Source: Owenia fusiformis
Lineage: Eukaryota; Annelida; Polychaeta; Sabellida; Oweniidae
Reading direction: 5' to 3'
Assembly: GCA_903813345.2 (NCBI GenBank)
Contig: CAIIXF020000008.1
Coordinates: forward strand, 17,904,822 to 17,968,821
DNA length: 64,000 bases
Both the position numbers and the translations under genes were made by a program. A model generated the notes under the pieces. It ran no database searches, was not told the origin of the DNA, and was given only the letters and a program-made list of their open reading frames with translations. Shown piece by piece: positions 1 through 64,000 of this stretch (position 1 is the first letter of the stretch; every line of letters begins with the position of its first letter).

Positions 1-191
1 AACTTTTTGTCCATTTTATAAGCATCATATATAACTTATATATAAATACATTTATAAGTTTATGCAGACTACATATTCACATTTAGACAAATAATATACA
101 TATATATCACAATAAACACAAAATTCATTATCACACACATTTTTAACATTGACTATAATTTGTTTAATACTATTTCAATAACTAATACACA
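1..191. other. AT-rich flank, no gene seen
   Basis: AT-rich sequence without a usable reading frame or an obvious repeat unit. It precedes the first transposon-like element. Confidence 0.4.
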
Positions 192-682
192 CAGTAAAAC
201 CTGTATCAAGTGAACACCATTGGCGCGAGCCTCATGTAGTACTTTCTATCTTGAATTTAACTCACGCCATTGCTTAAGGAAAAAGGCCGAGATTCTATGA
301 TATGTGGCGCAATATATGACCGAAAATATTATTCTGTTCCATGCCAAAAAAAAACAAAATCGCGTAGAGATTAAGGTCTTTCGCAATTGACAGAACAAAA
401 TCTGAGATCATATATTTGCCATAAATCATAGAATCAAGGTCTTTGTAACGATTCTATTTATGATTAATGAACAATATAATAAACAAACCAGAAAAACAAC
501 TTCTTGCAATTATGAAATTTAGCGGTCATACATGCTTGAATATAGACCAGTAAATCAATTGTTCTAGTTATTGTGACGTCACGTATCGAATTAGAATTTA
601 ATCTATAACATATACTGGCCAATCTAAAATTGAAAAATTCAAACCCATTAAAGAGGTGTTCACTAAAACAGGTTTTACTTTG
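192..682. mobile_element. Decayed pogo/Tigger-like miniature element
   Basis: The left end starts CAGTAAAACCTG and runs into AAGTGAACACC. The right end reads GGTGTTCACTAAAACAGG then TTTTAC, its inverted complement, but the last bases are mutated so the TA target duplication is not clear on either side. CAGT-ended inverted repeats with TA duplications are typical of pogo/Tigger elements (family knowledge). Intact relatives lie at 11471-11653 and 50319-50498. There is no transposase frame inside. The 81-codon open frame overlapping the right part extends into the neighbouring tandem repeats and is not credible as a gene. Confidence 0.5.
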
Positions 683-699
683 CCATATTTAATACTGTG

Positions 700-3600
700 A
701 CTAAAATGGAAAAACATCCTAGGCGATGACAACTTTAAAAATTCTGCTAATGAAGAACAAACATACAAACATGGCATGTCTAATCTCATTAAAAATGTAA
801 CAACAAATTGATAGGAATGTAAATTCAAAATTATCTTAATCACTTTATGACTTTTAAGTACAAATAAAAATGTACTTCATAGATTGTGAATTGGCCAAAA
901 GAAAAAATGAAACAACAAAATGATAGGAATGCAAATTCAAAATTATCTAAATTACTTTATGACTTTTAAGTACAAATAAAAATGTACTTCATAGATTGTG
1001 AATTGGCCAAAAGAACTTTACACTGCTATACAATGGAATGACTTAGAAGAAGGATGCTTGATATCAGGCATTGAATTCATACAAATCATAAAGATAAATT
1101 TTGTGACTGGAACTTGTGTGACTGGAATTTTAGAGCTCCTGAAAAATCATATATCGCCTCATTGACACTTTATAAATGGCACAGCTTTGGAATGACACCG
1201 GGATGGAATGACACCACTATAGAATGACACCACTATTGAATAATAAAATAATTAGAATTGGGCCTCCGTCATTAGAACTTTATGAATGACACTTGACTAG
1301 TATGGTATGACGCCTCTATTGACTTACATCAGTATGAAATGTGGATTATTAAATCTTAAACAGATTAAAATTGGACCCAAGTTATGACTTCATGTGTAAC
1401 AATGGTAATGACTTTAAGAATATCACACATCCTAGGCGATGACAACATTAACAATTCTGCTAATGAAGAACAAACATACAAACATGGCATGTCTAATCTC
1501 ATTAAAAATGTAACAACAAAAAAATGATAGGAATGTGAATTCAAAATTATCTAAATCACTTTATGACTTTTAAGTACAAATAAAAATGTACTTCATAGAT
1601 TGTGAATTGGCCAAAAGAACTATACACTGCTATACAATGGAATGACTTAGAAGAAGGATGCTTGATAGCAGGCATTGAATTCATACAAATCATAAAGATA
1701 AATTTTGTGACTGGAAATTTTGTGACTGGAATTTTAGAGCTCCTGAAAATCATATATTGCCTCATTGACACTTTATAAATGGCACAACTTTGGAATGACA
1801 CCGGGATGGAATGACACCACTATAGAATGACACCACTATTGAATAATAGCAGTATGAAATGGGGATTCTTAAATCTTAATATAAATAATTAGAATTGGGC
1901 TTCTGTCATTAGAATTTTATGAATAACACTTGACTAGTATGGTATGACACCTCTATTGACTGACATCAATATGGAATGTGGAATGTGGACTATTAAATCT
2001 TAAACAGATTAAAATTGGACCCAAGTTATGACTTCATGTGTAACAATGGTAATGACTTCAAGAATATCACACATCCTAGGTGATGACAACATTAACAATT
2101 CTGCTAATGAAGAACAAACATACAAACATGGCATGTCTAATCTCATTAAAAATGTAACAACAAAATGATAGGAATGCAAATTCAAAATTATCTAAATCAC
2201 TTTATGACTTCTAAGTACAAACAAAAATGTACTTCATAGATTGTGAATTGGCCAAAAGAAAAAATGAAACAACAAAATGATAGGAATGCAAATTCAAAAT
2301 TATCTAAATCACTTTATGACTTTTAACTACAAATGAAAATGTACTTCATAGATTGTGAATTGGCCAAAATAAAAATGAAACAACAAAATGATAGGAATGC
2401 AAATTCAAAATTATCTAAATCACTTTATGACTTTTACGTACAAATAAAAATGTACTTCATAGATTGCGAATTGGCCAAAAGAACTTCACACTGCTATACA
2501 ATGGAATGACTTAGAAGAAGGATGCTTGATATCAGGCATAGAATTCATACAAATCATAAAGATAAATTTTGTGACTGGAAATTTTGTGACTGGAATTTTA
2601 GAGCTCCCGAAAAATCATATATCACCTCATTGACACTTTATAAATGGCACAACTTTGGAATGACACCGGGATGGAATGACACCACTATAGAATGACACCA
2701 CTATTGAATAATAAAATAATTAGAATTGGGCCTCCGTCATTAGAACTTTATGAATGACACTTGACTAGTATGGTATGACGCCTCTATTGACTTACATCAG
2801 TATGAAATGTGGATTATTAAATCTTAAACAGATTAAAATTGGACCCAAGTTATGACTTCATGTGTAACAATGGTAATGACTTTAAGAATATCACACATCC
2901 TAGGCGATGACAACATTAACAATTCTGCTAATGAAGAACAAACATACAAACATGGCATGTCTAATCTCATTAAAAAGGTAACAACAAATTGATAGGAATG
3001 TAAATTCAAAATTATCTTAATCACTTTATGACTTTTAACTACAAATAAAAATGTACTTCATAGATTGTGAATTGGCCAAAAGAAAAAATGAAACAACAAA
3101 ATGATAGGAATGCAAATTCAAAATTATCTAAATCACTTTATGACTTTTAAGTACAAATAAAAATGTACTTCATAGATTGTGAATTGGCCAAAAGAAAAAA
3201 TGAAACAACAAAATGATAGGAATGCAAATTCAAAATTATCTAAATCACTTTATGACTTTTAAGTACAAATAAAAATGTACTTCATAGATTGTGAATTGGC
3301 CAAAGAAAAAATGAAACAACAAAATGATAGGAATGCAAATTCAAAATTATCTAAATCACTTTATGACTTTTAAGTACAAATAAAAATGTACTTCATAGAT
3401 TGTGAATTGGCCAAAAGAAAAAATGAAACAACAAAATGATAGGAATGCAAATTCAAAATTATCTAAATCACTTTATGACTTTTAAGTACAAATAAAAATG
3501 TACTTCATAGATTGTGAATTGGCCAAAAGAACTATACACTGCTATACAATGGAATGACTTAGAAGAAGGATGCTTGATATCAGGCATTGAATTCATACAA

Positions 3601-5600
3601 ATCATAAAGATAAATTTTGTGACTGGAACTTGTGTGACTGGAATTTTAGAGCTCCTGAAAAATCATATATCGCCTCATTGACACTTTATAAATGGCACAA
3701 CTTTGGAATGACACCGGGATGGAATGACACCACTATAGAATGACACCACTATTGAATAATAAAATAATTAGAATTGGGCCTCCGTCATTAGAACTTTATG
3801 AATGACACTTGACTAGTATGGTATGACGCCTCTATTGACTTACATCAGTATGAAATGTGGATTATTAAATCTTAAACAGATTAAAATTGGACCCAAGTTA
3901 TGACTTCATGTGTAACGATGGTAATGACTTTAAGAATATCACACATCCTAGGCGATGACAACATTAACAATTCTGCTAATGAAGAACAAATATACAAACA
4001 TGGCATGTCTAATCTTATTAAAAATGTAACAACAAAATGATAGGAATGTCAATTCAAAATGATCTAAATCACTTTATGACTTTTAAGTACAAATAAAAAT
4101 GTACTTCATAGATTGTGAATTGGCCAAAAGAAAAAATGAACCAACAAAATGATAGCAATGTAAATAAAAAATTATCTAAATCACTTTATGACTTTTAAGT
4201 ACAAATAAAAATGTACTTCATAGATTGTGAATTGGCCAAAAGAACTTTACACTGCTATACAATGGAATGACTTAGAAGAAGGATGCTTGATATCAGGCAT
4301 AGAATTCATACAAATCATAAAGATAAATTTTGTGACTGGAAATTTTGTGACTGGAATTTTAGAGCTTCCGAAAAATCATATATCACCTCATTGACACTTT
4401 ATAAATGGCACAATTTTGGAATGACACCGGGATGGAATGACACCACTACAGAATGACACCACTATTGAATAATAGCAGTATGTAATGGGGGTTCTTAAAT
4501 CTTAATATAAATAATTAAAACTGGGCCTCGGTCATTAGAATTTTATGAATGACACTTGACTAGTATGGTATGACACCTCTATTGACTGACATCAGTATGG
4601 AATGTGGAATGTGGATTATTAAATCTTAAACAGATTAAAATTGGACCCAAGTTATGACTTCATGTGTAACAATGGTAATGACTTTAAGAATATCACACAT
4701 CCTAGGCGATGACAACATTAACAATTCTGCTAATGAAGAACAAACATACAAACATGGCATGTCTAATCTCATTAGAAATGTAACAACAAAATGATAGGAA
4801 TGTAAATTCAAAATTATCTAAATCACTTTATGACTTTTAAGTAAAAATAAAAATGTACTTCAAAGATTGTGAATTTGCCAAAAAATGTAACAAAATGATA
4901 GGAATGTAAATTCAAAATGATCTAAATCACTTTATGACTTTTAAGTACAAATAAAAATGTACTTCAAAGATTGTGAATTGGCCAAAAGAAAAAATGTAAC
5001 ATTAAATTGATAGGAATGTAAATTCAAAATTATCTAAATCACTTTATGACTTTTAAGTACAAATAAAAAATGTACTTCATAGATTGTGAATTGGCCAAAA
5101 GAACTATACACTGCTATACAATGGAATGACTTAGAAGAAGGATGCTTGATATCAGGCATAGAATTCATACAAATCATAAAGATAAATTTTGTGACTGGAA
5201 ATTTTGTGACTGGAATTTTAGAGCTCCCGAAAAATCATATATTGCCTCATTGACACTTTATAAATGGCACAACTTTGGAATGACACCGGGATGGAATGAC
5301 ACCACTATGAAATGACACCACTTTTGAATAATAGCAGTACGTAATCGGGATTCTCAAATCTTAATATAAATAATTAGAATTGGGCCTCCTTCATTAGAAT
5401 TTTATCAATGACAAACTGTTGAATTTGAATGACACTTGACTAGTATGGTATGACACCTCTATTGACTGACATCAGTATGGAATGTGAAATGAGGATTATT
5501 AAATCTTAAACAGATTAAAATTGGACCCAAGTTATGACTTCATGTGTAGCAATGGTAATGACTTAAAGAATATCACACATCATTATGGCTTTATCAATGG
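700..5600. repeat. Higher-order tandem repeat, units of ~640-1050 bp
   Basis: A block starting CACATCCTAGGCGATGAC recurs near 715, 1427, 2071, 2893, 3943 and 4697, with a last diverged copy near 5575. Each unit holds a fixed part (TGCTTGATATCAGGC, AATGACACCGGGATGG, GACTAGTATGGTATGAC and so on) plus one to five copies of a 112-bp subunit. Spacings of about 641, 824, 1052 and 751 bp fit a constant core plus whole subunits, with a roughly 40-bp optional segment near the AATAATAGCAG site. It is non-coding; open frames inside it are shared between copies and have no protein character. Confidence 0.9.
3090..3530. repeat. 112-bp tandem subunit array inside the larger repeat
   Basis: ATGATAGGAATGCAAATTC recurs at 3101, 3213, 3324 and 3436, so the unit is 112 bp with one 1-bp deletion. 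Shorter runs of the same subunit lie near 805-1010, 2165-2470, 3000-3090, 4035-4220 and 4790-5090. Copies are nearly identical here, pointing to recent expansion or homogenisation. Confidence 0.9.
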
Positions 5601-6360
5601 CAACTTTGGAATGACATTAGTTAAGTATGACACCTCTATTAAATGACACCAGTATAAAATATGGTTACTTAAATCTGAAACAGATATAGACCCAGTAATG
5701 ATTGTGCAAAATTGGTACTGGCTTTAAGGCTTTAATTATCAATGGCAAACCTTAAATGACATTATTATGGTATGACACCTCTATTAAATGACACCAGAAT
5801 GGAATATGGTTACTTAAATCTGAAACAGATATAGATCCAGTGATGATTGTGCAAAATGGGTACTGGCTTTAGGACTTTAATTATTGATGGCAAACCTTAA
5901 AATGACACTTTTATGGTAAGACATCTCTATTAATTGATGCCAGAATGGAATATGGTTACTTAAAACAGATATGGACCCAAGTAATGATTTCATGTGCTAA
6001 ACCGGTACTTGCAGTAAGACTAAATAATAACATAATAAAGACTTTAATTATGGCAAACTATAAAATGACACTATTATGGTATGACACCTCTATTAAATGA
6101 AACCAGTATGGAATGTCACCAGTATGGAATATGGTTACTTAAATCTGAAACAGATATGAACCTAGTAACGATTGCATGTGCAAAACGGGTATATAATATT
6201 TCATAGACTTTAGTGATCAATGGCAACCTTTAAAATGACACTATTATGGACTGCCACCTCTATTGAATGGCACCAGTATGGAATGACACCAATTTGGAAT
6301 GACACCAGTACTGTATGGTATGACACAAGTTTGTAATGTTGATACCGAAATCTCAGTAAA
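5600..6360. repeat. Older, diverged ~146-bp tandem repeats
   Basis: The phrase GGTTACTTAAATCTGAAACAG recurs near 5663, 5808, 5954 and 6133, with AATGACACCAGTATGG between copies. The units look like an older, decayed relative of the array to the left, sharing the TATGACACCTCTATT and AATGACACC words. Confidence 0.75.
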
Positions 6361-6594
6361 ACAGATTAAATTTGGAATGTTACTTTTAAATAATTTCACA
6401 AATAATCTCAAAAAGTTAAAAAAAAAAAGTTTGAAATAGCAATGAAAAGCAACAATAGAATCTCCGAAGTGCCTTTCAGTAAAACAACTGAGAAGAACAC
6501 TTATTCACACTTTCAGTAAAGCCTGACACTGATAAATATCAAAAGTGACACTTGATTGAACTTGCTTCAAACAACAGAAAAAAAATCGGGCACA

Positions 6595-6600
6595 TTTATT
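6595..6600 (-). promoter_or_regulatory. Candidate CAMKMT polyadenylation signal
   Basis: TTTATT on the plus strand gives AATAAA on the minus strand, about 115 bases after the CAMKMT stop codon. The position is plausible for a short 3' UTR. No transcript evidence is available. Confidence 0.45.
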
Positions 6601-6714
6601 GACATGATTTGCCATTGGCTTGAAGCTTGGCAGTTATGCCTGACACTTTAAAGCATAAACCTGATTATATTTCCAAAGTTGGAAAATAATTTCACTTTTG
6701 AAGATGTGTATATT

Positions 6715-6798
6715 TCAGAGCTCTTCTTTTTTGATGAGGTGTAACATGACAGGATAGTGAAGGTTCTCGTCGTATATCTCTTCTCCTTTAGACTTGTA
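6715..6798 (-). CDS. CAMKMT: CAMKMT exon 10 and stop (aa 381-407)
   Basis: A pyrimidine-rich acceptor (TTCTTTCCTTTCAG) is followed by [20 protein letters not shown] and ends KKEEL then [12 protein letters not shown] matches the vertebrate C-terminal IYEENLHYP. Confidence 0.94.
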   Translation of the reverse strand, partial: YKSKGEEIYDENLHYPVMLHLIKKEEL

Positions 6799-9700
6799 CT
6801 GAAAGGAAAGAATGAAGTATGTTACTAATATTTTAAAACTGGTGGTTAAAATTGTGGTAATATGTAGTTTATTCAGATTCATATGGTACTGGCCATTGAA
6901 GTTAAAGATCTATAAACATATTTCATACTTAACTTTATCATTTATAATGGTTTTTTTAATGAGTACATGTGTGGTTCAAGTACATGATTGATCTATTAGT
7001 ACATGCTTGATCTGGGGACATGTTTAGTATGAAATACATTGTTCGACTGTAGAACAAGCTCATGTTTGATCTGAGTATATATCTGATCTAAGACATGTTT
7101 TATCTGTCAGTGAGTTCATGTTTGATCTAAGTATATGTATGATGTGAAATACATGTTTGAGCTAAGAACTGTACATGTTTGATCTAAGTAAACATTTGAT
7201 CCGAGTACATGATTGATCTATTAGTACATGCTTGATCTTGGGTCATATTTAGTATGAAATACATTGTTCGACTGTAGAACAAGCTCATGTTTGATCTGAG
7301 TATATATCTGATCTAAGACATGTTTTATCTGTCAGTGAGTTCATGTTTGATCTAAGTATATGTATGATGTGAAATACATGTTTGAGCTAAGAACTGTACA
7401 TGTTTGATCTAAGTAAACATTTGATCCGAGTACATGATTGATCTATTAGTACATGCTTGATCTTGGGTCATGTTTAGTATGAAATACATTGTTCGACTGT
7501 AGAACAAGCTCATGTTTGATCTGAGTATATATCTGATCTAAGACATGTTTTATCTGTCAGTGAGTTCATGTTTGATCTAAGTATATGTATGATGTGAAAT
7601 ACATGTTTGAGCTAAGAACTGTACATGTTTGATCTAAGTATATGTATGATGTGAAATACATGTTTGAGCTAAGAACTGTACATGTTTGATCTAAGTATAT
7701 GTATGATGTGAAATACATGTTTGAGCTAAGAACTGTACATGTTTGATCTAAGTAGTGCTTTGCCACACAATGCTTCTCACCCTCTGATGAAGTTTCCAGA
7801 CTGTATCATCATAATTCTCAGTACGTGTCATAGTGAATTTGTCCTTACATAAATCCATAAAACTCTGGAATGTTGCACCACGTGTTGGAGCAAACATTAT
7901 GGCTTCTCCCTGGAAAAATGATAAAACTATGATGTCATGTCCAGAAAAAGTTTTTGTCTGAATATTAAACAAGAAGGTACCTGCAACTGCAAAAATCTTT
8001 TGTGATATTTGATTTACATACTGTATACTCATTTATAAATATTTATATCTGAGGAATATTTGTTTATGACAATATCCAGGCTTGTCAAATGGGGGAGGTG
8101 GTTGGGTGTAGTCACATCCCCTTTAGAAATCTGAAACAAGGCACAGGACGTGAACGAGATCACACCATCAAATAGGCAGACACTATGAACCAGGAAAACT
8201 GTTCTCCTATTATGTTTACAAATTTCAAGAACAAGAAAACAAAATGGCCGCCCAAAGTTAATCAGCTCTAGTACTTGATATCCTCTATCATTTGTGTAAA
8301 TTTGAAGGAAATCCGATGAGCGGTTTTCCTGAAATGGCGATGACAAGATTTTTCGAAAAACCTTCAAAATGGCCACCAGAAAACAGGATGGCCGCCCAAA
8401 AGTTAATCAGCTCTAGTACTTGATATCCTCTATCATGTGTGTAAATTTGAAGGAAATCCGATGAGCGGATTTTCTGAAATGGTGATGACAAGATTTTTCG
8501 AAAAATCTTCAAAATGGCTGCCAGAAAACAAGATGGCCGCCCAAAAGTTAATCAGCTCTAGTACTTGATATCCTCTATCATTTGTGTAAATTTGAAGGAA
8601 ATCCAATGAGCGGTTTTCCTGAAATGGCGATGACAAGATTTTTCGAAAAACCTTCAAAATGGCCGCCAGAAAACAAAATGGCCACCCAAAAGTTAATCAG
8701 CTCTAGTACTTTATATGCTCTATCATCTCTCTGAATTTGGAGAAAATCTGATGAGCAGTTTTCCTTAAACGGCGATGACAAAAAGCGGGACGATCACGAT
8801 CACGATCACGACCACGACCACGATCACGACCACGACCAGTATGACGACTATATCCGACCGATGGTGTGATAAAAATCATCTGAGCAAATAAATCATATTC
8901 CAGCGATCAGTTCTTTCTTCATGCTCATATATTTTGGGAAATAAAAATAAGCTCTGGAGTTCTAACCTACTGTAGATACCCTTACCGTTTTAATTTGACG
9001 GATTAAAAAAATCCGCCAAATTAAAAATCCGCCAATTTTCAGATCTATTTTGGAAAATCCCTAGAGAATTTGTAATTTGCAATTATTTCACTTGTGTAAG
9101 TATTCCTATTTGGATGTAAGTGCTATACAGAACAGAACACATGAATCTGAAGTGTTTATTTCCAGATCTATGATAAAACTTATGCTCAGTCCTGACTCCG
9201 CCACTATTTGAAATTGAGCAAGTCCACCAAATTAAGTAGCATCAAATTCAGTGTATCTACAGTATTTGTTGTTCTTGTATATTGATCAACTTATTCATAT
9301 ACTTCAACTTACCTTTGGTTTTAAACAGCTGTATATGGTATGGACTAGATCTTCTCTGTATTCATCGAAAAAGAAACTGAAAGATAAAGGTTTAGCTGTA
9401 AACCAACGCACTGTACATCAAGCTGACATTAGACTGTCTTTAGGTATGATAATAAAAATGATTTTAGCATTAACATGTATAAAGTTACATGTAAACACCC
9501 TTTTAGTGATATCATTAAAATGTAAATAGTTGCAAGAAACATTTAATTTCATTTTAGCTTTGACCCCTCCCCCTAAAATTCAATTTGAAAAATAATAAGT
9601 CTGTGTTTTTGTGTTAAGTATACACATATCAAAAATAAAATGTTATAAATGATAGAAATATACTTATTAATTTACTCATTTTGACAGTTTTTCTATTTTG

Positions 9701-12700
9701 CTTTGTTCAAAAAATAAATGTAATAACCTACCAATCTGCACAAATGACATAGTCAAACTTTCCCTCTAAGTCCCCAACACTTTGTCTTCTGTCCCATCTT
9801 AGAATGCTGAAATACATGCAAGAACAATTTTTAAAAAACAAGGCATTAAAAAGCAAACTGTCACCACCTGCCATTTATTACAGCTGTCAGCCATTTCGGA
9901 ACACCAACTGGCGAACACCATTCATAAAAAAGTTGGAGAATTAAGCTAAGAAACAATTTAGCAGAAAGTGGTCGAAATTTGATTCTGACTTTTAATTGCC
10001 TTAATAATATTGTAAAGGACATATGAATGAGAAAAAAGGCGAAACTTTAAGATACTTTCAAAAAGGAATTTGCTTTTTCTTATTTAAACAATTTACCCAA
10101 ATTTACCAGAGTACAAGCAAGAACCTCAACCTCGAGTGCAGGTATTGATGACATACATGTAATTCATAAATCATCTCATTGTCAGTTGAATTCTTATATC
10201 ACAATGGGGTGTTTTCTAATAAATGCTCATATATTGCCCTTTGTGCTATAAAAAAAATTAGTTCAAAACACACAGTTGTACAACGGTTATTTTGACTCAA
10301 ATATAACTGCTTCACTAGATATGTAATATAGAGTTCTACTTCACTAACCTGGAATGTACCTCAGTATCACAAAACTGTTTCACATTTCTAGTAATAATTT
10401 CTTGCACATCTACAAGGTAAAACTTAAAGGTTAAACATAATACCAACATCCATTTACAAGTACATGAAGCTGCATACACAATGTACACATTATATATACA
10501 GGTATGTGTATGTTATATTTGTAAAATGTCAATGAATTACAGAACATCCTAATAATGTTTCATACAATAGAGCTTGATGCTTTTAAATCAACCCTCTAAA
10601 CCACTACTCTTTCAAGCATAATTTTTGGAAACAAAACAGTGAATTGAGCATTGGCTTACTGTCTGCTGATTGTTCATTTCCATCAGTCAAGAGGACTTTA
10701 CTTGCATCTGTTGCTATGGCAACTGCTACTCCAGCTAAACAAGTCATTCCTCCTCCCAATTCACACACAGTTTTTTGACTGTAAGAAATAAGAAATTATC
10801 TCTGAATATGCATATAGGTGGTCAACAGTCAACCTCCGATAACAGGACTTCAAAATCCAGAATATATTCTTACTTTTTACCCCCTGCGATAAGCAGTTAG
10901 CATTTCCCCAATTAAGAACTCGCAATCTGATCAGAAATAATGTATAAGTCATTGCGCATAATAAGATCACATGATTCAGTTTAATCGGGCGCTTCCAAAT
11001 TGGTTATAGCAGGGGGGAAGAAGGAGGTATGGATTCTGGACACCTACTTAGGAGGATGTCAACAGTGAACTATTAAGCATGCCGAGATGCTACAATGTCT
11101 ATGTTCTGAGTAGTCAATTTACTTAGATGCCATACTGTAGCTATCATTAGATTTTTTGGAAATTGATATTCAACAAGCTTGTGTGTGTAATGAGGGGGCT
11201 TCACATGGTGTGTAATGAGGGGGCTTCACATGGTGTAATGAGGGCTTCACATGGTGTGTAATGAGGGGGGCTTCACATGGTGTGTAATGAGGGGGGCTTC
11301 ACATGGTGTGTAATGAGGGGGGCTTCACATGGGCTTGAAGCTAGACTAGTCGTGTACGTATAAGTGTTTTTGAAAAGCAAGAGAATGTTTAAACATGAAT
11401 ACTGCAGTATGTTACAATTTAAGTGATGTCATGCATAATCCAAAATATTTCCCTGTAATTTTACATTATACAGTAAAAGCTGTTTATGTTTATACAGAAG
11501 TCAGTAGAGTATGCGCTGAGGAAGGGTGTCTACTAGAGACAGGTGTTCACTAGAGAGAGGTGTTCACTAGAGACAGGTGTTCACTAGAGAGAGGTGTTCA
11601 CTAGAGAGAGCTGTTCACTAAGAGAGAGCTGTTTACTAAGACAGGTTTTACTGTACTTTTACAGAATAAATCAATAAACGAAAAATTAGCTTGTACTGTA
11701 ATACAATTGAATAAAATAAGATTATTTACCTGAATTTCTCCTTGTGTTTAAGTAGATAATATGTAAGAACCTCTTCAGATGGCCAGACACCTGAAATAAA
11801 TGAACATGTTTAATAATATTCTTACACTCTTACCCTTTAACCATAATCAAGATATATATTTTGATAAAAAGTACTTTGTCTTTCAGCTTCTGTTTTTATA
11901 TTCTTCTTGACAGAAGCCAACATATTTTCAATGGCTCAAATCACACCTAACATGTCTAATTTCTTAAATAGAAAAGGTTCAATCCAAAAACTTTGTTCAG
12001 AGATTTTGTACGCTGCCTATCTAAAACAGTACTGTAAAGCACTTTGAGAAGATGATGCATACTGGCATTGCATTGTTCATACTCATTGATTCTGTTTTGA
12101 TTCCATTTAATAATGCATATTGTATAATAATAGGGGATTTCAGCTTAAATAATCATGCATCCAAAGAACTACTCACAGACATTTCCAGTGTTGTTAAAGC
12201 CCAGTATATCCTCAATATCAGGAGCCTTGGTCAACTGCCTGAAACAACAAAAATAAATTTTATTCATTCTTGTCCCCTGAATTATTTTTCAAACTAATTC
12301 ATTGCATTGGTGCTTAAATTGCATATTTTTAAAGATTCACATCTTTGAGCTTGACCTTTCCTTAGAATTCTTTTTTAACTTTTCAAATTGGTTAGTTTAA
12401 ATTAATTTCAGGTTAAACAAAATCAGAGAATGCTTATTCAATGCAGGAAATAGTCTTGACCATACACATACCTAATATCAAACTGGGACTGCCCTCCAGC
12501 CACAGATGCAGTGTAACGAAACCAGCAAAAGTCTTCTGTTTTAGATTCTGCTGTATTACCACTACTGACATCAGATTCTTTACCATTGGTGTCAGTATCA
12601 GATTCTTTACCATTGGTGTCAGCATCAGATTCTTTACCATTGGTGTCAGCTTCAGATTCTTTACCATTGGTGTCAGCATCAGATTCTTTACCATTGGTGT

Positions 12701-15700
12701 CAGCATCAGATTCTTTACCATTGGTGTCAGCGTCAGGTTCTTTACCATTGGTGTCAGGCTTTATGATTTCAGATTTTAACCCATTTGAATTAATATCTTT
12801 TAAAATTGATGTGACTGTGTTTGTTTTAGTTGAAATAGTAGAATCTACATCTGCATTGTTGTATGAGCGTATTTTTGCTGTGTGGAGTAAACCGAAAGTT
12901 GTGAAACGTCTGACTGAAACCTCATTTATACTGCATCTCTTTCCACGTATAACCTGGAATACATTTTAAATTCAATAGAGGTTTTAGTACAGATAACTGT
13001 TTTGCTGTTGTATTATTTTCCAAGCGCCATGTGTTTCATTTACAAAACCAGAAAAATGAAGGACCCACGGTCCTGTGCTCACACAGTTTAGAACCTTCAG
13101 AGGAATGTATACTGTCTTTCAAACAAAAATATTGATTTGGATTTGTAGTCTCGAACTTTGAGAAACTTAGATAGCACAGTTGTGTGACCTAGTTTGATGA
13201 CCTTTGACCTTGAAAATCTTACTAATTCAGAGTTCAGTAAGGTCTTTTGTGATTAAGCTGACCAAAATTTACATCCAAAAATAAATTCGAAAAATCAACT
13301 ATTTTGACCTTTCGAAGGTCACTGAAGGTCAAGTAAAGGTCAAATTCTAAAACTAATGTCAGATTTGAACTCCTGACAACTTGTAGGGAATTGGTCAAAT
13401 TGAAGCAAGTTGAAAAATAACTTATCTTTACTGTTTTTTGACGTCAAATATCTCAAAAAAGGTAAAAATTTGATGCTGACATACATTGAGCAATATGTAA
13501 GGAATGCTTAAATCTAGTAATGATGTAATTCATTGCAAGAAATGATCAAGTATAAGGCAAACTTTGAGAAACTTGTCAATCACAAAACCATTGACTTTTT
13601 ACATGAGAAAGTTTCCTGAAAATGACTTGTCAAATCTATAGAGTAAAAACCAAAAACTGTAATTCCAAGAGCTTTGAAATCTTCAGAGGACATAAGTTGC
13701 ATATACAGCAACTACTGGAAGTTATTTGAAAGTTCTACTTCAACAAAGTGTCTAGTATTTACAGAAAATTTGACTTTTTGACATCAAAATCTGCAATTTC
13801 TCGGAAACTGGGCGAACTTTGGAAATGGCGATGATGGGTCAAATAGGCATTATAGATATGCATAGAATGAATGTGGATATGACTCAATCCGAATAAGTTT
13901 TAATTTGTGCGGCCAATGTTGACGGACGGACGGACCAACGGACGGACGGACGCCTGGTTTATCCCATAGGCTCACTGTGTGAGCCTAAAATGGCATTGCT
14001 AGGGTTCTTTGGCATCATGACAAAAGTTTTCCAAAAGTTACCAAGTACTGAGCCATGGACAGCATTGATTCAGATAAGTTTCATCGTTGAAATTAGATTG
14101 CTTTACATAAAAATGTGTTCCCCACAAGATAGGCTTGGCTTAGAGGATAAATTTTGGCTATTTTTGCTTCTTGATATAAATAAAAAAATACTTGCTGATT
14201 TAAAGATAAAAGTGTACAGTCTGTTACACTGCTTCAAAGGCAAGCAGTTGAACCTGAAAAATAAGAAATCTAGAGACCATTGTGCCATAATATATAGAAA
14301 AATATATTCATATTGCACACGAATGACATATGTATATTTCAGATTATTTAGTGTTTAGTGCAATAAGCCTGTCCCCTCTTGTAATTTGAGGTCTGTCCGC
14401 CATGTTATTTTTTTGAGAATTAACATGGTAGAGAAGCATCAAAATATAAGAGGTTACAGACTTTTAGTCATATAAATCTGACCCTCGTATGATGTTATCT
14501 GTTGTTATTTTTTCTGATTTGGATATTTATTTTTTCTTATTTTCTTGCATACGAGCGTCATACACACTTCCCTCATCTATATTGCGGGAAAGGTCACTTC
14601 CGGGTTAATCTGAGTCTAGATGTAAAACTATATCAAACGAAATCATAACTATTTGTTACACGAAGATTCAGTTGAAAGGGAAGCAGTGTCGTTAAGAAGG
14701 GAAGTTATTTAGAAAAGTTATTGTTTCAAAATGAGAAAAGTGATAAGTATGAGAGAACTGCTTTGGAATCGATCTCTGCGTAATAAATAATTATGATTCC
14801 GTTTCGATACATGTTTTACATTTAGACTACCGAAACAACATTAGGAACATGGCGGGCGATAATGAAAATATAATTCAATTGATTATATTTTGTCAATTAT
14901 CAAGCGTTTTACATGTCTAAGGTAAGATTTAACACTTTGATGTTTGAGCTCAATAATTACTCGATAATTTGTGTGACTTTGGTTAGTATGTTAACTATGG
15001 TTACCCAGACAGGCCAGGAAAGCATTTACCGCAATTTGTTCCATATAATATCTACGACCGTGTATGCAAAGAAAATGATAAAAAAAATATCCAAATAAGA
15101 ACTAGGAATATCGAAGAACAGCATACAACGGTCGGATTTATATGACTACAGACTTTATGAACTAATTTACAAGCAACCCAACATATACAAATGTCATTCG
15201 TGTGCAATATAAATATATTTTTCTATAAATTGCACAAAATTATTTAGATTTCTTAAAGGACGATTCTCGGTTTGGAGAACGAAGTTCATCAATCTAAATG
15301 AGCATTATCCCTGCTTCGGACAAATTTGATATGTTTACATAATATAGATTTGAATGTCCTCTTTTGAATTGTCATAATTTAATTTGGGTAATATTTCTAG
15401 ATTTTTCGCAAAAAAATATTAGCGCAGTACACTGATGAACTTCTTTCTCTAAATCGAGACTTGTATTTTATTGAATCGGTCAAATTGAACGTTATCCCTG
15501 CTTCAGACCAATTTGTTAATTTTACATCTTGTAGATTTAAATGTCCTCTTTTGAATATTCATAGTTTAATTTGGGTAATATTTCTATATTTTTCATTAAA
15601 AAAATTATTAACCCAGGAGACTGTTCTCCAAACCGAGAATCGTCCTTTCTGGTTTAACTGCTTCTCTTATTGAAGCAGTGAAACAGACTGTATATATCTG

Positions 15701-16245
15701 CAATGGTCCTTTTTCCAATAGCTTTGAAATCTTGGTAAAGTCCCGTTTTTAATGAAATTTTAGGAGATCTGCATTTTTAACTAACGTTTTCTTCCATTTT
15801 ATGACATATTTGATGAATTTTGTATCAAAAAAACTTTAGGCTAATTTGCACTAGTTATTCAAATTCTAATGATTTTCTAGTTGTCTAAAAAAAGGTTAGG
15901 CTAAATCCCCATTGACTACCCCCATTGAAAGTATTAGTGAATAATATCCAATTGGTAGTTTTGATTTAATAGTTAGATGGCATATGAGTGTATCAAATCC
16001 TCCTTAGTCAGCATCCCACTGTGACTGTCGCTATGCAAAAATCTTATTTTATTCCAAAATTTCAATGGCTGGAAATTCCATTTTTCTAGTTTACTAAATC
16101 GAAGATGAACAAGTATTATATTTCAACATCATAAAAAGATCGTTAGCTAAGCACTTACATCATACAACATCCTCCATCGCCTCCTGGCTCTAAGCTGTTG
16201 ACGTTTTAGTGTCTGTAAATTATTTTGTACGTCCAGCGGAGCCAT
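6715..16245 (-). CDS. CAMKMT: Calmodulin-lysine N-methyltransferase, complete ten-exon gene
   Basis: The enzyme trimethylates calmodulin on Lys-115 using S-adenosylmethionine (family knowledge). Exons on the minus strand: 16245-16159, 12953-12472, 12238-12177, 11790-11730, 10778-10660, 10409-10349, 9806-9732, 9376-9313, 7909-7781, 6798-6715. They total 1224 bp, encode 407 aa, and every junction is GT-AG with matching phase. Residues 237-247 ([11 protein letters not shown]) form the SAM-binding loop. LLTDGNE (260-266), ILRWD (292-296) and YVICADC (310-316) follow, then MFAPTRG in exon 9 and IYDENLHYP near the C-terminus. These match vertebrate CAMKMT closely. The ATG follows CCAAG, and vertebrate-like VSVRRF appears at the start of exon 2. 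The protein is longer than the roughly 320-aa vertebrate enzyme mainly because of an in-frame acidic repeat at residues 95-158. Introns are loaded with repeats, but the frame is intact, so the gene is probably functional. Confidence 0.95.
6961..7745. repeat. 225-bp tandem repeat ending in 57-bp repeats
   Basis: TACATGATTGATCTATTAGTAC recurs at 6981, 7206 and 7431 (225-bp period). The last unit passes into a 57-bp repeat (TTTGATCTAAGTATATGTATG at about 7571, 7628 and 7685). All words are variants of ACATGTTTGATCTAAG. It lies in the last CAMKMT intron, between exons 9 and 10. The open frame on the minus strand only reflects the 57-bp (19-codon) period. Confidence 0.88.
7781..7909 (-). CDS. CAMKMT: CAMKMT exon 9 (aa 338-380)
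   Basis: Acceptor TTTTTCCAG and donor AGG|GTGAGA. It encodes [17 protein letters not shown] and later [14 protein letters not shown], matching GKAMVFAPRRGNTL...HENYDEHI. Confidence 0.94.
8230..8775. repeat. 145-bp tandem repeat with ATGGCCGCC words
   Basis: ATCCGATGAG or its variants recur at 8311, 8456, 8601 and 8746, giving an exact 145-bp period and almost four copies. Each unit has AAAATGGCC(G/A)CC(C/A)GAAAACA and AGTTAATCAGCTCTAGTACTT. It sits in the CAMKMT intron between exons 8 and 9. The open frames across it are repeat shadows. Confidence 0.88.
8788..8838. repeat. (ACGAYC)n hexamer microsatellite
   Basis: About eight copies of ACGATC or ACGACC immediately follow the 145-bp array. 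Confidence 0.9.
8970..9262. mobile_element. 293-bp MITE with CTGTAGATAC termini
   Basis: The left end TA|CTGTAGATACCC is matched by GTGTATCTACAG|TA on the right, with TA duplicated on both sides. Inside are AATTTGACGG and CCGCCAAATTAA words arranged as subterminal inverted repeats. TA duplication suggests the Tc1/mariner superfamily or a related group. No coding capacity. It lies just downstream of CAMKMT exon 8. Confidence 0.65.
9313..9376 (-). CDS. CAMKMT: CAMKMT exon 8 (aa 316-337)
   Basis: Acceptor TTATCTTTCAG and donor AAG|GTAAGT. It encodes [20 protein letters not shown] then K, aligning without gaps to [21 protein letters not shown]. Confidence 0.92.
9732..9806 (-). CDS. CAMKMT: CAMKMT exon 7 (aa 291-316)
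   Basis: Acceptor TATTTCAG and donor TG|GTAGGT. It encodes [20 protein letters not shown] then ICAD, matching VLRWD...LEGHFDIVMCADC. Confidence 0.93.
10349..10409 (-). CDS. CAMKMT: CAMKMT exon 6 (aa 271-291)
   Basis: Acceptor TTACCTTGTAG and donor AG|GTTAGT. It encodes [19 protein letters not shown], matching NVQDIITRN in vertebrates. Confidence 0.92.
10660..10778 (-). CDS. CAMKMT: CAMKMT exon 5, SAM-binding motif (aa 231-271)
   Basis: Acceptor TTTCTTACAG and donor A|GTAAGC. It carries [13 protein letters not shown], the glycine-rich SAM loop, and VLLTDGNE, whose acidic residue is expected to contact SAM. This is the best-conserved exon. Confidence 0.95.
11181..11332. repeat. ~24-bp minisatellite with G-runs
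   Basis: Six copies of GTGTAATGAGGGGGCTTCACATG, with five or six Gs per copy in most. It lies in the intron between CAMKMT exons 4 and 5. Confidence 0.9.
11471..11653. mobile_element. pogo/Tigger-like MITE with internal minisatellite
   Basis: TA|CAGTAAAAGCTG at the left and CAGGTTTTACTG|TA at the right form inverted ends with a TA duplication. The interior from about 11524 is a 17-18 bp minisatellite (GTGTTCACTAGAGACAG and variants, about seven copies) ending in the right terminus. It belongs to the same family as 192-682 and 50319-50498. Confidence 0.7.
11730..11790 (-). CDS. CAMKMT: CAMKMT exon 4 (aa 211-231)
   Basis: Acceptor TTTATTTCAG and donor AG|GTAAAT. It encodes [19 protein letters not shown], matching IWPSEEVLAYYCLKH in vertebrates. 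Confidence 0.93.
12177..12238 (-). CDS. CAMKMT: CAMKMT exon 3 (aa 190-211)
   Basis: Acceptor TTGTTTCAG and donor T|GTGAGT. It encodes [20 protein letters not shown], matching the vertebrate VEDVL...FDNTGNVC segment. Confidence 0.92.
12472..12953 (-). CDS. CAMKMT: CAMKMT exon 2 (aa 30-190) with acidic repeat
   Basis: The acceptor ATTCCAG is followed by VIRGKRC and VSVRRF, as in vertebrates. A Ser/Thr/Asn-rich linker leads into seven 9-residue repeats (DTNGKESDA), then [13 protein letters not shown] and QFDI. The donor is AG|GTATGT, phase 2. At 482 bp this is much the largest exon, because of the repeat. Confidence 0.92.
12569..12757 (-). repeat. Seven-copy 27-bp coding minisatellite in CAMKMT exon 2
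   Basis: On the coding strand the unit GACACCAATGGTAAAGAATC plus TGATGCT repeats seven times and reads DTNGKESDA with few changes (P, E, T or V at one or two positions). The period is a multiple of three, so copy changes keep the CAMKMT frame. Confidence 0.93.
13060..13990. repeat. Dispersed repeat with GACG microsatellite tail and terminal hairpin
   Basis: The left part has TGTGCTCACACAGTTTAG. The body is rich in GACCTTTGACCTTGAA and GAAGGTCA words. The right part has a GGACGGACGGACC run (13919-13951) and then the perfect hairpin TAGGCTCAC-TGT-GTGAGCCTA (13967-13987). From memory, GACGGACG tails of this kind are common in bivalve genomes, but I cannot assign a class. It lies in CAMKMT intron 1. 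Confidence 0.55.
14280..15237. mobile_element. ~960-bp inverted-repeat element
   Basis: About 50 bp at the left (TATAGAAAAATATATTCATA then TTGCACACGAATGACAT) returns inverted at 15185-15237. An inner inverted pair (TTTAGTCATATAAATCTGACC near 14465; GGTCGGATTTATATGACTAC near 15131) supports a single folded element. Inside, ATG at 14849 opens MAGDNEN... and a GT donor follows at 14922, but the frame stops at a TAA just before it. No clear target duplication. It lies in CAMKMT intron 1. Confidence 0.6.
15255..15648. mobile_element. ~394-bp inverted-repeat element with internal duplication
   Basis: AAAGGACGATTCTCGGTTTG (running on into GAGAAC) at 15255-15280 returns inverted at 15623-15648 without a mismatch. 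The interior has two diverged direct copies about 185 bp apart (TTATCCCTGCTTC... at 15304 and 15490). It abuts the preceding element. Confidence 0.65.
16159..16245 (-). CDS. CAMKMT: CAMKMT exon 1 (aa 1-29)
   Basis: The exon opens ATGGCTCCGCTGGAC (MAPLD) and ends ...RWRMLYD before GTAAGT. The arginine-rich end lines up with the RWKLLRQ stretch of the vertebrate N-terminus. It ends in phase 0. Confidence 0.88.
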
Positions 16246-16463
16246 CTTGGAGGGAATGAATGACGCCGTCAATGTTATCACGAAATAACTCAATCTGTTA
16301 CAACTACAGGCATCTCAAAATTCATTTCGTTCGTTGCGTACCAGGAGGTACGGATGGCACTGGACGAAAGGCTCGGAGACTGAACTACAGGGTGGGTTTA
16401 ACGTCCATGACTATACATTCATTCATCATAACAATACACGGTTGTTGTTGTTATGTGTAGTTG

Positions 16464-17753
16464 CACGGTGTATAACCCAAACGCTCCTACATGCACGACG
16501 GAGCGTTTCTACGCGGAAACGCTCCGAAGCGAAATAAAATGGCGGCTAATGAAGATTCCACTATGACCGTAAGTATTGTTTCTCTCGTTTCTCTAACATA
16601 TCATATGTTATGGTGAAATATTATGTACCATTCGATGAACAATACCGTGAGCAAAGATCTTATTTATCCAACTTTTGGTGGTAAACTGTTATTTGCTTGA
16701 TCAAAGCTCCGTAGTGTAGATCGAACGAATCTGAAGATGACGATTTGACCACAAATTACGATTTAAACTAGTATTTCTATGAAAACGTTAATATTTCTGT
16801 TAAAGTAGTAGATCACAAACTCGTATATTCTCATTTCTTAAAATCCCAGTCCAAATCCATTACTTGTTCTCAAGAAATCGCTTGTTTTCCTCGAAACGCT
16901 CCGTCGATTTAGAACACAATTTTAGAAACGCTCTTACCATTTTGTTTTGATATCATTTTCAGATTATTAGGGAAGAGTTCCGAATCGAATCTATCTCTCA
17001 AAAACGTGTTGTACTTGTTAGGCAAATTGAAACATCTGAACCTGGTGGTGCTAAACGTGCAACTAGCTGATTCAAGCCTACATTAGATGATGTCATGCCT
17101 ACATGTGTGCTAGATCATAATACTATAGAAAAAAACGAAAATTAATATGTGAATTAATCTTTCTTCTTTTGATGCCAAGGGGTATAATAGATCTTAATTT
17201 CTTTCTCTTCCTGAAAAGGAAAGGCAAGCTATATATTTCCTAAACAGATCTAGACTACCGGAGCGTTTCCAGTTCACTGTGTTAACCAGATAGGAGCGTT
17301 TCTTGAATATGAGAATGTCATCATTTTTAAGACTGGATTTTCGGTCATCAAATCACTGTTACGATAATGTATGGTGCATTGAAGCATTGGAATTTGACTA
17401 AAATATACGTTGGTGCTCTAATCTTGGCTCAATTAATCACATGTATCGACAAAATGGGTTTTGACCGGTAGAATGACAAATACGTTTTTGGATTTCGTTC
17501 TATACTGCTTCGTACAGCTCTTCCTAATTGCTTCAAACGTCAACAGCCAGCCAAGTACAACATGAATATCACACCCATCGAATGGTATACTCGAAATATG
17601 TAACTCATACCTCTTGTTCCCATTATTGGGGAAATCGTCAGACGGCTCATCATTCCCGCCAGCCAGTTTTCCTAGTCCGGAGCGTTTCTTTGTTTAATTT
17701 CAGTAATGAAACGCTCCGTCGTGCATGTAGGAACGTTTGGGTTATACACCGTG
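16464..17753 (+). mobile_element. 1290-bp DNA transposon: 46-bp TIRs, 5-bp TSD, GGAGCGTTTC motifs
   Basis: Both ends start CACGGTGTATAACCCAAACG. The 46-bp inverted repeats (16464-16509 and 17708-17753) differ at one base. AGTTG flanks both sides (16459-16463 and 17754-17758), a 5-bp target duplication. The decamer GGAGCGTTTC or its complement occurs about nine times, mainly as GAAACGCTCC in the left half (16515, 16893, 16925) and as GGAGCGTTTC in the right half (17259, 17293, 17679). Such an arrangement is expected for transposase-binding sites. A split 45-codon ORF lies inside. No transposase catalytic domain is visible, so it appears non-autonomous. CAC-initial ends plus a 5-bp duplication are features of the Transib/RAG group, but the assignment is inference. 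It begins about 220 bp upstream of the CAMKMT start codon. Confidence 0.8.
16539..17070 (+). CDS. Split 45-aa ORF inside the CACGGTG element
   Basis: Exon 1 is ATG 16539-16568 (MAANEDSTMT) followed by GTAAGT. A good acceptor (TATCATTTTCAG) precedes exon 2 at 16963-17070, which reads IIREEFRIESISQKRVVLVR and on to TGA at 17068. The phases fit (30 + 108 bp). Past the TGA the same frame stays open 24 more codons to TAA 17143-17145. I do not recognise the product. It lies between the terminal repeats, so it is more likely a transposon N-terminal exon or a captured fragment than an independent host gene. Its promoter would face away from CAMKMT. Both splice sites were judged by eye only. Confidence 0.35.
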
Positions 17754-17758
17754 AGTTG

Positions 17759-18621
17759 TATCTAAACGAGTAATGTGTTAATATAAATAGAGGTGAAGAT
17801 TAAAAGCTGGATACAACTCTTGGTGGAGACACTGATTGTATACACTGGACGAAACAAATTCAGTCAAAAATTCCGATTCCCGGGTACATGCAAATCAAAT
17901 TCCCTCCCGGGACGAAATTCTCCGTTCAATTCCTACCTCTGGGGGGCAATATTGCGTATCAAATTCCTTACCCTTCCTGTTTGCAGAGAGGGGATATCAC
18001 TCAGAATTCTGAATGGCACATAAAAGTGCTAAAAGCGGAAATTAGTTGACGTGTGAATATACAGTAGCTACAGGTAGCCTAGTCGGCTGGAATTTTAGAT
18101 TTGTAATGTTAATTGTTTTATTGCCTGATATCCCGTACAATGAAAATACACATCTCGTGGGGAGAGCACCAATCATTTTAGAACTAGAGATCAATAGAAA
18201 AAATCTTAAAGATATTCCATATTTTCTGATCCAAGTCCTCAATCTAATCCACGTTCTACACAAATCCATTCTACAGTCGATCCAATCCACCTTTCAATCT
18301 TCCCCGTGTGATCTCCCTCCAAGCAAACTTTCCGTTCCACAACTTTTGAAGTATTTTGTCGGTGATCACTTCAGCCGGGCCTTTGAGGAACCGGAATAAA
18401 TCAAAAGCAAAAACTACAATTAGTTGTGATTGTGCTTAAGTATTTAACTCTGGCTTTCCTTTGTAAATCGACTTTTGTAAGGCATAATAAACATAGATCT
18501 TTAAAAGCTGCCATTCAAATAGATGTGTGGATGTCCTCAAAACATTTCTGTCTTCATGGCACTCTGTCTTCAATCTTCTATCTCATCCAAGCAAAATAAT
18601 ATTAGGTCATATATTATAAGA
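17759..18621. other. Unique-looking stretch, no convincing gene
   Basis: A 117-codon open frame on the plus strand (18046-18399) overlaps an opposing frame and resembles no known family. I see no splice context supporting it. Confidence 0.3.
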
Positions 18622-18978
18622 AGTAGATTTTTGTTTTGCGTCCCAGGCCTTGCTTGCACGGATTTGAATAAATCAGAACAAAACAAACACATCCAAATAG
18701 CAATCACAAGGGTCTGAAAGCTAGTACCATCGCATTTCGTTCAATCAGAACGAGACGAAATGGAGGGTAGTTTGATGTGCATCAAATGACAGTGTTATTG
18801 ATTACTTTGGCATGCCAATGTATGCAAATTGTGTATTTTCTTGTTTTTACCCTTGAATAATAGCTATGTTTAGATATATTGTATGAGGTGTATAGATATG
18901 TGTTTGCAATCACTACAAATTGGTATGCATCCCTTGCATAATTTGGATTTTGCCAGGACGCAAAACAAAGGATCTACT
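18622..18978. mobile_element. 357-bp MITE with AGTAGAT...TTGCGTCC termini
   Basis: AGTAGATTTTTGTTTTGCGTCC at the left (one base shorter than its partner) is matched by GGACGCAAAACAAAGGATCT and ACT on the right. No clear target duplication. The inner word CTTGCATAATTTGGATTTTG recurs, lightly changed, near 23668, suggesting a dispersed family. Confidence 0.55.
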
Positions 18979-19565
18979 GGCCTTATGGCCTTATCTTTAT
19001 CTCATAGATTTTCTTATACCACGATGTGAAGAAAATGTTGTGGGAATTCTGCCTACAACGGTAAAACAGTACACAGTATAGATTCGAATCTTAACTTGAC
19101 TAAGTGTAAATATAACAAAACGGTTTTTTAACCTAAAAAAATAACAAAAGGTTTTCCCAGTCATTGAGGGTGGTAAGCAATCTCACACTCGACGTTTGTC
19201 GCAATGACGTAGCCTGAGGAGTATTGCTTCCACACAAGAGTTCCGACTCCCTCTATGGTACTAAGCTCCGGAACAGATCATATGCATGAGTAAGGGAGGA
19301 ATGAGTCGAGTTCCTAATCTCTGATCCCTGCCAAGAGCGGGCAGTTCACATCCGTGACTCGCTAGGCCCCGGAAAAGACTCAAACCACAAGGTACTATAG
19401 ACCTTTCCACACATAATCGCGCCCGTCCCTCCTTAGTTTCGATCCACTGACCCCCCGGTTTATGGACCTACTACGATACCACCCGGCCAACTCGTTCTAA
19501 GTGTCAGTTCCGGTCAAATAATTCATATATATCTTTGCGATCCATATGCAGTGTTAAAGAAAAAA

Positions 19566-19680
19566 GTACCAATTTGAAGGGTCGAGCCCAAACCGGCAAG
19601 ACAGCTGACAGCGCTCTAACCAACTGAGCTATACTCACGAGGGGAAAGAGTACCCGTGTATATACAACCTACCGCCGAGC
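19566..19680 (-). mobile_element. tRNA-derived SINE-like fragment
   Basis: On the minus strand TAGCTCAGTTGGTTAGAGC (19631-19613) is a near-perfect A box and GGCTCGACCC (about 19588-19579) a B box with one change, at tRNA-like spacing. The acceptor stem does not close, so it is not a tRNA gene. The leader (GCTCGGCGGTAGGTTG... to CCCCTCGTG) returns inverted at 21277-21330. Confidence 0.6.
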
Positions 19681-20376
19681 AAAGACCCGAAGATGTCTGA
19701 AAATGTAGGGGGTGAGTTATTATCTTTTGTTTATATCTTGAATTTCTCAATATGAGAAACAGATAAAACACAGAATTGTGTGTAACTGATAAAGTTATTG
19801 TTCCAGGCACTCATGTTTGCAAAATAATGAGTACTTAGGGCAATGTTTACTATCCAATCGCTAAATTCAACTTTTAAATATTTGAATGATGATTTACATC
19901 TTGAATAAGTAACAACCATTGCTGTCTTTACTTCATTCGATTCAAAGATACAATAGGTGTAAATGTATCATATTTATTTCACTGCCATACGTTGCATATC
20001 ATTGAAATCACCGGTGAAAGTTGAAAATGAAAGACCCGATTATGTCACGAGTACGATTATATAGGACCCGAAGCTACCACCGAGCTATTCCGACTATACC
20101 GTGAGAAGAACCCGATGAGGTAGTGAGTAAGCTTTCGAATGAGCTATAATATCATGACGATATCACAAATATTCCTTTTTATTTATCATATACTCCTGGC
20201 ACCGGGATATAATATAATATGATATAATTCCCGCAGCACTATACGTCAACGTTTGTTTCCGGCAAAGTTCTTTAAAACATTGAATTCATGCTTACACTTG
20301 AATCACCATAATTTCCTATGTGTCTATGGTAAGAGTGCAACCCAAAAACATTTAATTCTGCATTGCAAGCGACATT
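19681..20376. other. Spacer with ACCCGA motifs, no gene seen
   Basis: ATG at 19693 (MSENVG) with a GTGAGT donor at 19712 is the only exon-like piece. GACCCGA(T/A) words recur near 19685, 20033, 20068 and 20110, with an inverted ATCGGGTC near 20874. Confidence 0.3.
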
Positions 20377-20670
20377 CTACTCAAAGAACACAACTTGAAG
20401 AATCCCAAGCTTCACAAGCTTCATATCCTCGAAACGAAAATTACCGTGATCTTTCTTTGATAATACAATACCATAGTCAAAAACATTGTAAATCCATTTT
20501 TTGCCATTTAACTCAGGCACATTAACTTTAATACTCAGTAATGGATGGTGCTGACTGAAGTGAACCACAAAGTCATCCATCTCGTGTGATTTATAACTAC
20601 AGTGGAAGCATTTGTACCGAGGACCTGAAATACAATGTTTCGATGTGCAGTGGTAACTGGTGATAGCCAT
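20377..20670 (-). CDS. Hypothetical 97-aa C2H2 zinc-finger protein
   Basis: The frame opens MAITSYHCTSKHC and contains one classical finger, CFHCSYKSHEMDDFVVHFSQ then H: C-x2-C-x12-H-x3-H, roughly residues 21-41. After it come LLSIKVNVPELNGKKW and a mixed basic tail before TAG. The start follows an A-rich run. The region lies between two inverted copies of a 50-bp leader (19635-19680 and 21277-21330), so it may belong to a mobile element rather than be a host gene. It could also be the first exon of something longer. Zn binding and nucleic-acid contact are family inference only. The frame on the opposite strand is a shadow. Confidence 0.45.
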   Translation of the reverse strand: MAITSYHCTSKHCISGPRYKCFHCSYKSHEMDDFVVHFSQHHPLLSIKVNVPELNGKKWIYNVFDYGIVLSKKDHGNFRFEDMKLVKLGILQVVFFE

Positions 20671-21276
20671 ATTTTTTTCAATTTCATTATATTGTTCACA
20701 ACAAAATGATTCACATGAATGATGCAGATTGTATGTTTATTATTTTTTCATCAGCACGTCATAAACCCGACGATATAATCGGATCTCAACAGATTTTACT
20801 CAAGTAATGTTCAGATTCTGAGATCCTTTACTCAAGATATTTTCGGATCTTTATAATATTACTCGTCGATCACATCGGGTCCGATGTCCGATAACCTCGG
20901 ATCTTTTAGGACAAAGTTTAAGTGAAGATTTTGCTGTTCAAAAGTGCTATTTTGACCTAATATTTTGACACTTAATATATTATGCATATGCACATCCATT
21001 TACCGACCCAAGTATGTCTTATGTATGGCTCATTATCAATTAAAGCGAGTATGAATGAGAAAAACAAGTCGAAAACCATTATACGTTTACCTTATCTCTT
21101 AATTTGGACATAAAAATATATTTCAACTATAATTCTAGGCCAATTGCGCCTGCTAGAACATCTTAGTAACAACTCTAACCATCCAAAGGAATTGTTAGTG
21201 ACATTATATTACCTTTATTGTCCATTTTCCTACGAGATGACATTATCAAACATTTTGCTCGGCGGTATGTGCGTGT

Positions 21277-21330
21277 CTTGCTCGGCGGTAGGTTGTATAT
21301 ACACGGGTACTCTTTCCCCTCGTGTATACT
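21277..21330 (+). repeat. Inverted copy of the SINE-leader repeat
   Basis: TTGCTCGGCGGTAGGTTGTA and the following ACACGGGTACTCTTTCC are the inverted complement of 19630-19680. A second short copy of TTGCTCGGCGGTA begins 21 bp upstream (about 21256). The pair flanks the zinc-finger ORF. Confidence 0.75.
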
Positions 21331-21556
21331 GTAGAGAAGTTAATGACCCCACCAAAAATAAGAGTTTTAACTGTAATCCGCGTAATGGCCAAAATTCTTT
21401 ACGATGCGTTTATTTTAGCCAAGGATCCGAAAATTAGGAGCTCGGGGAAATATTTGGGTTAACTACACTTTAATAACGCAACATGTTTGCTACAAATTAG
21501 GTTCATGTATTTTTGTGAAATATGTTTATAAATGAATCCGATAGTTTGAATCAAAG

Positions 21557-21884
21557 CAGGGGCGGATCTGGGAATCAACAAGGGGGGGGGGCCAAATTTC
21601 AAGTCAGAGAAAAAAACGACCGCACTTGCGCGTAAAAAAATTTGGGCCCCTAAAACCAAAAAGTGGGCCCAAATGTTGAAATTTTGAGGCCCATTTTCTT
21701 CAAAATTTGGCCTGAAATTAAAAAATAAGGCCTTAAAAGGCCCAGTAATGATCAAAGAGGCCCACTTTTTAGGGCCTGAAGGCCTTTTTTGGCCCAACAT
21801 TTTTTTTGGGCCCAATTTTTTTTTTCTGGCCCACCCAAGGGGGGGGGGGCGGGCCCCCAGGCCCCCCCCCCTAATCCGCCAGTG
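21557..21884. mobile_element. hAT-like MITE with G/C-run interior
   Basis: The left end CAGGGGCGGATCTGGG and the right end (complement) CACTGGCGGATTAGGG are similar inverted termini. CAAAG flanks both sides directly. CAGGGGCGGATC-type ends are common in hAT-derived MITEs, although their 8-bp duplication is not evident here. The interior has long G and C runs and repeated GGCCCAA words. The 167-codon frame across it is low-complexity and not a gene. Confidence 0.55.
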
Positions 21885-22129
21885 CAAAGTACTTGCTTTG
21901 CGGTTTAGTAAACACAAGGAAAGACGGGGACTTACGGGGAAATACAACATATTATAATGCAACTAATTGGATTTCTATATTTTAAAATCTAGCCTATTTT
22001 CTCACATGGTAAGTTTGCGTTGATCACATCAAGAAAATTAGCTAATTTGGCACATAACTAAGAAATCGATTCACTAATTACGCGTACCTGCTAATTCGAA
22101 TCAAGGACGTACAAATGTTGTATTGAGTT

Positions 22130-23110
22130 TGAAGGTGTTTCATTAAACCATCTACTTTGGGCTGATGACTTAGTATTAATAGCCAGCTCTAAATCTGGGG
22201 CACAATCTATGCTAGACTCTCTCTCTTGATTTTTGCAGAAACTATCATCTTGTTGTCAACACTGTTAAAACAAAGGCTATTATTTTTAACTCTAAATCAG
22301 ATGAAACTTTTAAATTCAATGATGAAGTGATTGCATGTGTAGAAGACTACAAAAACCTAGGGCGAATTTCAACAGTAAATATATTTTTGATAAACAAATA
22401 TGCTATCTTAAAGAACAATCTAGAGAAGCTTTATTCAAAATAAAGCAACAATATCACAAGTTTAGTGACATTCCCATATCAGTTGCCTTACATCATGTAC
22501 ATTTATTTGATTCACTTGTCCAACCAATTTTGATGTATGGTTCAGAAATATGGTCAAGTAAAAAACATATCAAGTCACTCGAAACTATTCACCTGGCCTT
22601 TTTAAAAAGCATTCTTGGTGTGAAAACATCAACTGCAACCCTAGCAGTCTATGGAGAGCTGGGTTGTTTCCCCCTTAGTTCGTGCTTTGATACTAATCTT
22701 ATTAAATATTGGATACGGCTTATACAACTTTGTCCAGATAACCTCCTTTATAAAGCATACCTTTATGACTATGAAATGTACAGTTTAGGATTTAAAAATA
22801 CTTGGTCAAGTAAGGTTCATAATATTTTAAAAGATTGTAATCTCCAAAGCACTTGGAATGAACAAGTTGTTGAGGATGACTGTGTACGCGTATTTGAAAA
22901 GTACCTAACTAAAACATTGCACCAAAATTATAAGGAGAAATGGAAGTGTGATTTACAATTACATACCCAGTTTTGTGAACCATTTCATGGATTTTGTTGT
23001 GAATTTCAGTTGCAATTGAAATCGAGTCTGAGTGAATCTTTCAATGGTGCCTTAAAACTGACCATGATGTCAATATTAACCCCAATGTCGACCCTTGGTT
23101 TCCACTGAAT
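22130..23110 (+). pseudogene. 5'-truncated, frameshifted LINE reverse transcriptase
   Basis: HLLWADDLVLIASS near 22149 carries the reverse-transcriptase catalytic A/WADD motif (22158-22169). A stop and frameshift follow about 60 bases later. The reading resumes with TKAIIFNSKS and EDYKNLG, then shifts again into a 257-codon frame with LVQPILMYGSEIWSS, HLAFLKSILGVKTS and AVYGELGCFPL. These are typical of the C-terminal half of non-LTR retrotransposon ORF2. The endonuclease and the N-terminal RT half are absent, and there are at least two frame breaks, so it is inactive. I cannot name the clade with certainty. Confidence 0.85.
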
Positions 23111-24620
23111 GAACAAAGAATAAAGGATAGGTATCGATATGGTGAACTGAATTCAACAATGTTTTTCTCTTAAACCAATTATTGAAAACATTCTGTAAAA
23201 AACACGGTATTTACAATTTAATGCGAATATTATTTAGAAATATTCTATATACATGTAACTGTCTTTGTTAACATTTTTTGTTTTTTAGTGCAATTGTTTT
23301 TGCTCCTTTCTACCAATTCTCTAGAATGAAATAAAATGCCTTTCCAAACCTTGTTGGAACAAAATAGCATATACAACATGTTTTTAAACCTCTCAATATT
23401 ATAGTTATACAAAGGAATTTTTGGTAGATTTTAAAAAAGTATTCAAAAAATTAAAACAAAATCGCCCCAAAATAGATAAAAATTAAGATAAACCTTTTAT
23501 TTCATTAACAAGCTACTTTTTTTAAATCGACCAAAATTTCCTTTGCACTACAATTACAATATTGAGAGACCTAAACATGTCATCCCTTTTAGGCCCATAA
23601 AATTTATATATTTCTCAGCAAACAATTTAGTGTTTTTTTTTGAGTTTGTGTTTGTTTTCCTTGTACCCTTGCATGATTTGGATTTTGCCATCCTCTTCTA
23701 GCCTATAAACACCTATCATTGATTTAAAATAAACGAATTGGAGGTGAAATTAAAATTGGAACACTTCCATTTATTCCATCTATCGACATCACCGCATCTT
23801 TAATATTCAAAATTTTGCACAATTCGAATTACAGACACACAGAGATAAGTCTAGATTATTGATTATTATAAAAATTGATGCACGTTATTAATTATACATG
23901 GCCTTTGCATACTTATTATATCATTTACCAGCATGCGATGTTGATAGATGGCAGTGCGTCTGTCTTGAGATGATGTTGAATATATTGGACGTCTTCTTCA
24001 AAAATTGATGATTAACTTTCATTGCCTTTATCATAATGATTACATGCAGCTTGACTTTACTTTGGGGCCACCTCATAGCATTTCGTTCAGAGCAATCGTG
24101 CTTCATTCCTTCACAGGCTACGCACCCATCCTCCATACGCAGTGTTCAGGCATCATTCACTTTTATTGTTGCCTCGTGAAAAAATCAGATTCACTCCAGG
24201 TCTCTAATGTCGCATCATCTTCTAAGCCTTGAGCTGAATCAATTATCGGTTCTTAATATAAATGTTTCTAAATGGTTGATATTTTAGACACATTACAGTG
24301 GTAAAGTACGTATTTGGGATCCGGGACATCATGGACGTAAACGCTTATTACAGGTTGAACCAAAAATATGACCTTAAATTACTAAGCTGAATGACTGAGT
24401 TATTAACACTTTGGATTACCGTTTTGGTTTTGGCCCACTCTGTATAATGGCCCTAAAGGTTATCATCCTTTCTTATTGGTTAATGCAGCGACCTAATCAT
24501 TAATATTCCCTCACGATTTCATATCCAATCGAACAGAATCCGATAGAATAGAGTCTCTGGGTCCCATTGGAGCCATTTTATACGTTCGTTGTCACTGGCG
24601 TTTTTCAAAACAGAGCTAAC
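23111..24620. other. AT-rich intergenic DNA, no gene seen
   Basis: Only a dispersed word (CTTGCATGATTTGGATTTTGCC, close to 18934) stands out. The open frames are short and overlap on opposite strands. Confidence 0.4.
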
Positions 24621-25197
24621 CCTACTATCACACCAAACTAGTTCTCACTACGTTCTCGAAAACGGGTTTAAACTGTGCACGAACGGATTTGACGTACTAA
24701 GAACCCACTAAGAACCGTTTGGGATCTGTTTACAAACTTCATGAAACTACTAGAACGAGTAGGTCCTCCAGCACTTAGAGCTACTCAAATTTTCTGGTGA
24801 TCGTCAAAACGTTGCCGAATCGGTTTTAAACTGTGTGCGAACAGAATGAACGTAGCTACAACGTTCTACGGTCTGTTTACAAACTTCATGGACTTTCTCG
24901 AACGCGGTATGTGATTTAGAATTTTGAATCGATTCAAAATTCGATGGCGACCATACCGTTCTGTAATCAGGTCATGATGACCTTCTAGACTAAGGGACGG
25001 TTTATACTACGTTGCACACCGACGTGGTGCGACCTGAACGAACTGCGAATGAGATGGACGTATTGAAGACTGTTTATGAACGAAGTAGCTAATTATTTTA
25101 GACATATATCCCGACCGCAGCCAGATTGAGCCCGTTTTACGACATTTTCGTAGGACTGGCAAGAACGGGTAAGAACTAGTTTGGTGTGATAGGGGGG
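24621..25197. mobile_element. 577-bp TIR element, TATCACACCAAACTAGTTCT ends
   Basis: The left end reads CCTACTATCACACCAAACTAG and TTCT; the right end, complemented, reads CCCCCCTATCACACCAAACT and AGTTCT. TAAC lies directly outside both ends (24617-24620 and 25198-25201), a possible 4-bp duplication. The interior repeats GTTTACAAACTTCATG and GGTTTAAACTGTG-GCGAAC words about 150 bp apart. No ORF. CCC ends with a 4-bp duplication recall piggyBac, but TTAA is absent. Confidence 0.65.
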
Positions 25198-25957
25198 TAA
25201 CCTAATCATCCTTATAAGAACATTGCACAAGTGATCAATAATCGCAGCTGATTGGGCAATGGTCATCAAATCATCAAGACATTGTTGATAAATTACACAT
25301 TAATTTATTTATTCGATGTTCAGCTACATATTAATGAAATTAAACCATTAATTACAAATAAATTGACAACGTAACAAAATATATCGTTTTTATCTAAATA
25401 ATATCTTACATGATGATAAAAAACATTTAATGCGTTTCTCTGGAGAATACATGGAATTACAAGTTGACGGGGGACTTCTGCTTTGCATATTGCGCTCATA
25501 CAATTGTTTCTGTATTATGACATGCATCTGATCATCTGAGCCAAATGTGTTATATCATTTATAAACACAAAATATAGTTTACATTAAATACTGTAGCTTA
25601 CAAATGCACTTGATATATGTATAAAATGAATTCCGACATAATCGCAAAAAATCAAAAGTGTCTAGTTCTACAACATTGCAGTTACCATGGAAACCAACAT
25701 TTTAAAGAAGCTTTCCAACGGTACCAGAATTAGTCGTTAACCAATTTTAAAAGGTTTAAACCCAATAAAATATTGCCCTTCCCTTCCCTGTGTATCGATG
25801 TTTGAGAGGTGGTACAATGGTTTAAAATACTAATCTGAACTAAGCACACCAACGTTTTAAACCTGGTACATCAAAATTCGTTTTTATCACACCATTCATT
25901 GACAAGACACGACAGACACAACAATAAATCTTTACAATTACAGGGAGACCTGCATAT
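25198..25957. other. AT-rich intergenic DNA, no gene seen
   Basis: No coding frame or repeat unit stands out. Confidence 0.4.
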
Positions 25958-26028
25958 CCGAACACCTCTCAAATCCGAACACCTCTCAAATCCGAACACC
26001 TCTCTAATCCGAACACCTCTCAATATGA
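25958..26028. repeat. 17-bp minisatellite
   Basis: Four copies of TCCGAACACCTCTCAAA. The word resembles the inner part of the CAGTAAAAC...CTCTCTAAGTGGAAC elements, so this may be a relic of one. Confidence 0.85.
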
Positions 26029-26603
26029 ACGCTTTTTCTCGGTCACACATATGTTATCTGCCATTGACTCACAAATTCAAAAAAACAGCATCTGCTAATC
26101 GCAGCTGTATTCGGATCAGACAGGATTTGTTGCACCTTAATTTCTAATTTATTCGAGAGATCTTTTGAAAGTTCATGAGAACATAATCTACAAGTCCATT
26201 GAATATGACATACGAAAGCATTACACTTTCGATTGATAAATCATGATAAACCATGTTTCTGTTTCTTTTCTCCCTAGCCGTTAGATTGCTAGTCGAGAAA
26301 CAAATTTGATATATAATGATGAGTATCAGAATTCATAATGCTGATTTTGCAGTAAAACATCACCTTAAGGTAGTGACATCTATACAAAATAAAAATACTG
26401 AACAGGCCGGGTGCTGAAAACTGGATCAATCCATTCTAGACTTTTTGTTATCATCAATATGTCATAAAACCTCAGATCATAAACAGAACGTATACATCAT
26501 ATTTACAATTATCAAGGGATTTTAATCACGATGCTCCTAAATACATTTCATTGTTTTGTACTACCTTGAGTTTCTTTTTTGATTACTTTTATATTAGAAA
26601 ATA

Positions 26604-26960
26604 CAGGGTGACTCAAAAAATGCCACCTACTTATAACTTTCTCAATAATGGAGGAATCTTTATAATCTTTATGTGTAGATAGAGTATTTAATGGAAGAAA
26701 GATTGGTATTCTTGCATAGCATCAACAACTTGGAAATTAAGGGAAATCTCATTTTCCGCGGAGGCATGCTCTGACACAAAATCACTCAAATATGTAAATT
26801 AGACGCGATATATCTTAACCTCAAAGTTGTTGATGCTACATTATATACTAAAACAGTCTTTCTTCCATTGAACACTATATCTACACAAAAATCACGGAGA
26901 TTCCTTCATTATTAAGAAAGATATTCCAAAATTAGAGGGTGGCATTTTTGTGTCACCCTG
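26604..26960. mobile_element. 357-bp mariner-type foldback MITE
   Basis: TA|CAGGGTGACTCAAAAAATGC and GCATTTTTGTGTCACCCTG|TA form inverted ends with a TA duplication. Inverted similarity continues through most of the element (AATGGAAGAAAGA, GCATCAACAACTT), so the whole molecule folds on itself. It is non-coding. A similar single end (CAGGGTGAGCCAAAAATGG) lies at 30987. Confidence 0.85.
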
Positions 26961-27557
26961 TACAATACTAGATATAGTATATGTAATTTCGTGTTCAATT
27001 GTTCGTTTTTAATGTGGGGAACTGTATTGTATGTCTTATACGTTACCTCAACTAATCAACGGCAAGTAATGCGGCTTTTGTGGTTTGATTTTTTATGGCG
27101 TGTTTGTCAAATTATGTCTGATAATAGGTAATATAGTTCATTTAAAGCAGGGATACATGTTTCCATTAACGTTACACACATTTATAATATACAAGTAATA
27201 CTCATTTTTAATATCAGATTCTGCCTATATGTAGTCGTTGATGGCGGTGTAGTGACTAGCGACACTGGCTTATCTAGCATTAATACATTCTCACTTATCA
27301 TTATTTTGATTTGGTCCCAAGTGTCAACTTTATAGTAAGCGATGGGTACTCGGTAAAACGGGTACTTAAACTTCATGAATTATTCCGATATGCTACCTGA
27401 TTTATATTCTTCTCTCGTCGTTCCATCAACATTCGGTTGTAATTTAACTACAATTGCTCTGGTGCAAATTTAACATCCAAATCATAATACAGTGAATTAG
27501 TTTCAATCAGATATAACGGCCAGCATTGAATTTGCACTTGTCCCCACCCGGTTATAA

Positions 27558-28035
27558 CGACTTTGTAACAAAATGGATAAACTTCCCTCGGAGGAAATTT
27601 TTATTTTCATCATTCTAACCATAAAGGAGGTTGATTTGTATCCAAATATTTTACCCGTATGTTCATGGTAACATCTGGTTTCTGAAAAGACAACCAGTAC
27701 GAGTATATCGTGCACTCAAGGGTTTCAATAATCGAGTGAGAAATCTCTTACTTTAGTAACAAGGACGTCGCGGATGTTAACACAATACAACCAAGACGTT
27801 ATGAAATTCACAATTCACACGTCCTTGTTGCTGAAGTGAGGGAATTTTCACCCGATTATCGAAGCTGATGGATATATTTGCTCGTGACTGACTAGATCTT
27901 CAGTAACCGGGTGTTACTATTTACATACGGGTAAAATATTTGGATTGTAATCAACCTCTGTGTTTGTTAGAATGCTGAAAAAATCTAACAATTTTTCTCT
28001 TACGGAAGTTCATCCATTTTGTTATAAATACATAG
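27558..28035. mobile_element. ~480-bp near-complete palindromic foldback element
   Basis: GTAACAAAATGGATAAACTTCC at the left pairs with GGAAGTTCATCCATTTTG at the right. GGAGGTTGATTTGTATCCAA pairs with TTGGATTGTAATCAACCTC. AATCGAGTGAGAAATCTC and AACAAGGACGT pair with ACGTCCTTGTT and ACCCGATTATCG near the centre. The arms are roughly 200 bp with moderate divergence. Confidence 0.7.
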
Positions 28036-29734
28036 GTACGTAACGTCTTTAAATTCAAGTTGAGACCAGTGATTTGGGAATACAGAATACGTCAAAACGC
28101 CATACACTTTTGTGGCGTCTTGGAATAGGTAATTACAAGCTATCCTCTTTGACCCAATGGTGAACCCGAAAGGGTATAAAGATAATGGGTTACTTCACAT
28201 TTACGTCATACCATCCTACTAACATCAAATTCTTCATACCATCGTGTACCTATGTAGCAGATGATGGCGCAAGAATACATTCCAAAATGTTTCTCAACGT
28301 AACAACGGCTGATCAATGTCTTTCATCGATTGACTAGCAAAAGCTCTAATCGCAAGATTATTTAATGACTGTGTTTCATCGAAACTTATAATGTCGTTTC
28401 GGTTTCAACCTGGCATACTAAACGCAGTATAATCATATCCGCGGTAGATATGATTGATATCTTCCCTATAAAATCCAGAATCTGTTTGTGGTAACTCCTG
28501 GAATTTTATCAAATATCTCCAGGTCTCTAAGCTGGGTCGTTGAAGTATCCAATACTACTCTGTCGTCTTACGTAATATGGCACTTTTTGTTTGGGAGAAG
28601 AACACTTTTTGGAGTTCACTGAAATGAAAAAAAATCTCAAAAGTGGTGTAAAATTTGGCCCACAGGCTCTTAATAACACTCCCCACAAATAGCTTGACAA
28701 CTACAACTCCTATTAGACCATGTGTTAAAGTCATGCTTTGCGAGTTTTAAACAACATCAAAAGATATCTTACGTAAATGAGAAAATGTTTTTTAATCGGA
28801 CATAAACATACCTAACATGCTATCTAGTCGGGAGTTAACATTTCGAGGAAATAAACGTAAAGTTGCTCAGTCAAGGTGAAGAAACGGGGGAAATACGGGA
28901 ATTAAAGGAACATGGTGAGTTATTAGAAACCAGATGTCCAAGGGACGGGCAATCATTCAAAGGGCTGTCTAATAATGACAAACAGTTTTTCTTTTTTCTA
29001 CGTTATTGCATCGCGTCTATTTTCTATTGGTTAAATTTGAATTGATTGGATTTTTTTCCAAGACACGGATGTTGGAATAGCATATTAAGAGAATGAATAC
29101 TCGCTCAATTTATTAATGTAAGTACAAAGGCTTTGAATAAGTTCCGTAACGAGATTGATATGATATTTGACTTCAGAGTCTGGCATTTCAATAAACTTCT
29201 TGAGAAGTTCTACATCATGTTTAATCTCGACAAAACATTCTCGGCTTGTCGTGCTGCAGTAACCTTTATGACAAAAGGTCTTTAATGACTAAGTAAACCA
29301 AGGGAAATTGATGCTCAGAACAATATATCGTCGTTAATTCTGGATGGCGACCTTTGTTTTTCTAAAATCCAGGGAGCATTACAATTTGACATGCTTGATT
29401 GGATCAATAGACGAATAGGTAACATAGGTGATCAAATTAGCTCTGTTATGATGATGAAAGGACAGATGGACCCCTGACACACGAAGTGAGAATGTACAAT
29501 TTAGACTATTCTGATCTATTAGGGCCCTTTGCTCTTTGAAAAGCTGTGTATATATGAGATTAGAAGCAATGAGCATTTTCTTTTTGTCTTTTTGTATTTT
29601 TCAAATACGATATACCGCGAGGTAGGTATGGTAGGGCTCCTTTTAAACATCATATGCATTGTGGTTGTAGGGATCGCATTCTTATTAGGCATTATTCATT
29701 TGATCAAACATAACTAGCTGACACTAGTATGATC
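28036..29734. other. Intergenic or Stum intron DNA, no exon identified
   Basis: I searched the minus strand by eye for a terminal Stum exon and found none that is convincing. Short open frames here have no family character. Confidence 0.35.
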
Positions 29735-29985
29735 TAATTCTCACCTGACATACGTATCGAGTTCATACATTTTCACTTGACATTTTTTGTAAAGATCATA
29801 GATTCTCACTTGACATCTGTACAAATGCCTTTAATTCTCACCTGACATCTGTATAAAGGTCATACATTCTCACTTGACATCAGTACAAATGCCTTTGATT
29901 CTCACCTGACATCTGTATAAAGGTCATACATTCTCACTTGACATCAGTACAAATGCCTTTAATTCTCACCTGACATTTGTATAAA
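29735..29985 (-). repeat. 32-bp minisatellite derived from STUM exon-2 end and splice donor
   Basis: Eight copies of TTCTCAC(C/T)TGACAT, each followed by TGTATAAAGGTCATAC or a variant, at about 32-bp spacing. Two alternating versions give a 64-bp higher period. The last copy (29963-29985) is the true exon end with its GTGAGA donor. Each of the others, on the gene strand, offers CAGGTGAGAA or CAAGTGAGAA. Confidence 0.85.
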
Positions 29986-30146
29986 GTTCATTCCCCACAG
30001 AATGCTCCAGACCCAGCCTACGATCACGAGGAAGGTTGCCATCTGTAACACGGCAGTCAGGATGTTCCACGCAACAGCCGTGGCTCTTTTGTTCATCCGG
30101 GTACTCGTCCCTTTACAGAACAGACTAAATGCTGACACCAGTGTTC
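29970..30146 (-). CDS. STUM: STUM exon 2, membrane domain (aa 206-264)
   Basis: Acceptor ATGCTTTCAG. It encodes two further hydrophobic segments split by the basic loop KGTSTRMNKRA, and ends NFIQMS. A strong donor (CAG|GTGAGA) follows at 29969, but an in-frame TAA eight bases later (29961-29959) makes a terminal exon also possible. Confidence 0.85.
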
Positions 30147-33100
30147 CTGAAAGCATATTTGATGAAATTAAGACAAAACACTTCGTAATCTACCCTTTGC
30201 ATTCGTTTGACTTCACTTCTTAAAAGAGAGCTTCGTCTTAGTAGTTTATAACTAGACTCTGCACGCAGGGTATTCGTAATCTAAAGTTAGCAATAGATTT
30301 GGATACAGAGCTTATTTTCTATTGATATCAAACAGAGTAGGTATTTTTGATGAAATAATAAAATAATCTCTCGAAAATCATATATCATCATTATATTTAT
30401 AAAACTCTGTTAAAGTGCTTGCACATTTACATATTTTTAGGTATTCAGCTATACTTTAAGATACTGAAGGTAAAGTTCAAACTCATTGTGGTTAGTTATT
30501 GAATTACCTCTCTTGGGGAAATATTGAGTTTGCAATTATTATCGAAGGAGGATTTTTGTAAACACAACTCTCCAATTTTAGAAACAGAATGCACAAGAAT
30601 CCCAATGGAGACCCTCAGGATACAGGTTAAATGTGAAACCTTGTCTTAATGTATAATTGAGCCAGGCCACAGGGAAAGGGGTCTTATTACAGATTTTTTC
30701 AATATTCTGATTATTTGTTTATCTTAAAAAGCACAAAGAAACCTTTCAAATGAGCCATGGCTTGTGTCCTAACAATCTTTCCTTGCATAATATAGACCAA
30801 AAAGTCTGATCTGAATTGAGCACATTTTCCTCTTAATCGTGGGCACATTTTTGCCTCTGTAGCACAATTTTAATTTTTGTGATACGACCGGTTTTTCCAT
30901 GGCCAGGCTCAATTAATAGTTAATAAAGATTTTGTGACTGGGGATTTAGTTGATATTCTGTTCGTTTTTGCGAGTCGACAATTTGTACAGGGTGAGCCAA
31001 AAATGGTAGCCCAAACAACTGTCTGTCACACAGCATGGGTTTAACGTTATACTCGTATTTGGCACAATTAAACGTACATTCGTTCAATGTTCCTTCATTC
31101 CACTAAGGTCCATTTGTCTATTTCCAACGGTCACGATTTTATGGGCATTTAAAAAACATGCTCCAAATGTTGAAGAAATGCTGGAAAAGTGAAAATTTTT
31201 GAAAAATTAAAGTTTTGAAAAATGAATTTTTTGAAAAAGAAGTAAAATGGTTGAATTTACCCGGGATGATATCGATATCATCCCTGATATCATCCCTCTA
31301 ATCCTGATATCAACCCGATCCCAAATATGTGATTTATCACTTGCTATAATTATATACCTGATTTGACAATGGTATGAAGAAAATTACATAAGTCCCTTTA
31401 CTGCGCGCACATTACGTTTCACGTCCAGGTTTTGCAATTTTTGTAGCAAAATGCAATATTTAGAGATAAATATTTTAACTATTGCTAGTCGCTTATAGAG
31501 AACCCAAGAAAATGGATCAACGGTAATGTAGACCTATAAAACAACCATCCATGAATATTTGAGTTCGGTGAAACACTCCATAACTCCTGTCGAGGAGAAA
31601 GTCTATATCGTTATTGAGTTTAGATTATTTCTGTAAGATAAAACACCCGGGGCTTGAAACTTCATGCTGGAAATCAGAGCTAGTACAAATCTGTACATAC
31701 GCAGAATTCAATATGATTTGGTTTAGAGGTTTACATTAAGAATATAGGATGTTACTATCACCGTGACACAGCCAATCTACTTTGAGTCTTCAACATTACG
31801 ATAACCCTAACGGTGACAATACTCAATATTGTTCAAAATGCTAGCTTTGCACTCGTTTGACTTCGCTTCTTAAAAGCGCCTCATGTTCAGGGTATGCGAA
31901 TCTGAATCTTTACCATAATTGGGAATTTCATTCACCACCCACATACTGTCCAACAAACAGCCTCTATACTTCAAGCCAGGGTCAGGCCCGTAGCCAATAA
32001 TTCTTATTGCTTATTGCTTGATTTTGCGCAAAAAATGTCAAAAGTAACCCCCCCCCTGTATTTTTCAGAAACCCCTAGGCAAAAGCTGGATACGGGCCTG
32101 AAAACTATGCCCAGTTCCTTGTAATTCTACACGAGTGTCAGCGACTAAGAGATCAGAAGGTCTCTGTGAAAGAAGCAAAATCCCAACAATTATAAAGCGT
32201 ACACCCTGATCTTCATCTCTTACATTATGAGACATTTTCCTGGATTTCAGTTCATCTCGATTGAGTTGCAACTGTTATTACGTATAGTGGATATCGTGTA
32301 ATCTTTGCATTTAATGTCCTGGCAATTTATAATGAGCATTGCATTATATTGTCATTTGCTATTGATAATAGGGAGTTTGAACTTGCAACCTAAACGTGAA
32401 CGGAAAATATTTAAGACGTGTCGCAAAAAGGTGGCGCATTTGTTTTTTAAGGGTATCGCGTGAATGTAACTTTGATTCCCCGGATTATAAGATAATATTC
32501 TAATTAAAGTTATATATCATTTTAAAGCTGTTTCGATGAAGTTTTTAGATCAACTACACTCCGTTCACGATTCTCGCGCGTTCTTTTTTAAAAAGAGTTT
32601 TTTACCAAAACATCTGGCAAATATCCCCTGTTGACACGTTACATTTTGAATTATTTTTCGTCTTTAAACGCTCATAACTCAAACAATATATGACTATTAT
32701 ACTTATTTTTCGTCTTGATAAAGGTAGATGGACGTTTTATTTCAAAGGATGAATTATAGTAAGCGTCCCATATTGTGACGTCATAGAGTTTGAAAAATAG
32801 AATCTGTTGACAGCGACCTTTTTTGCTCATTTTTTGTTGCCTTCAGCTTCCTTCTCAGGTGTACATTAAACAAAAAATACGAGATCAATTTTTAATAAAT
32901 CATACATGATTATTTTGCTCTTAAACTCTAGTTTATTAAATAGTTGATTTTGTTCGCAAAAGTATGTGCTTTCTGTTGTATGTGGAAAAGTGGAGGACGA
33001 AAGGTTTTCAAAATTCATTAAAATAGGGCTAATTTACGCCATTCGCCTATTTTCAAGCACAGCAACACGTATATATATTTCACCTAAAATATCAATTGAT

Positions 33101-36100
33101 TCGTGTTTTATGATGCTCCTATCCCATTGTTAATACATGTACGATATCAGAGTTATTCGACTTAAACATTTTGAGATATAGAGGCAAATGTGGAGGACGA
33201 AAGGATTTCCATATGTGTACATTTTTCTCAAAAAACGTCACATTCTGTGGTGTTAAAAAGCGAAAATGTGTAACAATGCGTGCGCGACCTTTTTGCGATA
33301 CGTCTAAGTGATGCATTTATACGGGCAATTAGTCATACGTATAGGTTGGCGTTTCGATTTTATATGCGAGCTTAAACTCCCTAACAATACAGGCATAGGT
33401 GATATAACGTGAGATGAAAGATCTCAAAATACCTGAATTCTGCACTCGCTTGGATCACAAAATCCTAGCCAAATCTAGTCCATGATTCCAAGACTGTCAA
33501 TGACTGAAAAGCCGCGAATGATATGTCATGGTTTATCATGATTGAAAGGGTAGGTAATTCAGATGTTTCTTTCAGTGGCTTATTACACCGAGTAATGAAC
33601 AGTGGTGCGATGATCCATCGCTACTTATATTTCTATATCTCGTGTCCCATGACTGTTATTCTAATTCAAGCTATTCCAGACCAATAACTATATGACAGCT
33701 TCGGTAACATCGGAATAAATTACTTTGTTTGCACAAACCAGTCTCTAGAAAGACGATCTCTCTAAAGATGGCTTTGTGTGAATAAAATACCATTGGCAGG
33801 CGCTGGCAATCATGGGTCTCGAACAGAGCATTTGGGTCATATTCGAAAAAAACATTATTGCCGGTGTAAAAGGGTAGTAGGTCCTTTCAAATTATGGTCC
33901 TACTCTCCATTGATTTATATGGTGACCTAAATACAACACTTTCTCTCATTATCTTATACGCAATCAGGGCCAGTAAGGGCCGATAAGAAAGGGGACCATA
34001 ATCCCTGGGGGACCATTATTTCTTTCACACCGGTTTTCCATCCATCGAAGGAAAATAACATTCATTAATTACACCCAGTAACAAATTACATTTCATGTGG
34101 CATTTTGAGTGGAACGTCTTAATTCCTTCTCGGTTAGCTATCAAATCACAGAAGAAAACTAATTTCCATTTTGAAGGCTCGCTTATCCGAGGACAACGAT
34201 TTATCATAAAGGGGGGGAGATTGTTGTCATGATGGGATTTATATTCCTCGTCGCGACTGACAAGTTTTGAGACGTCCAGACAATAATCAGGTTTTGTATG
34301 CCTTCATTATTATGGTAATTATGTCGATAAATGTTTTAAGAAAATACTGATTATAAAAACTAAGTTAACAGGTTTTATAGGGCAAATTCTCGTTATGACA
34401 TTTTCAATGAATTCAACACGCCAGAATATTGAGATATCCTTCCAAAGAACACATAACACAAACATATCCAATCTAAGGAACGTAGAAAGAGAATTATATT
34501 TGGTTAAATTCCACATTGGGACAATATTTTCTTTAGGCTAACTGCGGCTGAAGGTATCGTTATCACGAAAGACACAAATCGAACAAGAGCCCTATAATGA
34601 ATCAATCTTGCCATGGACATGTGAAGACGAGTCTCCCACGACCTAAATGAAATTGAAACACATGTATTTGGTTCAGTGTTAATGTAGTCGATTGGCCACA
34701 GGGCGACCCATATAAGTTACCATGCTTTTTTAATTGACTATCGATGGTGCATGCAAATTACATTAATCTGTTTGATATATAGGTCTCGTCGTCTCCCGAT
34801 TAGAGTCCAAAATTGGGTTCGAAGTCTGTTGAATCAATCCGTATTGACAGTGATGGACATTATCATCAGTATAACGTCGTCCCCATTTAACCCACAGGAT
34901 GCCAATTCCCTGAATCTCAAACCTTTGGATCGTCAGTATCCAAGAAATGTTTAAATTGGTCACTTTTTAACACTCCTGTAGAGACCAGAGTACATGTGCA
35001 GTAGCCCCAAAATTCCATCCTATGAACGCAGAGTTCCAGACATCATCCATTGCATTCCTTAAGGATGTTCCCTGGACGAAGTTGAAAACGATGAACACCA
35101 ACCCCTAATTTTTCTTTTCAAAATGTGAAGTACATAGCATAACTAAGTGTTTCTGTGAGTTTAAGAAAAAGTTAAATATTCAAAAGTGTGTTTTGGGGTG
35201 AAAACCTGATTTTTAACATGGGTTTCAATGAGAAAGTGCCACGCCCACTTTTGTCAAATATTGACACTTTAGAGGCCTCTTGCTCAGAAAAAAGCACACT
35301 AACATATGGTTTTTAAAGTTTTAATATTCTTTGTTGCCCGTGAGAATCCCAGAAAACCATTTTTGAGAAAAAGTTAAATACTATTGAATATTTTCCTATC
35401 TGACCAGGGAACATCCTTAAGGAAGAAACTCGTGGATGAGGTTTGGAGACCTGCGTTCGGAGGATGCAAAAATGCGACAAACCGTGCATTTTTTATTGCC
35501 TCGAAGTGTCAAAGTCATTATTAAGCAATGTTCATTGTTTTGTAAGGTACGAACATATATTAGGAAAGTAAAGTGTTTTGAAGCTATTCTACATGTATTT
35601 CTAGTACTTCGTCCAAATAAGGGAGAATAAGGAGTGTGTATCATGAATGATAAAAATTTTCTTTTTGAATACTTGTGCCCAATTTTCAGATCATTCTAGA
35701 TCTGCACATAAGATTCCCGCTCTCGAACGACTTCCAGGCGCTTTGTTGCAAATCCTTTCTGAGAAGCCCCTGTTACGATATTTTCTGGGATAATCGGATA
35801 CGATCGATGGCAAAGCTAAGGAGAACATGAAACTAAATGTATAAGTCTGTCAGCATGATTGAAAAACATTTATCTTATCGGAGGATGATCAGACAGGCTT
35901 ATTATAGCAAAAAAATGATATGACCTATACCTGGGAAAGAATGCAATTAAATATCCAACTATGGTCAAGTTCAACTTACAGTTCAGATGGGTTTTCTGAA
36001 ATAATAGAATATGAGCAAATTCATTGGTTATCTGGAAGTATCTCGCTGTTTTTATTTCATTTTTATTTGACGATGAGTTTTTTATTTATATGTCTTTAAG

Positions 36101-39100
36101 CAGCATCTGTTCATATATTATGATTCTTTACAGGAACGGGAGAAAGTAGGAAAATTACATTCTCAATTTCTTCTGTCTAAATAGCCGAAGACCACGGTCC
36201 GAGAGCACTTATAGCATCTCTTCGTATCCTGTTTCTTCGCGTTATGCCGTTTCAACAGCAAAAGGAAACTAATCATGCGTGATAGATAATCTCCCAATTC
36301 AACCCTGATCTAGAGATCAAACAGACAATCCGTCATGATTATCCTACATTTGAAACGGAGACCTGATCTCAATCGCATGCATTAGTCCGTCCTTCTCTGA
36401 ATCATCTTCAATAGGTCGTGATATAACAATGTATAAATGTTAGTGGTCTTTAGGCGGGAATCTCAACCACAGTGCATTATTCCGTCCTTCTCTGAATCAT
36501 CTTCAATAGGTCATGATATAACAATGTATGAATGTTAATGGTCTTTAGGCGGGAATCTCAATCACAGTGCATTATTCCGTCCTTCTCTGAATCATCTTCA
36601 ATAGGTGATGATATAACAATGTATGAATGTTAGTGGTCTTTAGGCGGGAATCTCAATCACAGTGCATTATTCCGTCCTTCTCTGAATCATCTTCAATAGG
36701 TGATGATATAACAATGTATGAATGTTAGTGGTCTTTAGGCGGGAATCTCAATCACAGTGCATTATTCCGCCTTTCTCTGACTAATCTTCAATAGGTCGTG
36801 ATATAACAATGAATGAATGTTAGTGGTCTTTAGGCGGGAATCTCAATCACAGTGCATTATTCCGTCCTTCGCTGAATCATCTTCAATAGGTCGTGATATA
36901 ACAATGTATGAATGTTAGTGGTCTTTAGGCGGGAATCTCAATCACAGTGCATTATTCCGCCTTTCTCTGACTAATCTTCAATAGGTCGTGATATAACAAT
37001 GAATGAATGTTAGTGGTCTTTAGGCGTGAATCTCAATCACGGTGCATTATTCCGTCCTTCGCTGAATCATCTTCAATAGGTCATGATACAACAATGTATA
37101 AATGTTAGTGGTCTTTATGCGGGAATCTCAACCACAGTGCATTATTCCGTCCTTCTCTGAATCATCTTCAATAGGTCATGATATAACAATGTATGAATGT
37201 TAGTGGTCTTTAGGCGGGAATCTCAATCACAGTGCATTATTCCGTCCTTCTCTGAATCATCTTCAATAGGTCATGATATAACAATGTATGAATGTTAGTG
37301 GTCTTTAGGCGGGAATCTCAATCACAGTGCATTATTCCGTCCTTCTCTGAATCATCTTCAATAGGTCATGATATAACAATGTATGAATGTTAGTGGTCTT
37401 TAGGCGGGAATCTCAATCACAGTGCATTATTCCGTCCTTCTCTGAATCATCTTCAATAGGCCGTGATATAACAATGTATGAATGTTAGTGGTCTTTAGGC
37501 GGGAATCTCAATCACAGTGCATTATTCCGTCCTTCTCTGAATCATCTTCAATAGGTCATGATACAACAATGTATAAATGTTAGTGGTCTTTATGCGGGAA
37601 TCTCAATCACAGTGCATTATTCCGTCCTTCTCTGAATAATCTTCAATAGGTCGTGATATAACAATGTCTGAATATTATTGGTCTTTATGCGGGAATCTCA
37701 ATCACAGTGCATTATTCCGTCCTTCTCTGAATCATCTTCAATAGGTGATGATATAACAATGTATGAATGTTAGTGGTCTTTAGGCGTGAATCTCAATCAC
37801 AGTGCATTATTCCGTCCTTCTTTGAATCATCTTCAATAGGTCATGATACAACAATGTATAAATGTTAGTGGTCTTTATGCGGGAATCTCAACCACAGTGC
37901 ATTATTCCGTCCTTCTCTGAATCATCTTCAATAGGTCATGATATAACAATGTATGAATGTTAATGGTCTTTAGGCGGGAATCTCAATCACAGTGCATTAT
38001 TCCGCCTTTCTCTGACTAATCTTCAATAGGTCGTGATATAACAATGAATGAATGTTAGTGGTCTTTAGGCGTGAATCTCAATCACGGTGCATTATTCCGT
38101 CCTTCTTTGAATCATCTTCAATAGGTCGTGATATAACAATGTATGAATGTTAGTGGTCTTTATGCGTGAATCTCAATCACAGTGCATTATTCCGTCCTTC
38201 TTTGAATCATCTTCAATAGGTCGTGATATAACAATGTATGAATGTTAGTGGTCTTTATGCGTGAATCTCAATCACAGTGCATTATTCCGTCCTTCTTTGA
38301 ATCATCTTCAATAGGTCGTGATATAACAATGTATGAATGTTAGTGGTCTTTATGCGGGAATCTCAACCACAGTGCATTATCCCGCCTTTCTCTGACTAAT
38401 CTTCAATAGGTTGGGACATACCACTAATGCCAGAATGTAAATGGCCTTTATGCAGGGATGTATGCAGAAAGCTGCTTTTCAGCGAATAAAAAGTATGTCA
38501 AACAACTAACGGCCATTGTGGGGGTCGAACCAGCATCCTGGGAATTAGGTGCAAGAAATTGCCAGTAATAAAAACATCTAATAATCCTTGTTGAGTTCAA
38601 TTATAGTATGTCTTATATATCAAAGCACGACTCCCGTGTGTATTCATATACTTCGCAAACTTTATTTACATACAATTTTGATATTTTGATAGATTTTGTA
38701 ACTCAAATTGGCACAAAATCAAAGTTTTGGGTGTTGATCCATTACTCATCTCAGGATTTAACAAATATGTTTCTGAATACATCATTACTTTCATAGCTAA
38801 TGAATGGTTTGAAAATATTTTACTGGTTATTTTTATGAAGCAAAATCTCATAGAATTCCTGTTTTGATGTCTTTAGGACATTCTGCATAACACTCTTCTT
38901 CCTTTCAAATAATTCTAACTATTATAAAGTAGTTCCAAAATCATAGGCGTTTAATTTGGCTGGTTTTCTGATCGAATTAAGGGAGGGAACATCGACAAGA
39001 TATCCAGGATAGAATAGCTCTGCGGAACATTAAATGACAAGCCTGAATAAAAATTGGATCTCAAGATGAAAGCGTTGACTTTAAACAATTTTCATTAACT

Positions 39101-42100
39101 CTAATTTATCGCTGCCCATTTTAGCTTTGTTGGGCTCCAATGCCGGAAAAAATAAAATCAATTTTGCGTTCGGTATTTTATCGTATGACAACTTGTAATT
39201 GCACAATTTTGGTTATAGATTTCAGTTAATACCATCGTTAAACTTTTTCGATCATCAGGAATCAAACTGGATTAGGTTTAGTCATTTCTAGCGGAAAGTT
39301 TATTCAATTCGACAATCTTGGTTCACTTGGTAGGGCGTAATGAATCATACAGACGATGCTAATGGGACCAAACATATTATTACACCATATGTGATGTATC
39401 TTTTATCTGATCCATTTAGGTGACCAAATTAACATTTATGATATACGATTTTGCAAGATTTCGGAACTTTTGTGCGGTTGAATATTTGGCTCATTTGCAA
39501 TTCTTCCAAAGGCAGAAACCTCTCTTTTGGGCAATTTCGGTGCATTAGTTAGATCGCAGACCTATGCCAATTACAGAAATAAACATTGTTAATGATTCCC
39601 TAGAGGAACGTTTTTGGTAATCTTAATACTGATTTGCCATTACTAATTACATGGTCTTTCTTGGCTCTTGTTGTTCACGTTGACCTTAGAAGCTATCTTT
39701 CGCCAGTTTGAATGCCGCATAAAAAGGAAAAATGATATTTTTCATTTCTGTCGGTTTTTCAATTGCAAATTGTATCAGATATTGAGCTTTATCCCATACT
39801 TGGACGTGTTACAGGTACATAAAGCCGGTTTGTAAAAACTTATATTTTCATCAGCGGGCAGATATAGCTTTACGTCCCGCTCCGAGCGGGCAGATATAGT
39901 ATATCTGCCCGCTACGCCATAAACGCCGCTCGCATATTTGTTCATAATTTGTAACGTTCGCGTAATTACTGTGAACGACAATGGAGAAAAACGCAGACAA
40001 TCGCGATCTGTTTGATGGTTTAAAAAAGGGAAGGAGCATCCACTTAATCAATCAAAAATAAATCGAGAAAATAAATGTGGGAATATTTGAGAGAACAGGA
40101 AAATCCGCCCACGGCCAAGAAAACAAAATTGGACATGAATATTCTAAAATATTTCCACGATTGAACAATGTGAGCCAGATGACCAAGAATGGTATATGGG
40201 ATAAACATATTATCCTATAGTCGGTTCAGGATATTGGGATTATCCCTTGGCCAATATAATATATTTTCCCTCGGGACCTGCGGCCCTCGGGCAGATATAT
40301 TATATTTGCCTCGGGATAATCCCAATATCCTGAACCTCGTATAGGATAATCTCTATTTATCCTATACCAAGTAGAGTCTTGGGGAGATAAGTTGATAAGA
40401 TATATCCCGTATCCTGATTTTGAGGTTTCCATATCTAGAACCCTCCATATCTCCCGCTCCGCTTTTTTTAGATAACTCTACTGGGTACAGGATAAAGCAG
40501 TTATGTACGGACGGTTTGGATATGGGATTTATCCCTCGTGACATATGCACATCTACCTTTGGTCTCTCAGGTAGATATGCATATATCCCTCCCGCATATC
40601 CAAAACCTCCCAGTACATAACCCTTACCGGAGTATCAAAGCCTATTGCGTGGTGGATGAAGCTACCTCTTTGATAACCAAAAAGTTTTGGGAAGGGTATT
40701 AAACTACACAACGCATAAAGATCAACATTATGAAAGTTTCTTCAGAAAACAATAAAAAGGACATGCCCTTTTTATAGGGAGCAAGAGCCTCTGATTATCT
40801 ATTTACCCGCAAGAAAAACTGCATTGCAATTATGTTGTTTAGCATGCTATAGAAAAAAGACTGGAATCACAAGGAATAGCAAGTGCGAGGAATAGCATAA
40901 GCTTTATAGAAATACTAGAAAAATTTGCAGGGTTTTTCAAATTCTAGAAATACGTTGATTCAGATTGTAATGGTAACGACGTCAGTTTCTCAAGTGTAAG
41001 GGGTCTAATATGTTAAGATTCACCTAGATGCTCATCCGGATAGAGACTAGATAGGCTAATTAATGTGATTGTTGATTGGGCCGCGGAATCGGGGGATAGA
41101 CTACAACAATCTGCAATTTTACGGCGCTTGTTTTAATCTGATTGCCTTGCTGTGGGGAAGTTCTCTATAGACAATATCAGGTATATCGTCCTTCCGGCCA
41201 AATTCAGCACATCAAATCGATCTAGTTAATGAACTCAGCTTTTGTAAACTAAGATGCTAAAATGGCTGACGTTTGATAATGCTAAAATACGTGTATACAG
41301 TAGATTCTGATTTATTAGAGCCCCTCATTACCCAATGCTTGTATTCTCATGGATAGTACAGGCTGACTATGAATCCCACAATGATATGTACAATATCGTG
41401 AAATTGTAATGCCGTTTTCGGGATTACATTTATCATAACAACAGAATGTACACCCCCTCCAAAAGCTTGGTAACCCTGACTTTCTATTCGACAGAGTGAT
41501 ATTTAAAGGCTACTCGGTTAGAATTTTTTTAGAACTTCCGGAACTCGGTTAGAACTTTTTTAGAACTTCCGGCTGTCGGCTACCGGATTAAAGGTAACCT
41601 ACTATTTAAGTATAAATAGTACCTGTCACTTCCATTCGTATTTTAAAAAGTTGGTTTTTAAATAGCAGGTTACCTGTAATCTGGTAGACGACTGCCGAAA
41701 TTTGCATTCGTGAATACAAGCTAAAAAAATGACCTTGGATGTGTTTCTGGTAATATAATGCAATGGAGTTATATGAAAAACTGTGTTCTGGTTGGCTAGA
41801 ATTGGACACGCCTTACCTAGCTAAAACGTTCCCCTAAACTCCATGAAAATGTCAAATAATTAACCTTATTAGGAAAGTCACCGGGTATTGATCTTTCCCT
41901 TGAGTAAACATGAAAAAATGAAATTAACTTTAAAGGCCCTATGAAGTTTTTTCTCTGTTATTTCAACATCTCTTCCTGTGATGTAAATAGTTGTGTAAGG
42001 TTCGTTTCAATGTCTGATTTCCTCCTATTTAAATACCTGAGTAGAGTATCATTTCCTGGTTGTTTTTGAGAAATGCTGTTGTAAACATTGTTTGATCACC

Positions 42101-45100
42101 GTACCGTGGTATTAAGTCCTGCTTAAAATGAACAATGTTTAATAGATTGTTCAGCCTGGTTGGTAAACTGCAGTGGTGCTTGCTTTGGCATATTGATCAG
42201 CCTTATTGTATCTAACGGTGATATATGCCACTTAAAGAGCAATTATCTCGCCTCACTAGTTACCCACAAATTGAAGGTACTATCAATTGTAAGGAAAGTG
42301 TGATTAAAACATAACATATCGGGGTGTTAGTGTTCAGTAAAGTGTATATCCGTGTAGAAATTGCATACACCAATGATGAATATGCAATAATCAATCTTTA
42401 GCCTCTTTGTCTAGCCTTTAACCATTTATATTTAACTTTAACCCCTGCCCAGTTTCCAACCATTATGTCTAAAGTGCAACAATTCATGTCTAACTTTCAA
42501 CCCTTAATGTCTAAATTACAACCATACATGTGTGCCTTTGAACCATTCGCGTGTTACTTACAATCACGCATGTGTTTATACTGTAGAACATCCACGTATA
42601 ACTTACAATCATATACGTGCAACTTTCAACCATTTACGTCTGACTTACAACCATTCTTGGGCAGCTTACAACCATTCACCTGCAACTTACAGTCATTTAC
42701 GCCTGACTTACAACCATTCATGATGTGTAGTTTACAACCATTCACGTGCAACTTACAATCATTCACGTGTAACTTACAACCATTCGCGTTAACTTAAACC
42801 TGCAACTATCATCACGCGGTAGTATCTCTTCGGGACGTATCGAAACCACTCCGTCCCGAAAAACCGTTAATTTGAATTTAAAACCTACCCCAGTGTTTGA
42901 AAATCAAGGATTGTGAGTCTCACACTTCACCGTTTTTCTTCAAACTTGTTCCGTACAAAGCTTCACAGAAATACCTTTCAGTCGATATATTGTTTTCGTG
43001 TACAAAGTACCTCGTTTTAGCGGCGTTTTGGTCCCCAGCTGCGAGATAAAGCAAATTTTCATAACTTTCAACTGTAAGTCAAGTTATCTCGCCAGTCTTT
43101 TACCCATTCTCGCTCATAATTTCAGAATGAACTCCCATTACAACCTTCCATCGCTACGTTTTGATTTTTGGGCATCAAACGCAGCAGTTTCTAAATCATC
43201 CACACATCTCTTAAAATTTGACGAATACGTCCCGTCACCTTCCACTACGCCCCGCCGAGTCTATGACTACAAACGTAGAGTTGTATTCTAAAACATTTTG
43301 TTCGTCGTTGTGTAATTTTACATAGGTTTGCCTTGGTCGTTTCTTAACACCAGTCTTAAGTTTAGCATACATACGGAGTATAACTATAACTGATTGCATG
43401 AAATTGATAATTTAAATGTTTGTGAAGATGTTGCTTTTTAACTTTAATTATATGTAATTGTCCTGTATTTGATTTTGTGAGGTATTCCCAATACCTCCAA
43501 ATTTTCTTGATGTTTTTCCTCAATTACAATAGATCGGAAATGGATGATAAATCTGATGAATTTTTGAAAATCGACATTCCCATGTAAACCCATGAGAAGA
43601 CAGCTGAATTTGCTATCTTTATTCAACAAAAAGTTGATACGTTTCTTCAGGTTCAACAAAGTTATAGGTTAGGGCTGTCCAAATCTGCAAAATTTTCCAA
43701 AAATCTGTCATCTGATAGATTCTAGTTAAAAATTGACTCTTGGTACAAATATTTCCACTCTAGACCCCTGGGAAATTTTGCCACGCGTCTCACTTGAAGT
43801 TTTGGTAATTTTGACAAATATGCCGTTTTCATAAATGGTTTATAACTCAAAATTAAACTGTTGTATTTCAGGAATATGTATTTTTTCTTCATCATGTATG
43901 ATTTTCAATAACCCTACAGGCACCACTTTTTTTAGCTAAATCCATCGGGAAACTTTGCCACGCTTAATTTCAAAATAACGGAGATGTTATCAAAATTGAG
44001 CAATATTGGCACAAAAACGTTTCTAGATTCATATAAAGAATGCATCATCATACAACACTAATTGGTATATAAACAACATCTACTGACTTGGTCTGATAAT
44101 GTAATATAAAGATTTTAACTGTTGTGTGTCAACCTTTCTTCTGTATGATTCCATTGGATTACATTATGAAACGTGTACCATATAAAATGATACATGTTTC
44201 TAACGTTATGCTGAAAATAATATAATTGACATCACCCATCCTTTCGCATTTTAACATTTTTTCAAGGAAAGGGCAGTTTAAACGTTTCTTAAAAATACTT
44301 TCAATTGTTTAGTAATTAAAATCTGTATATTGCAATATCGGGAAATCTAAATTTTAGGGAGATTTTGGACCACCCTATTATAGGTATATTGAAAATGGAC
44401 AAGAATGGGTAAATCTTAAAACACAATCCGATTGGTATTTAGAAGAGACAATGGCAACCTACAAACGGACACATCGATGGACAAATTGTTTTAGAATGCA
44501 ACTCTACGTGTATAGTGATAGACTCGGCGGGGCGTAGTGGAAGATGACGGGACGTATTGGTCAAATTTGAAGAGATGTGTGGATGATTTAGAAACTGCTG
44601 CGTTTGATGCCCAAAAATCAAGACGTAGCGATGGAAGGTTGTAATGGGAGTCCATTCTGAAATTATGGGCGAGAATGGGTAAAAGACTGGCGAGATAACT
44701 TGACTTACAGTTGAAAGTTATGAAAATTTGCTTTATCTCACAGCTGGGGACCAAAACGCCGCTAAAACGAGGTACTTTGTACACGAAAACAATGTATCAA
44801 CTGAAAGGTATTTCTGTGAAACTTTGTACGGAACAAGTTTGAAGAAAAACGGTGAAGTGTGAGACTCACAATCCTTGATTTTCAAACACTGGGGTAGGTT
44901 TTAAATTCAAACTAACGGTTTTTCGGGACGGAGTGGTTTCGATACGTCCCGAAGAGATACTACCGCGTGATCATATCTAAACTGCAACTATTCGAGAGTC
45001 ATAACACGTCATTGTGTAAGTGGAGTAATATAATTTATACCGTTCTCGGTTCTTTATTTTATACCTAGATCATAAATCATACAATTTCATCGCATATACA

Positions 45101-48100
45101 CCAAATTTGAATTCTTTTTTTCATTAAATCAACATTCGCCAATTTTTTTATTTTCCCTGGATTTTCAACACGTCGTGATCTATTCAAAGTGGGAAGCTAC
45201 AAACGTTAATTTAGAAAGTCATTCCACACATCTTGATCATTGTATATGCCACTTGGGTAACGTTTTTCTTAAAGTGAAGGATATAAAACCTTAAATAGAA
45301 ACCTCTTTCAGTAAGGGCTACCACGTTTCCATGGTGACGTTATATCTTTCACAAAACTCAAAAATATTTGATATGTATTTTGTACGCATCTAGACTATGT
45401 ATCGGCATGCACACTTGGATATTCTATTACAGGAATTCTAGCGGGAGAACTCTCTTTCTCTCTGGGGATGAACTAAATAAGGAAAGCCCTCGAGTTATCT
45501 TACGATAATCCCTCGTGGCACATTTAATAAGCGGTATATTGGCCCGTAGATCTTGTACAAGTGCAATTCCTGAAGATTAGCGAAGCATAAACTTGACAAT
45601 TACACTCACGGAACATGTCTGCCACGTCAAGAAAGGCAACGTCAATAAAACAAATTCAGATCTTCCAAATTCATCAATTTGTTTTACAAACAGATAATGT
45701 CTAGAAAATCCTGGGATGAGATTACTAATCAGCGCCATCTTTTGCTTGGTCAAATGAAAATGTTTCAGGAAAGTTACATGCACATAAGTTGGTTTGTTGT
45801 CATGGTAATAAAGCTATTATTCAGACCATGCTCTGATGAATATAGGGACAACTCTACTGATATGTACATACTATTTAATGAAATTAAATGGAAACAAAGC
45901 AGTAACATGCATAATGTCAACACCTGGCATTTGTTACAGACGCTGTATTCCGATCCCCCAACACTAACTGGCGATATGTCTCGCTTCTTCCAGTAGACCC
46001 TGGATCCTGGTCAAACAAAGGCAAGGAAGATTTGTTCCCAGAGTGCACAATCGATATTCTGTACCATATATGGAGATGTCGTGATCCCGGCAAAATTCGA
46101 ATTCAAAGAGCCGCCATTTTGTTCACTTCAACAGCTGAATCGTGAATTTTGGTCTTATTTCTAAACGAAAAAGTCCAAAACTCAAAAGAAATGATCGAGA
46201 TATTGGTTCGAATCTTTTGGACTGTATATCTTGAATTTATAGTCAGTTATAAAATTCAGAAAATTTCGACTTTTCATTGTTGGAAAATATCAAGTTTCGA
46301 TCCTGGGAGCCAAGCCAAACTAAAGTGTGCAGAGAGACAATCGATCAACCTGGACAAGACTGTTTCCTTCCAGTAATTCCCCTTCTAAACAAACGAGCAG
46401 AAAGTCATTTGTTATGCTTAATCCTTTTAAAAAGACACTAAAGATTATAATCGCATCAGTAGATCCTCACTGGATGAACAACTACATGGACGTTCTGAGG
46501 AAAGTGTTGTTTAATACACAAAAAGAACATTTGAGAATGATTGGGTATTTTGACTATTTTCCACTCTTCGTGAAAAATGAGCCATTTTTATCTATCTACT
46601 TCCCATCAAAGGGCCTGTCTCTCTACTTTGAGTCCCTAAACCAAGTGACGTGGAAAAGCAATTTCATAATGCACCGTCGCAATAAAATTCATGCATTAAT
46701 TTTGTACTTCCCTACAGCTAAACATAAATCTTCTAAAGCAAAAACGCTTGTGGTTTATATGAAATATAATATCCAATACACATTTCAGTCCAAACTGGCG
46801 AAACCGCGAGAGTTTCAAATATAGCCTATATGAGAAGCCATATTTTCTGGTGCAATCATTGGTACAAATCCATTCGATATTGGAAAACAATCGGTTAAAT
46901 TCATTTGTATTAGCAAAGAATGATTTGAATTTATTGGTTTAATTAGTGATTTTAAAAGGCAGCAACGACCTACATTTTGTAATAATGCCGAAACCTAGGC
47001 CTATTTAAGTATCTATTACAGGTCGTGTAGACCTGCGTTGCTTGATTTATGACGTTGACACGCTGGTGACGTTGCGCCTTGACGTTGCGCCAATAGATCT
47101 CATGCCTTAAAAGCGTATCACTTAAAAAATCATAGAACACCTACCCTTTGCATTCGTTTGACTTCACTTCTTAATAGAGAACTTCGTAGTTTAACTAGAC
47201 TCTGCACGCAGGGTATAGAACACCTAACATATTCTACTATTCCGTGTGCAGATTCAAGGTGATTTTAATGGTAAACTTTCTCATAAAAATAGATCTTGTA
47301 TTTTTATTGAATTTTTTTGCAAATATCGCCTCGATCCTCCCTCCCCCTTCCCTCATTTTTCCGATTTAAGGTCGTGTTGTTGAAGTACTTGTATTTTAGC
47401 ATAAAAGAGTCCAAACTACAAGCAACATCAGATTTAAAAAATATTTGGGTTAAATGCATTTGTATTAGTCATTGGTTAATTATAAATGCATGTAAAGACA
47501 AACATTAGATTTGATAAGCAATTTTCAAATACTTATTTGTATTAGTCATTAGTTAAAAGCATTGATATAGGCAAACACTGGGTTGAAAATCATTGGAATT
47601 GATAAGCAATATGTTCAAATACATTTGTATTAGTCATTGGTTAAAAGCATTGGGTTGAAAATCATTGGAATTGACAAAAAATGCCCAAATAAATTTGTCA
47701 CTAATTAAATGAATGGTGTGAATTCATTGATATTGCAAATAATTTGTGCAAACAATAGGTTAAACCATTGGAAATGAATTGACAAACAGTTTGTTCAATT
47801 GCTACAGCGATTATGTTGTTTCAATGTTGTTGCAATCTTTCAGTAACAAGATCAGAAAATTCCTAACAGTCCGTAAAATCATGTTTTAATAACCAAAACT
47901 GGCATGTCGAGAAATATAAGCGCCTCATAAATTATTATAATGATTGCATTATCTCACGCAAAATGTTGATTTAAATGGTAGTTATGTGTGATGTTACCAC
48001 CGTTTTCAACACGTTTACTTTGCTTTGAAAGCTTACATCTGGATTTGTAGAAATTGTATTCCTCAATATCGAGGTCATGTAAATTGTAAAAGCCTATATA

Positions 48101-51100
48101 TGCAGGCGATAAAATTGGATTGCAACTAACTGCATCGCATTTATTCATCATGAGAAATTACTTGCTGATCTCTTTTGTAAGCGTTGATTGGTGTAAAAAT
48201 AGTGCACTTTGAATTAAACTAAAGACAAAAGTTGATGAAAAGGCGCCCAATGAGATGGAAAAGCGCTCAATTTCAACAGAAAGACGCCCTATTTTACCTG
48301 TTACTTGACGTGGCGTCGGTGGTAATGTTTTATGACATAAGTGTGGAAATACCTAGATTATATAGATCTAGAATATTGCATCATAGCCAGACGCAACATT
48401 TCTGTATCTACTTTTCGTAATTTCGTAAAGCAATTTAGCTTACCGCTGTCTTGGACTAATATCATCTAAGTAAACTATAATGTTAAGAGGGATCCGTTGA
48501 TTTATCTCAAGTAAACCTGTCTAATAGGTAACATGCTTTATAGGCACCTATAGCACTTTTTGGACCAGGGGTATTTTCTTACTGCAATAAAACAATGACA
48601 TAAAGACAACATAAAATATGAATATACTTGATTAGCTCATTTGTCCAAATATATCATTCGCGTAGAACTACTGGCCGGCAAAATATTAAACAGATCAATA
48701 TGTGTTTCTTCTAGCCTGTTCTCTGACCCAAGACCCGGCTGTTCTCCAGGCCTTCATAACCCCCCCCCCCTCCATCCCCATTTCCAATTCCAAATCTCTT
48801 TCAAGGGCTCTTCCCTACCATCACTCTTCACTAATACTCGAATCCGAACACTGATGGTGTTAAAAGTAAGAACCTCTGGAAATTCTTTCCTGAATGCCTG
48901 CTCTTCAGTGAACTTCTATAATAACATACCGCGACTAGTTTCCAATCGAAAGATGTTGAGAAATAGAATTAGATACATCTTACTTTAAATTGTTGTACAT
49001 GGTAGAATTCATGAGAGAGAAGCACGATAGATTATTGAGTTGTCGTAAATAAACAATCGACTGAGCTAGCTAGAGCTTCTTAACCTTCTGAAACAACGTA
49101 CAATCTCAGAAAAAATTCACAGTTGATCCGCATGAGCATGATATGCGGAAACATGAATTATCTACACTGTAGGAATTCAGCCTGAATAAGTCTGCGAGAT
49201 TGGAGCGCTCGGCACAAATTGGATCAACTCGATTACCAACAGGTGCTATTGGCAGAAACATTCGAAACAACTTCATCGCTTCCTGGTATTTTTCTCCAAT
49301 ATGTTTACATATCAATAGAATGAATATGGTCAGAGAAGCGTTTCTTTGAGAGTTATTGTATCCATACCTCGATATGGTTCGTCCGGAGCAATCGCATTGC
49401 CCGGGAATGAGACCAAACTCTTCATTGAAAGAGATACCCTTTCCAATTTCCAATAGTTGATTTTCCTTCTCATCTACATAATTTACTAGGCTCTGAGATT
49501 CAGTGTATATAAATTAGAAGCTCTGATCATATAAAATGACTCCAGTGTATATTATTTTGTTGCCCAAATACGAAATTCCTCGCAAGACATATATGGTTTA
49601 GATAATAGTTTTGATTTGCCTTTTTTAATTTTGTCATCATTTTGTTATAAAGGGCTTATAGCTGTAATTCTACTCTAGAATATTTCAAGGTATGTTACAA
49701 AATAATGATATAGTTTTGATTAAGTAAATTGCGAATAGGTGTATAGTTTGCTAGGATTACATCGGGAAATATAGCCTGATGTAACATGTCTTCTCTTGAA
49801 TTAAGACGGGAGGGAAATACCTAAGAAATCCCTCAATATCCACTAATAGATTATTTAGTATATATTAACTTCATGAATTGTACAGGCCTTTATACTTACC
49901 GTGTATATGGCACCCCGAGGATAAGTGTCATTTAGCAGAAATGCCGTTTTATGGAATTGATGCTATTAATTCAATCAATTCTGATGGGCTTTAAAATAGC
50001 CAAATAAGCCAGGATTTTAAGATATTGTTGTCAAATATGGGTTTAGATAGACCCGAAAGAATATAACAAAGTACTAAACTAAAAGTGGATGCAAAGTATA
50101 AGGAGTTTTTAATGCTGGAAGCAACTACTAGAATAGTATATATTTCAATGAACACGTCAGTTGAGTGTCCCTCTTTATCATCCAAATAAAGCTTTGAAAC
50201 ATATATTGACCAAATTGAAGTAACTGGAGAATGTACAAAATTCATGTTTGAAATAGATGTAGTTTCTCATTAAAGTCTTTCCTTCGCCAGTTTACTTCCC
50301 TTCAATCACGCAGTTGTACAGTAAAACATGTAAAAATGGAACGCCTCTCTAAGTGGAATAGTACAGTTCCATAAGTGGAACGCTTTTCAAATCCTGCAGC
50401 ATATTAACTTATTGTTAAATGAACCTATATGGGGAACACCTCCCAGGTAGAACACTTTTAGTGGTACCAAATGTGTTCCATTTATAGGGGTTTTACTGTA
50501 TTTGTTTTGATGAAATCAAAATGTTCTATAAAATTCAAAAAAGGTAATTGAAAGCTTATCTGTACCATTTTGCGCAATAAAAATTGCAGATACCATCTAG
50601 TATATCTTAATAAGCTAATACAAGTAAGCAATGGTTTTAATGCAAACTCCGTATATAATTTAAAATTGTCTCTACCTCATGACTGAAAACTGTTTTGTAT
50701 ATAATCTCTTGTGAAGTGTATGTTTTAAAAAGCATATTTGTACTTACCTTCGCTTTGCTAAGAAGAAATAAAGAGTATTCAACACTTTGCAAAAATTTAC
50801 AAAACAATACAACAATACAATACAATGCAATATAATGTATACATTTCCGACATAGCGTTATGTAAAAAATCAAGTGAACACCATTTAGTACTTTACTTAT
50901 CGTGCCTAAATAATATATGACCATATTAATGCACGGTAATTAATGCACGGTGATTTATTAACTTGGCCTCCATGAGAAACCATTCTAACAAAGATTGCAT
51001 TCTTGTAATTAAATATGTTAATTCATTGCTTACACGATATCCATAAACTGAATTCTCCTAATTGTACACTGAGAAATTATTGATCCATCGCATCGCCTTA

Positions 51101-54100
51101 ATATAATCGCAATTTAGATTTAGGGAAAACATGGTTAGTAAGGTAAAAATGTAATTATTCTCTCTTACAAGCAAGCATGGTTCGGATGAAGGGATCGGGC
51201 TGTACCCGGGCTATGTATTGATCGATTGCACTAGAAGCTCGCCCCCCCCCCCTTTCGACAGTTGCCTCAAATCCGCATCCAGCTGGTATTATGTTAGTTA
51301 AGTTTGTAAACACCAGCAATAAATTACAGAGACGATAACATACACATATGCAAGATAGTATGTAGCATACTACCTGTCTTCACCTGCTACTATTTGTATC
51401 GACTATGTTTGCCATAATACACTGGAAATGAACAATCCACGGGCACGAGTTCCAATTTTATTCTTATTTCGGGTCCCAAAATGTACCATATTGCAACTTA
51501 TTTTCAATAATAGGGAGGTTAAGCTACACGTTTTTAAGAGCGGAATCTGTCCGTGAACGTGAGCGTGAGTGTCGATCCCCGGGGATTACTGTCCCGCTCT
51601 CAATTCACTTTTCCAGGGACCTAATTACAATTATATTCTGTATACCTTTATACTCAATCGCCCAAGTAATACTGCAAATGGGAGAACTAATCCAGGGGAA
51701 CATAGTTCTACACGTTCGCGTTCAAGATTTTTTCTAAAAAACGTGTAGCTTAACCACACTATTGTCCCTCTTTCAATTTTCATGTTAACTTCAAGATCCG
51801 CCCTTGCAACTCACTAATCAATCACCAAGTATGAATTAATCAAACGAGCATGATAAAAGGTCAACACCACGAGCTTTCAATTTATTTCTAATTGCTACAA
51901 ATATGAGCACTTGCCAAATTTAATGGGTCCTAAAAATATACTTTTACTGTTTTACAAATGAATCCCATTTTGAATTCATTACCAGGTTATACTGGTAAAA
52001 ACAAGTGACATCCGCGCTGATGAGGTACATGTATTTTTGTTCAGGAGTAATTACGTTTTCTCAGAGGATAATAAAGTCGATTGGACTTACTGTCAATACC
52101 AGTTGCTCTGGTAAGTGGCTGATATAAAATGAATTTCATTGGTCTGGGCAAACCATGTAACTAAGTAAACAATGTGACTTGGCAACGCATTCTCAAAGAA
52201 ATCGGGCTCATCTACTCTGCAGTTGGCGGATCATGCGGATTGATTTTGATGAGTTCATGACCCATTTAACTCCGAGGTCCAATACAAGGTTAGATAGGCC
52301 TTTGCCCCCTAGAGCCAGTCCGTTTATAACTTAAAGTATGATGGTAAATTTGGGAGTGTTATCTCGACATTGAATCAATACGCACTCGAATGCCTTGTAA
52401 TCGTCACTGATTGAAATAGTGCGCAATACGATTTTGTAATCCGTCGAGATATGACGAATGGCATGGGAGATGGATTTGTGCTCTTGGTGAATGGCGTCAA
52501 CAGACAATACACTTTAATCTGACAATTCTTGCTAATGCATCATGGTATACCATGGCATTTTCAATCTGAAAATGTTGGAATAGTATTTCCATTGTATGAA
52601 AGGAGATACAGTGAGTAGGGGATGACCTAGTGTGTCACGGTGATATAATGGGACTCAGAATTAACATTGCAATAGTCTCCATTTTTTAAAATCTCCATCC
52701 CAATTTGTCCTTTTCATTCCCGGTCGACGGGAGTTCAAGCTTTTGTTAGAAAAAAACGAGACTGATTGTCTTTAGTATTTACCGGAACCACGTTTACCTA
52801 TACCTAACGAAGATTAATCTTAAGCCCTTCGATTATGAATGATGACTTGCTTCTGTTTTACAAAAACTACAAGCGATGAGACAATTGAGGTTTGAGATAT
52901 ATTAGAGTTATCTGGCACACTTTAATTAACTCTGATTCAACCCGTTAATATCCCAGGACGACGCAACAATACTCTCTTCGATCAAACATATCAGGCCAAT
53001 GCTCAACGTTATTGACATTTTTGTAGTCTGTATCATCTCAATAATTCTCCAATTCACCCCAGGTTTACATAAATACTATCGCGCTATCTTCACGGAATTC
53101 ACATTCCCAGGCAAATCTAACATATCAATCTAATAAATTCTGATATAGCGTATTTGACCTGCTGCCAAATCAGTAATTCTTGATTTTGCTAAATCGTTTT
53201 TCATCTTTCTTTATGAGTTTCTGTCAGAAGAAGGAGTACCAATCATGATACGAGGTACCAAGATGCAAAATGTCTCACTACTTGTCATTTGTTACAGACT
53301 CCGAACGCCGACCGCCAAGCACCGTCCACAAAAATGGAGACTGTAATAATATTCTGGTGTTGGTAAAACAAGAGAGGCATAGAAGGAATGGAGAATATTA
53401 AATGATGTCAATTTTTCCAAAACACCCCAAAGTTTCCCAAAAAGTCCATTTTGGACCTAAAAATGATTAGAAATTGAAGCAAAAATTGTCCATCTTAAGA
53501 GAAAAGGGGAAGTACATTTCCACCCAAGGTTTCTTGTACACTGTGATATGTAACCCTACGAATCGTATAATCTATTATTTTACAAGTATTTATAAAAGTA
53601 TACGTTTTCTTACCAAATCCTGGAGCAACTATATTAAGTATAAAACAGAGGACTGCTAACGGAAGAGGCATAATGGGAATAGCGTTGTGAAAAGGCGTAT
53701 GTTTTTCATCACTTGTTACAACAACGGAGGGCTGGCGTTTAGCGCTTCCTCCAGATGTGCGACTGACTCTGCTTGGCCTTTTCGGACGCGCTGTCGTATC
53801 ATCCTCCTTAATCTCTAAAATGTTAGCGTGGTGGTCATCCTGTTTGCTCTCATCAATTGCTATTGCAATCGTATCAGGGGAGTCCGTGACCTTAAGCCCA
53901 TTCTGGGTTTCAATTTGTCCTTGGGGGCTAGGCTCACCCGCATTTTCAAATGTGACAGCACCTTTAACTAACGGTTGATTCTCGTTTACCTCAATCTCAA
54001 GCTGCGCATCATCTACATCACGAGAGACTACTCCGTTTGTATTAGCTCCAATATCTGATGGCTCCTTAGTAGATTTTTCATTAGTAGTATCTTTTACATC

Positions 54101-54229
54101 AGATGACGTGTCATTAATGTCATCATCATGCGTATCCATTAAACAGGTATTCTCCTGTGGCGATTCGGGACTGGGAGTAGAGATCTCAATCGTGGGTGGC
54201 GGGGGCCTTTGCCCATCTGAGTCCTCCAT
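29970..54229 (-). CDS. STUM: Stum/Spec3-family membrane protein, two exons found
   Basis: Stum is a membrane protein needed for mechanosensory transduction in Drosophila proprioceptors; sea urchin Spec3 belongs to the same family (family knowledge). Exon 1 (54229-53614, 616 bp) encodes an acidic, Ser/Thr/Pro-rich cytosolic-type region (about residues 1-180) and then PIMPLPLAVLCFILNIVAPG (first membrane segment). Exon 2 (30146-29970) continues exactly in phase (G|GA) with TLVSAFSLFC, then WNILTAVLQMATFLVIVGWV and WSILWGM. PGFGT(L/F)VSAF and GW(V/I)WSI.WGM are family signatures. The intron is 23.5 kb, GT-AG. The protein is 264 aa to the exon-2 donor. If that donor is not used, three more codons (GEN) and a TAA at 29959-29961 give a complete 267-aa protein. 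The long acidic N-terminus is larger than I recall for vertebrate Stum. Confidence 0.85.
30191..30272. mobile_element. 82-bp mini-MITE with 9-bp target duplication
   Basis: TACCCTTTGCATTCG at the left and TGCACGCAGGGTA at the right are inverted. TTCGTAATC (9 bp) flanks both sides (30182-30190, 30273-30281). A sister copy at 47142-47215 has its own 9-bp duplication. A 9-bp duplication suggests the Mutator-like or Merlin groups. Confidence 0.8.
30655..30914. mobile_element. 260-bp inverted-repeat element, AATTGAGCC ends
   Basis: AATTGAGCCAGGCCACAGG at the left pairs with CCATGGCCAGGCTCAATT at the right. It is non-coding, with no clear duplication. Confidence 0.6.
31842..31895. mobile_element. 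Decayed copy of the 9-bp-TSD mini-MITE
   Basis: TTTGCACTCGTTTGACTTCG through TTCAGGGTAT is close to 30191-30272, but the left TACCC end is lost and no duplication is visible. Confidence 0.5.
31983..32100. mobile_element. 118-bp hAT-like MITE
   Basis: CAGGCCCGTAGCC at the left and GGATACGGGCCTG at the right are inverted ends of a type common in hAT-derived MITEs. A run of Cs lies near the centre. No 8-bp duplication remains. Confidence 0.6.
32371..33381. mobile_element. 1011-bp TA-flanked element, GGGAGTTT ends
   Basis: TA|GGGAGTTTGAACTTGCA at the left and TGCGAGCTTAAACTCCC|TA at the right. A second inner inverted pair is AGACGTGTCGCAAAAAGGTG (32413) and ACCTTTTTGCGATACGTCT (33288-33306). 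There are two direct copies of GTGGAGGACGAAAGG inside. No transposase frame. The ends resemble those at 51513-51759. Confidence 0.7.
33861..34033. mobile_element. 173-bp inverted-repeat element, CCGGTGT ends
   Basis: CCGGTGTAAAAGGGTAGTAG and AGGTCC at the left pair imperfectly with GGACCATTATTTCTTTCACA and CCGG at the right. Confidence 0.5.
34034..35058. other. Stum intron, no structure seen
   Basis: No repeat unit or coding exon is apparent. Short frames overlap on both strands. Confidence 0.35.
35063..35416. mobile_element. 354-bp MITE inserted at TTAA
   Basis: TTAA|GGATGTTCCCTGG and CCAGGGAACATCC|TTAA are perfect inverted ends within a TTAA duplication, as for piggyBac or Kolobok elements. 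It is non-coding. Confidence 0.75.
35421..36384. other. Stum intron, no structure seen
   Basis: Nothing recognisable between the TTAA element and the satellite. Confidence 0.35.
36385..38415. repeat. 95-bp satellite, ~21 copies
   Basis: TCCGTCCTTCTCTGAATCAT recurs at 36481, 36576, 36671 and so on with a 95-bp period. Each unit continues CTTCAATAGGT, ATATAACAATGTATGAATG and TCTTTAGGCGGGAATCTCA. Variant units (TCCGCCTTTCTCTGACTAAT) occur at 36766, 36956, 38001 and 38391, and a run with ATGATACAACAATGTATAAA recurs near 37080, 37558 and 37840, so blocks of several units have been copied together. Confidence 0.93.
38416..40210. other. Stum intron, short palindrome only
   Basis: A short repeat (GCGGGCAGATATAG near 39855 and 39889, with inverted CTATATCTGCCC words) stands out. 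Otherwise no gene or repeat. Confidence 0.35.
40211..40345. repeat. Nested palindrome with perfect 24-bp arms
   Basis: GGTTCAGGATATTGGGATTA and TCCC (40223-40246) return exactly inverted at 40313-40336. TATCCTATA outside and AATATAATATAT inside extend the fold. Confidence 0.85.
40380..40625. repeat. Second imperfect palindrome cluster
   Basis: GTTATGTACGGACGGTTTGG then ATATGGG (40500-40526) pairs imperfectly with CATATCCAAAACCTCC and GTACATAAC (40594-40620). A central pair CATCTACCTTTGG / CAGGTAGATATG lies between them. Confidence 0.6.
40626..42430. other. Stum intron, no gene seen
   Basis: Apart from a short duplication (TCGGTTAGAA-TTTTTTTAGAACTTCCGG near 41513-41570), nothing is recognisable. 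Confidence 0.35.
42440..42800. repeat. 21-bp minisatellite interrupted by a transposon
   Basis: CAACCATTCACGTGCAACTTA and variants repeat about 16 times with a 21-bp period (for example 42671, 42692, 42713). The open frame (LQPFTCN-LQSFTPD heptads) is a by-product of the period. One more copy (CTAAACTGCAACTATTC) lies beyond the large element at 44971, showing where it inserted. Confidence 0.85.
42811..44971. mobile_element. 2.16-kb element with ~520-bp terminal inverted repeats
   Basis: ATCACGCGGTAGTATCTCTT starts both arms (42811-~43333 and ~44455-44971 inverted), which stay about 95% alike by eye. Each arm contains the same 97-codon frame starting MYKVPRFSGVLVPSCEIKQI (42998-43291 plus; 44784-44491 minus) with a handful of substitutions. 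The centre is occupied by a second transposon (43672-44375). No transposase is visible. It is inserted in the 21-bp minisatellite. The arm ORF is not recognised. Confidence 0.85.
43672..44375. mobile_element. 704-bp TA-flanked element nested in the long-TIR element
   Basis: TA|GGGCTGTCCAAATCTG at the left and AGATTTTGGACCACCC|TA at the right. It contains two direct copies of GGGAAAxTTTGCCACGC (43769, 43949). Non-coding. Confidence 0.65.
44972..47141. other. Stum intron; unrecognised 165-codon frame at 46327-46824
   Basis: The plus-strand frame (a likelier start is MLNPFKKTLKIIIASVDPHW at 46411) overlaps two other frames and matches nothing I know. It is reported only as an open frame. The phrase CATTTGTTACAGACGCTGTA with ACTAACTGGCGA near 45930 also occurs, diverged, near 9875 and 53288. 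Confidence 0.3.
47142..47215. mobile_element. 74-bp mini-MITE with 9-bp target duplication
   Basis: TACCCTTTGCATTCG ... TGCACGCAGGGTA, with TAGAACACC duplicated on both sides (47133-47141, 47216-47224). It is the sister of 30191-30272, with one internal 8-bp deletion. Confidence 0.82.
47400..47790. repeat. Degenerate ~77-88 bp tandem repeats
   Basis: TTTGTATTAGTCATTGGTTAA recurs near 47459, 47536 and 47624, with GGGTTGAAAATCATTGGAAT between copies. A looser copy lies near 46900. Confidence 0.7.
47791..50318. other. Stum intron, no gene seen
   Basis: Frames of up to 115 codons occur on both strands (48641-48988 plus, 49453-49106 minus), but without recognisable motifs. A C-run near 48761 is low complexity. 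Confidence 0.35.
50319..50498. mobile_element. 180-bp pogo/Tigger-like MITE, intact ends
   Basis: TA|CAGTAAAACATG and GGGGTTTTACTG|TA. The interior repeats AAGTGGAACGC and GGAACACC, as in the related copies at 192 and 11471. Confidence 0.75.
50501..51512. other. Stum intron, no structure seen
   Basis: AT-rich. A C-run at about 51243-51254 is the only low-complexity feature. Confidence 0.35.
51513..51759. mobile_element. 247-bp TA-flanked MITE, GGGAGGTTAAGC ends
   Basis: TA|GGGAGGTTAAGCTACACG at the left and CGTGTAGCTTAACCACAC|TA at the right, continuing as GTGAACGTGAGCG / ACGTTCGCGTTCA. The ends resemble the 32371-33381 element. Confidence 0.75.
51760..53613. other. Stum intron next to exon 1, no gene seen
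   Basis: No repeat or exon is recognised apart from a short dispersed word near 53288 (CATTTGTTACAGACTCCGAA). Confidence 0.35.
53614..54229 (-). CDS. STUM: STUM exon 1 (aa 1-206)
   Basis: ATG at 54229 opens MEDSDGQRPPPPTIEIS. The frame upstream is open to a TTG only, so this is the first ATG. Asp/Glu- and Ser/Thr-rich sequence leads to PSRVSRTSGGSAKRQPS and then the first hydrophobic segment ending APGF. The donor is TTTG|GTAAGA. Confidence 0.85.
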
Positions 54230-56145
54230 TTCTGGCCGTAGCCGCGTCGTACGACTGAATGTAAACAAACGTTAGTTTTCAATCCAGTTCGTTCAGGCTT
54301 ACACAGTCGGCTAGTTAATCAGAGAATTAGTAAGATCTATCGCTTTCTCCAGTAATGTACATTGACTTGATATCCTTGATATTGGCGCAGTTTGATTCAG
54401 ATGCAAAATAAATCGCTGGCAAAGACTCCGCTATGGAAGTGAATTTAATAGCTCCGAGCTGCGAATTTATCTACTGTTCTATCGCGCATGAATACTAATG
54501 CAGTTTCACTTGTTCCTAACATTACTTTAGCCCCATATTTCATAATGATCCAACTGTACGAGGCAAAATGTAATTGTAATTTGTGACTTCTCGGTGAATG
54601 TACTCGTATACTCTGAACTTTCGTTTGCAGATACGATTAGTACTTGATGCAAAAGCTACCGTGATTATTTAGTAACTAGAAACTGAAATGATTCTCAGTG
54701 TAAATAGATCCAAGGTAGGGTTCGCAAAACTCATCAAATATTTTTTCACCCCCAGGTATTTCTTCACGAACGTGTTTAACCTCATAGTTAAGAGACTGTT
54801 TTATGTAGTAACGATGGTAGTAAATCCATCCATCCCAGATTCGGTTTCAAAACAATCTATAGATTCCAGTGAATTAAAGAAATCGGCATTTTCGCCCTTT
54901 AACGAAAAAAGTTTTTGGATATAAGTCTTCACGTAGAATACTCAAACGATGAATCGATCTTGGGGTTTACTTTGTAATTTGCTGGATCATTATGACATTG
55001 TTTTAATATATAGATTTAAACTGATAAAACTAGAGGAGACGGTGACCTCGACCTTTATGTAATATGGAAATGATCTCAGTTTTCCCGGAATTGTATCATT
55101 ATCTAAGAAATATATTCGCAACGCTTTAATAAACTTGCATATAAATGTTGATTTTTGTCATGTCGCAACTATTTGCATATTTCTAAGTAAGTGAATATAT
55201 TTTAGGCTAATATAGACGTACACTCCCTGATATAAGCTTAGCAAACTAAATGCTTTTTTTACTTTGTCAATTCTCACATAATGTGTTTGAGGAACTTGCT
55301 ATTGATACCCTTTAAGCTTCCCTACAGGAATTTTCCATTTTGAGTCATCAATAATGCTGAGACAAAAATAGGTTCACTTTCTTAGGGACACCCGATGTTT
55401 AATGCGTCAACTGCATGCAACAATTGGAACCAAAACCCCCACGTTCCAAAGGAAGGTATTCGATATTGTGTCCTGCGCCCCTTATGACGGTAATCCCACA
55501 AAATTCCGTAAATCTATGAAGAAATACACAATCTCAGTAAGTTTGAGAAAGAACACTTGACTTACACTTTGCGGAGTTTGGAGAAATAGACCCCTGGACC
55601 ATTATGTATGGACAGTCCTTAATTAAACTATCAGTTAGGATTATAGAGTCTAAATGTGATTACAGCAATATGCATTATTTAGCTTACTTTAACTGTGTGT
55701 TCAGAATGTTTTCAAATGAAACATTCCTAAGGGATGTGACTAGGTAGACGATAACGCCTCCATAATAGACGTTACTTCCATCGAATTGCCTTAATGCATA
55801 ATTCCTATAAAATCATTCCCAAACAAAAAAACGAGTGGAGATCAATCTTTCTATTGGTATATACAATGTGCTATTCGAGTATGCATTAAGGTTATTTGAC
55901 AAATACGGGTGCAAGTCAATTAGGCTAATTATTATTACATTTTTCAAGATTAGCCATTGCCTTTGACTCCTTTATCGTGTCAGGTTTGCTCTAAGATTGG
56001 TCGGTTCAGGTACTAATGTGTTAATATCTTGCATACAGTTAAGTTACATTTCTCCCATGAGATACAATTTATGCTTATGAAAAATTTCTGTTAGTGTTGC
56101 GATTATACTGTGTGAATATAATCAGCAAAATAGTGAACAACCATT
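54230..56145. other. Upstream region of STUM, no gene seen
   Basis: It contains the presumed STUM promoter and 5' UTR. No clear core promoter element is visible. Confidence 0.35.
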
Positions 56146-57165
56146 ATGGAATCCACAGTTCACTCTCTATGCATAACTAAAAGAGAGTCAAATACTTTGC
56201 ATGCTAAGAGAGTATCAATATGGAAACTCCTACACTCTGCAGAGCTGAAGAGAGTCAACAAGATTAGTATGGCACTCGTTGTAGAGCTAAAAGAAAGTCA
56301 AACAGATCAGTATGGCATTCTTACTCTTTGCATAGCTAAAAGAGAGTCAAAAATATCACTGCTATTCGTTGCATACATGTAGCTAATAGAGAGTCAAACA
56401 AATCAGCATGGTAACTCCTATACACTTTGCATATAGCTAAAAGAGAGTCAAAAAGATCATTATGACACTCCTATTCGTTGCATAGCTAATAGAGAGTCAA
56501 ACAAATCAGCATGGTGACTCCTATACACTTTGCATATAGCTAAAAGACCATTGCATAGCTAAAAGAGAGTCAAAAAGATTAGTATGGCACTCCTACTCGT
56601 TGCATAGCTACATGTAGGAAGGAGTCGAAAAGATCAGTATGTTCACTCCTACTCTTTGCATGGCTAAAATAGAGCAAAATACAGCAGTTTGATACTCCTA
56701 CTCTGCATAGCTAAAAAAGAGTCAAAAAGATTAGTATGGCACTCCTACTCGTTGCATAGCTACATGTAGGAAGGAGTCGAAAAGATCAGTATGTTCACTC
56801 CTACTCTTTGCATGGCTAAAATAGAGCCAAATACAGCAGTTTGATACTCCTACTCTGCATAGCTAAAAAAAAGAGTCCAATATGATCAATATGGCACTTT
56901 CCAGGGCATAGGTCAGAGAGGCTCACTCCTAGTTTATGCATATCTGAGATAGTATGATAGATCAGTGTGGTCCCTCTTGCTCTCTGTTTAGCTAAGAGAG
57001 GGCCAAAAAGATCCGAATGGTCGTTTTGCTCTCTGTTTAGCTAAGAGAGGGCCAAAAAGATCACAATGGTCGACCTGCTCTCTGTTTAGCTAAGAGAGGG
57101 CCAAAAAGATCCGAATGGTCGTTTTGCTCTCTGTTTAGCTAAGAGTGGGCCAAAAAGATCAGAAT
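56146..57165. repeat. GCATAGCTAAAAGAGAGTC minisatellite and 49-bp array
   Basis: From 56150 to about 56900, irregular 60-90 bp units share GCATAGCTAAAAGAGAGTCAA and CAGTATGG-CACTCCTACTC. A roughly 130-bp block is duplicated (56590 and 56730). From 56982 four units of exactly 49 bp (CTCTGTTTAGCTAAGAGAGG plus GCCAAAAAGATC) follow. Confidence 0.9.
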
Positions 57166-59743
57166 GATCGATAAAGTCTTCCATACAAGTATTACAATTC
57201 GTTAACATTATGTTGACTACTCTCGATAGCGACCATAACTCCTGGAAAAATAATTCAATTGTTCAGTATTTAAGAATGTAAACTTACTTTAATTTTGTAA
57301 GAATTTTATGTACAGTATGTTGTTACACGTTTTGGTGGAATGTTTGAAAAATAACTTATTTTAAATGTTACAGTCGTGGTAGACCTGTGAATTGGGAAGA
57401 ACACACACCTAGATAAAAACATATCAACTAGTAAAAACATCAAAATGGAACCAAGGTGTTGCTATCGCTATTTTTGTTTGCTTTTTCAGTCAGTTTCACA
57501 ACAAACACCCAGAAAGCTCATTCCAGCTCCTATAATCAATCCAATGAGGCTTTTAAGATATAAAAGTGATCATTACGGTGAGTGGGGCTTTGTTTAGTAT
57601 CATGGAGGCCAATATTACTCCAGGTGTTCATATTTTACAGCCAAAAGCCCGAAATGCCAAATTATGCCTGTTTGTTGGGCTTTTGAGAAGTGATATATGG
57701 TCCACAATGATACGATAAACACTTCAGTTTTGGCAACTCAAAAATCTAAAGGATATGCTCTATTATTATCAAAATTACATAATATTGACAGAGCTCGAAA
57801 TTTAGAATTATCCAAATTAAGCAAAAGATGCCGAGTTATTCCTATTTGATATGGTTTAAGAAGTGGTTTATAGAATATATAATTATGGGACGAATATCTA
57901 ATTATAAGCCTTAGTCACATTTGCTCTACGGCGGCCGTACGGCGAATGTATCTTTACAAAATCGATATTGAAAATCTCCATTGGATTTTATGCTGCATAT
58001 TTTTCTCGATTTTTGGGAAGCTACGGCTGCTAATAAGAATATCGAGATCATCAACAAATCATACAATGGCAATTTATTTATCAAAATGGGTTTACGCAAG
58101 GATGTTTTACTGTGCACTTTAGTTTGATGCTTTTATTATACGCAAGTTAGGATTAGAATGCGGAATACATTATGGAACACAATTATCTTGCAGATATTAT
58201 TCATTTTGAATAATTGCAAGTCCCAAAGTTTACACTCACCCTGACATAGTTTAAGAAGGCCTATAAATTACAACAGTTAATTTTCTCCTGATAAGACGCA
58301 TTTCTAAACATCGGAAGCGACATCTTTAGAACTAGCCCGACCATTTAAAAGGACAAAGTGCGTAAATGAAGACTCACTTTTGATCTTCATAGTATTTCCA
58401 ATGGATTAATAGCCCGATCTTTCATTTGACACCAAAAAAAGCTCAAACAGACCACATCAGAGTTGACACTTGATCATGACAAAATATTTTTGATCTATCA
58501 ATTTATATATGTCAAGTTTTTAGCAATGCCATAGAAAGATGGCATTGTTGTTTGCATTAATTATCAAATCATTTTTGACAGGATTTTCAAGCATACGCCA
58601 TCTTTTAATCCAAGAGTTAAAATTTAAAACATACACTATTTGTGAAAAGTGGTAATTCACTTTTTTCAATCTCTGAACTTCAAATGCTGTTTTCTATGCA
58701 AGTAATTTTTTTCACTTCAGTATTATCCCAAATTAAAGTTTTTATCATATTTGATTGACTGTGTGAGTGACATGTCTCAAACAATAGTTTGTCCTTTTTC
58801 ATTCAAAAATAGGCGCATTGCCTGTTTAATTACAGTACTGAGAGAATCTAGAGACCTCTTTGATAATAGCATCCTCCAAAGCAGGTGTCCAGAATCCGTC
58901 AAGTCAAACGATCACAACAATCACAAACGTTTTAATTTTGTGAAGTATGCAGGAATGATTATTCTAAGATTAAACGGTATTTCAGGAAACCTTTTTTAGT
59001 CTCAAGTATAGCTATTTCACCAAAATATTCTTTAGGACTTCAATGCATTCTGACGGATTTTAGTTCCTGGAAAATGAAACATGTACAAATGTTTTTGGTT
59101 TATTTTTTCGACCATTCTATGAAGATACAATTGAAAAACTTCCATTCTTTAAAATTCAAATGTTGTGATAACGAGGAAACCAACATTGTCGCTTTCCAAT
59201 GGGTCTAGAGAGGTAGAAACAATCGAAACCTTGTGAATCAAGATGGAAATCAATTGGTAACAATGGTGTCGTCTTGACTGTGGTCCACAACCAAGGGAGG
59301 GTTCATTTGGTGAATAAATAACGCAAATAAACACATCTTTTCAAGTAAGATAGCCTAATAATTTTCTGTTTAGAAAGTTTAGCATATTTAGAAACGATTT
59401 GATTAATATTGAATGTTAAAAAATAGATCATGGACCTTAAATGACATCAGGGCGTAACAATTTTTGAATGTAAACCATCTTTCAGCGCCGTATTTATGAC
59501 ATATATCATTTTAAATATGAGCACTAAAAACATATGGCTAAATGTAAATGGAGGGGTTTAAAAGGAGGTTTATATATATCATTGTATTACCAGGTCGATC
59601 AATAAGTTCTGAGATGATCATCTCATTTTGATCATTTCGTCGTGTTTTCTTATTGAATATATCATTATAGATAAAAACAAGAAAGTATAGTATCGGGTGT
59701 CCTTAAAATGAATCGCTTTTTGACAAGTGTTTTCTCAGCAATA
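57166..59743. other. Intergenic, no gene seen
   Basis: AT-rich. Short frames on both strands have no domain character. Confidence 0.4.
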
Positions 59744-60582
59744 CTGGGTGGGCCAAAAAAACAATACCCAACTTTAAATCAGAATAAAAATAGCTATGTT
59801 CAATATGATACATTGATTTATATATCATTTTAAAGGTTATCCATTCTCGAACAATTTGGTATATAACACTATGTCATGAAATCAATATTAAAGTTGTATT
59901 TTGCTTATTTGGCATTTCTTTGCAAACAAGGTGTCAATTTGATTGATCTCGATGCTTGGCCACCCAACAGCCCCGATGCTAATGTGTTTGATTACCATAC
60001 ATGGAGCCATCTCGAGGAAATGGTACAGCAAAAGCATCCAATAAACAGCATTGATGAGCTGAAACAAAATTCTAAAGTGCTAAAAGGAATTGCAACATAA
60101 ATCTCTCAATAAGGCTATTGATAGATTGCGCTACCACTTGAAGCTTATTGTTGATGCAGAGGGGAGGGGTGGGGTACATTGAGCAATTGTTAAAATTATG
60201 TAAATAAATAAAGTGTAAAATGTTATTAAACAACATTGAAATTCATAAACAATAAATGTAGTCACACGATGATGCAAATATCAATACCCAAGCATGTATT
60301 CACCTAACAAAAGAATGATATTCTATAAATAAAAAATTAATATAATATCTTCAGATTTATTATTTTCTCCCTAAAATCTAGAGACCCCAAATAGCAACCC
60401 GGCCTCACAAATAAGTATAATAATAAAACTTTACTATCGATTTCATGACATAGTGTTATATACCAAATTGTTTGAAATTGTATAACCTTTAAAATGATAT
60501 GAGAGTCTACGTATGTACCATATTGAATGTAACTATTTTTATCCTGATTTGAAGTTGGGTATTGTTTTTTTGGCCCACCCTG
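59744..60582 (+). mobile_element. 839-bp deleted mariner element with long terminal repeats
   Basis: TA|CTGGGTGGGCCAAAAAAACA at the left and TTTTTTTGGCCCACCCTG|TA at the right. Inverted similarity extends about 155-165 bp inward on both sides (AATACCCAACTT, TGTTCAATATG, TGGTATATAACACTATGTCA). Between the arms lies the C-terminal end of a mariner transposase. Confidence 0.85.
59876..60100 (+). pseudogene. Mariner transposase C-terminal remnant
   Basis: The 74-codon frame contains LDAWPPNSPDANVFDYHTW (about residues 25-43), equivalent to the WPPxSPDLNPID block around the third catalytic Asp, followed by INSIDELKQ. The first about 14 codons come from the terminal repeat. The helix-turn-helix and the first two catalytic residues are missing, so it is inactive. 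Confidence 0.85.
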
Positions 60583-60654
60583 TAGATAACTCAAATTAAT
60601 TGAAAATTTATGTAAAGTAGCCTTAAGATAAAGTAGCCTTAAGGTATCGTTATC

Positions 60655-61110
60655 AATTGAAAACTAGTGCTGCCATCTTTTCAGCTTTTATTTGTGCCAC
60701 ACTGCCATTGACTTTTGTGTTAAAGATGTTCGAATAATTTCATGCTTTATCAAAAAGTGAGTGTTTGTTGAATCTGTCTAAAACTTGAATAGTATATCAT
60801 ATGATGACCCTATTAATATGCATATTTTATTCCTTATGGCTAACTGCTTGCTAAGCAGATGGTATTCACAACTGCAACAACTCTTGATCTTAGATCAATA
60901 GGATAGTTTCTAAAAAGCAGAAAAATCAATGAAATCTAGTGCTGCCATCTTTTATTCAGCTTTTAATTTGGGCTAGAGTTCCATTCACTTACATGCTAAA
61001 ATCTTGGAAAAGTGGCTTAATTTCATGATTTATCAAAGTGTGTTAGTTGAATCTGTATCAAACTTATATGATATACCACATGATGACCCTGTTTATGTAC
61101 ATGTTGTAAT
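60655..61110. repeat. Diverged direct duplication of ~180 bp
   Basis: CTAGTGCTGCCATCTTTT ... CATGATGACCCT-type sequence at 60664-60835 recurs at 60938-61110 (TCTAGTGCTGCCATCTTTTA), offset by about 275 bp and well diverged. Confidence 0.75.
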
Positions 61111-61517
61111 TAAACATGCAAATGTTGATTGACATACAAATCATCCAAAGTTTTAAAGAATTTTAGCATTGCATCTATGGATATTTTTTTTAAATTGTCA
61201 TAGAAAATTTTTCAAATTACATAACGTGTAAATCAAAACTTTTATAGGAGAAAACATTTCACTGAATTCAAATATGCAATTTAAAAGAAGGTAATGTAAG
61301 TCATTAGAGGTCTAATATGCAAGTCTCTTAAAATCTCAAGAAAAACGAGATTTTGCGAGATTTCAAAAGCTATATGGAAACTATACTTTTATTTCAAAAC
61401 ATATTGAACAACCCTCATGCATGCAAAAAATGGTTAGACTGCTATGAGCGCGCGCCACTATCCACTTCTTACATATATGTTTTAACATTTGATCTGCAAC
61501 ATTCATACGGCTGAAAC

Positions 61518-62138
61518 ATGGAAGTCGGCAAATTAACAGAAATGACATCGCATCTGACATCTGATATTTGGAAGAAGAAAACAAAAACATTCCATACTGT
61601 CTGTGATAGGGATAACGATGGTTTTCTAACACGAAAGGACTACGAGGACATCGTCGTAAGGATAACTGCGTATACGAAGGAAAGAGATAATGAGCCATCA
61701 AAATCGATGTTAGAAGCTATCCGAAGAAATTTCATCGACACGATGTGGTGTGAATTTGTTGCGCTTGGACCGAACAAAGGTGACACGCGCAAAGTGAATG
61801 TTGAGGAATTTACGGTTAACGTTTTTCGAACGCTTGCAATTGGTCTACCAGAATCCGAGAGAATGGCAGCAATATCGCTCTGCAGTGAGACCGCTGCATT
61901 CTATTTTGATGTCATCGACTTTAATGAGAACGGCACTATCTCCTGTGCTGAATATGAAGATTTTCTTCACCTGATTGGTGCAGATACACGACAAGCAAAA
62001 ACCGCGTTCGAATCGATCGACGCTGAGGGCAATGGCATCATCAGTCGTGAAGAATTCGTCAGTGCGTTCCTTGATTTCTGGCTAAATCCAAATAAAGGGG
62101 GTGTAGGGGAGCTGTTGTTCGGGAAACTGGTCGACTAA
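61518..62138 (+). CDS. Sarcoplasmic calcium-binding protein-like EF-hand protein
   Basis: A 206-aa cytosolic EF-hand protein of the invertebrate SCP family, which buffers Ca2+ (family knowledge). EF1 at 30-41 (DRDNDGFLTRKD), EF3 at 134-145 (DFNENGTISCAE) and EF4 at 168-179 (DAEGNGIISREE) keep loop ligands at 1, 3, 5 and 12 and Gly-6. EF2 (about 84-97, GPNKGDTRKVNVEE) lacks acidic ligands at positions 1 and 3 and is probably dead, as is common in SCPs. SCPs are usually 170-200 aa, so the length is about full. The start MEVGKLTEMTSHL is the first ATG of the frame. The gene has no intron. A canonical AATAAA overlaps the stop. A calexcitin-like relative is the alternative. Confidence 0.88.
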   Translation: MEVGKLTEMTSHLTSDIWKKKTKTFHTVCDRDNDGFLTRKDYEDIVVRITAYTKERDNEPSKSMLEAIRRNFIDTMWCEFVALGPNKGDTRKVNVEEFTVNVFRTLAIGLPESERMAAISLCSETAAFYFDVIDFNENGTISCAEYEDFLHLIGADTRQAKTAFESIDAEGNGIISREEFVSAFLDFWLNPNKGGVGELLFGKLVD

Positions 62139-62142
62139 TAAA
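62137..62142 (+). promoter_or_regulatory. AATAAA overlapping the SCP stop codon
   Basis: The TAA stop (62136-62138) runs directly into AATAAA (62137-62142). If used, the 3' UTR would be only about 15-25 nt. No other clear signal lies in the next 100 bases. Confidence 0.35.
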
Positions 62143-62804
62143 ATGACGTAATTATTCTTAAGTGACTTATAGACTCCTCTGTATGCAAGAAATTCTTTAA
62201 TGACTTGATAAGAATAGCCCCATACAAGTATTCCCTAGGTGGAGAGACCTATGTTCATATATACATATCAGACATCTTGGCAACTGACAATTCGAAAAGT
62301 GATTAATTATACAATGTAAATGGCAGCGGACAGAAAATACCAGTTTGACGGAATTAATATTTTTATAAATGATATTTATGTACACGATAACTTGGCACTG
62401 TTTATTGCCATATAGGAATTGCAGAATTTCATTAGATTGTTTTTTTAATTCTGTACCATGTAAAAATCAGTATTTTATTTTACAAGTGGGTCGCACTTTT
62501 TTGATAGTATAAGTAGTACATAAAGGTATGTAATATTATACATATAATGAATATAGAAATAACTGAATTCTCCTTTCCTGATTTTTTTTTATTTTCTTCG
62601 ATAATTTAAAAAATTGCTACACCTTTATATATTTATATATATTATTTTCTGGTACAAAATGAAGTATGAAAACATTGGTGCACTTCCTTAACTTTTCTTG
62701 AAAGCATATCCTCGTTGCATCTTTGTGCAAGTGAATTAAGAATGAATTCTAGGCAATCTAGTGTTGCTGAAAAACTTGGTAAAGAAGCGTAGCGAATCCC
62801 ATCG
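62143..62804. other. Intergenic, no gene seen
   Basis: AT-rich sequence downstream of the calcium-binding protein gene. Confidence 0.4.
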
Positions 62805-63475
62805 AACAGCCATGGATGGCATTTTTACAAACAAAGTATATAGCAAAAATGGCAGCCATTTTTCAAAATGGCCGCCTTCTACCAAAAGTGACATTAGACC
62901 ATGTGCCATGCTTATAGTATTCACATACCAAATATGAACAAAATCACTCCACTACTTTTCAAGTTATAGTAAAATACGTTAAAATGGCGGCCATTTTTCA
63001 AAATGGCCACCTTCTTCCAAAAGTGCCATTAGACAGTGTGCCGTGCTTATAGTATTTACATACCAAATATAAACAAAATCGCTCCACTACTTTTCGAGTT
63101 ATAGTGAAATACGTTAAAATGGCGGCCATTTTTCAAAAAAAAATTTTCAAAATGGCCGCCTTGTACCAAAAGTGTCATAGGACAGTGTGTCATGCTTATA
63201 GTATTCACATACCAAATATGAACAAAATCGCTCCACTACTTTTCGAGCTATAGTAAAATACGTTAAAATGGCGGCCATTTTTCAAATTTTTTTCAAAATG
63301 GCCGCCTTCTACCAAAAGTGTCTTTAGACAGTGTGCAATGTTTATAGTATTCACATACCAAATATGAACAAAATCGCTCCACTACTTTTCGAGTTACAGC
63401 AAAAATCGTAAAATAACGAGTAAAGGCCTCCATTTTTCAAGATGGCTGCCATGTGCTTCTTTAATATCTACATTT
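62805..63475. repeat. 135-149 bp tandem repeat with AAAATGGCGGCC words
   Basis: CTCCACTACTTTTC recurs at 62947, 63082, 63231 and 63378. Each unit has AAAATGGCGGCCATTTTTCAA and ACCAAAAGTG. The word and the period recall the 145-bp array at 8230-8775. A further ATGGCCGCCATTTTG lies near 63576. Confidence 0.88.
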
Positions 63476-64000
63476 CTAGCTTTATTAATGTCCTATATAA
63501 TGTTTTTACATCTAAAACATATTGCTATTACAGTTTTACATATTTCACCTAAATTACTGTAAATTCGGCACTAAAATGGCCGCCATTTTGAAATGAGCGG
63601 CCATATTAAACTGTCTGAATGGGACTATAAGGTCAAAATTGTCCCATAAATCAGAGAATTTTGAACATGTGAAACTTCAGTGATGCAATGCACGTGATGC
63701 ACCAAAGTTCTGAGCGCTAGAAACTCTATTTTGGTCAGGATCGGAGTAACTTTCAAAATTGTTTTTTTCATTGGAACTCACATTTTGCTATTCTTATGCC
63801 TCTTATTTATTTGAAGAGTACATTGTGCAAGTAATGGAAAATAGACAATTGTATTACACAACCTATGTTTGAATTAAACTGGGGGGAGTTTTTGTCTGAA
63901 AATGATAAAGTGTAAAGGGATTTTAACAGGCCTTTGTTGAAAAAAAGTTTTAGATTAATTTTTGCCCATGAATGTTCCAAATGTACTAAATTGGTCAAAT
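63476..64000. other. Window end, no gene seen
   Basis: AT-rich sequence; the short minus-strand frame at the edge has no recognisable content. Confidence 0.4.

Follow-up and report, generated by a model that had tools for sequence, protein, structure and literature searches.

The RSS-like heptamer follows the consensus CACWRTG, or CACNRTG in its loose form, and hAT elements, in which arrays of subterminal sites are usual, end in YARNG, with a purine at position 3. Mirrored subterminal arrays are a feature of CACTA elements. In the passages of the literature available to us, subterminal repeats are named for the hAT-derived Kat1 (PMC4763223), the CMCT clade overall is described as having mostly CA..TG ends and target-site duplications (TSDs) of 2 to 5 bp, hAT5 and hAT6 are given TSDs of 5 and 6 bp, respectively (PMC12730594), and the terminal inverted repeat (TIR) consensus of protostome RAG-like elements is CACTWMCAAACKTYKBB (PMC7204232).

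The window, by which we mean the whole 64-kb stretch of DNA that was analyzed, has a GC content of 35% and few long open reading frames (ORFs), and it contains three elements with CACG...CGTG ends, here called E1, E2, and E3 (Table 1). Judging from sequence features, we read E1 as a non-autonomous cut-and-paste DNA transposon that probably belongs with E2 and E3 and whose repeated decamer would be bound by the transposase of a relative, a reading to which, as a whole, we assign a probability of roughly two in three (0.68). E1 is treated below as a non-autonomous element of this local CACG-ended group, and its superfamily may be a CMCT-type lineage (including Transib), hAT5/hAT6, or an unplaced lineage.

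Elsewhere in the window, a Spec3/Stum-type exon (53498-54271) scores just above the Pfam cutoff, and an EF-hand exon (61515-62135) has a sarcoplasmic calcium-binding protein, from Nereis, as its best solved relative. Together with the base composition and the ORF content, these exons lead us to judge the DNA to be that of an animal, perhaps a lophotrochozoan. Repetitive DNA includes a higher-order tandem array of 112-bp units and longer blocks (700-6300), a satellite-like array of 21.5 copies of a 95-bp unit (36366-38411), and a short structure resembling an element (15255-15648), whose 26-bp inverted ends match perfectly and at whose border no clear flanking duplication is seen. At 14465-15148, an inverted repeat that ends in TAGTCATATAAATC and is bordered by an 8-bp direct repeat, CAGACTTT, is enclosed by a larger inverted repeat; another, at 59742-60584, has arms of about 160 to 175 nt starting TACTGGGTGGGCCAAAAAAAC, and we take it to be possibly a mariner-like non-autonomous element.

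Table 1. Coordinates of the three CACG-ended elements in the window and of their ends, duplications, sites, and candidate exons
Feature	Position	Strand	Details
Element E1, treated as a non-autonomous CACG-ended transposon	16464..17753	.	1290 bp
E1 left TSD	16459..16463	+	AGTTG
E1 right TSD	17754..17758	+	AGTTG
E1 left TIR	16464..16509	+	46 bp, CACGGTGTATAACCCAAACGCTCC...GGAGCGTTTC
E1 right TIR	17708..17753	-	46 bp, 1 mismatch vs left TIR
E1 site CAAACGCTCC	16478..16487	-	Left arm position 15, inward, 1 mismatch
E1 site GGAGCGTTTC	16500..16509	+	Left arm position 37, outward
E1 site GAAACGCTCC	16516..16525	-	Left arm position 53, inward
E1 inner site	16893..16902	-	Left arm position 430
E1 inner site	16925..16934	-	Left arm position 462, 1 mismatch, 32 bp from neighbor
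E1 inner site	17260..17269	+	Right arm position 485
E1 inner site	17293..17302	+	Right arm position 452, 33 bp from neighbor
E1 site GGAGCGTTTC	17679..17688	+	Right arm position 66, inward
E1 site in right TIR	17708..17717	-	Right arm position 37, outward
E1 site GGAACGTTTG in right TIR	17730..17739	+	Right arm position 15, 2 mismatches
Candidate E1 first exon	16539..16568	+	Before GTAAGT donor (16569)
Candidate E1 second exon	16963..17070	+	After TTTTCAG, 35 codons then TGA, no Pfam match
Element E2	19636..21324	.	1689 bp, perfect 47-bp TIR CACGAGGGG...
E2 flanking duplication	19630-19635 and 21325-21330		TATACT, 6 bp
E2 left sites, AAAGACCCGA-type	19681..20115	+	Arm positions 46, 395, 427, 471 (last two 2 mismatches)
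E2 right inner sites	20779..20903	-	GA[CT]CCGA at 20779, 20843, 20875, 20897
Element E3	42813..44969	.	2157 bp, CACGCGGTAGTATC ends
E3 flanking duplication	42808-42812 and 44970-44974		ATCAT, 5 bp
E3 left arm	42813..43313	+	CGTCCCG-type sites at 19 (outward), 37, 413, 433
E3 right arm	44469..44969	-	Sites of same kind, positions as in left arm

Ends and decamer sites of E1

The two TIRs of E1 are complementary at 45 of 46 nt (98%), with a single mismatch, and the direct repeat AGTTG at their borders is exactly 5 bp long. Both features had been reported in an earlier, sequence-only reading of this DNA, and both were confirmed. The near-perfect TIRs and the exact duplication, together with mirrored decamers and the absence of a transposase domain from the tested pieces, lead us to regard E1 as a non-autonomous TIR transposon, as that reading had proposed. 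Neither the 500-bp flanks of E1 nor the joined flanks matched anything elsewhere in the 64-kb window at E 0.05, and neither a second copy of E1 nor an empty site was found within it. The TIR pattern of E1 had 0 matches in the prokaryote and viral contig collections, where little was expected, the TIR patterns of E2 and E3 had 0 matches in the viral contig collection, and no link of the E1 end or decamer to a transposon was found among the open-licence PMC papers listed.

Ten GGAGCGTTTC-like sites lie in E1, seven of them exact, two with one mismatch, and one with two. On both strands of the window, the seven exact copies of GGAGCGTTTC all fall within E1, as do 9 of the 11 matches at up to one mismatch (the other 2 lie elsewhere in the 64 kb), and the tenth site, which has two mismatches, lies in the right arm as the mirror counterpart of the outermost site on the left. 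Eight of the 10 sites point inward from the nearest end, while both position-37 sites, which lie in the TIRs, point outward. The earlier reading had counted about nine decamers, with opposed directions in the two halves.

Copy number alone is not rare: some 10-mer occurs at least seven times in 10 of 98 stepped 1,290-bp stretches of the window, all ten of which overlap tandem arrays. It is the dispersed, mirrored placement of the E1 sites, not their number, that stands out. Six of the sites lie outside the TIRs; they occupy mirror positions to within 23 nt and all face the same way, a result that random placement gave at a frequency of 2e-5 (200,000 trials, with the observed value of 23 nt as the limit). 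Over positions 47 to 550, the two arms resemble each other (global z of 4.4; local score matched by 5 of 300 shuffles). When the sites are masked, z is at most 2.1 against shuffles and at most 1.4 against other window segments under one scoring and falls below zero under two others. We rejected a long diverged TIR, since the likeness of the arms vanishes with the sites masked. Given no clear homology of the arms outside them, the sites look retained and not like relics of a long repeat, and their mirror-image arrangement in arms with no other clear relationship points to function. The earlier proposal that these arrayed sites are transposase sites is, in our judgment, probable.

Probable kinship of E1, E2, and E3

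When the window was scanned for ends of the CAC..GTG type (14-mer with no more than 2 mismatches, flanked by a repeat of at least 4), five hits were returned, compared to one in total over 20 dinucleotide shuffles, and three of the five are the full elements E1, E2, and E3. The hit at 14318-15202 (TGCA) was dropped because it lies within a longer inverted repeat (14289-15231), and that at 16494-17723 because it lies within E1's own TIR. A laxer scan (10-mer, repeat of at least 5) discriminated poorly, with 6 hits versus 0 to 5 per shuffle. When any terminal trinucleotide was allowed with duplications of exactly 5 bp, the five hits were E1, E3, 10548-14845, 27641-27944, and 55664-63526; E2 was missed owing to its 6-bp repeat, and its source was a listing of inverted repeats (25 of 34 pairs, window from 7.8 kb, up to 6 kb) in which the borders of 14 were checked. 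Of these hits, 27641-27944 is within a longer inverted repeat (27604-27981), and 10548-14845 and 55664-63526 have no long arms among the 25 of 34 pairs listed (up to 6 kb).

The right inner sites of E2 span arm positions of about 419 to 539, no clear near-tip site was found at its right end, and one site lying further in, AAACCCGA at 20764, points outward. In the left flank of E2, positions 19570-19635, taken as their reverse complement, resemble by eye a tRNA or the head of a tRNA-derived SINE, for which neither an Rfam match (19400-19700, E up to 1) nor an ARAGORN match was found.

The arms of E3 (about 500 bp) are identical at 482 of 501 positions (96%), and their divergence grows inward: no difference occurs in the outer 57 bp, and the innermost 101 bp contain 11 of the 19. 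Since tips can be identical while arms diverge, constraint may account for the identity of tips, which is not a clock, and the earlier suggestion that the small TIR divergence of E1 indicates recent movement is correspondingly weak. E3 apparently sits in a 21-bp tandem array. When its flanks are joined with one ATCAT, two CTGCAACTAT copies come to stand at a spacing of 20 bp, close to that of the array units, and the adjoining array is itself matched by the right flank (a match as good occurred in 1 of 500 shuffles). A location within the array would explain the 10-bp direct repeat CTGCAACTAT near the E3 borders as array units. Although this repeat ranks first in the border check, it was not preferred as the duplication because it leaves the ends asymmetrical and because the ATCAT join restores the array spacing.

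The CACG...CGTG ends are common to all three elements, with first bases of CACGGTG in E1, CACGAGG in E2, and CACGCGG in E3 and duplications of 5, 6, and 5 bp, respectively. In an unguided ranking of the 9-mers of each arm, AACGCTCCG came out on top in the two arms of E1 and TACGTCCCG in those of E3, while the leading 9-mers of the two E2 arms were AGGACCCGA and AGATCCGAG; the motifs proper to E2 and E3 are AAAGA[C/T]CCGA and TACGTCCCG. Written in a common direction, the motifs are AACGCTCCGA (E1), AAAGACCCGA (E2), and TACGTCCCGA (E3), and they align on a common core of about [A/T]A[A/C]GN[C/T]CCG[A/T]. The three-way motif score was reached by 2 of 3,000 letter shuffles of the three 12-mer consensuses, in frames that we chose. 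The pattern [AT]A[AC]GN[CT]CCG[AT] has 13 of its 18 window matches in the three elements versus 1.4 expected, a comparison that is partly circular since the pattern was built from those sites.

The elements also agree in layout, with near-tip sites (except at the right end of E2) followed by inner sites from about 395 bp. The inner clusters in both arms of E1, the left arm of E2, and E3 begin within 395 to 452 bp, and their sites are spaced by 32 and 33 bp in E1, 32 and 44 bp in E2 left, and 20 bp in E3. A rule combining near and inner sites for some 9-mer held in 294 of 4,000 random 560-bp arms (7%); its inner part alone, which is all that the right arm of E2 displays, held in 2,282 of 4,000 and proves nothing. 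Two random arms would follow the whole rule with one motif in common at a frequency of about 5e-5, the two arms of E3 counting as one since they are copies of each other. For layout, E1 alone is compelling, while E3 and E2 left are each weak singly, and the kinship of the three elements rests on the combination of features. We find it rather doubtful that they are unrelated and that their common CACG and their resemblance in site layout are accidental. The frequency of random arms that follow the rule and the departure of the E2 right arm from it are what such coincidence would look like, as is the lack of longer similarity among the three (best E = 0.025 among the 32 rows listed, reciprocals included), but agreement on the motif core in so few shuffles and the start of the inner clusters within so narrow an interval argue against it.

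Candidate superfamilies and coding content

The sequence-only reading had placed E1 in a Transib/RAG-type group or else in an undescribed family, on the premise that CAC ends and 5-bp duplications mark Transib/RAG-type elements. The specificity of that premise is unsupported, as hAT5 too has 5-bp TSDs; of the Transib/RAG placement itself, the CAC end and the exact 5-bp TSD stand, while the differing heptamers of E2 and E3, the 6 bp of E2, the protostome consensus, and the lack of a RAG1 domain in the tested pieces tell against it. Altogether, it seems unlikely that E1 is a non-autonomous Transib/RAG-like element with CACGGTG as the heptamer at which a transposase of RAG1 type cuts. CACGGTG fits only the loose RSS consensus CACNRTG, and the first bases of E2 and E3 fit neither form. 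Since CACGAGG and CACGCGG are not RSS-like, the likeness of CACGGTG to the RAG heptamer may be incidental. Duplications of 5 bp, as in Transib and RAG-like elements, flank E1 (AGTTG) and E3 (ATCAT), but E2 has the 6-bp TATACT. In the portions of the literature available, a mouse RAG assay places CACGGTG with the top heptamers if AT, TT, GT, or CT comes next, the TA of E1 not being among these (PMC9723617), and most Transib families have symmetric TIRs, those of Hztransib showing little nonamer likeness (PMC8289069), which is favorable to such an assignment. From the same portions, however, the duplications of ProtoRAG, Transib, and RAG are GC-biased (PMC8289069), and AGTTG, TATACT, and ATCAT are not GC-rich; the E1 end, CACGGTGTATAACCCAA, does not fit the protostome consensus CACTWMCAAACKTYKBB when compared by eye (PMC7204232); and one Transib element was counted in a mollusc survey, a figure that bears only on a mollusc host (PMC10294476).

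We regard as similarly improbable that the group is hAT5/hAT6, animal hAT lineages with duplications of 5 and 6 bp. Subterminal arrays are usual in hAT, but the ends CACGG, CACGA, and CACGC have C as their third base in place of the purine of the general hAT consensus YARNG, which is a weak test, and no hAT domain was found in the tested pieces. TSD lengths of 5 bp (E1 and E3) and 6 bp (E2) do fit those given for hAT5 and hAT6 in the part of the source available (PMC12730594).

No Pfam match above the cutoff was obtained in the tested frames of E1 (five plus one extended, set against 42 frames of at least 25 aa), E2 (two), or E3 (four), and the tested pieces of the three elements contained no RAG1, hAT, or other transposase domain. 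An 81-aa frame across the right end of E1 had a subthreshold match to Pfam RIG-I_C-RD (13.5 versus 25.6 bits), an 86-aa minus-strand ORF of E1 had no Pfam or PDB match, and a 100-aa plus-strand ORF of E2 had one subthreshold Pfam match, DUF6252. A 119-aa minus-strand ORF of E2 (20377-20736) has a zinc-finger-like pattern by eye, with no Pfam match and no database support for a zinc finger. Its five matches in the PDB are at chance level (E of 0.45 to 1.7), three of them being zinc-finger proteins; in the viral contigs, three stretches fit its pattern and none was confirmed; and a model of 98 of its 119 residues had a mean pLDDT of 41.5 and was unusable. In the middle of E3, a protein-like frame with one stop (43426-43725) had no Pfam match.

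In E1, an ATG at 16539, which is not the first ATG of the element, is followed 30 nt on by a GTAAGT donor, and a TTTTCAG acceptor ending at 16962 opens into 35 codons. In E2, an ATG at 19693 is followed by GTGAGT 19 nt on, by eye. The chance of a GTRAGT within about 40 nt is near 1.5% for each, and this suggests that these are putative first exons of lost transposase genes. The same features are relevant to an alternative to which we give little credence, namely, that the transposon is ordinary and that the decamers are transcription-factor or silencing sites, derived from the promoter or enhancer of a lost gene and its mirror, rather than transposase sites. In E1 and E2 alike, the left end contains an ATG and then a GTRAGT donor, and the left inner sites of E1 (16893 and 16925) lie inside the candidate first intron, as might be expected of regulatory sites. 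However, a promoter would be needed at one end only, yet the sites are mirrored in both arms, and the outermost sites belong to the TIR. Finally, that E1 arose by chance or by an inverted duplication other than transposition is highly improbable, as no support for this was found, the TSD at the TIR border is exact, and the CAC..GTG scan yielded five hits with three full elements against a single hit over 20 shuffles.

Proposed mechanism and comparison with known systems

If E1 is a non-autonomous transposon with arrayed transposase sites, a DDE transposase would be supplied in trans from an autonomous relative at another genomic site. It would first bind the decamers next to the tip, one outward and one inward (positions 37 and 53/66), and then the tandem pair about 430 to 485 bp inside each end, after which it would bridge both ends (synapsis) and cut at the CAC border. 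Insertion with a 5-bp stagger would then copy AGTTG. Across E1, E2, and E3, transposase and site may have diverged together, leaving diverged versions of one site core. We tentatively raise the possibility that the three elements represent a not yet classified animal lineage, defined by CACG...CGTG ends, duplications of 5 to 6 bp, and a transposase that requires a co-diverging site (core about AACGNYCCGA) in two separate clusters, the first at the tip and the second some 400 bp further in, with mirrored orientation.

If the shared layout is real, it would illustrate the joint divergence of a transposase and its arrayed sites and would be a long-range counterpart of the IR/DR end. End structure alone could then be used to spot scattered, unclassified non-autonomous elements of this animal group and might lead to the transposase. 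The case is also a warning that a CAC heptamer with a 5-bp duplication is insufficient for a RAG- or Transib-like label.

Compared to known systems, Transib/RAG-like elements share the CAC end and the 5-bp duplication with E1 and E3. They differ in that the heptamer of E1 does not recur in E2 and E3, E2 has a 6-bp duplication, and the protostome consensus is not matched; furthermore, the available literature passages on them contain no mention of arrayed subterminal sites like those of E1. The 5- and 6-bp duplications of hAT5 and hAT6 resemble those of our three elements, which differ in having C instead of a purine as the third end base. CACTA/EnSpm elements have CA..TG ends like E1, and the mirrored subterminal arrays of CACTA are a further likeness, but in the passages available their TSDs are 3 bp in EnSpm (fungal families) and 2 bp in CACTA (MITEs), compared to 5 to 6 bp and CACG here; E1 itself has a 5-bp TSD and begins with CACGG, in contrast to a TSD of 2 to 3 bp and a CACTA-type end. 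Galileo and other P-superfamily elements with long TIRs are alike in their internally repetitive inverted ends, and they differ in having duplications of 7 to 8 bp as opposed to the 5 to 6 bp of E1, E2, and E3. The two-step arrangement of sites in E1 is analogous, with no kinship implied, to the IR/DR ends of Sleeping Beauty (Tc1/mariner), which have an outer and an inner transposase site per end. In Sleeping Beauty, the target is TA and about 165 bp separate the sites, whereas here the interval is about 375 to 400 bp, the sites are clustered, and the duplication is a different one.
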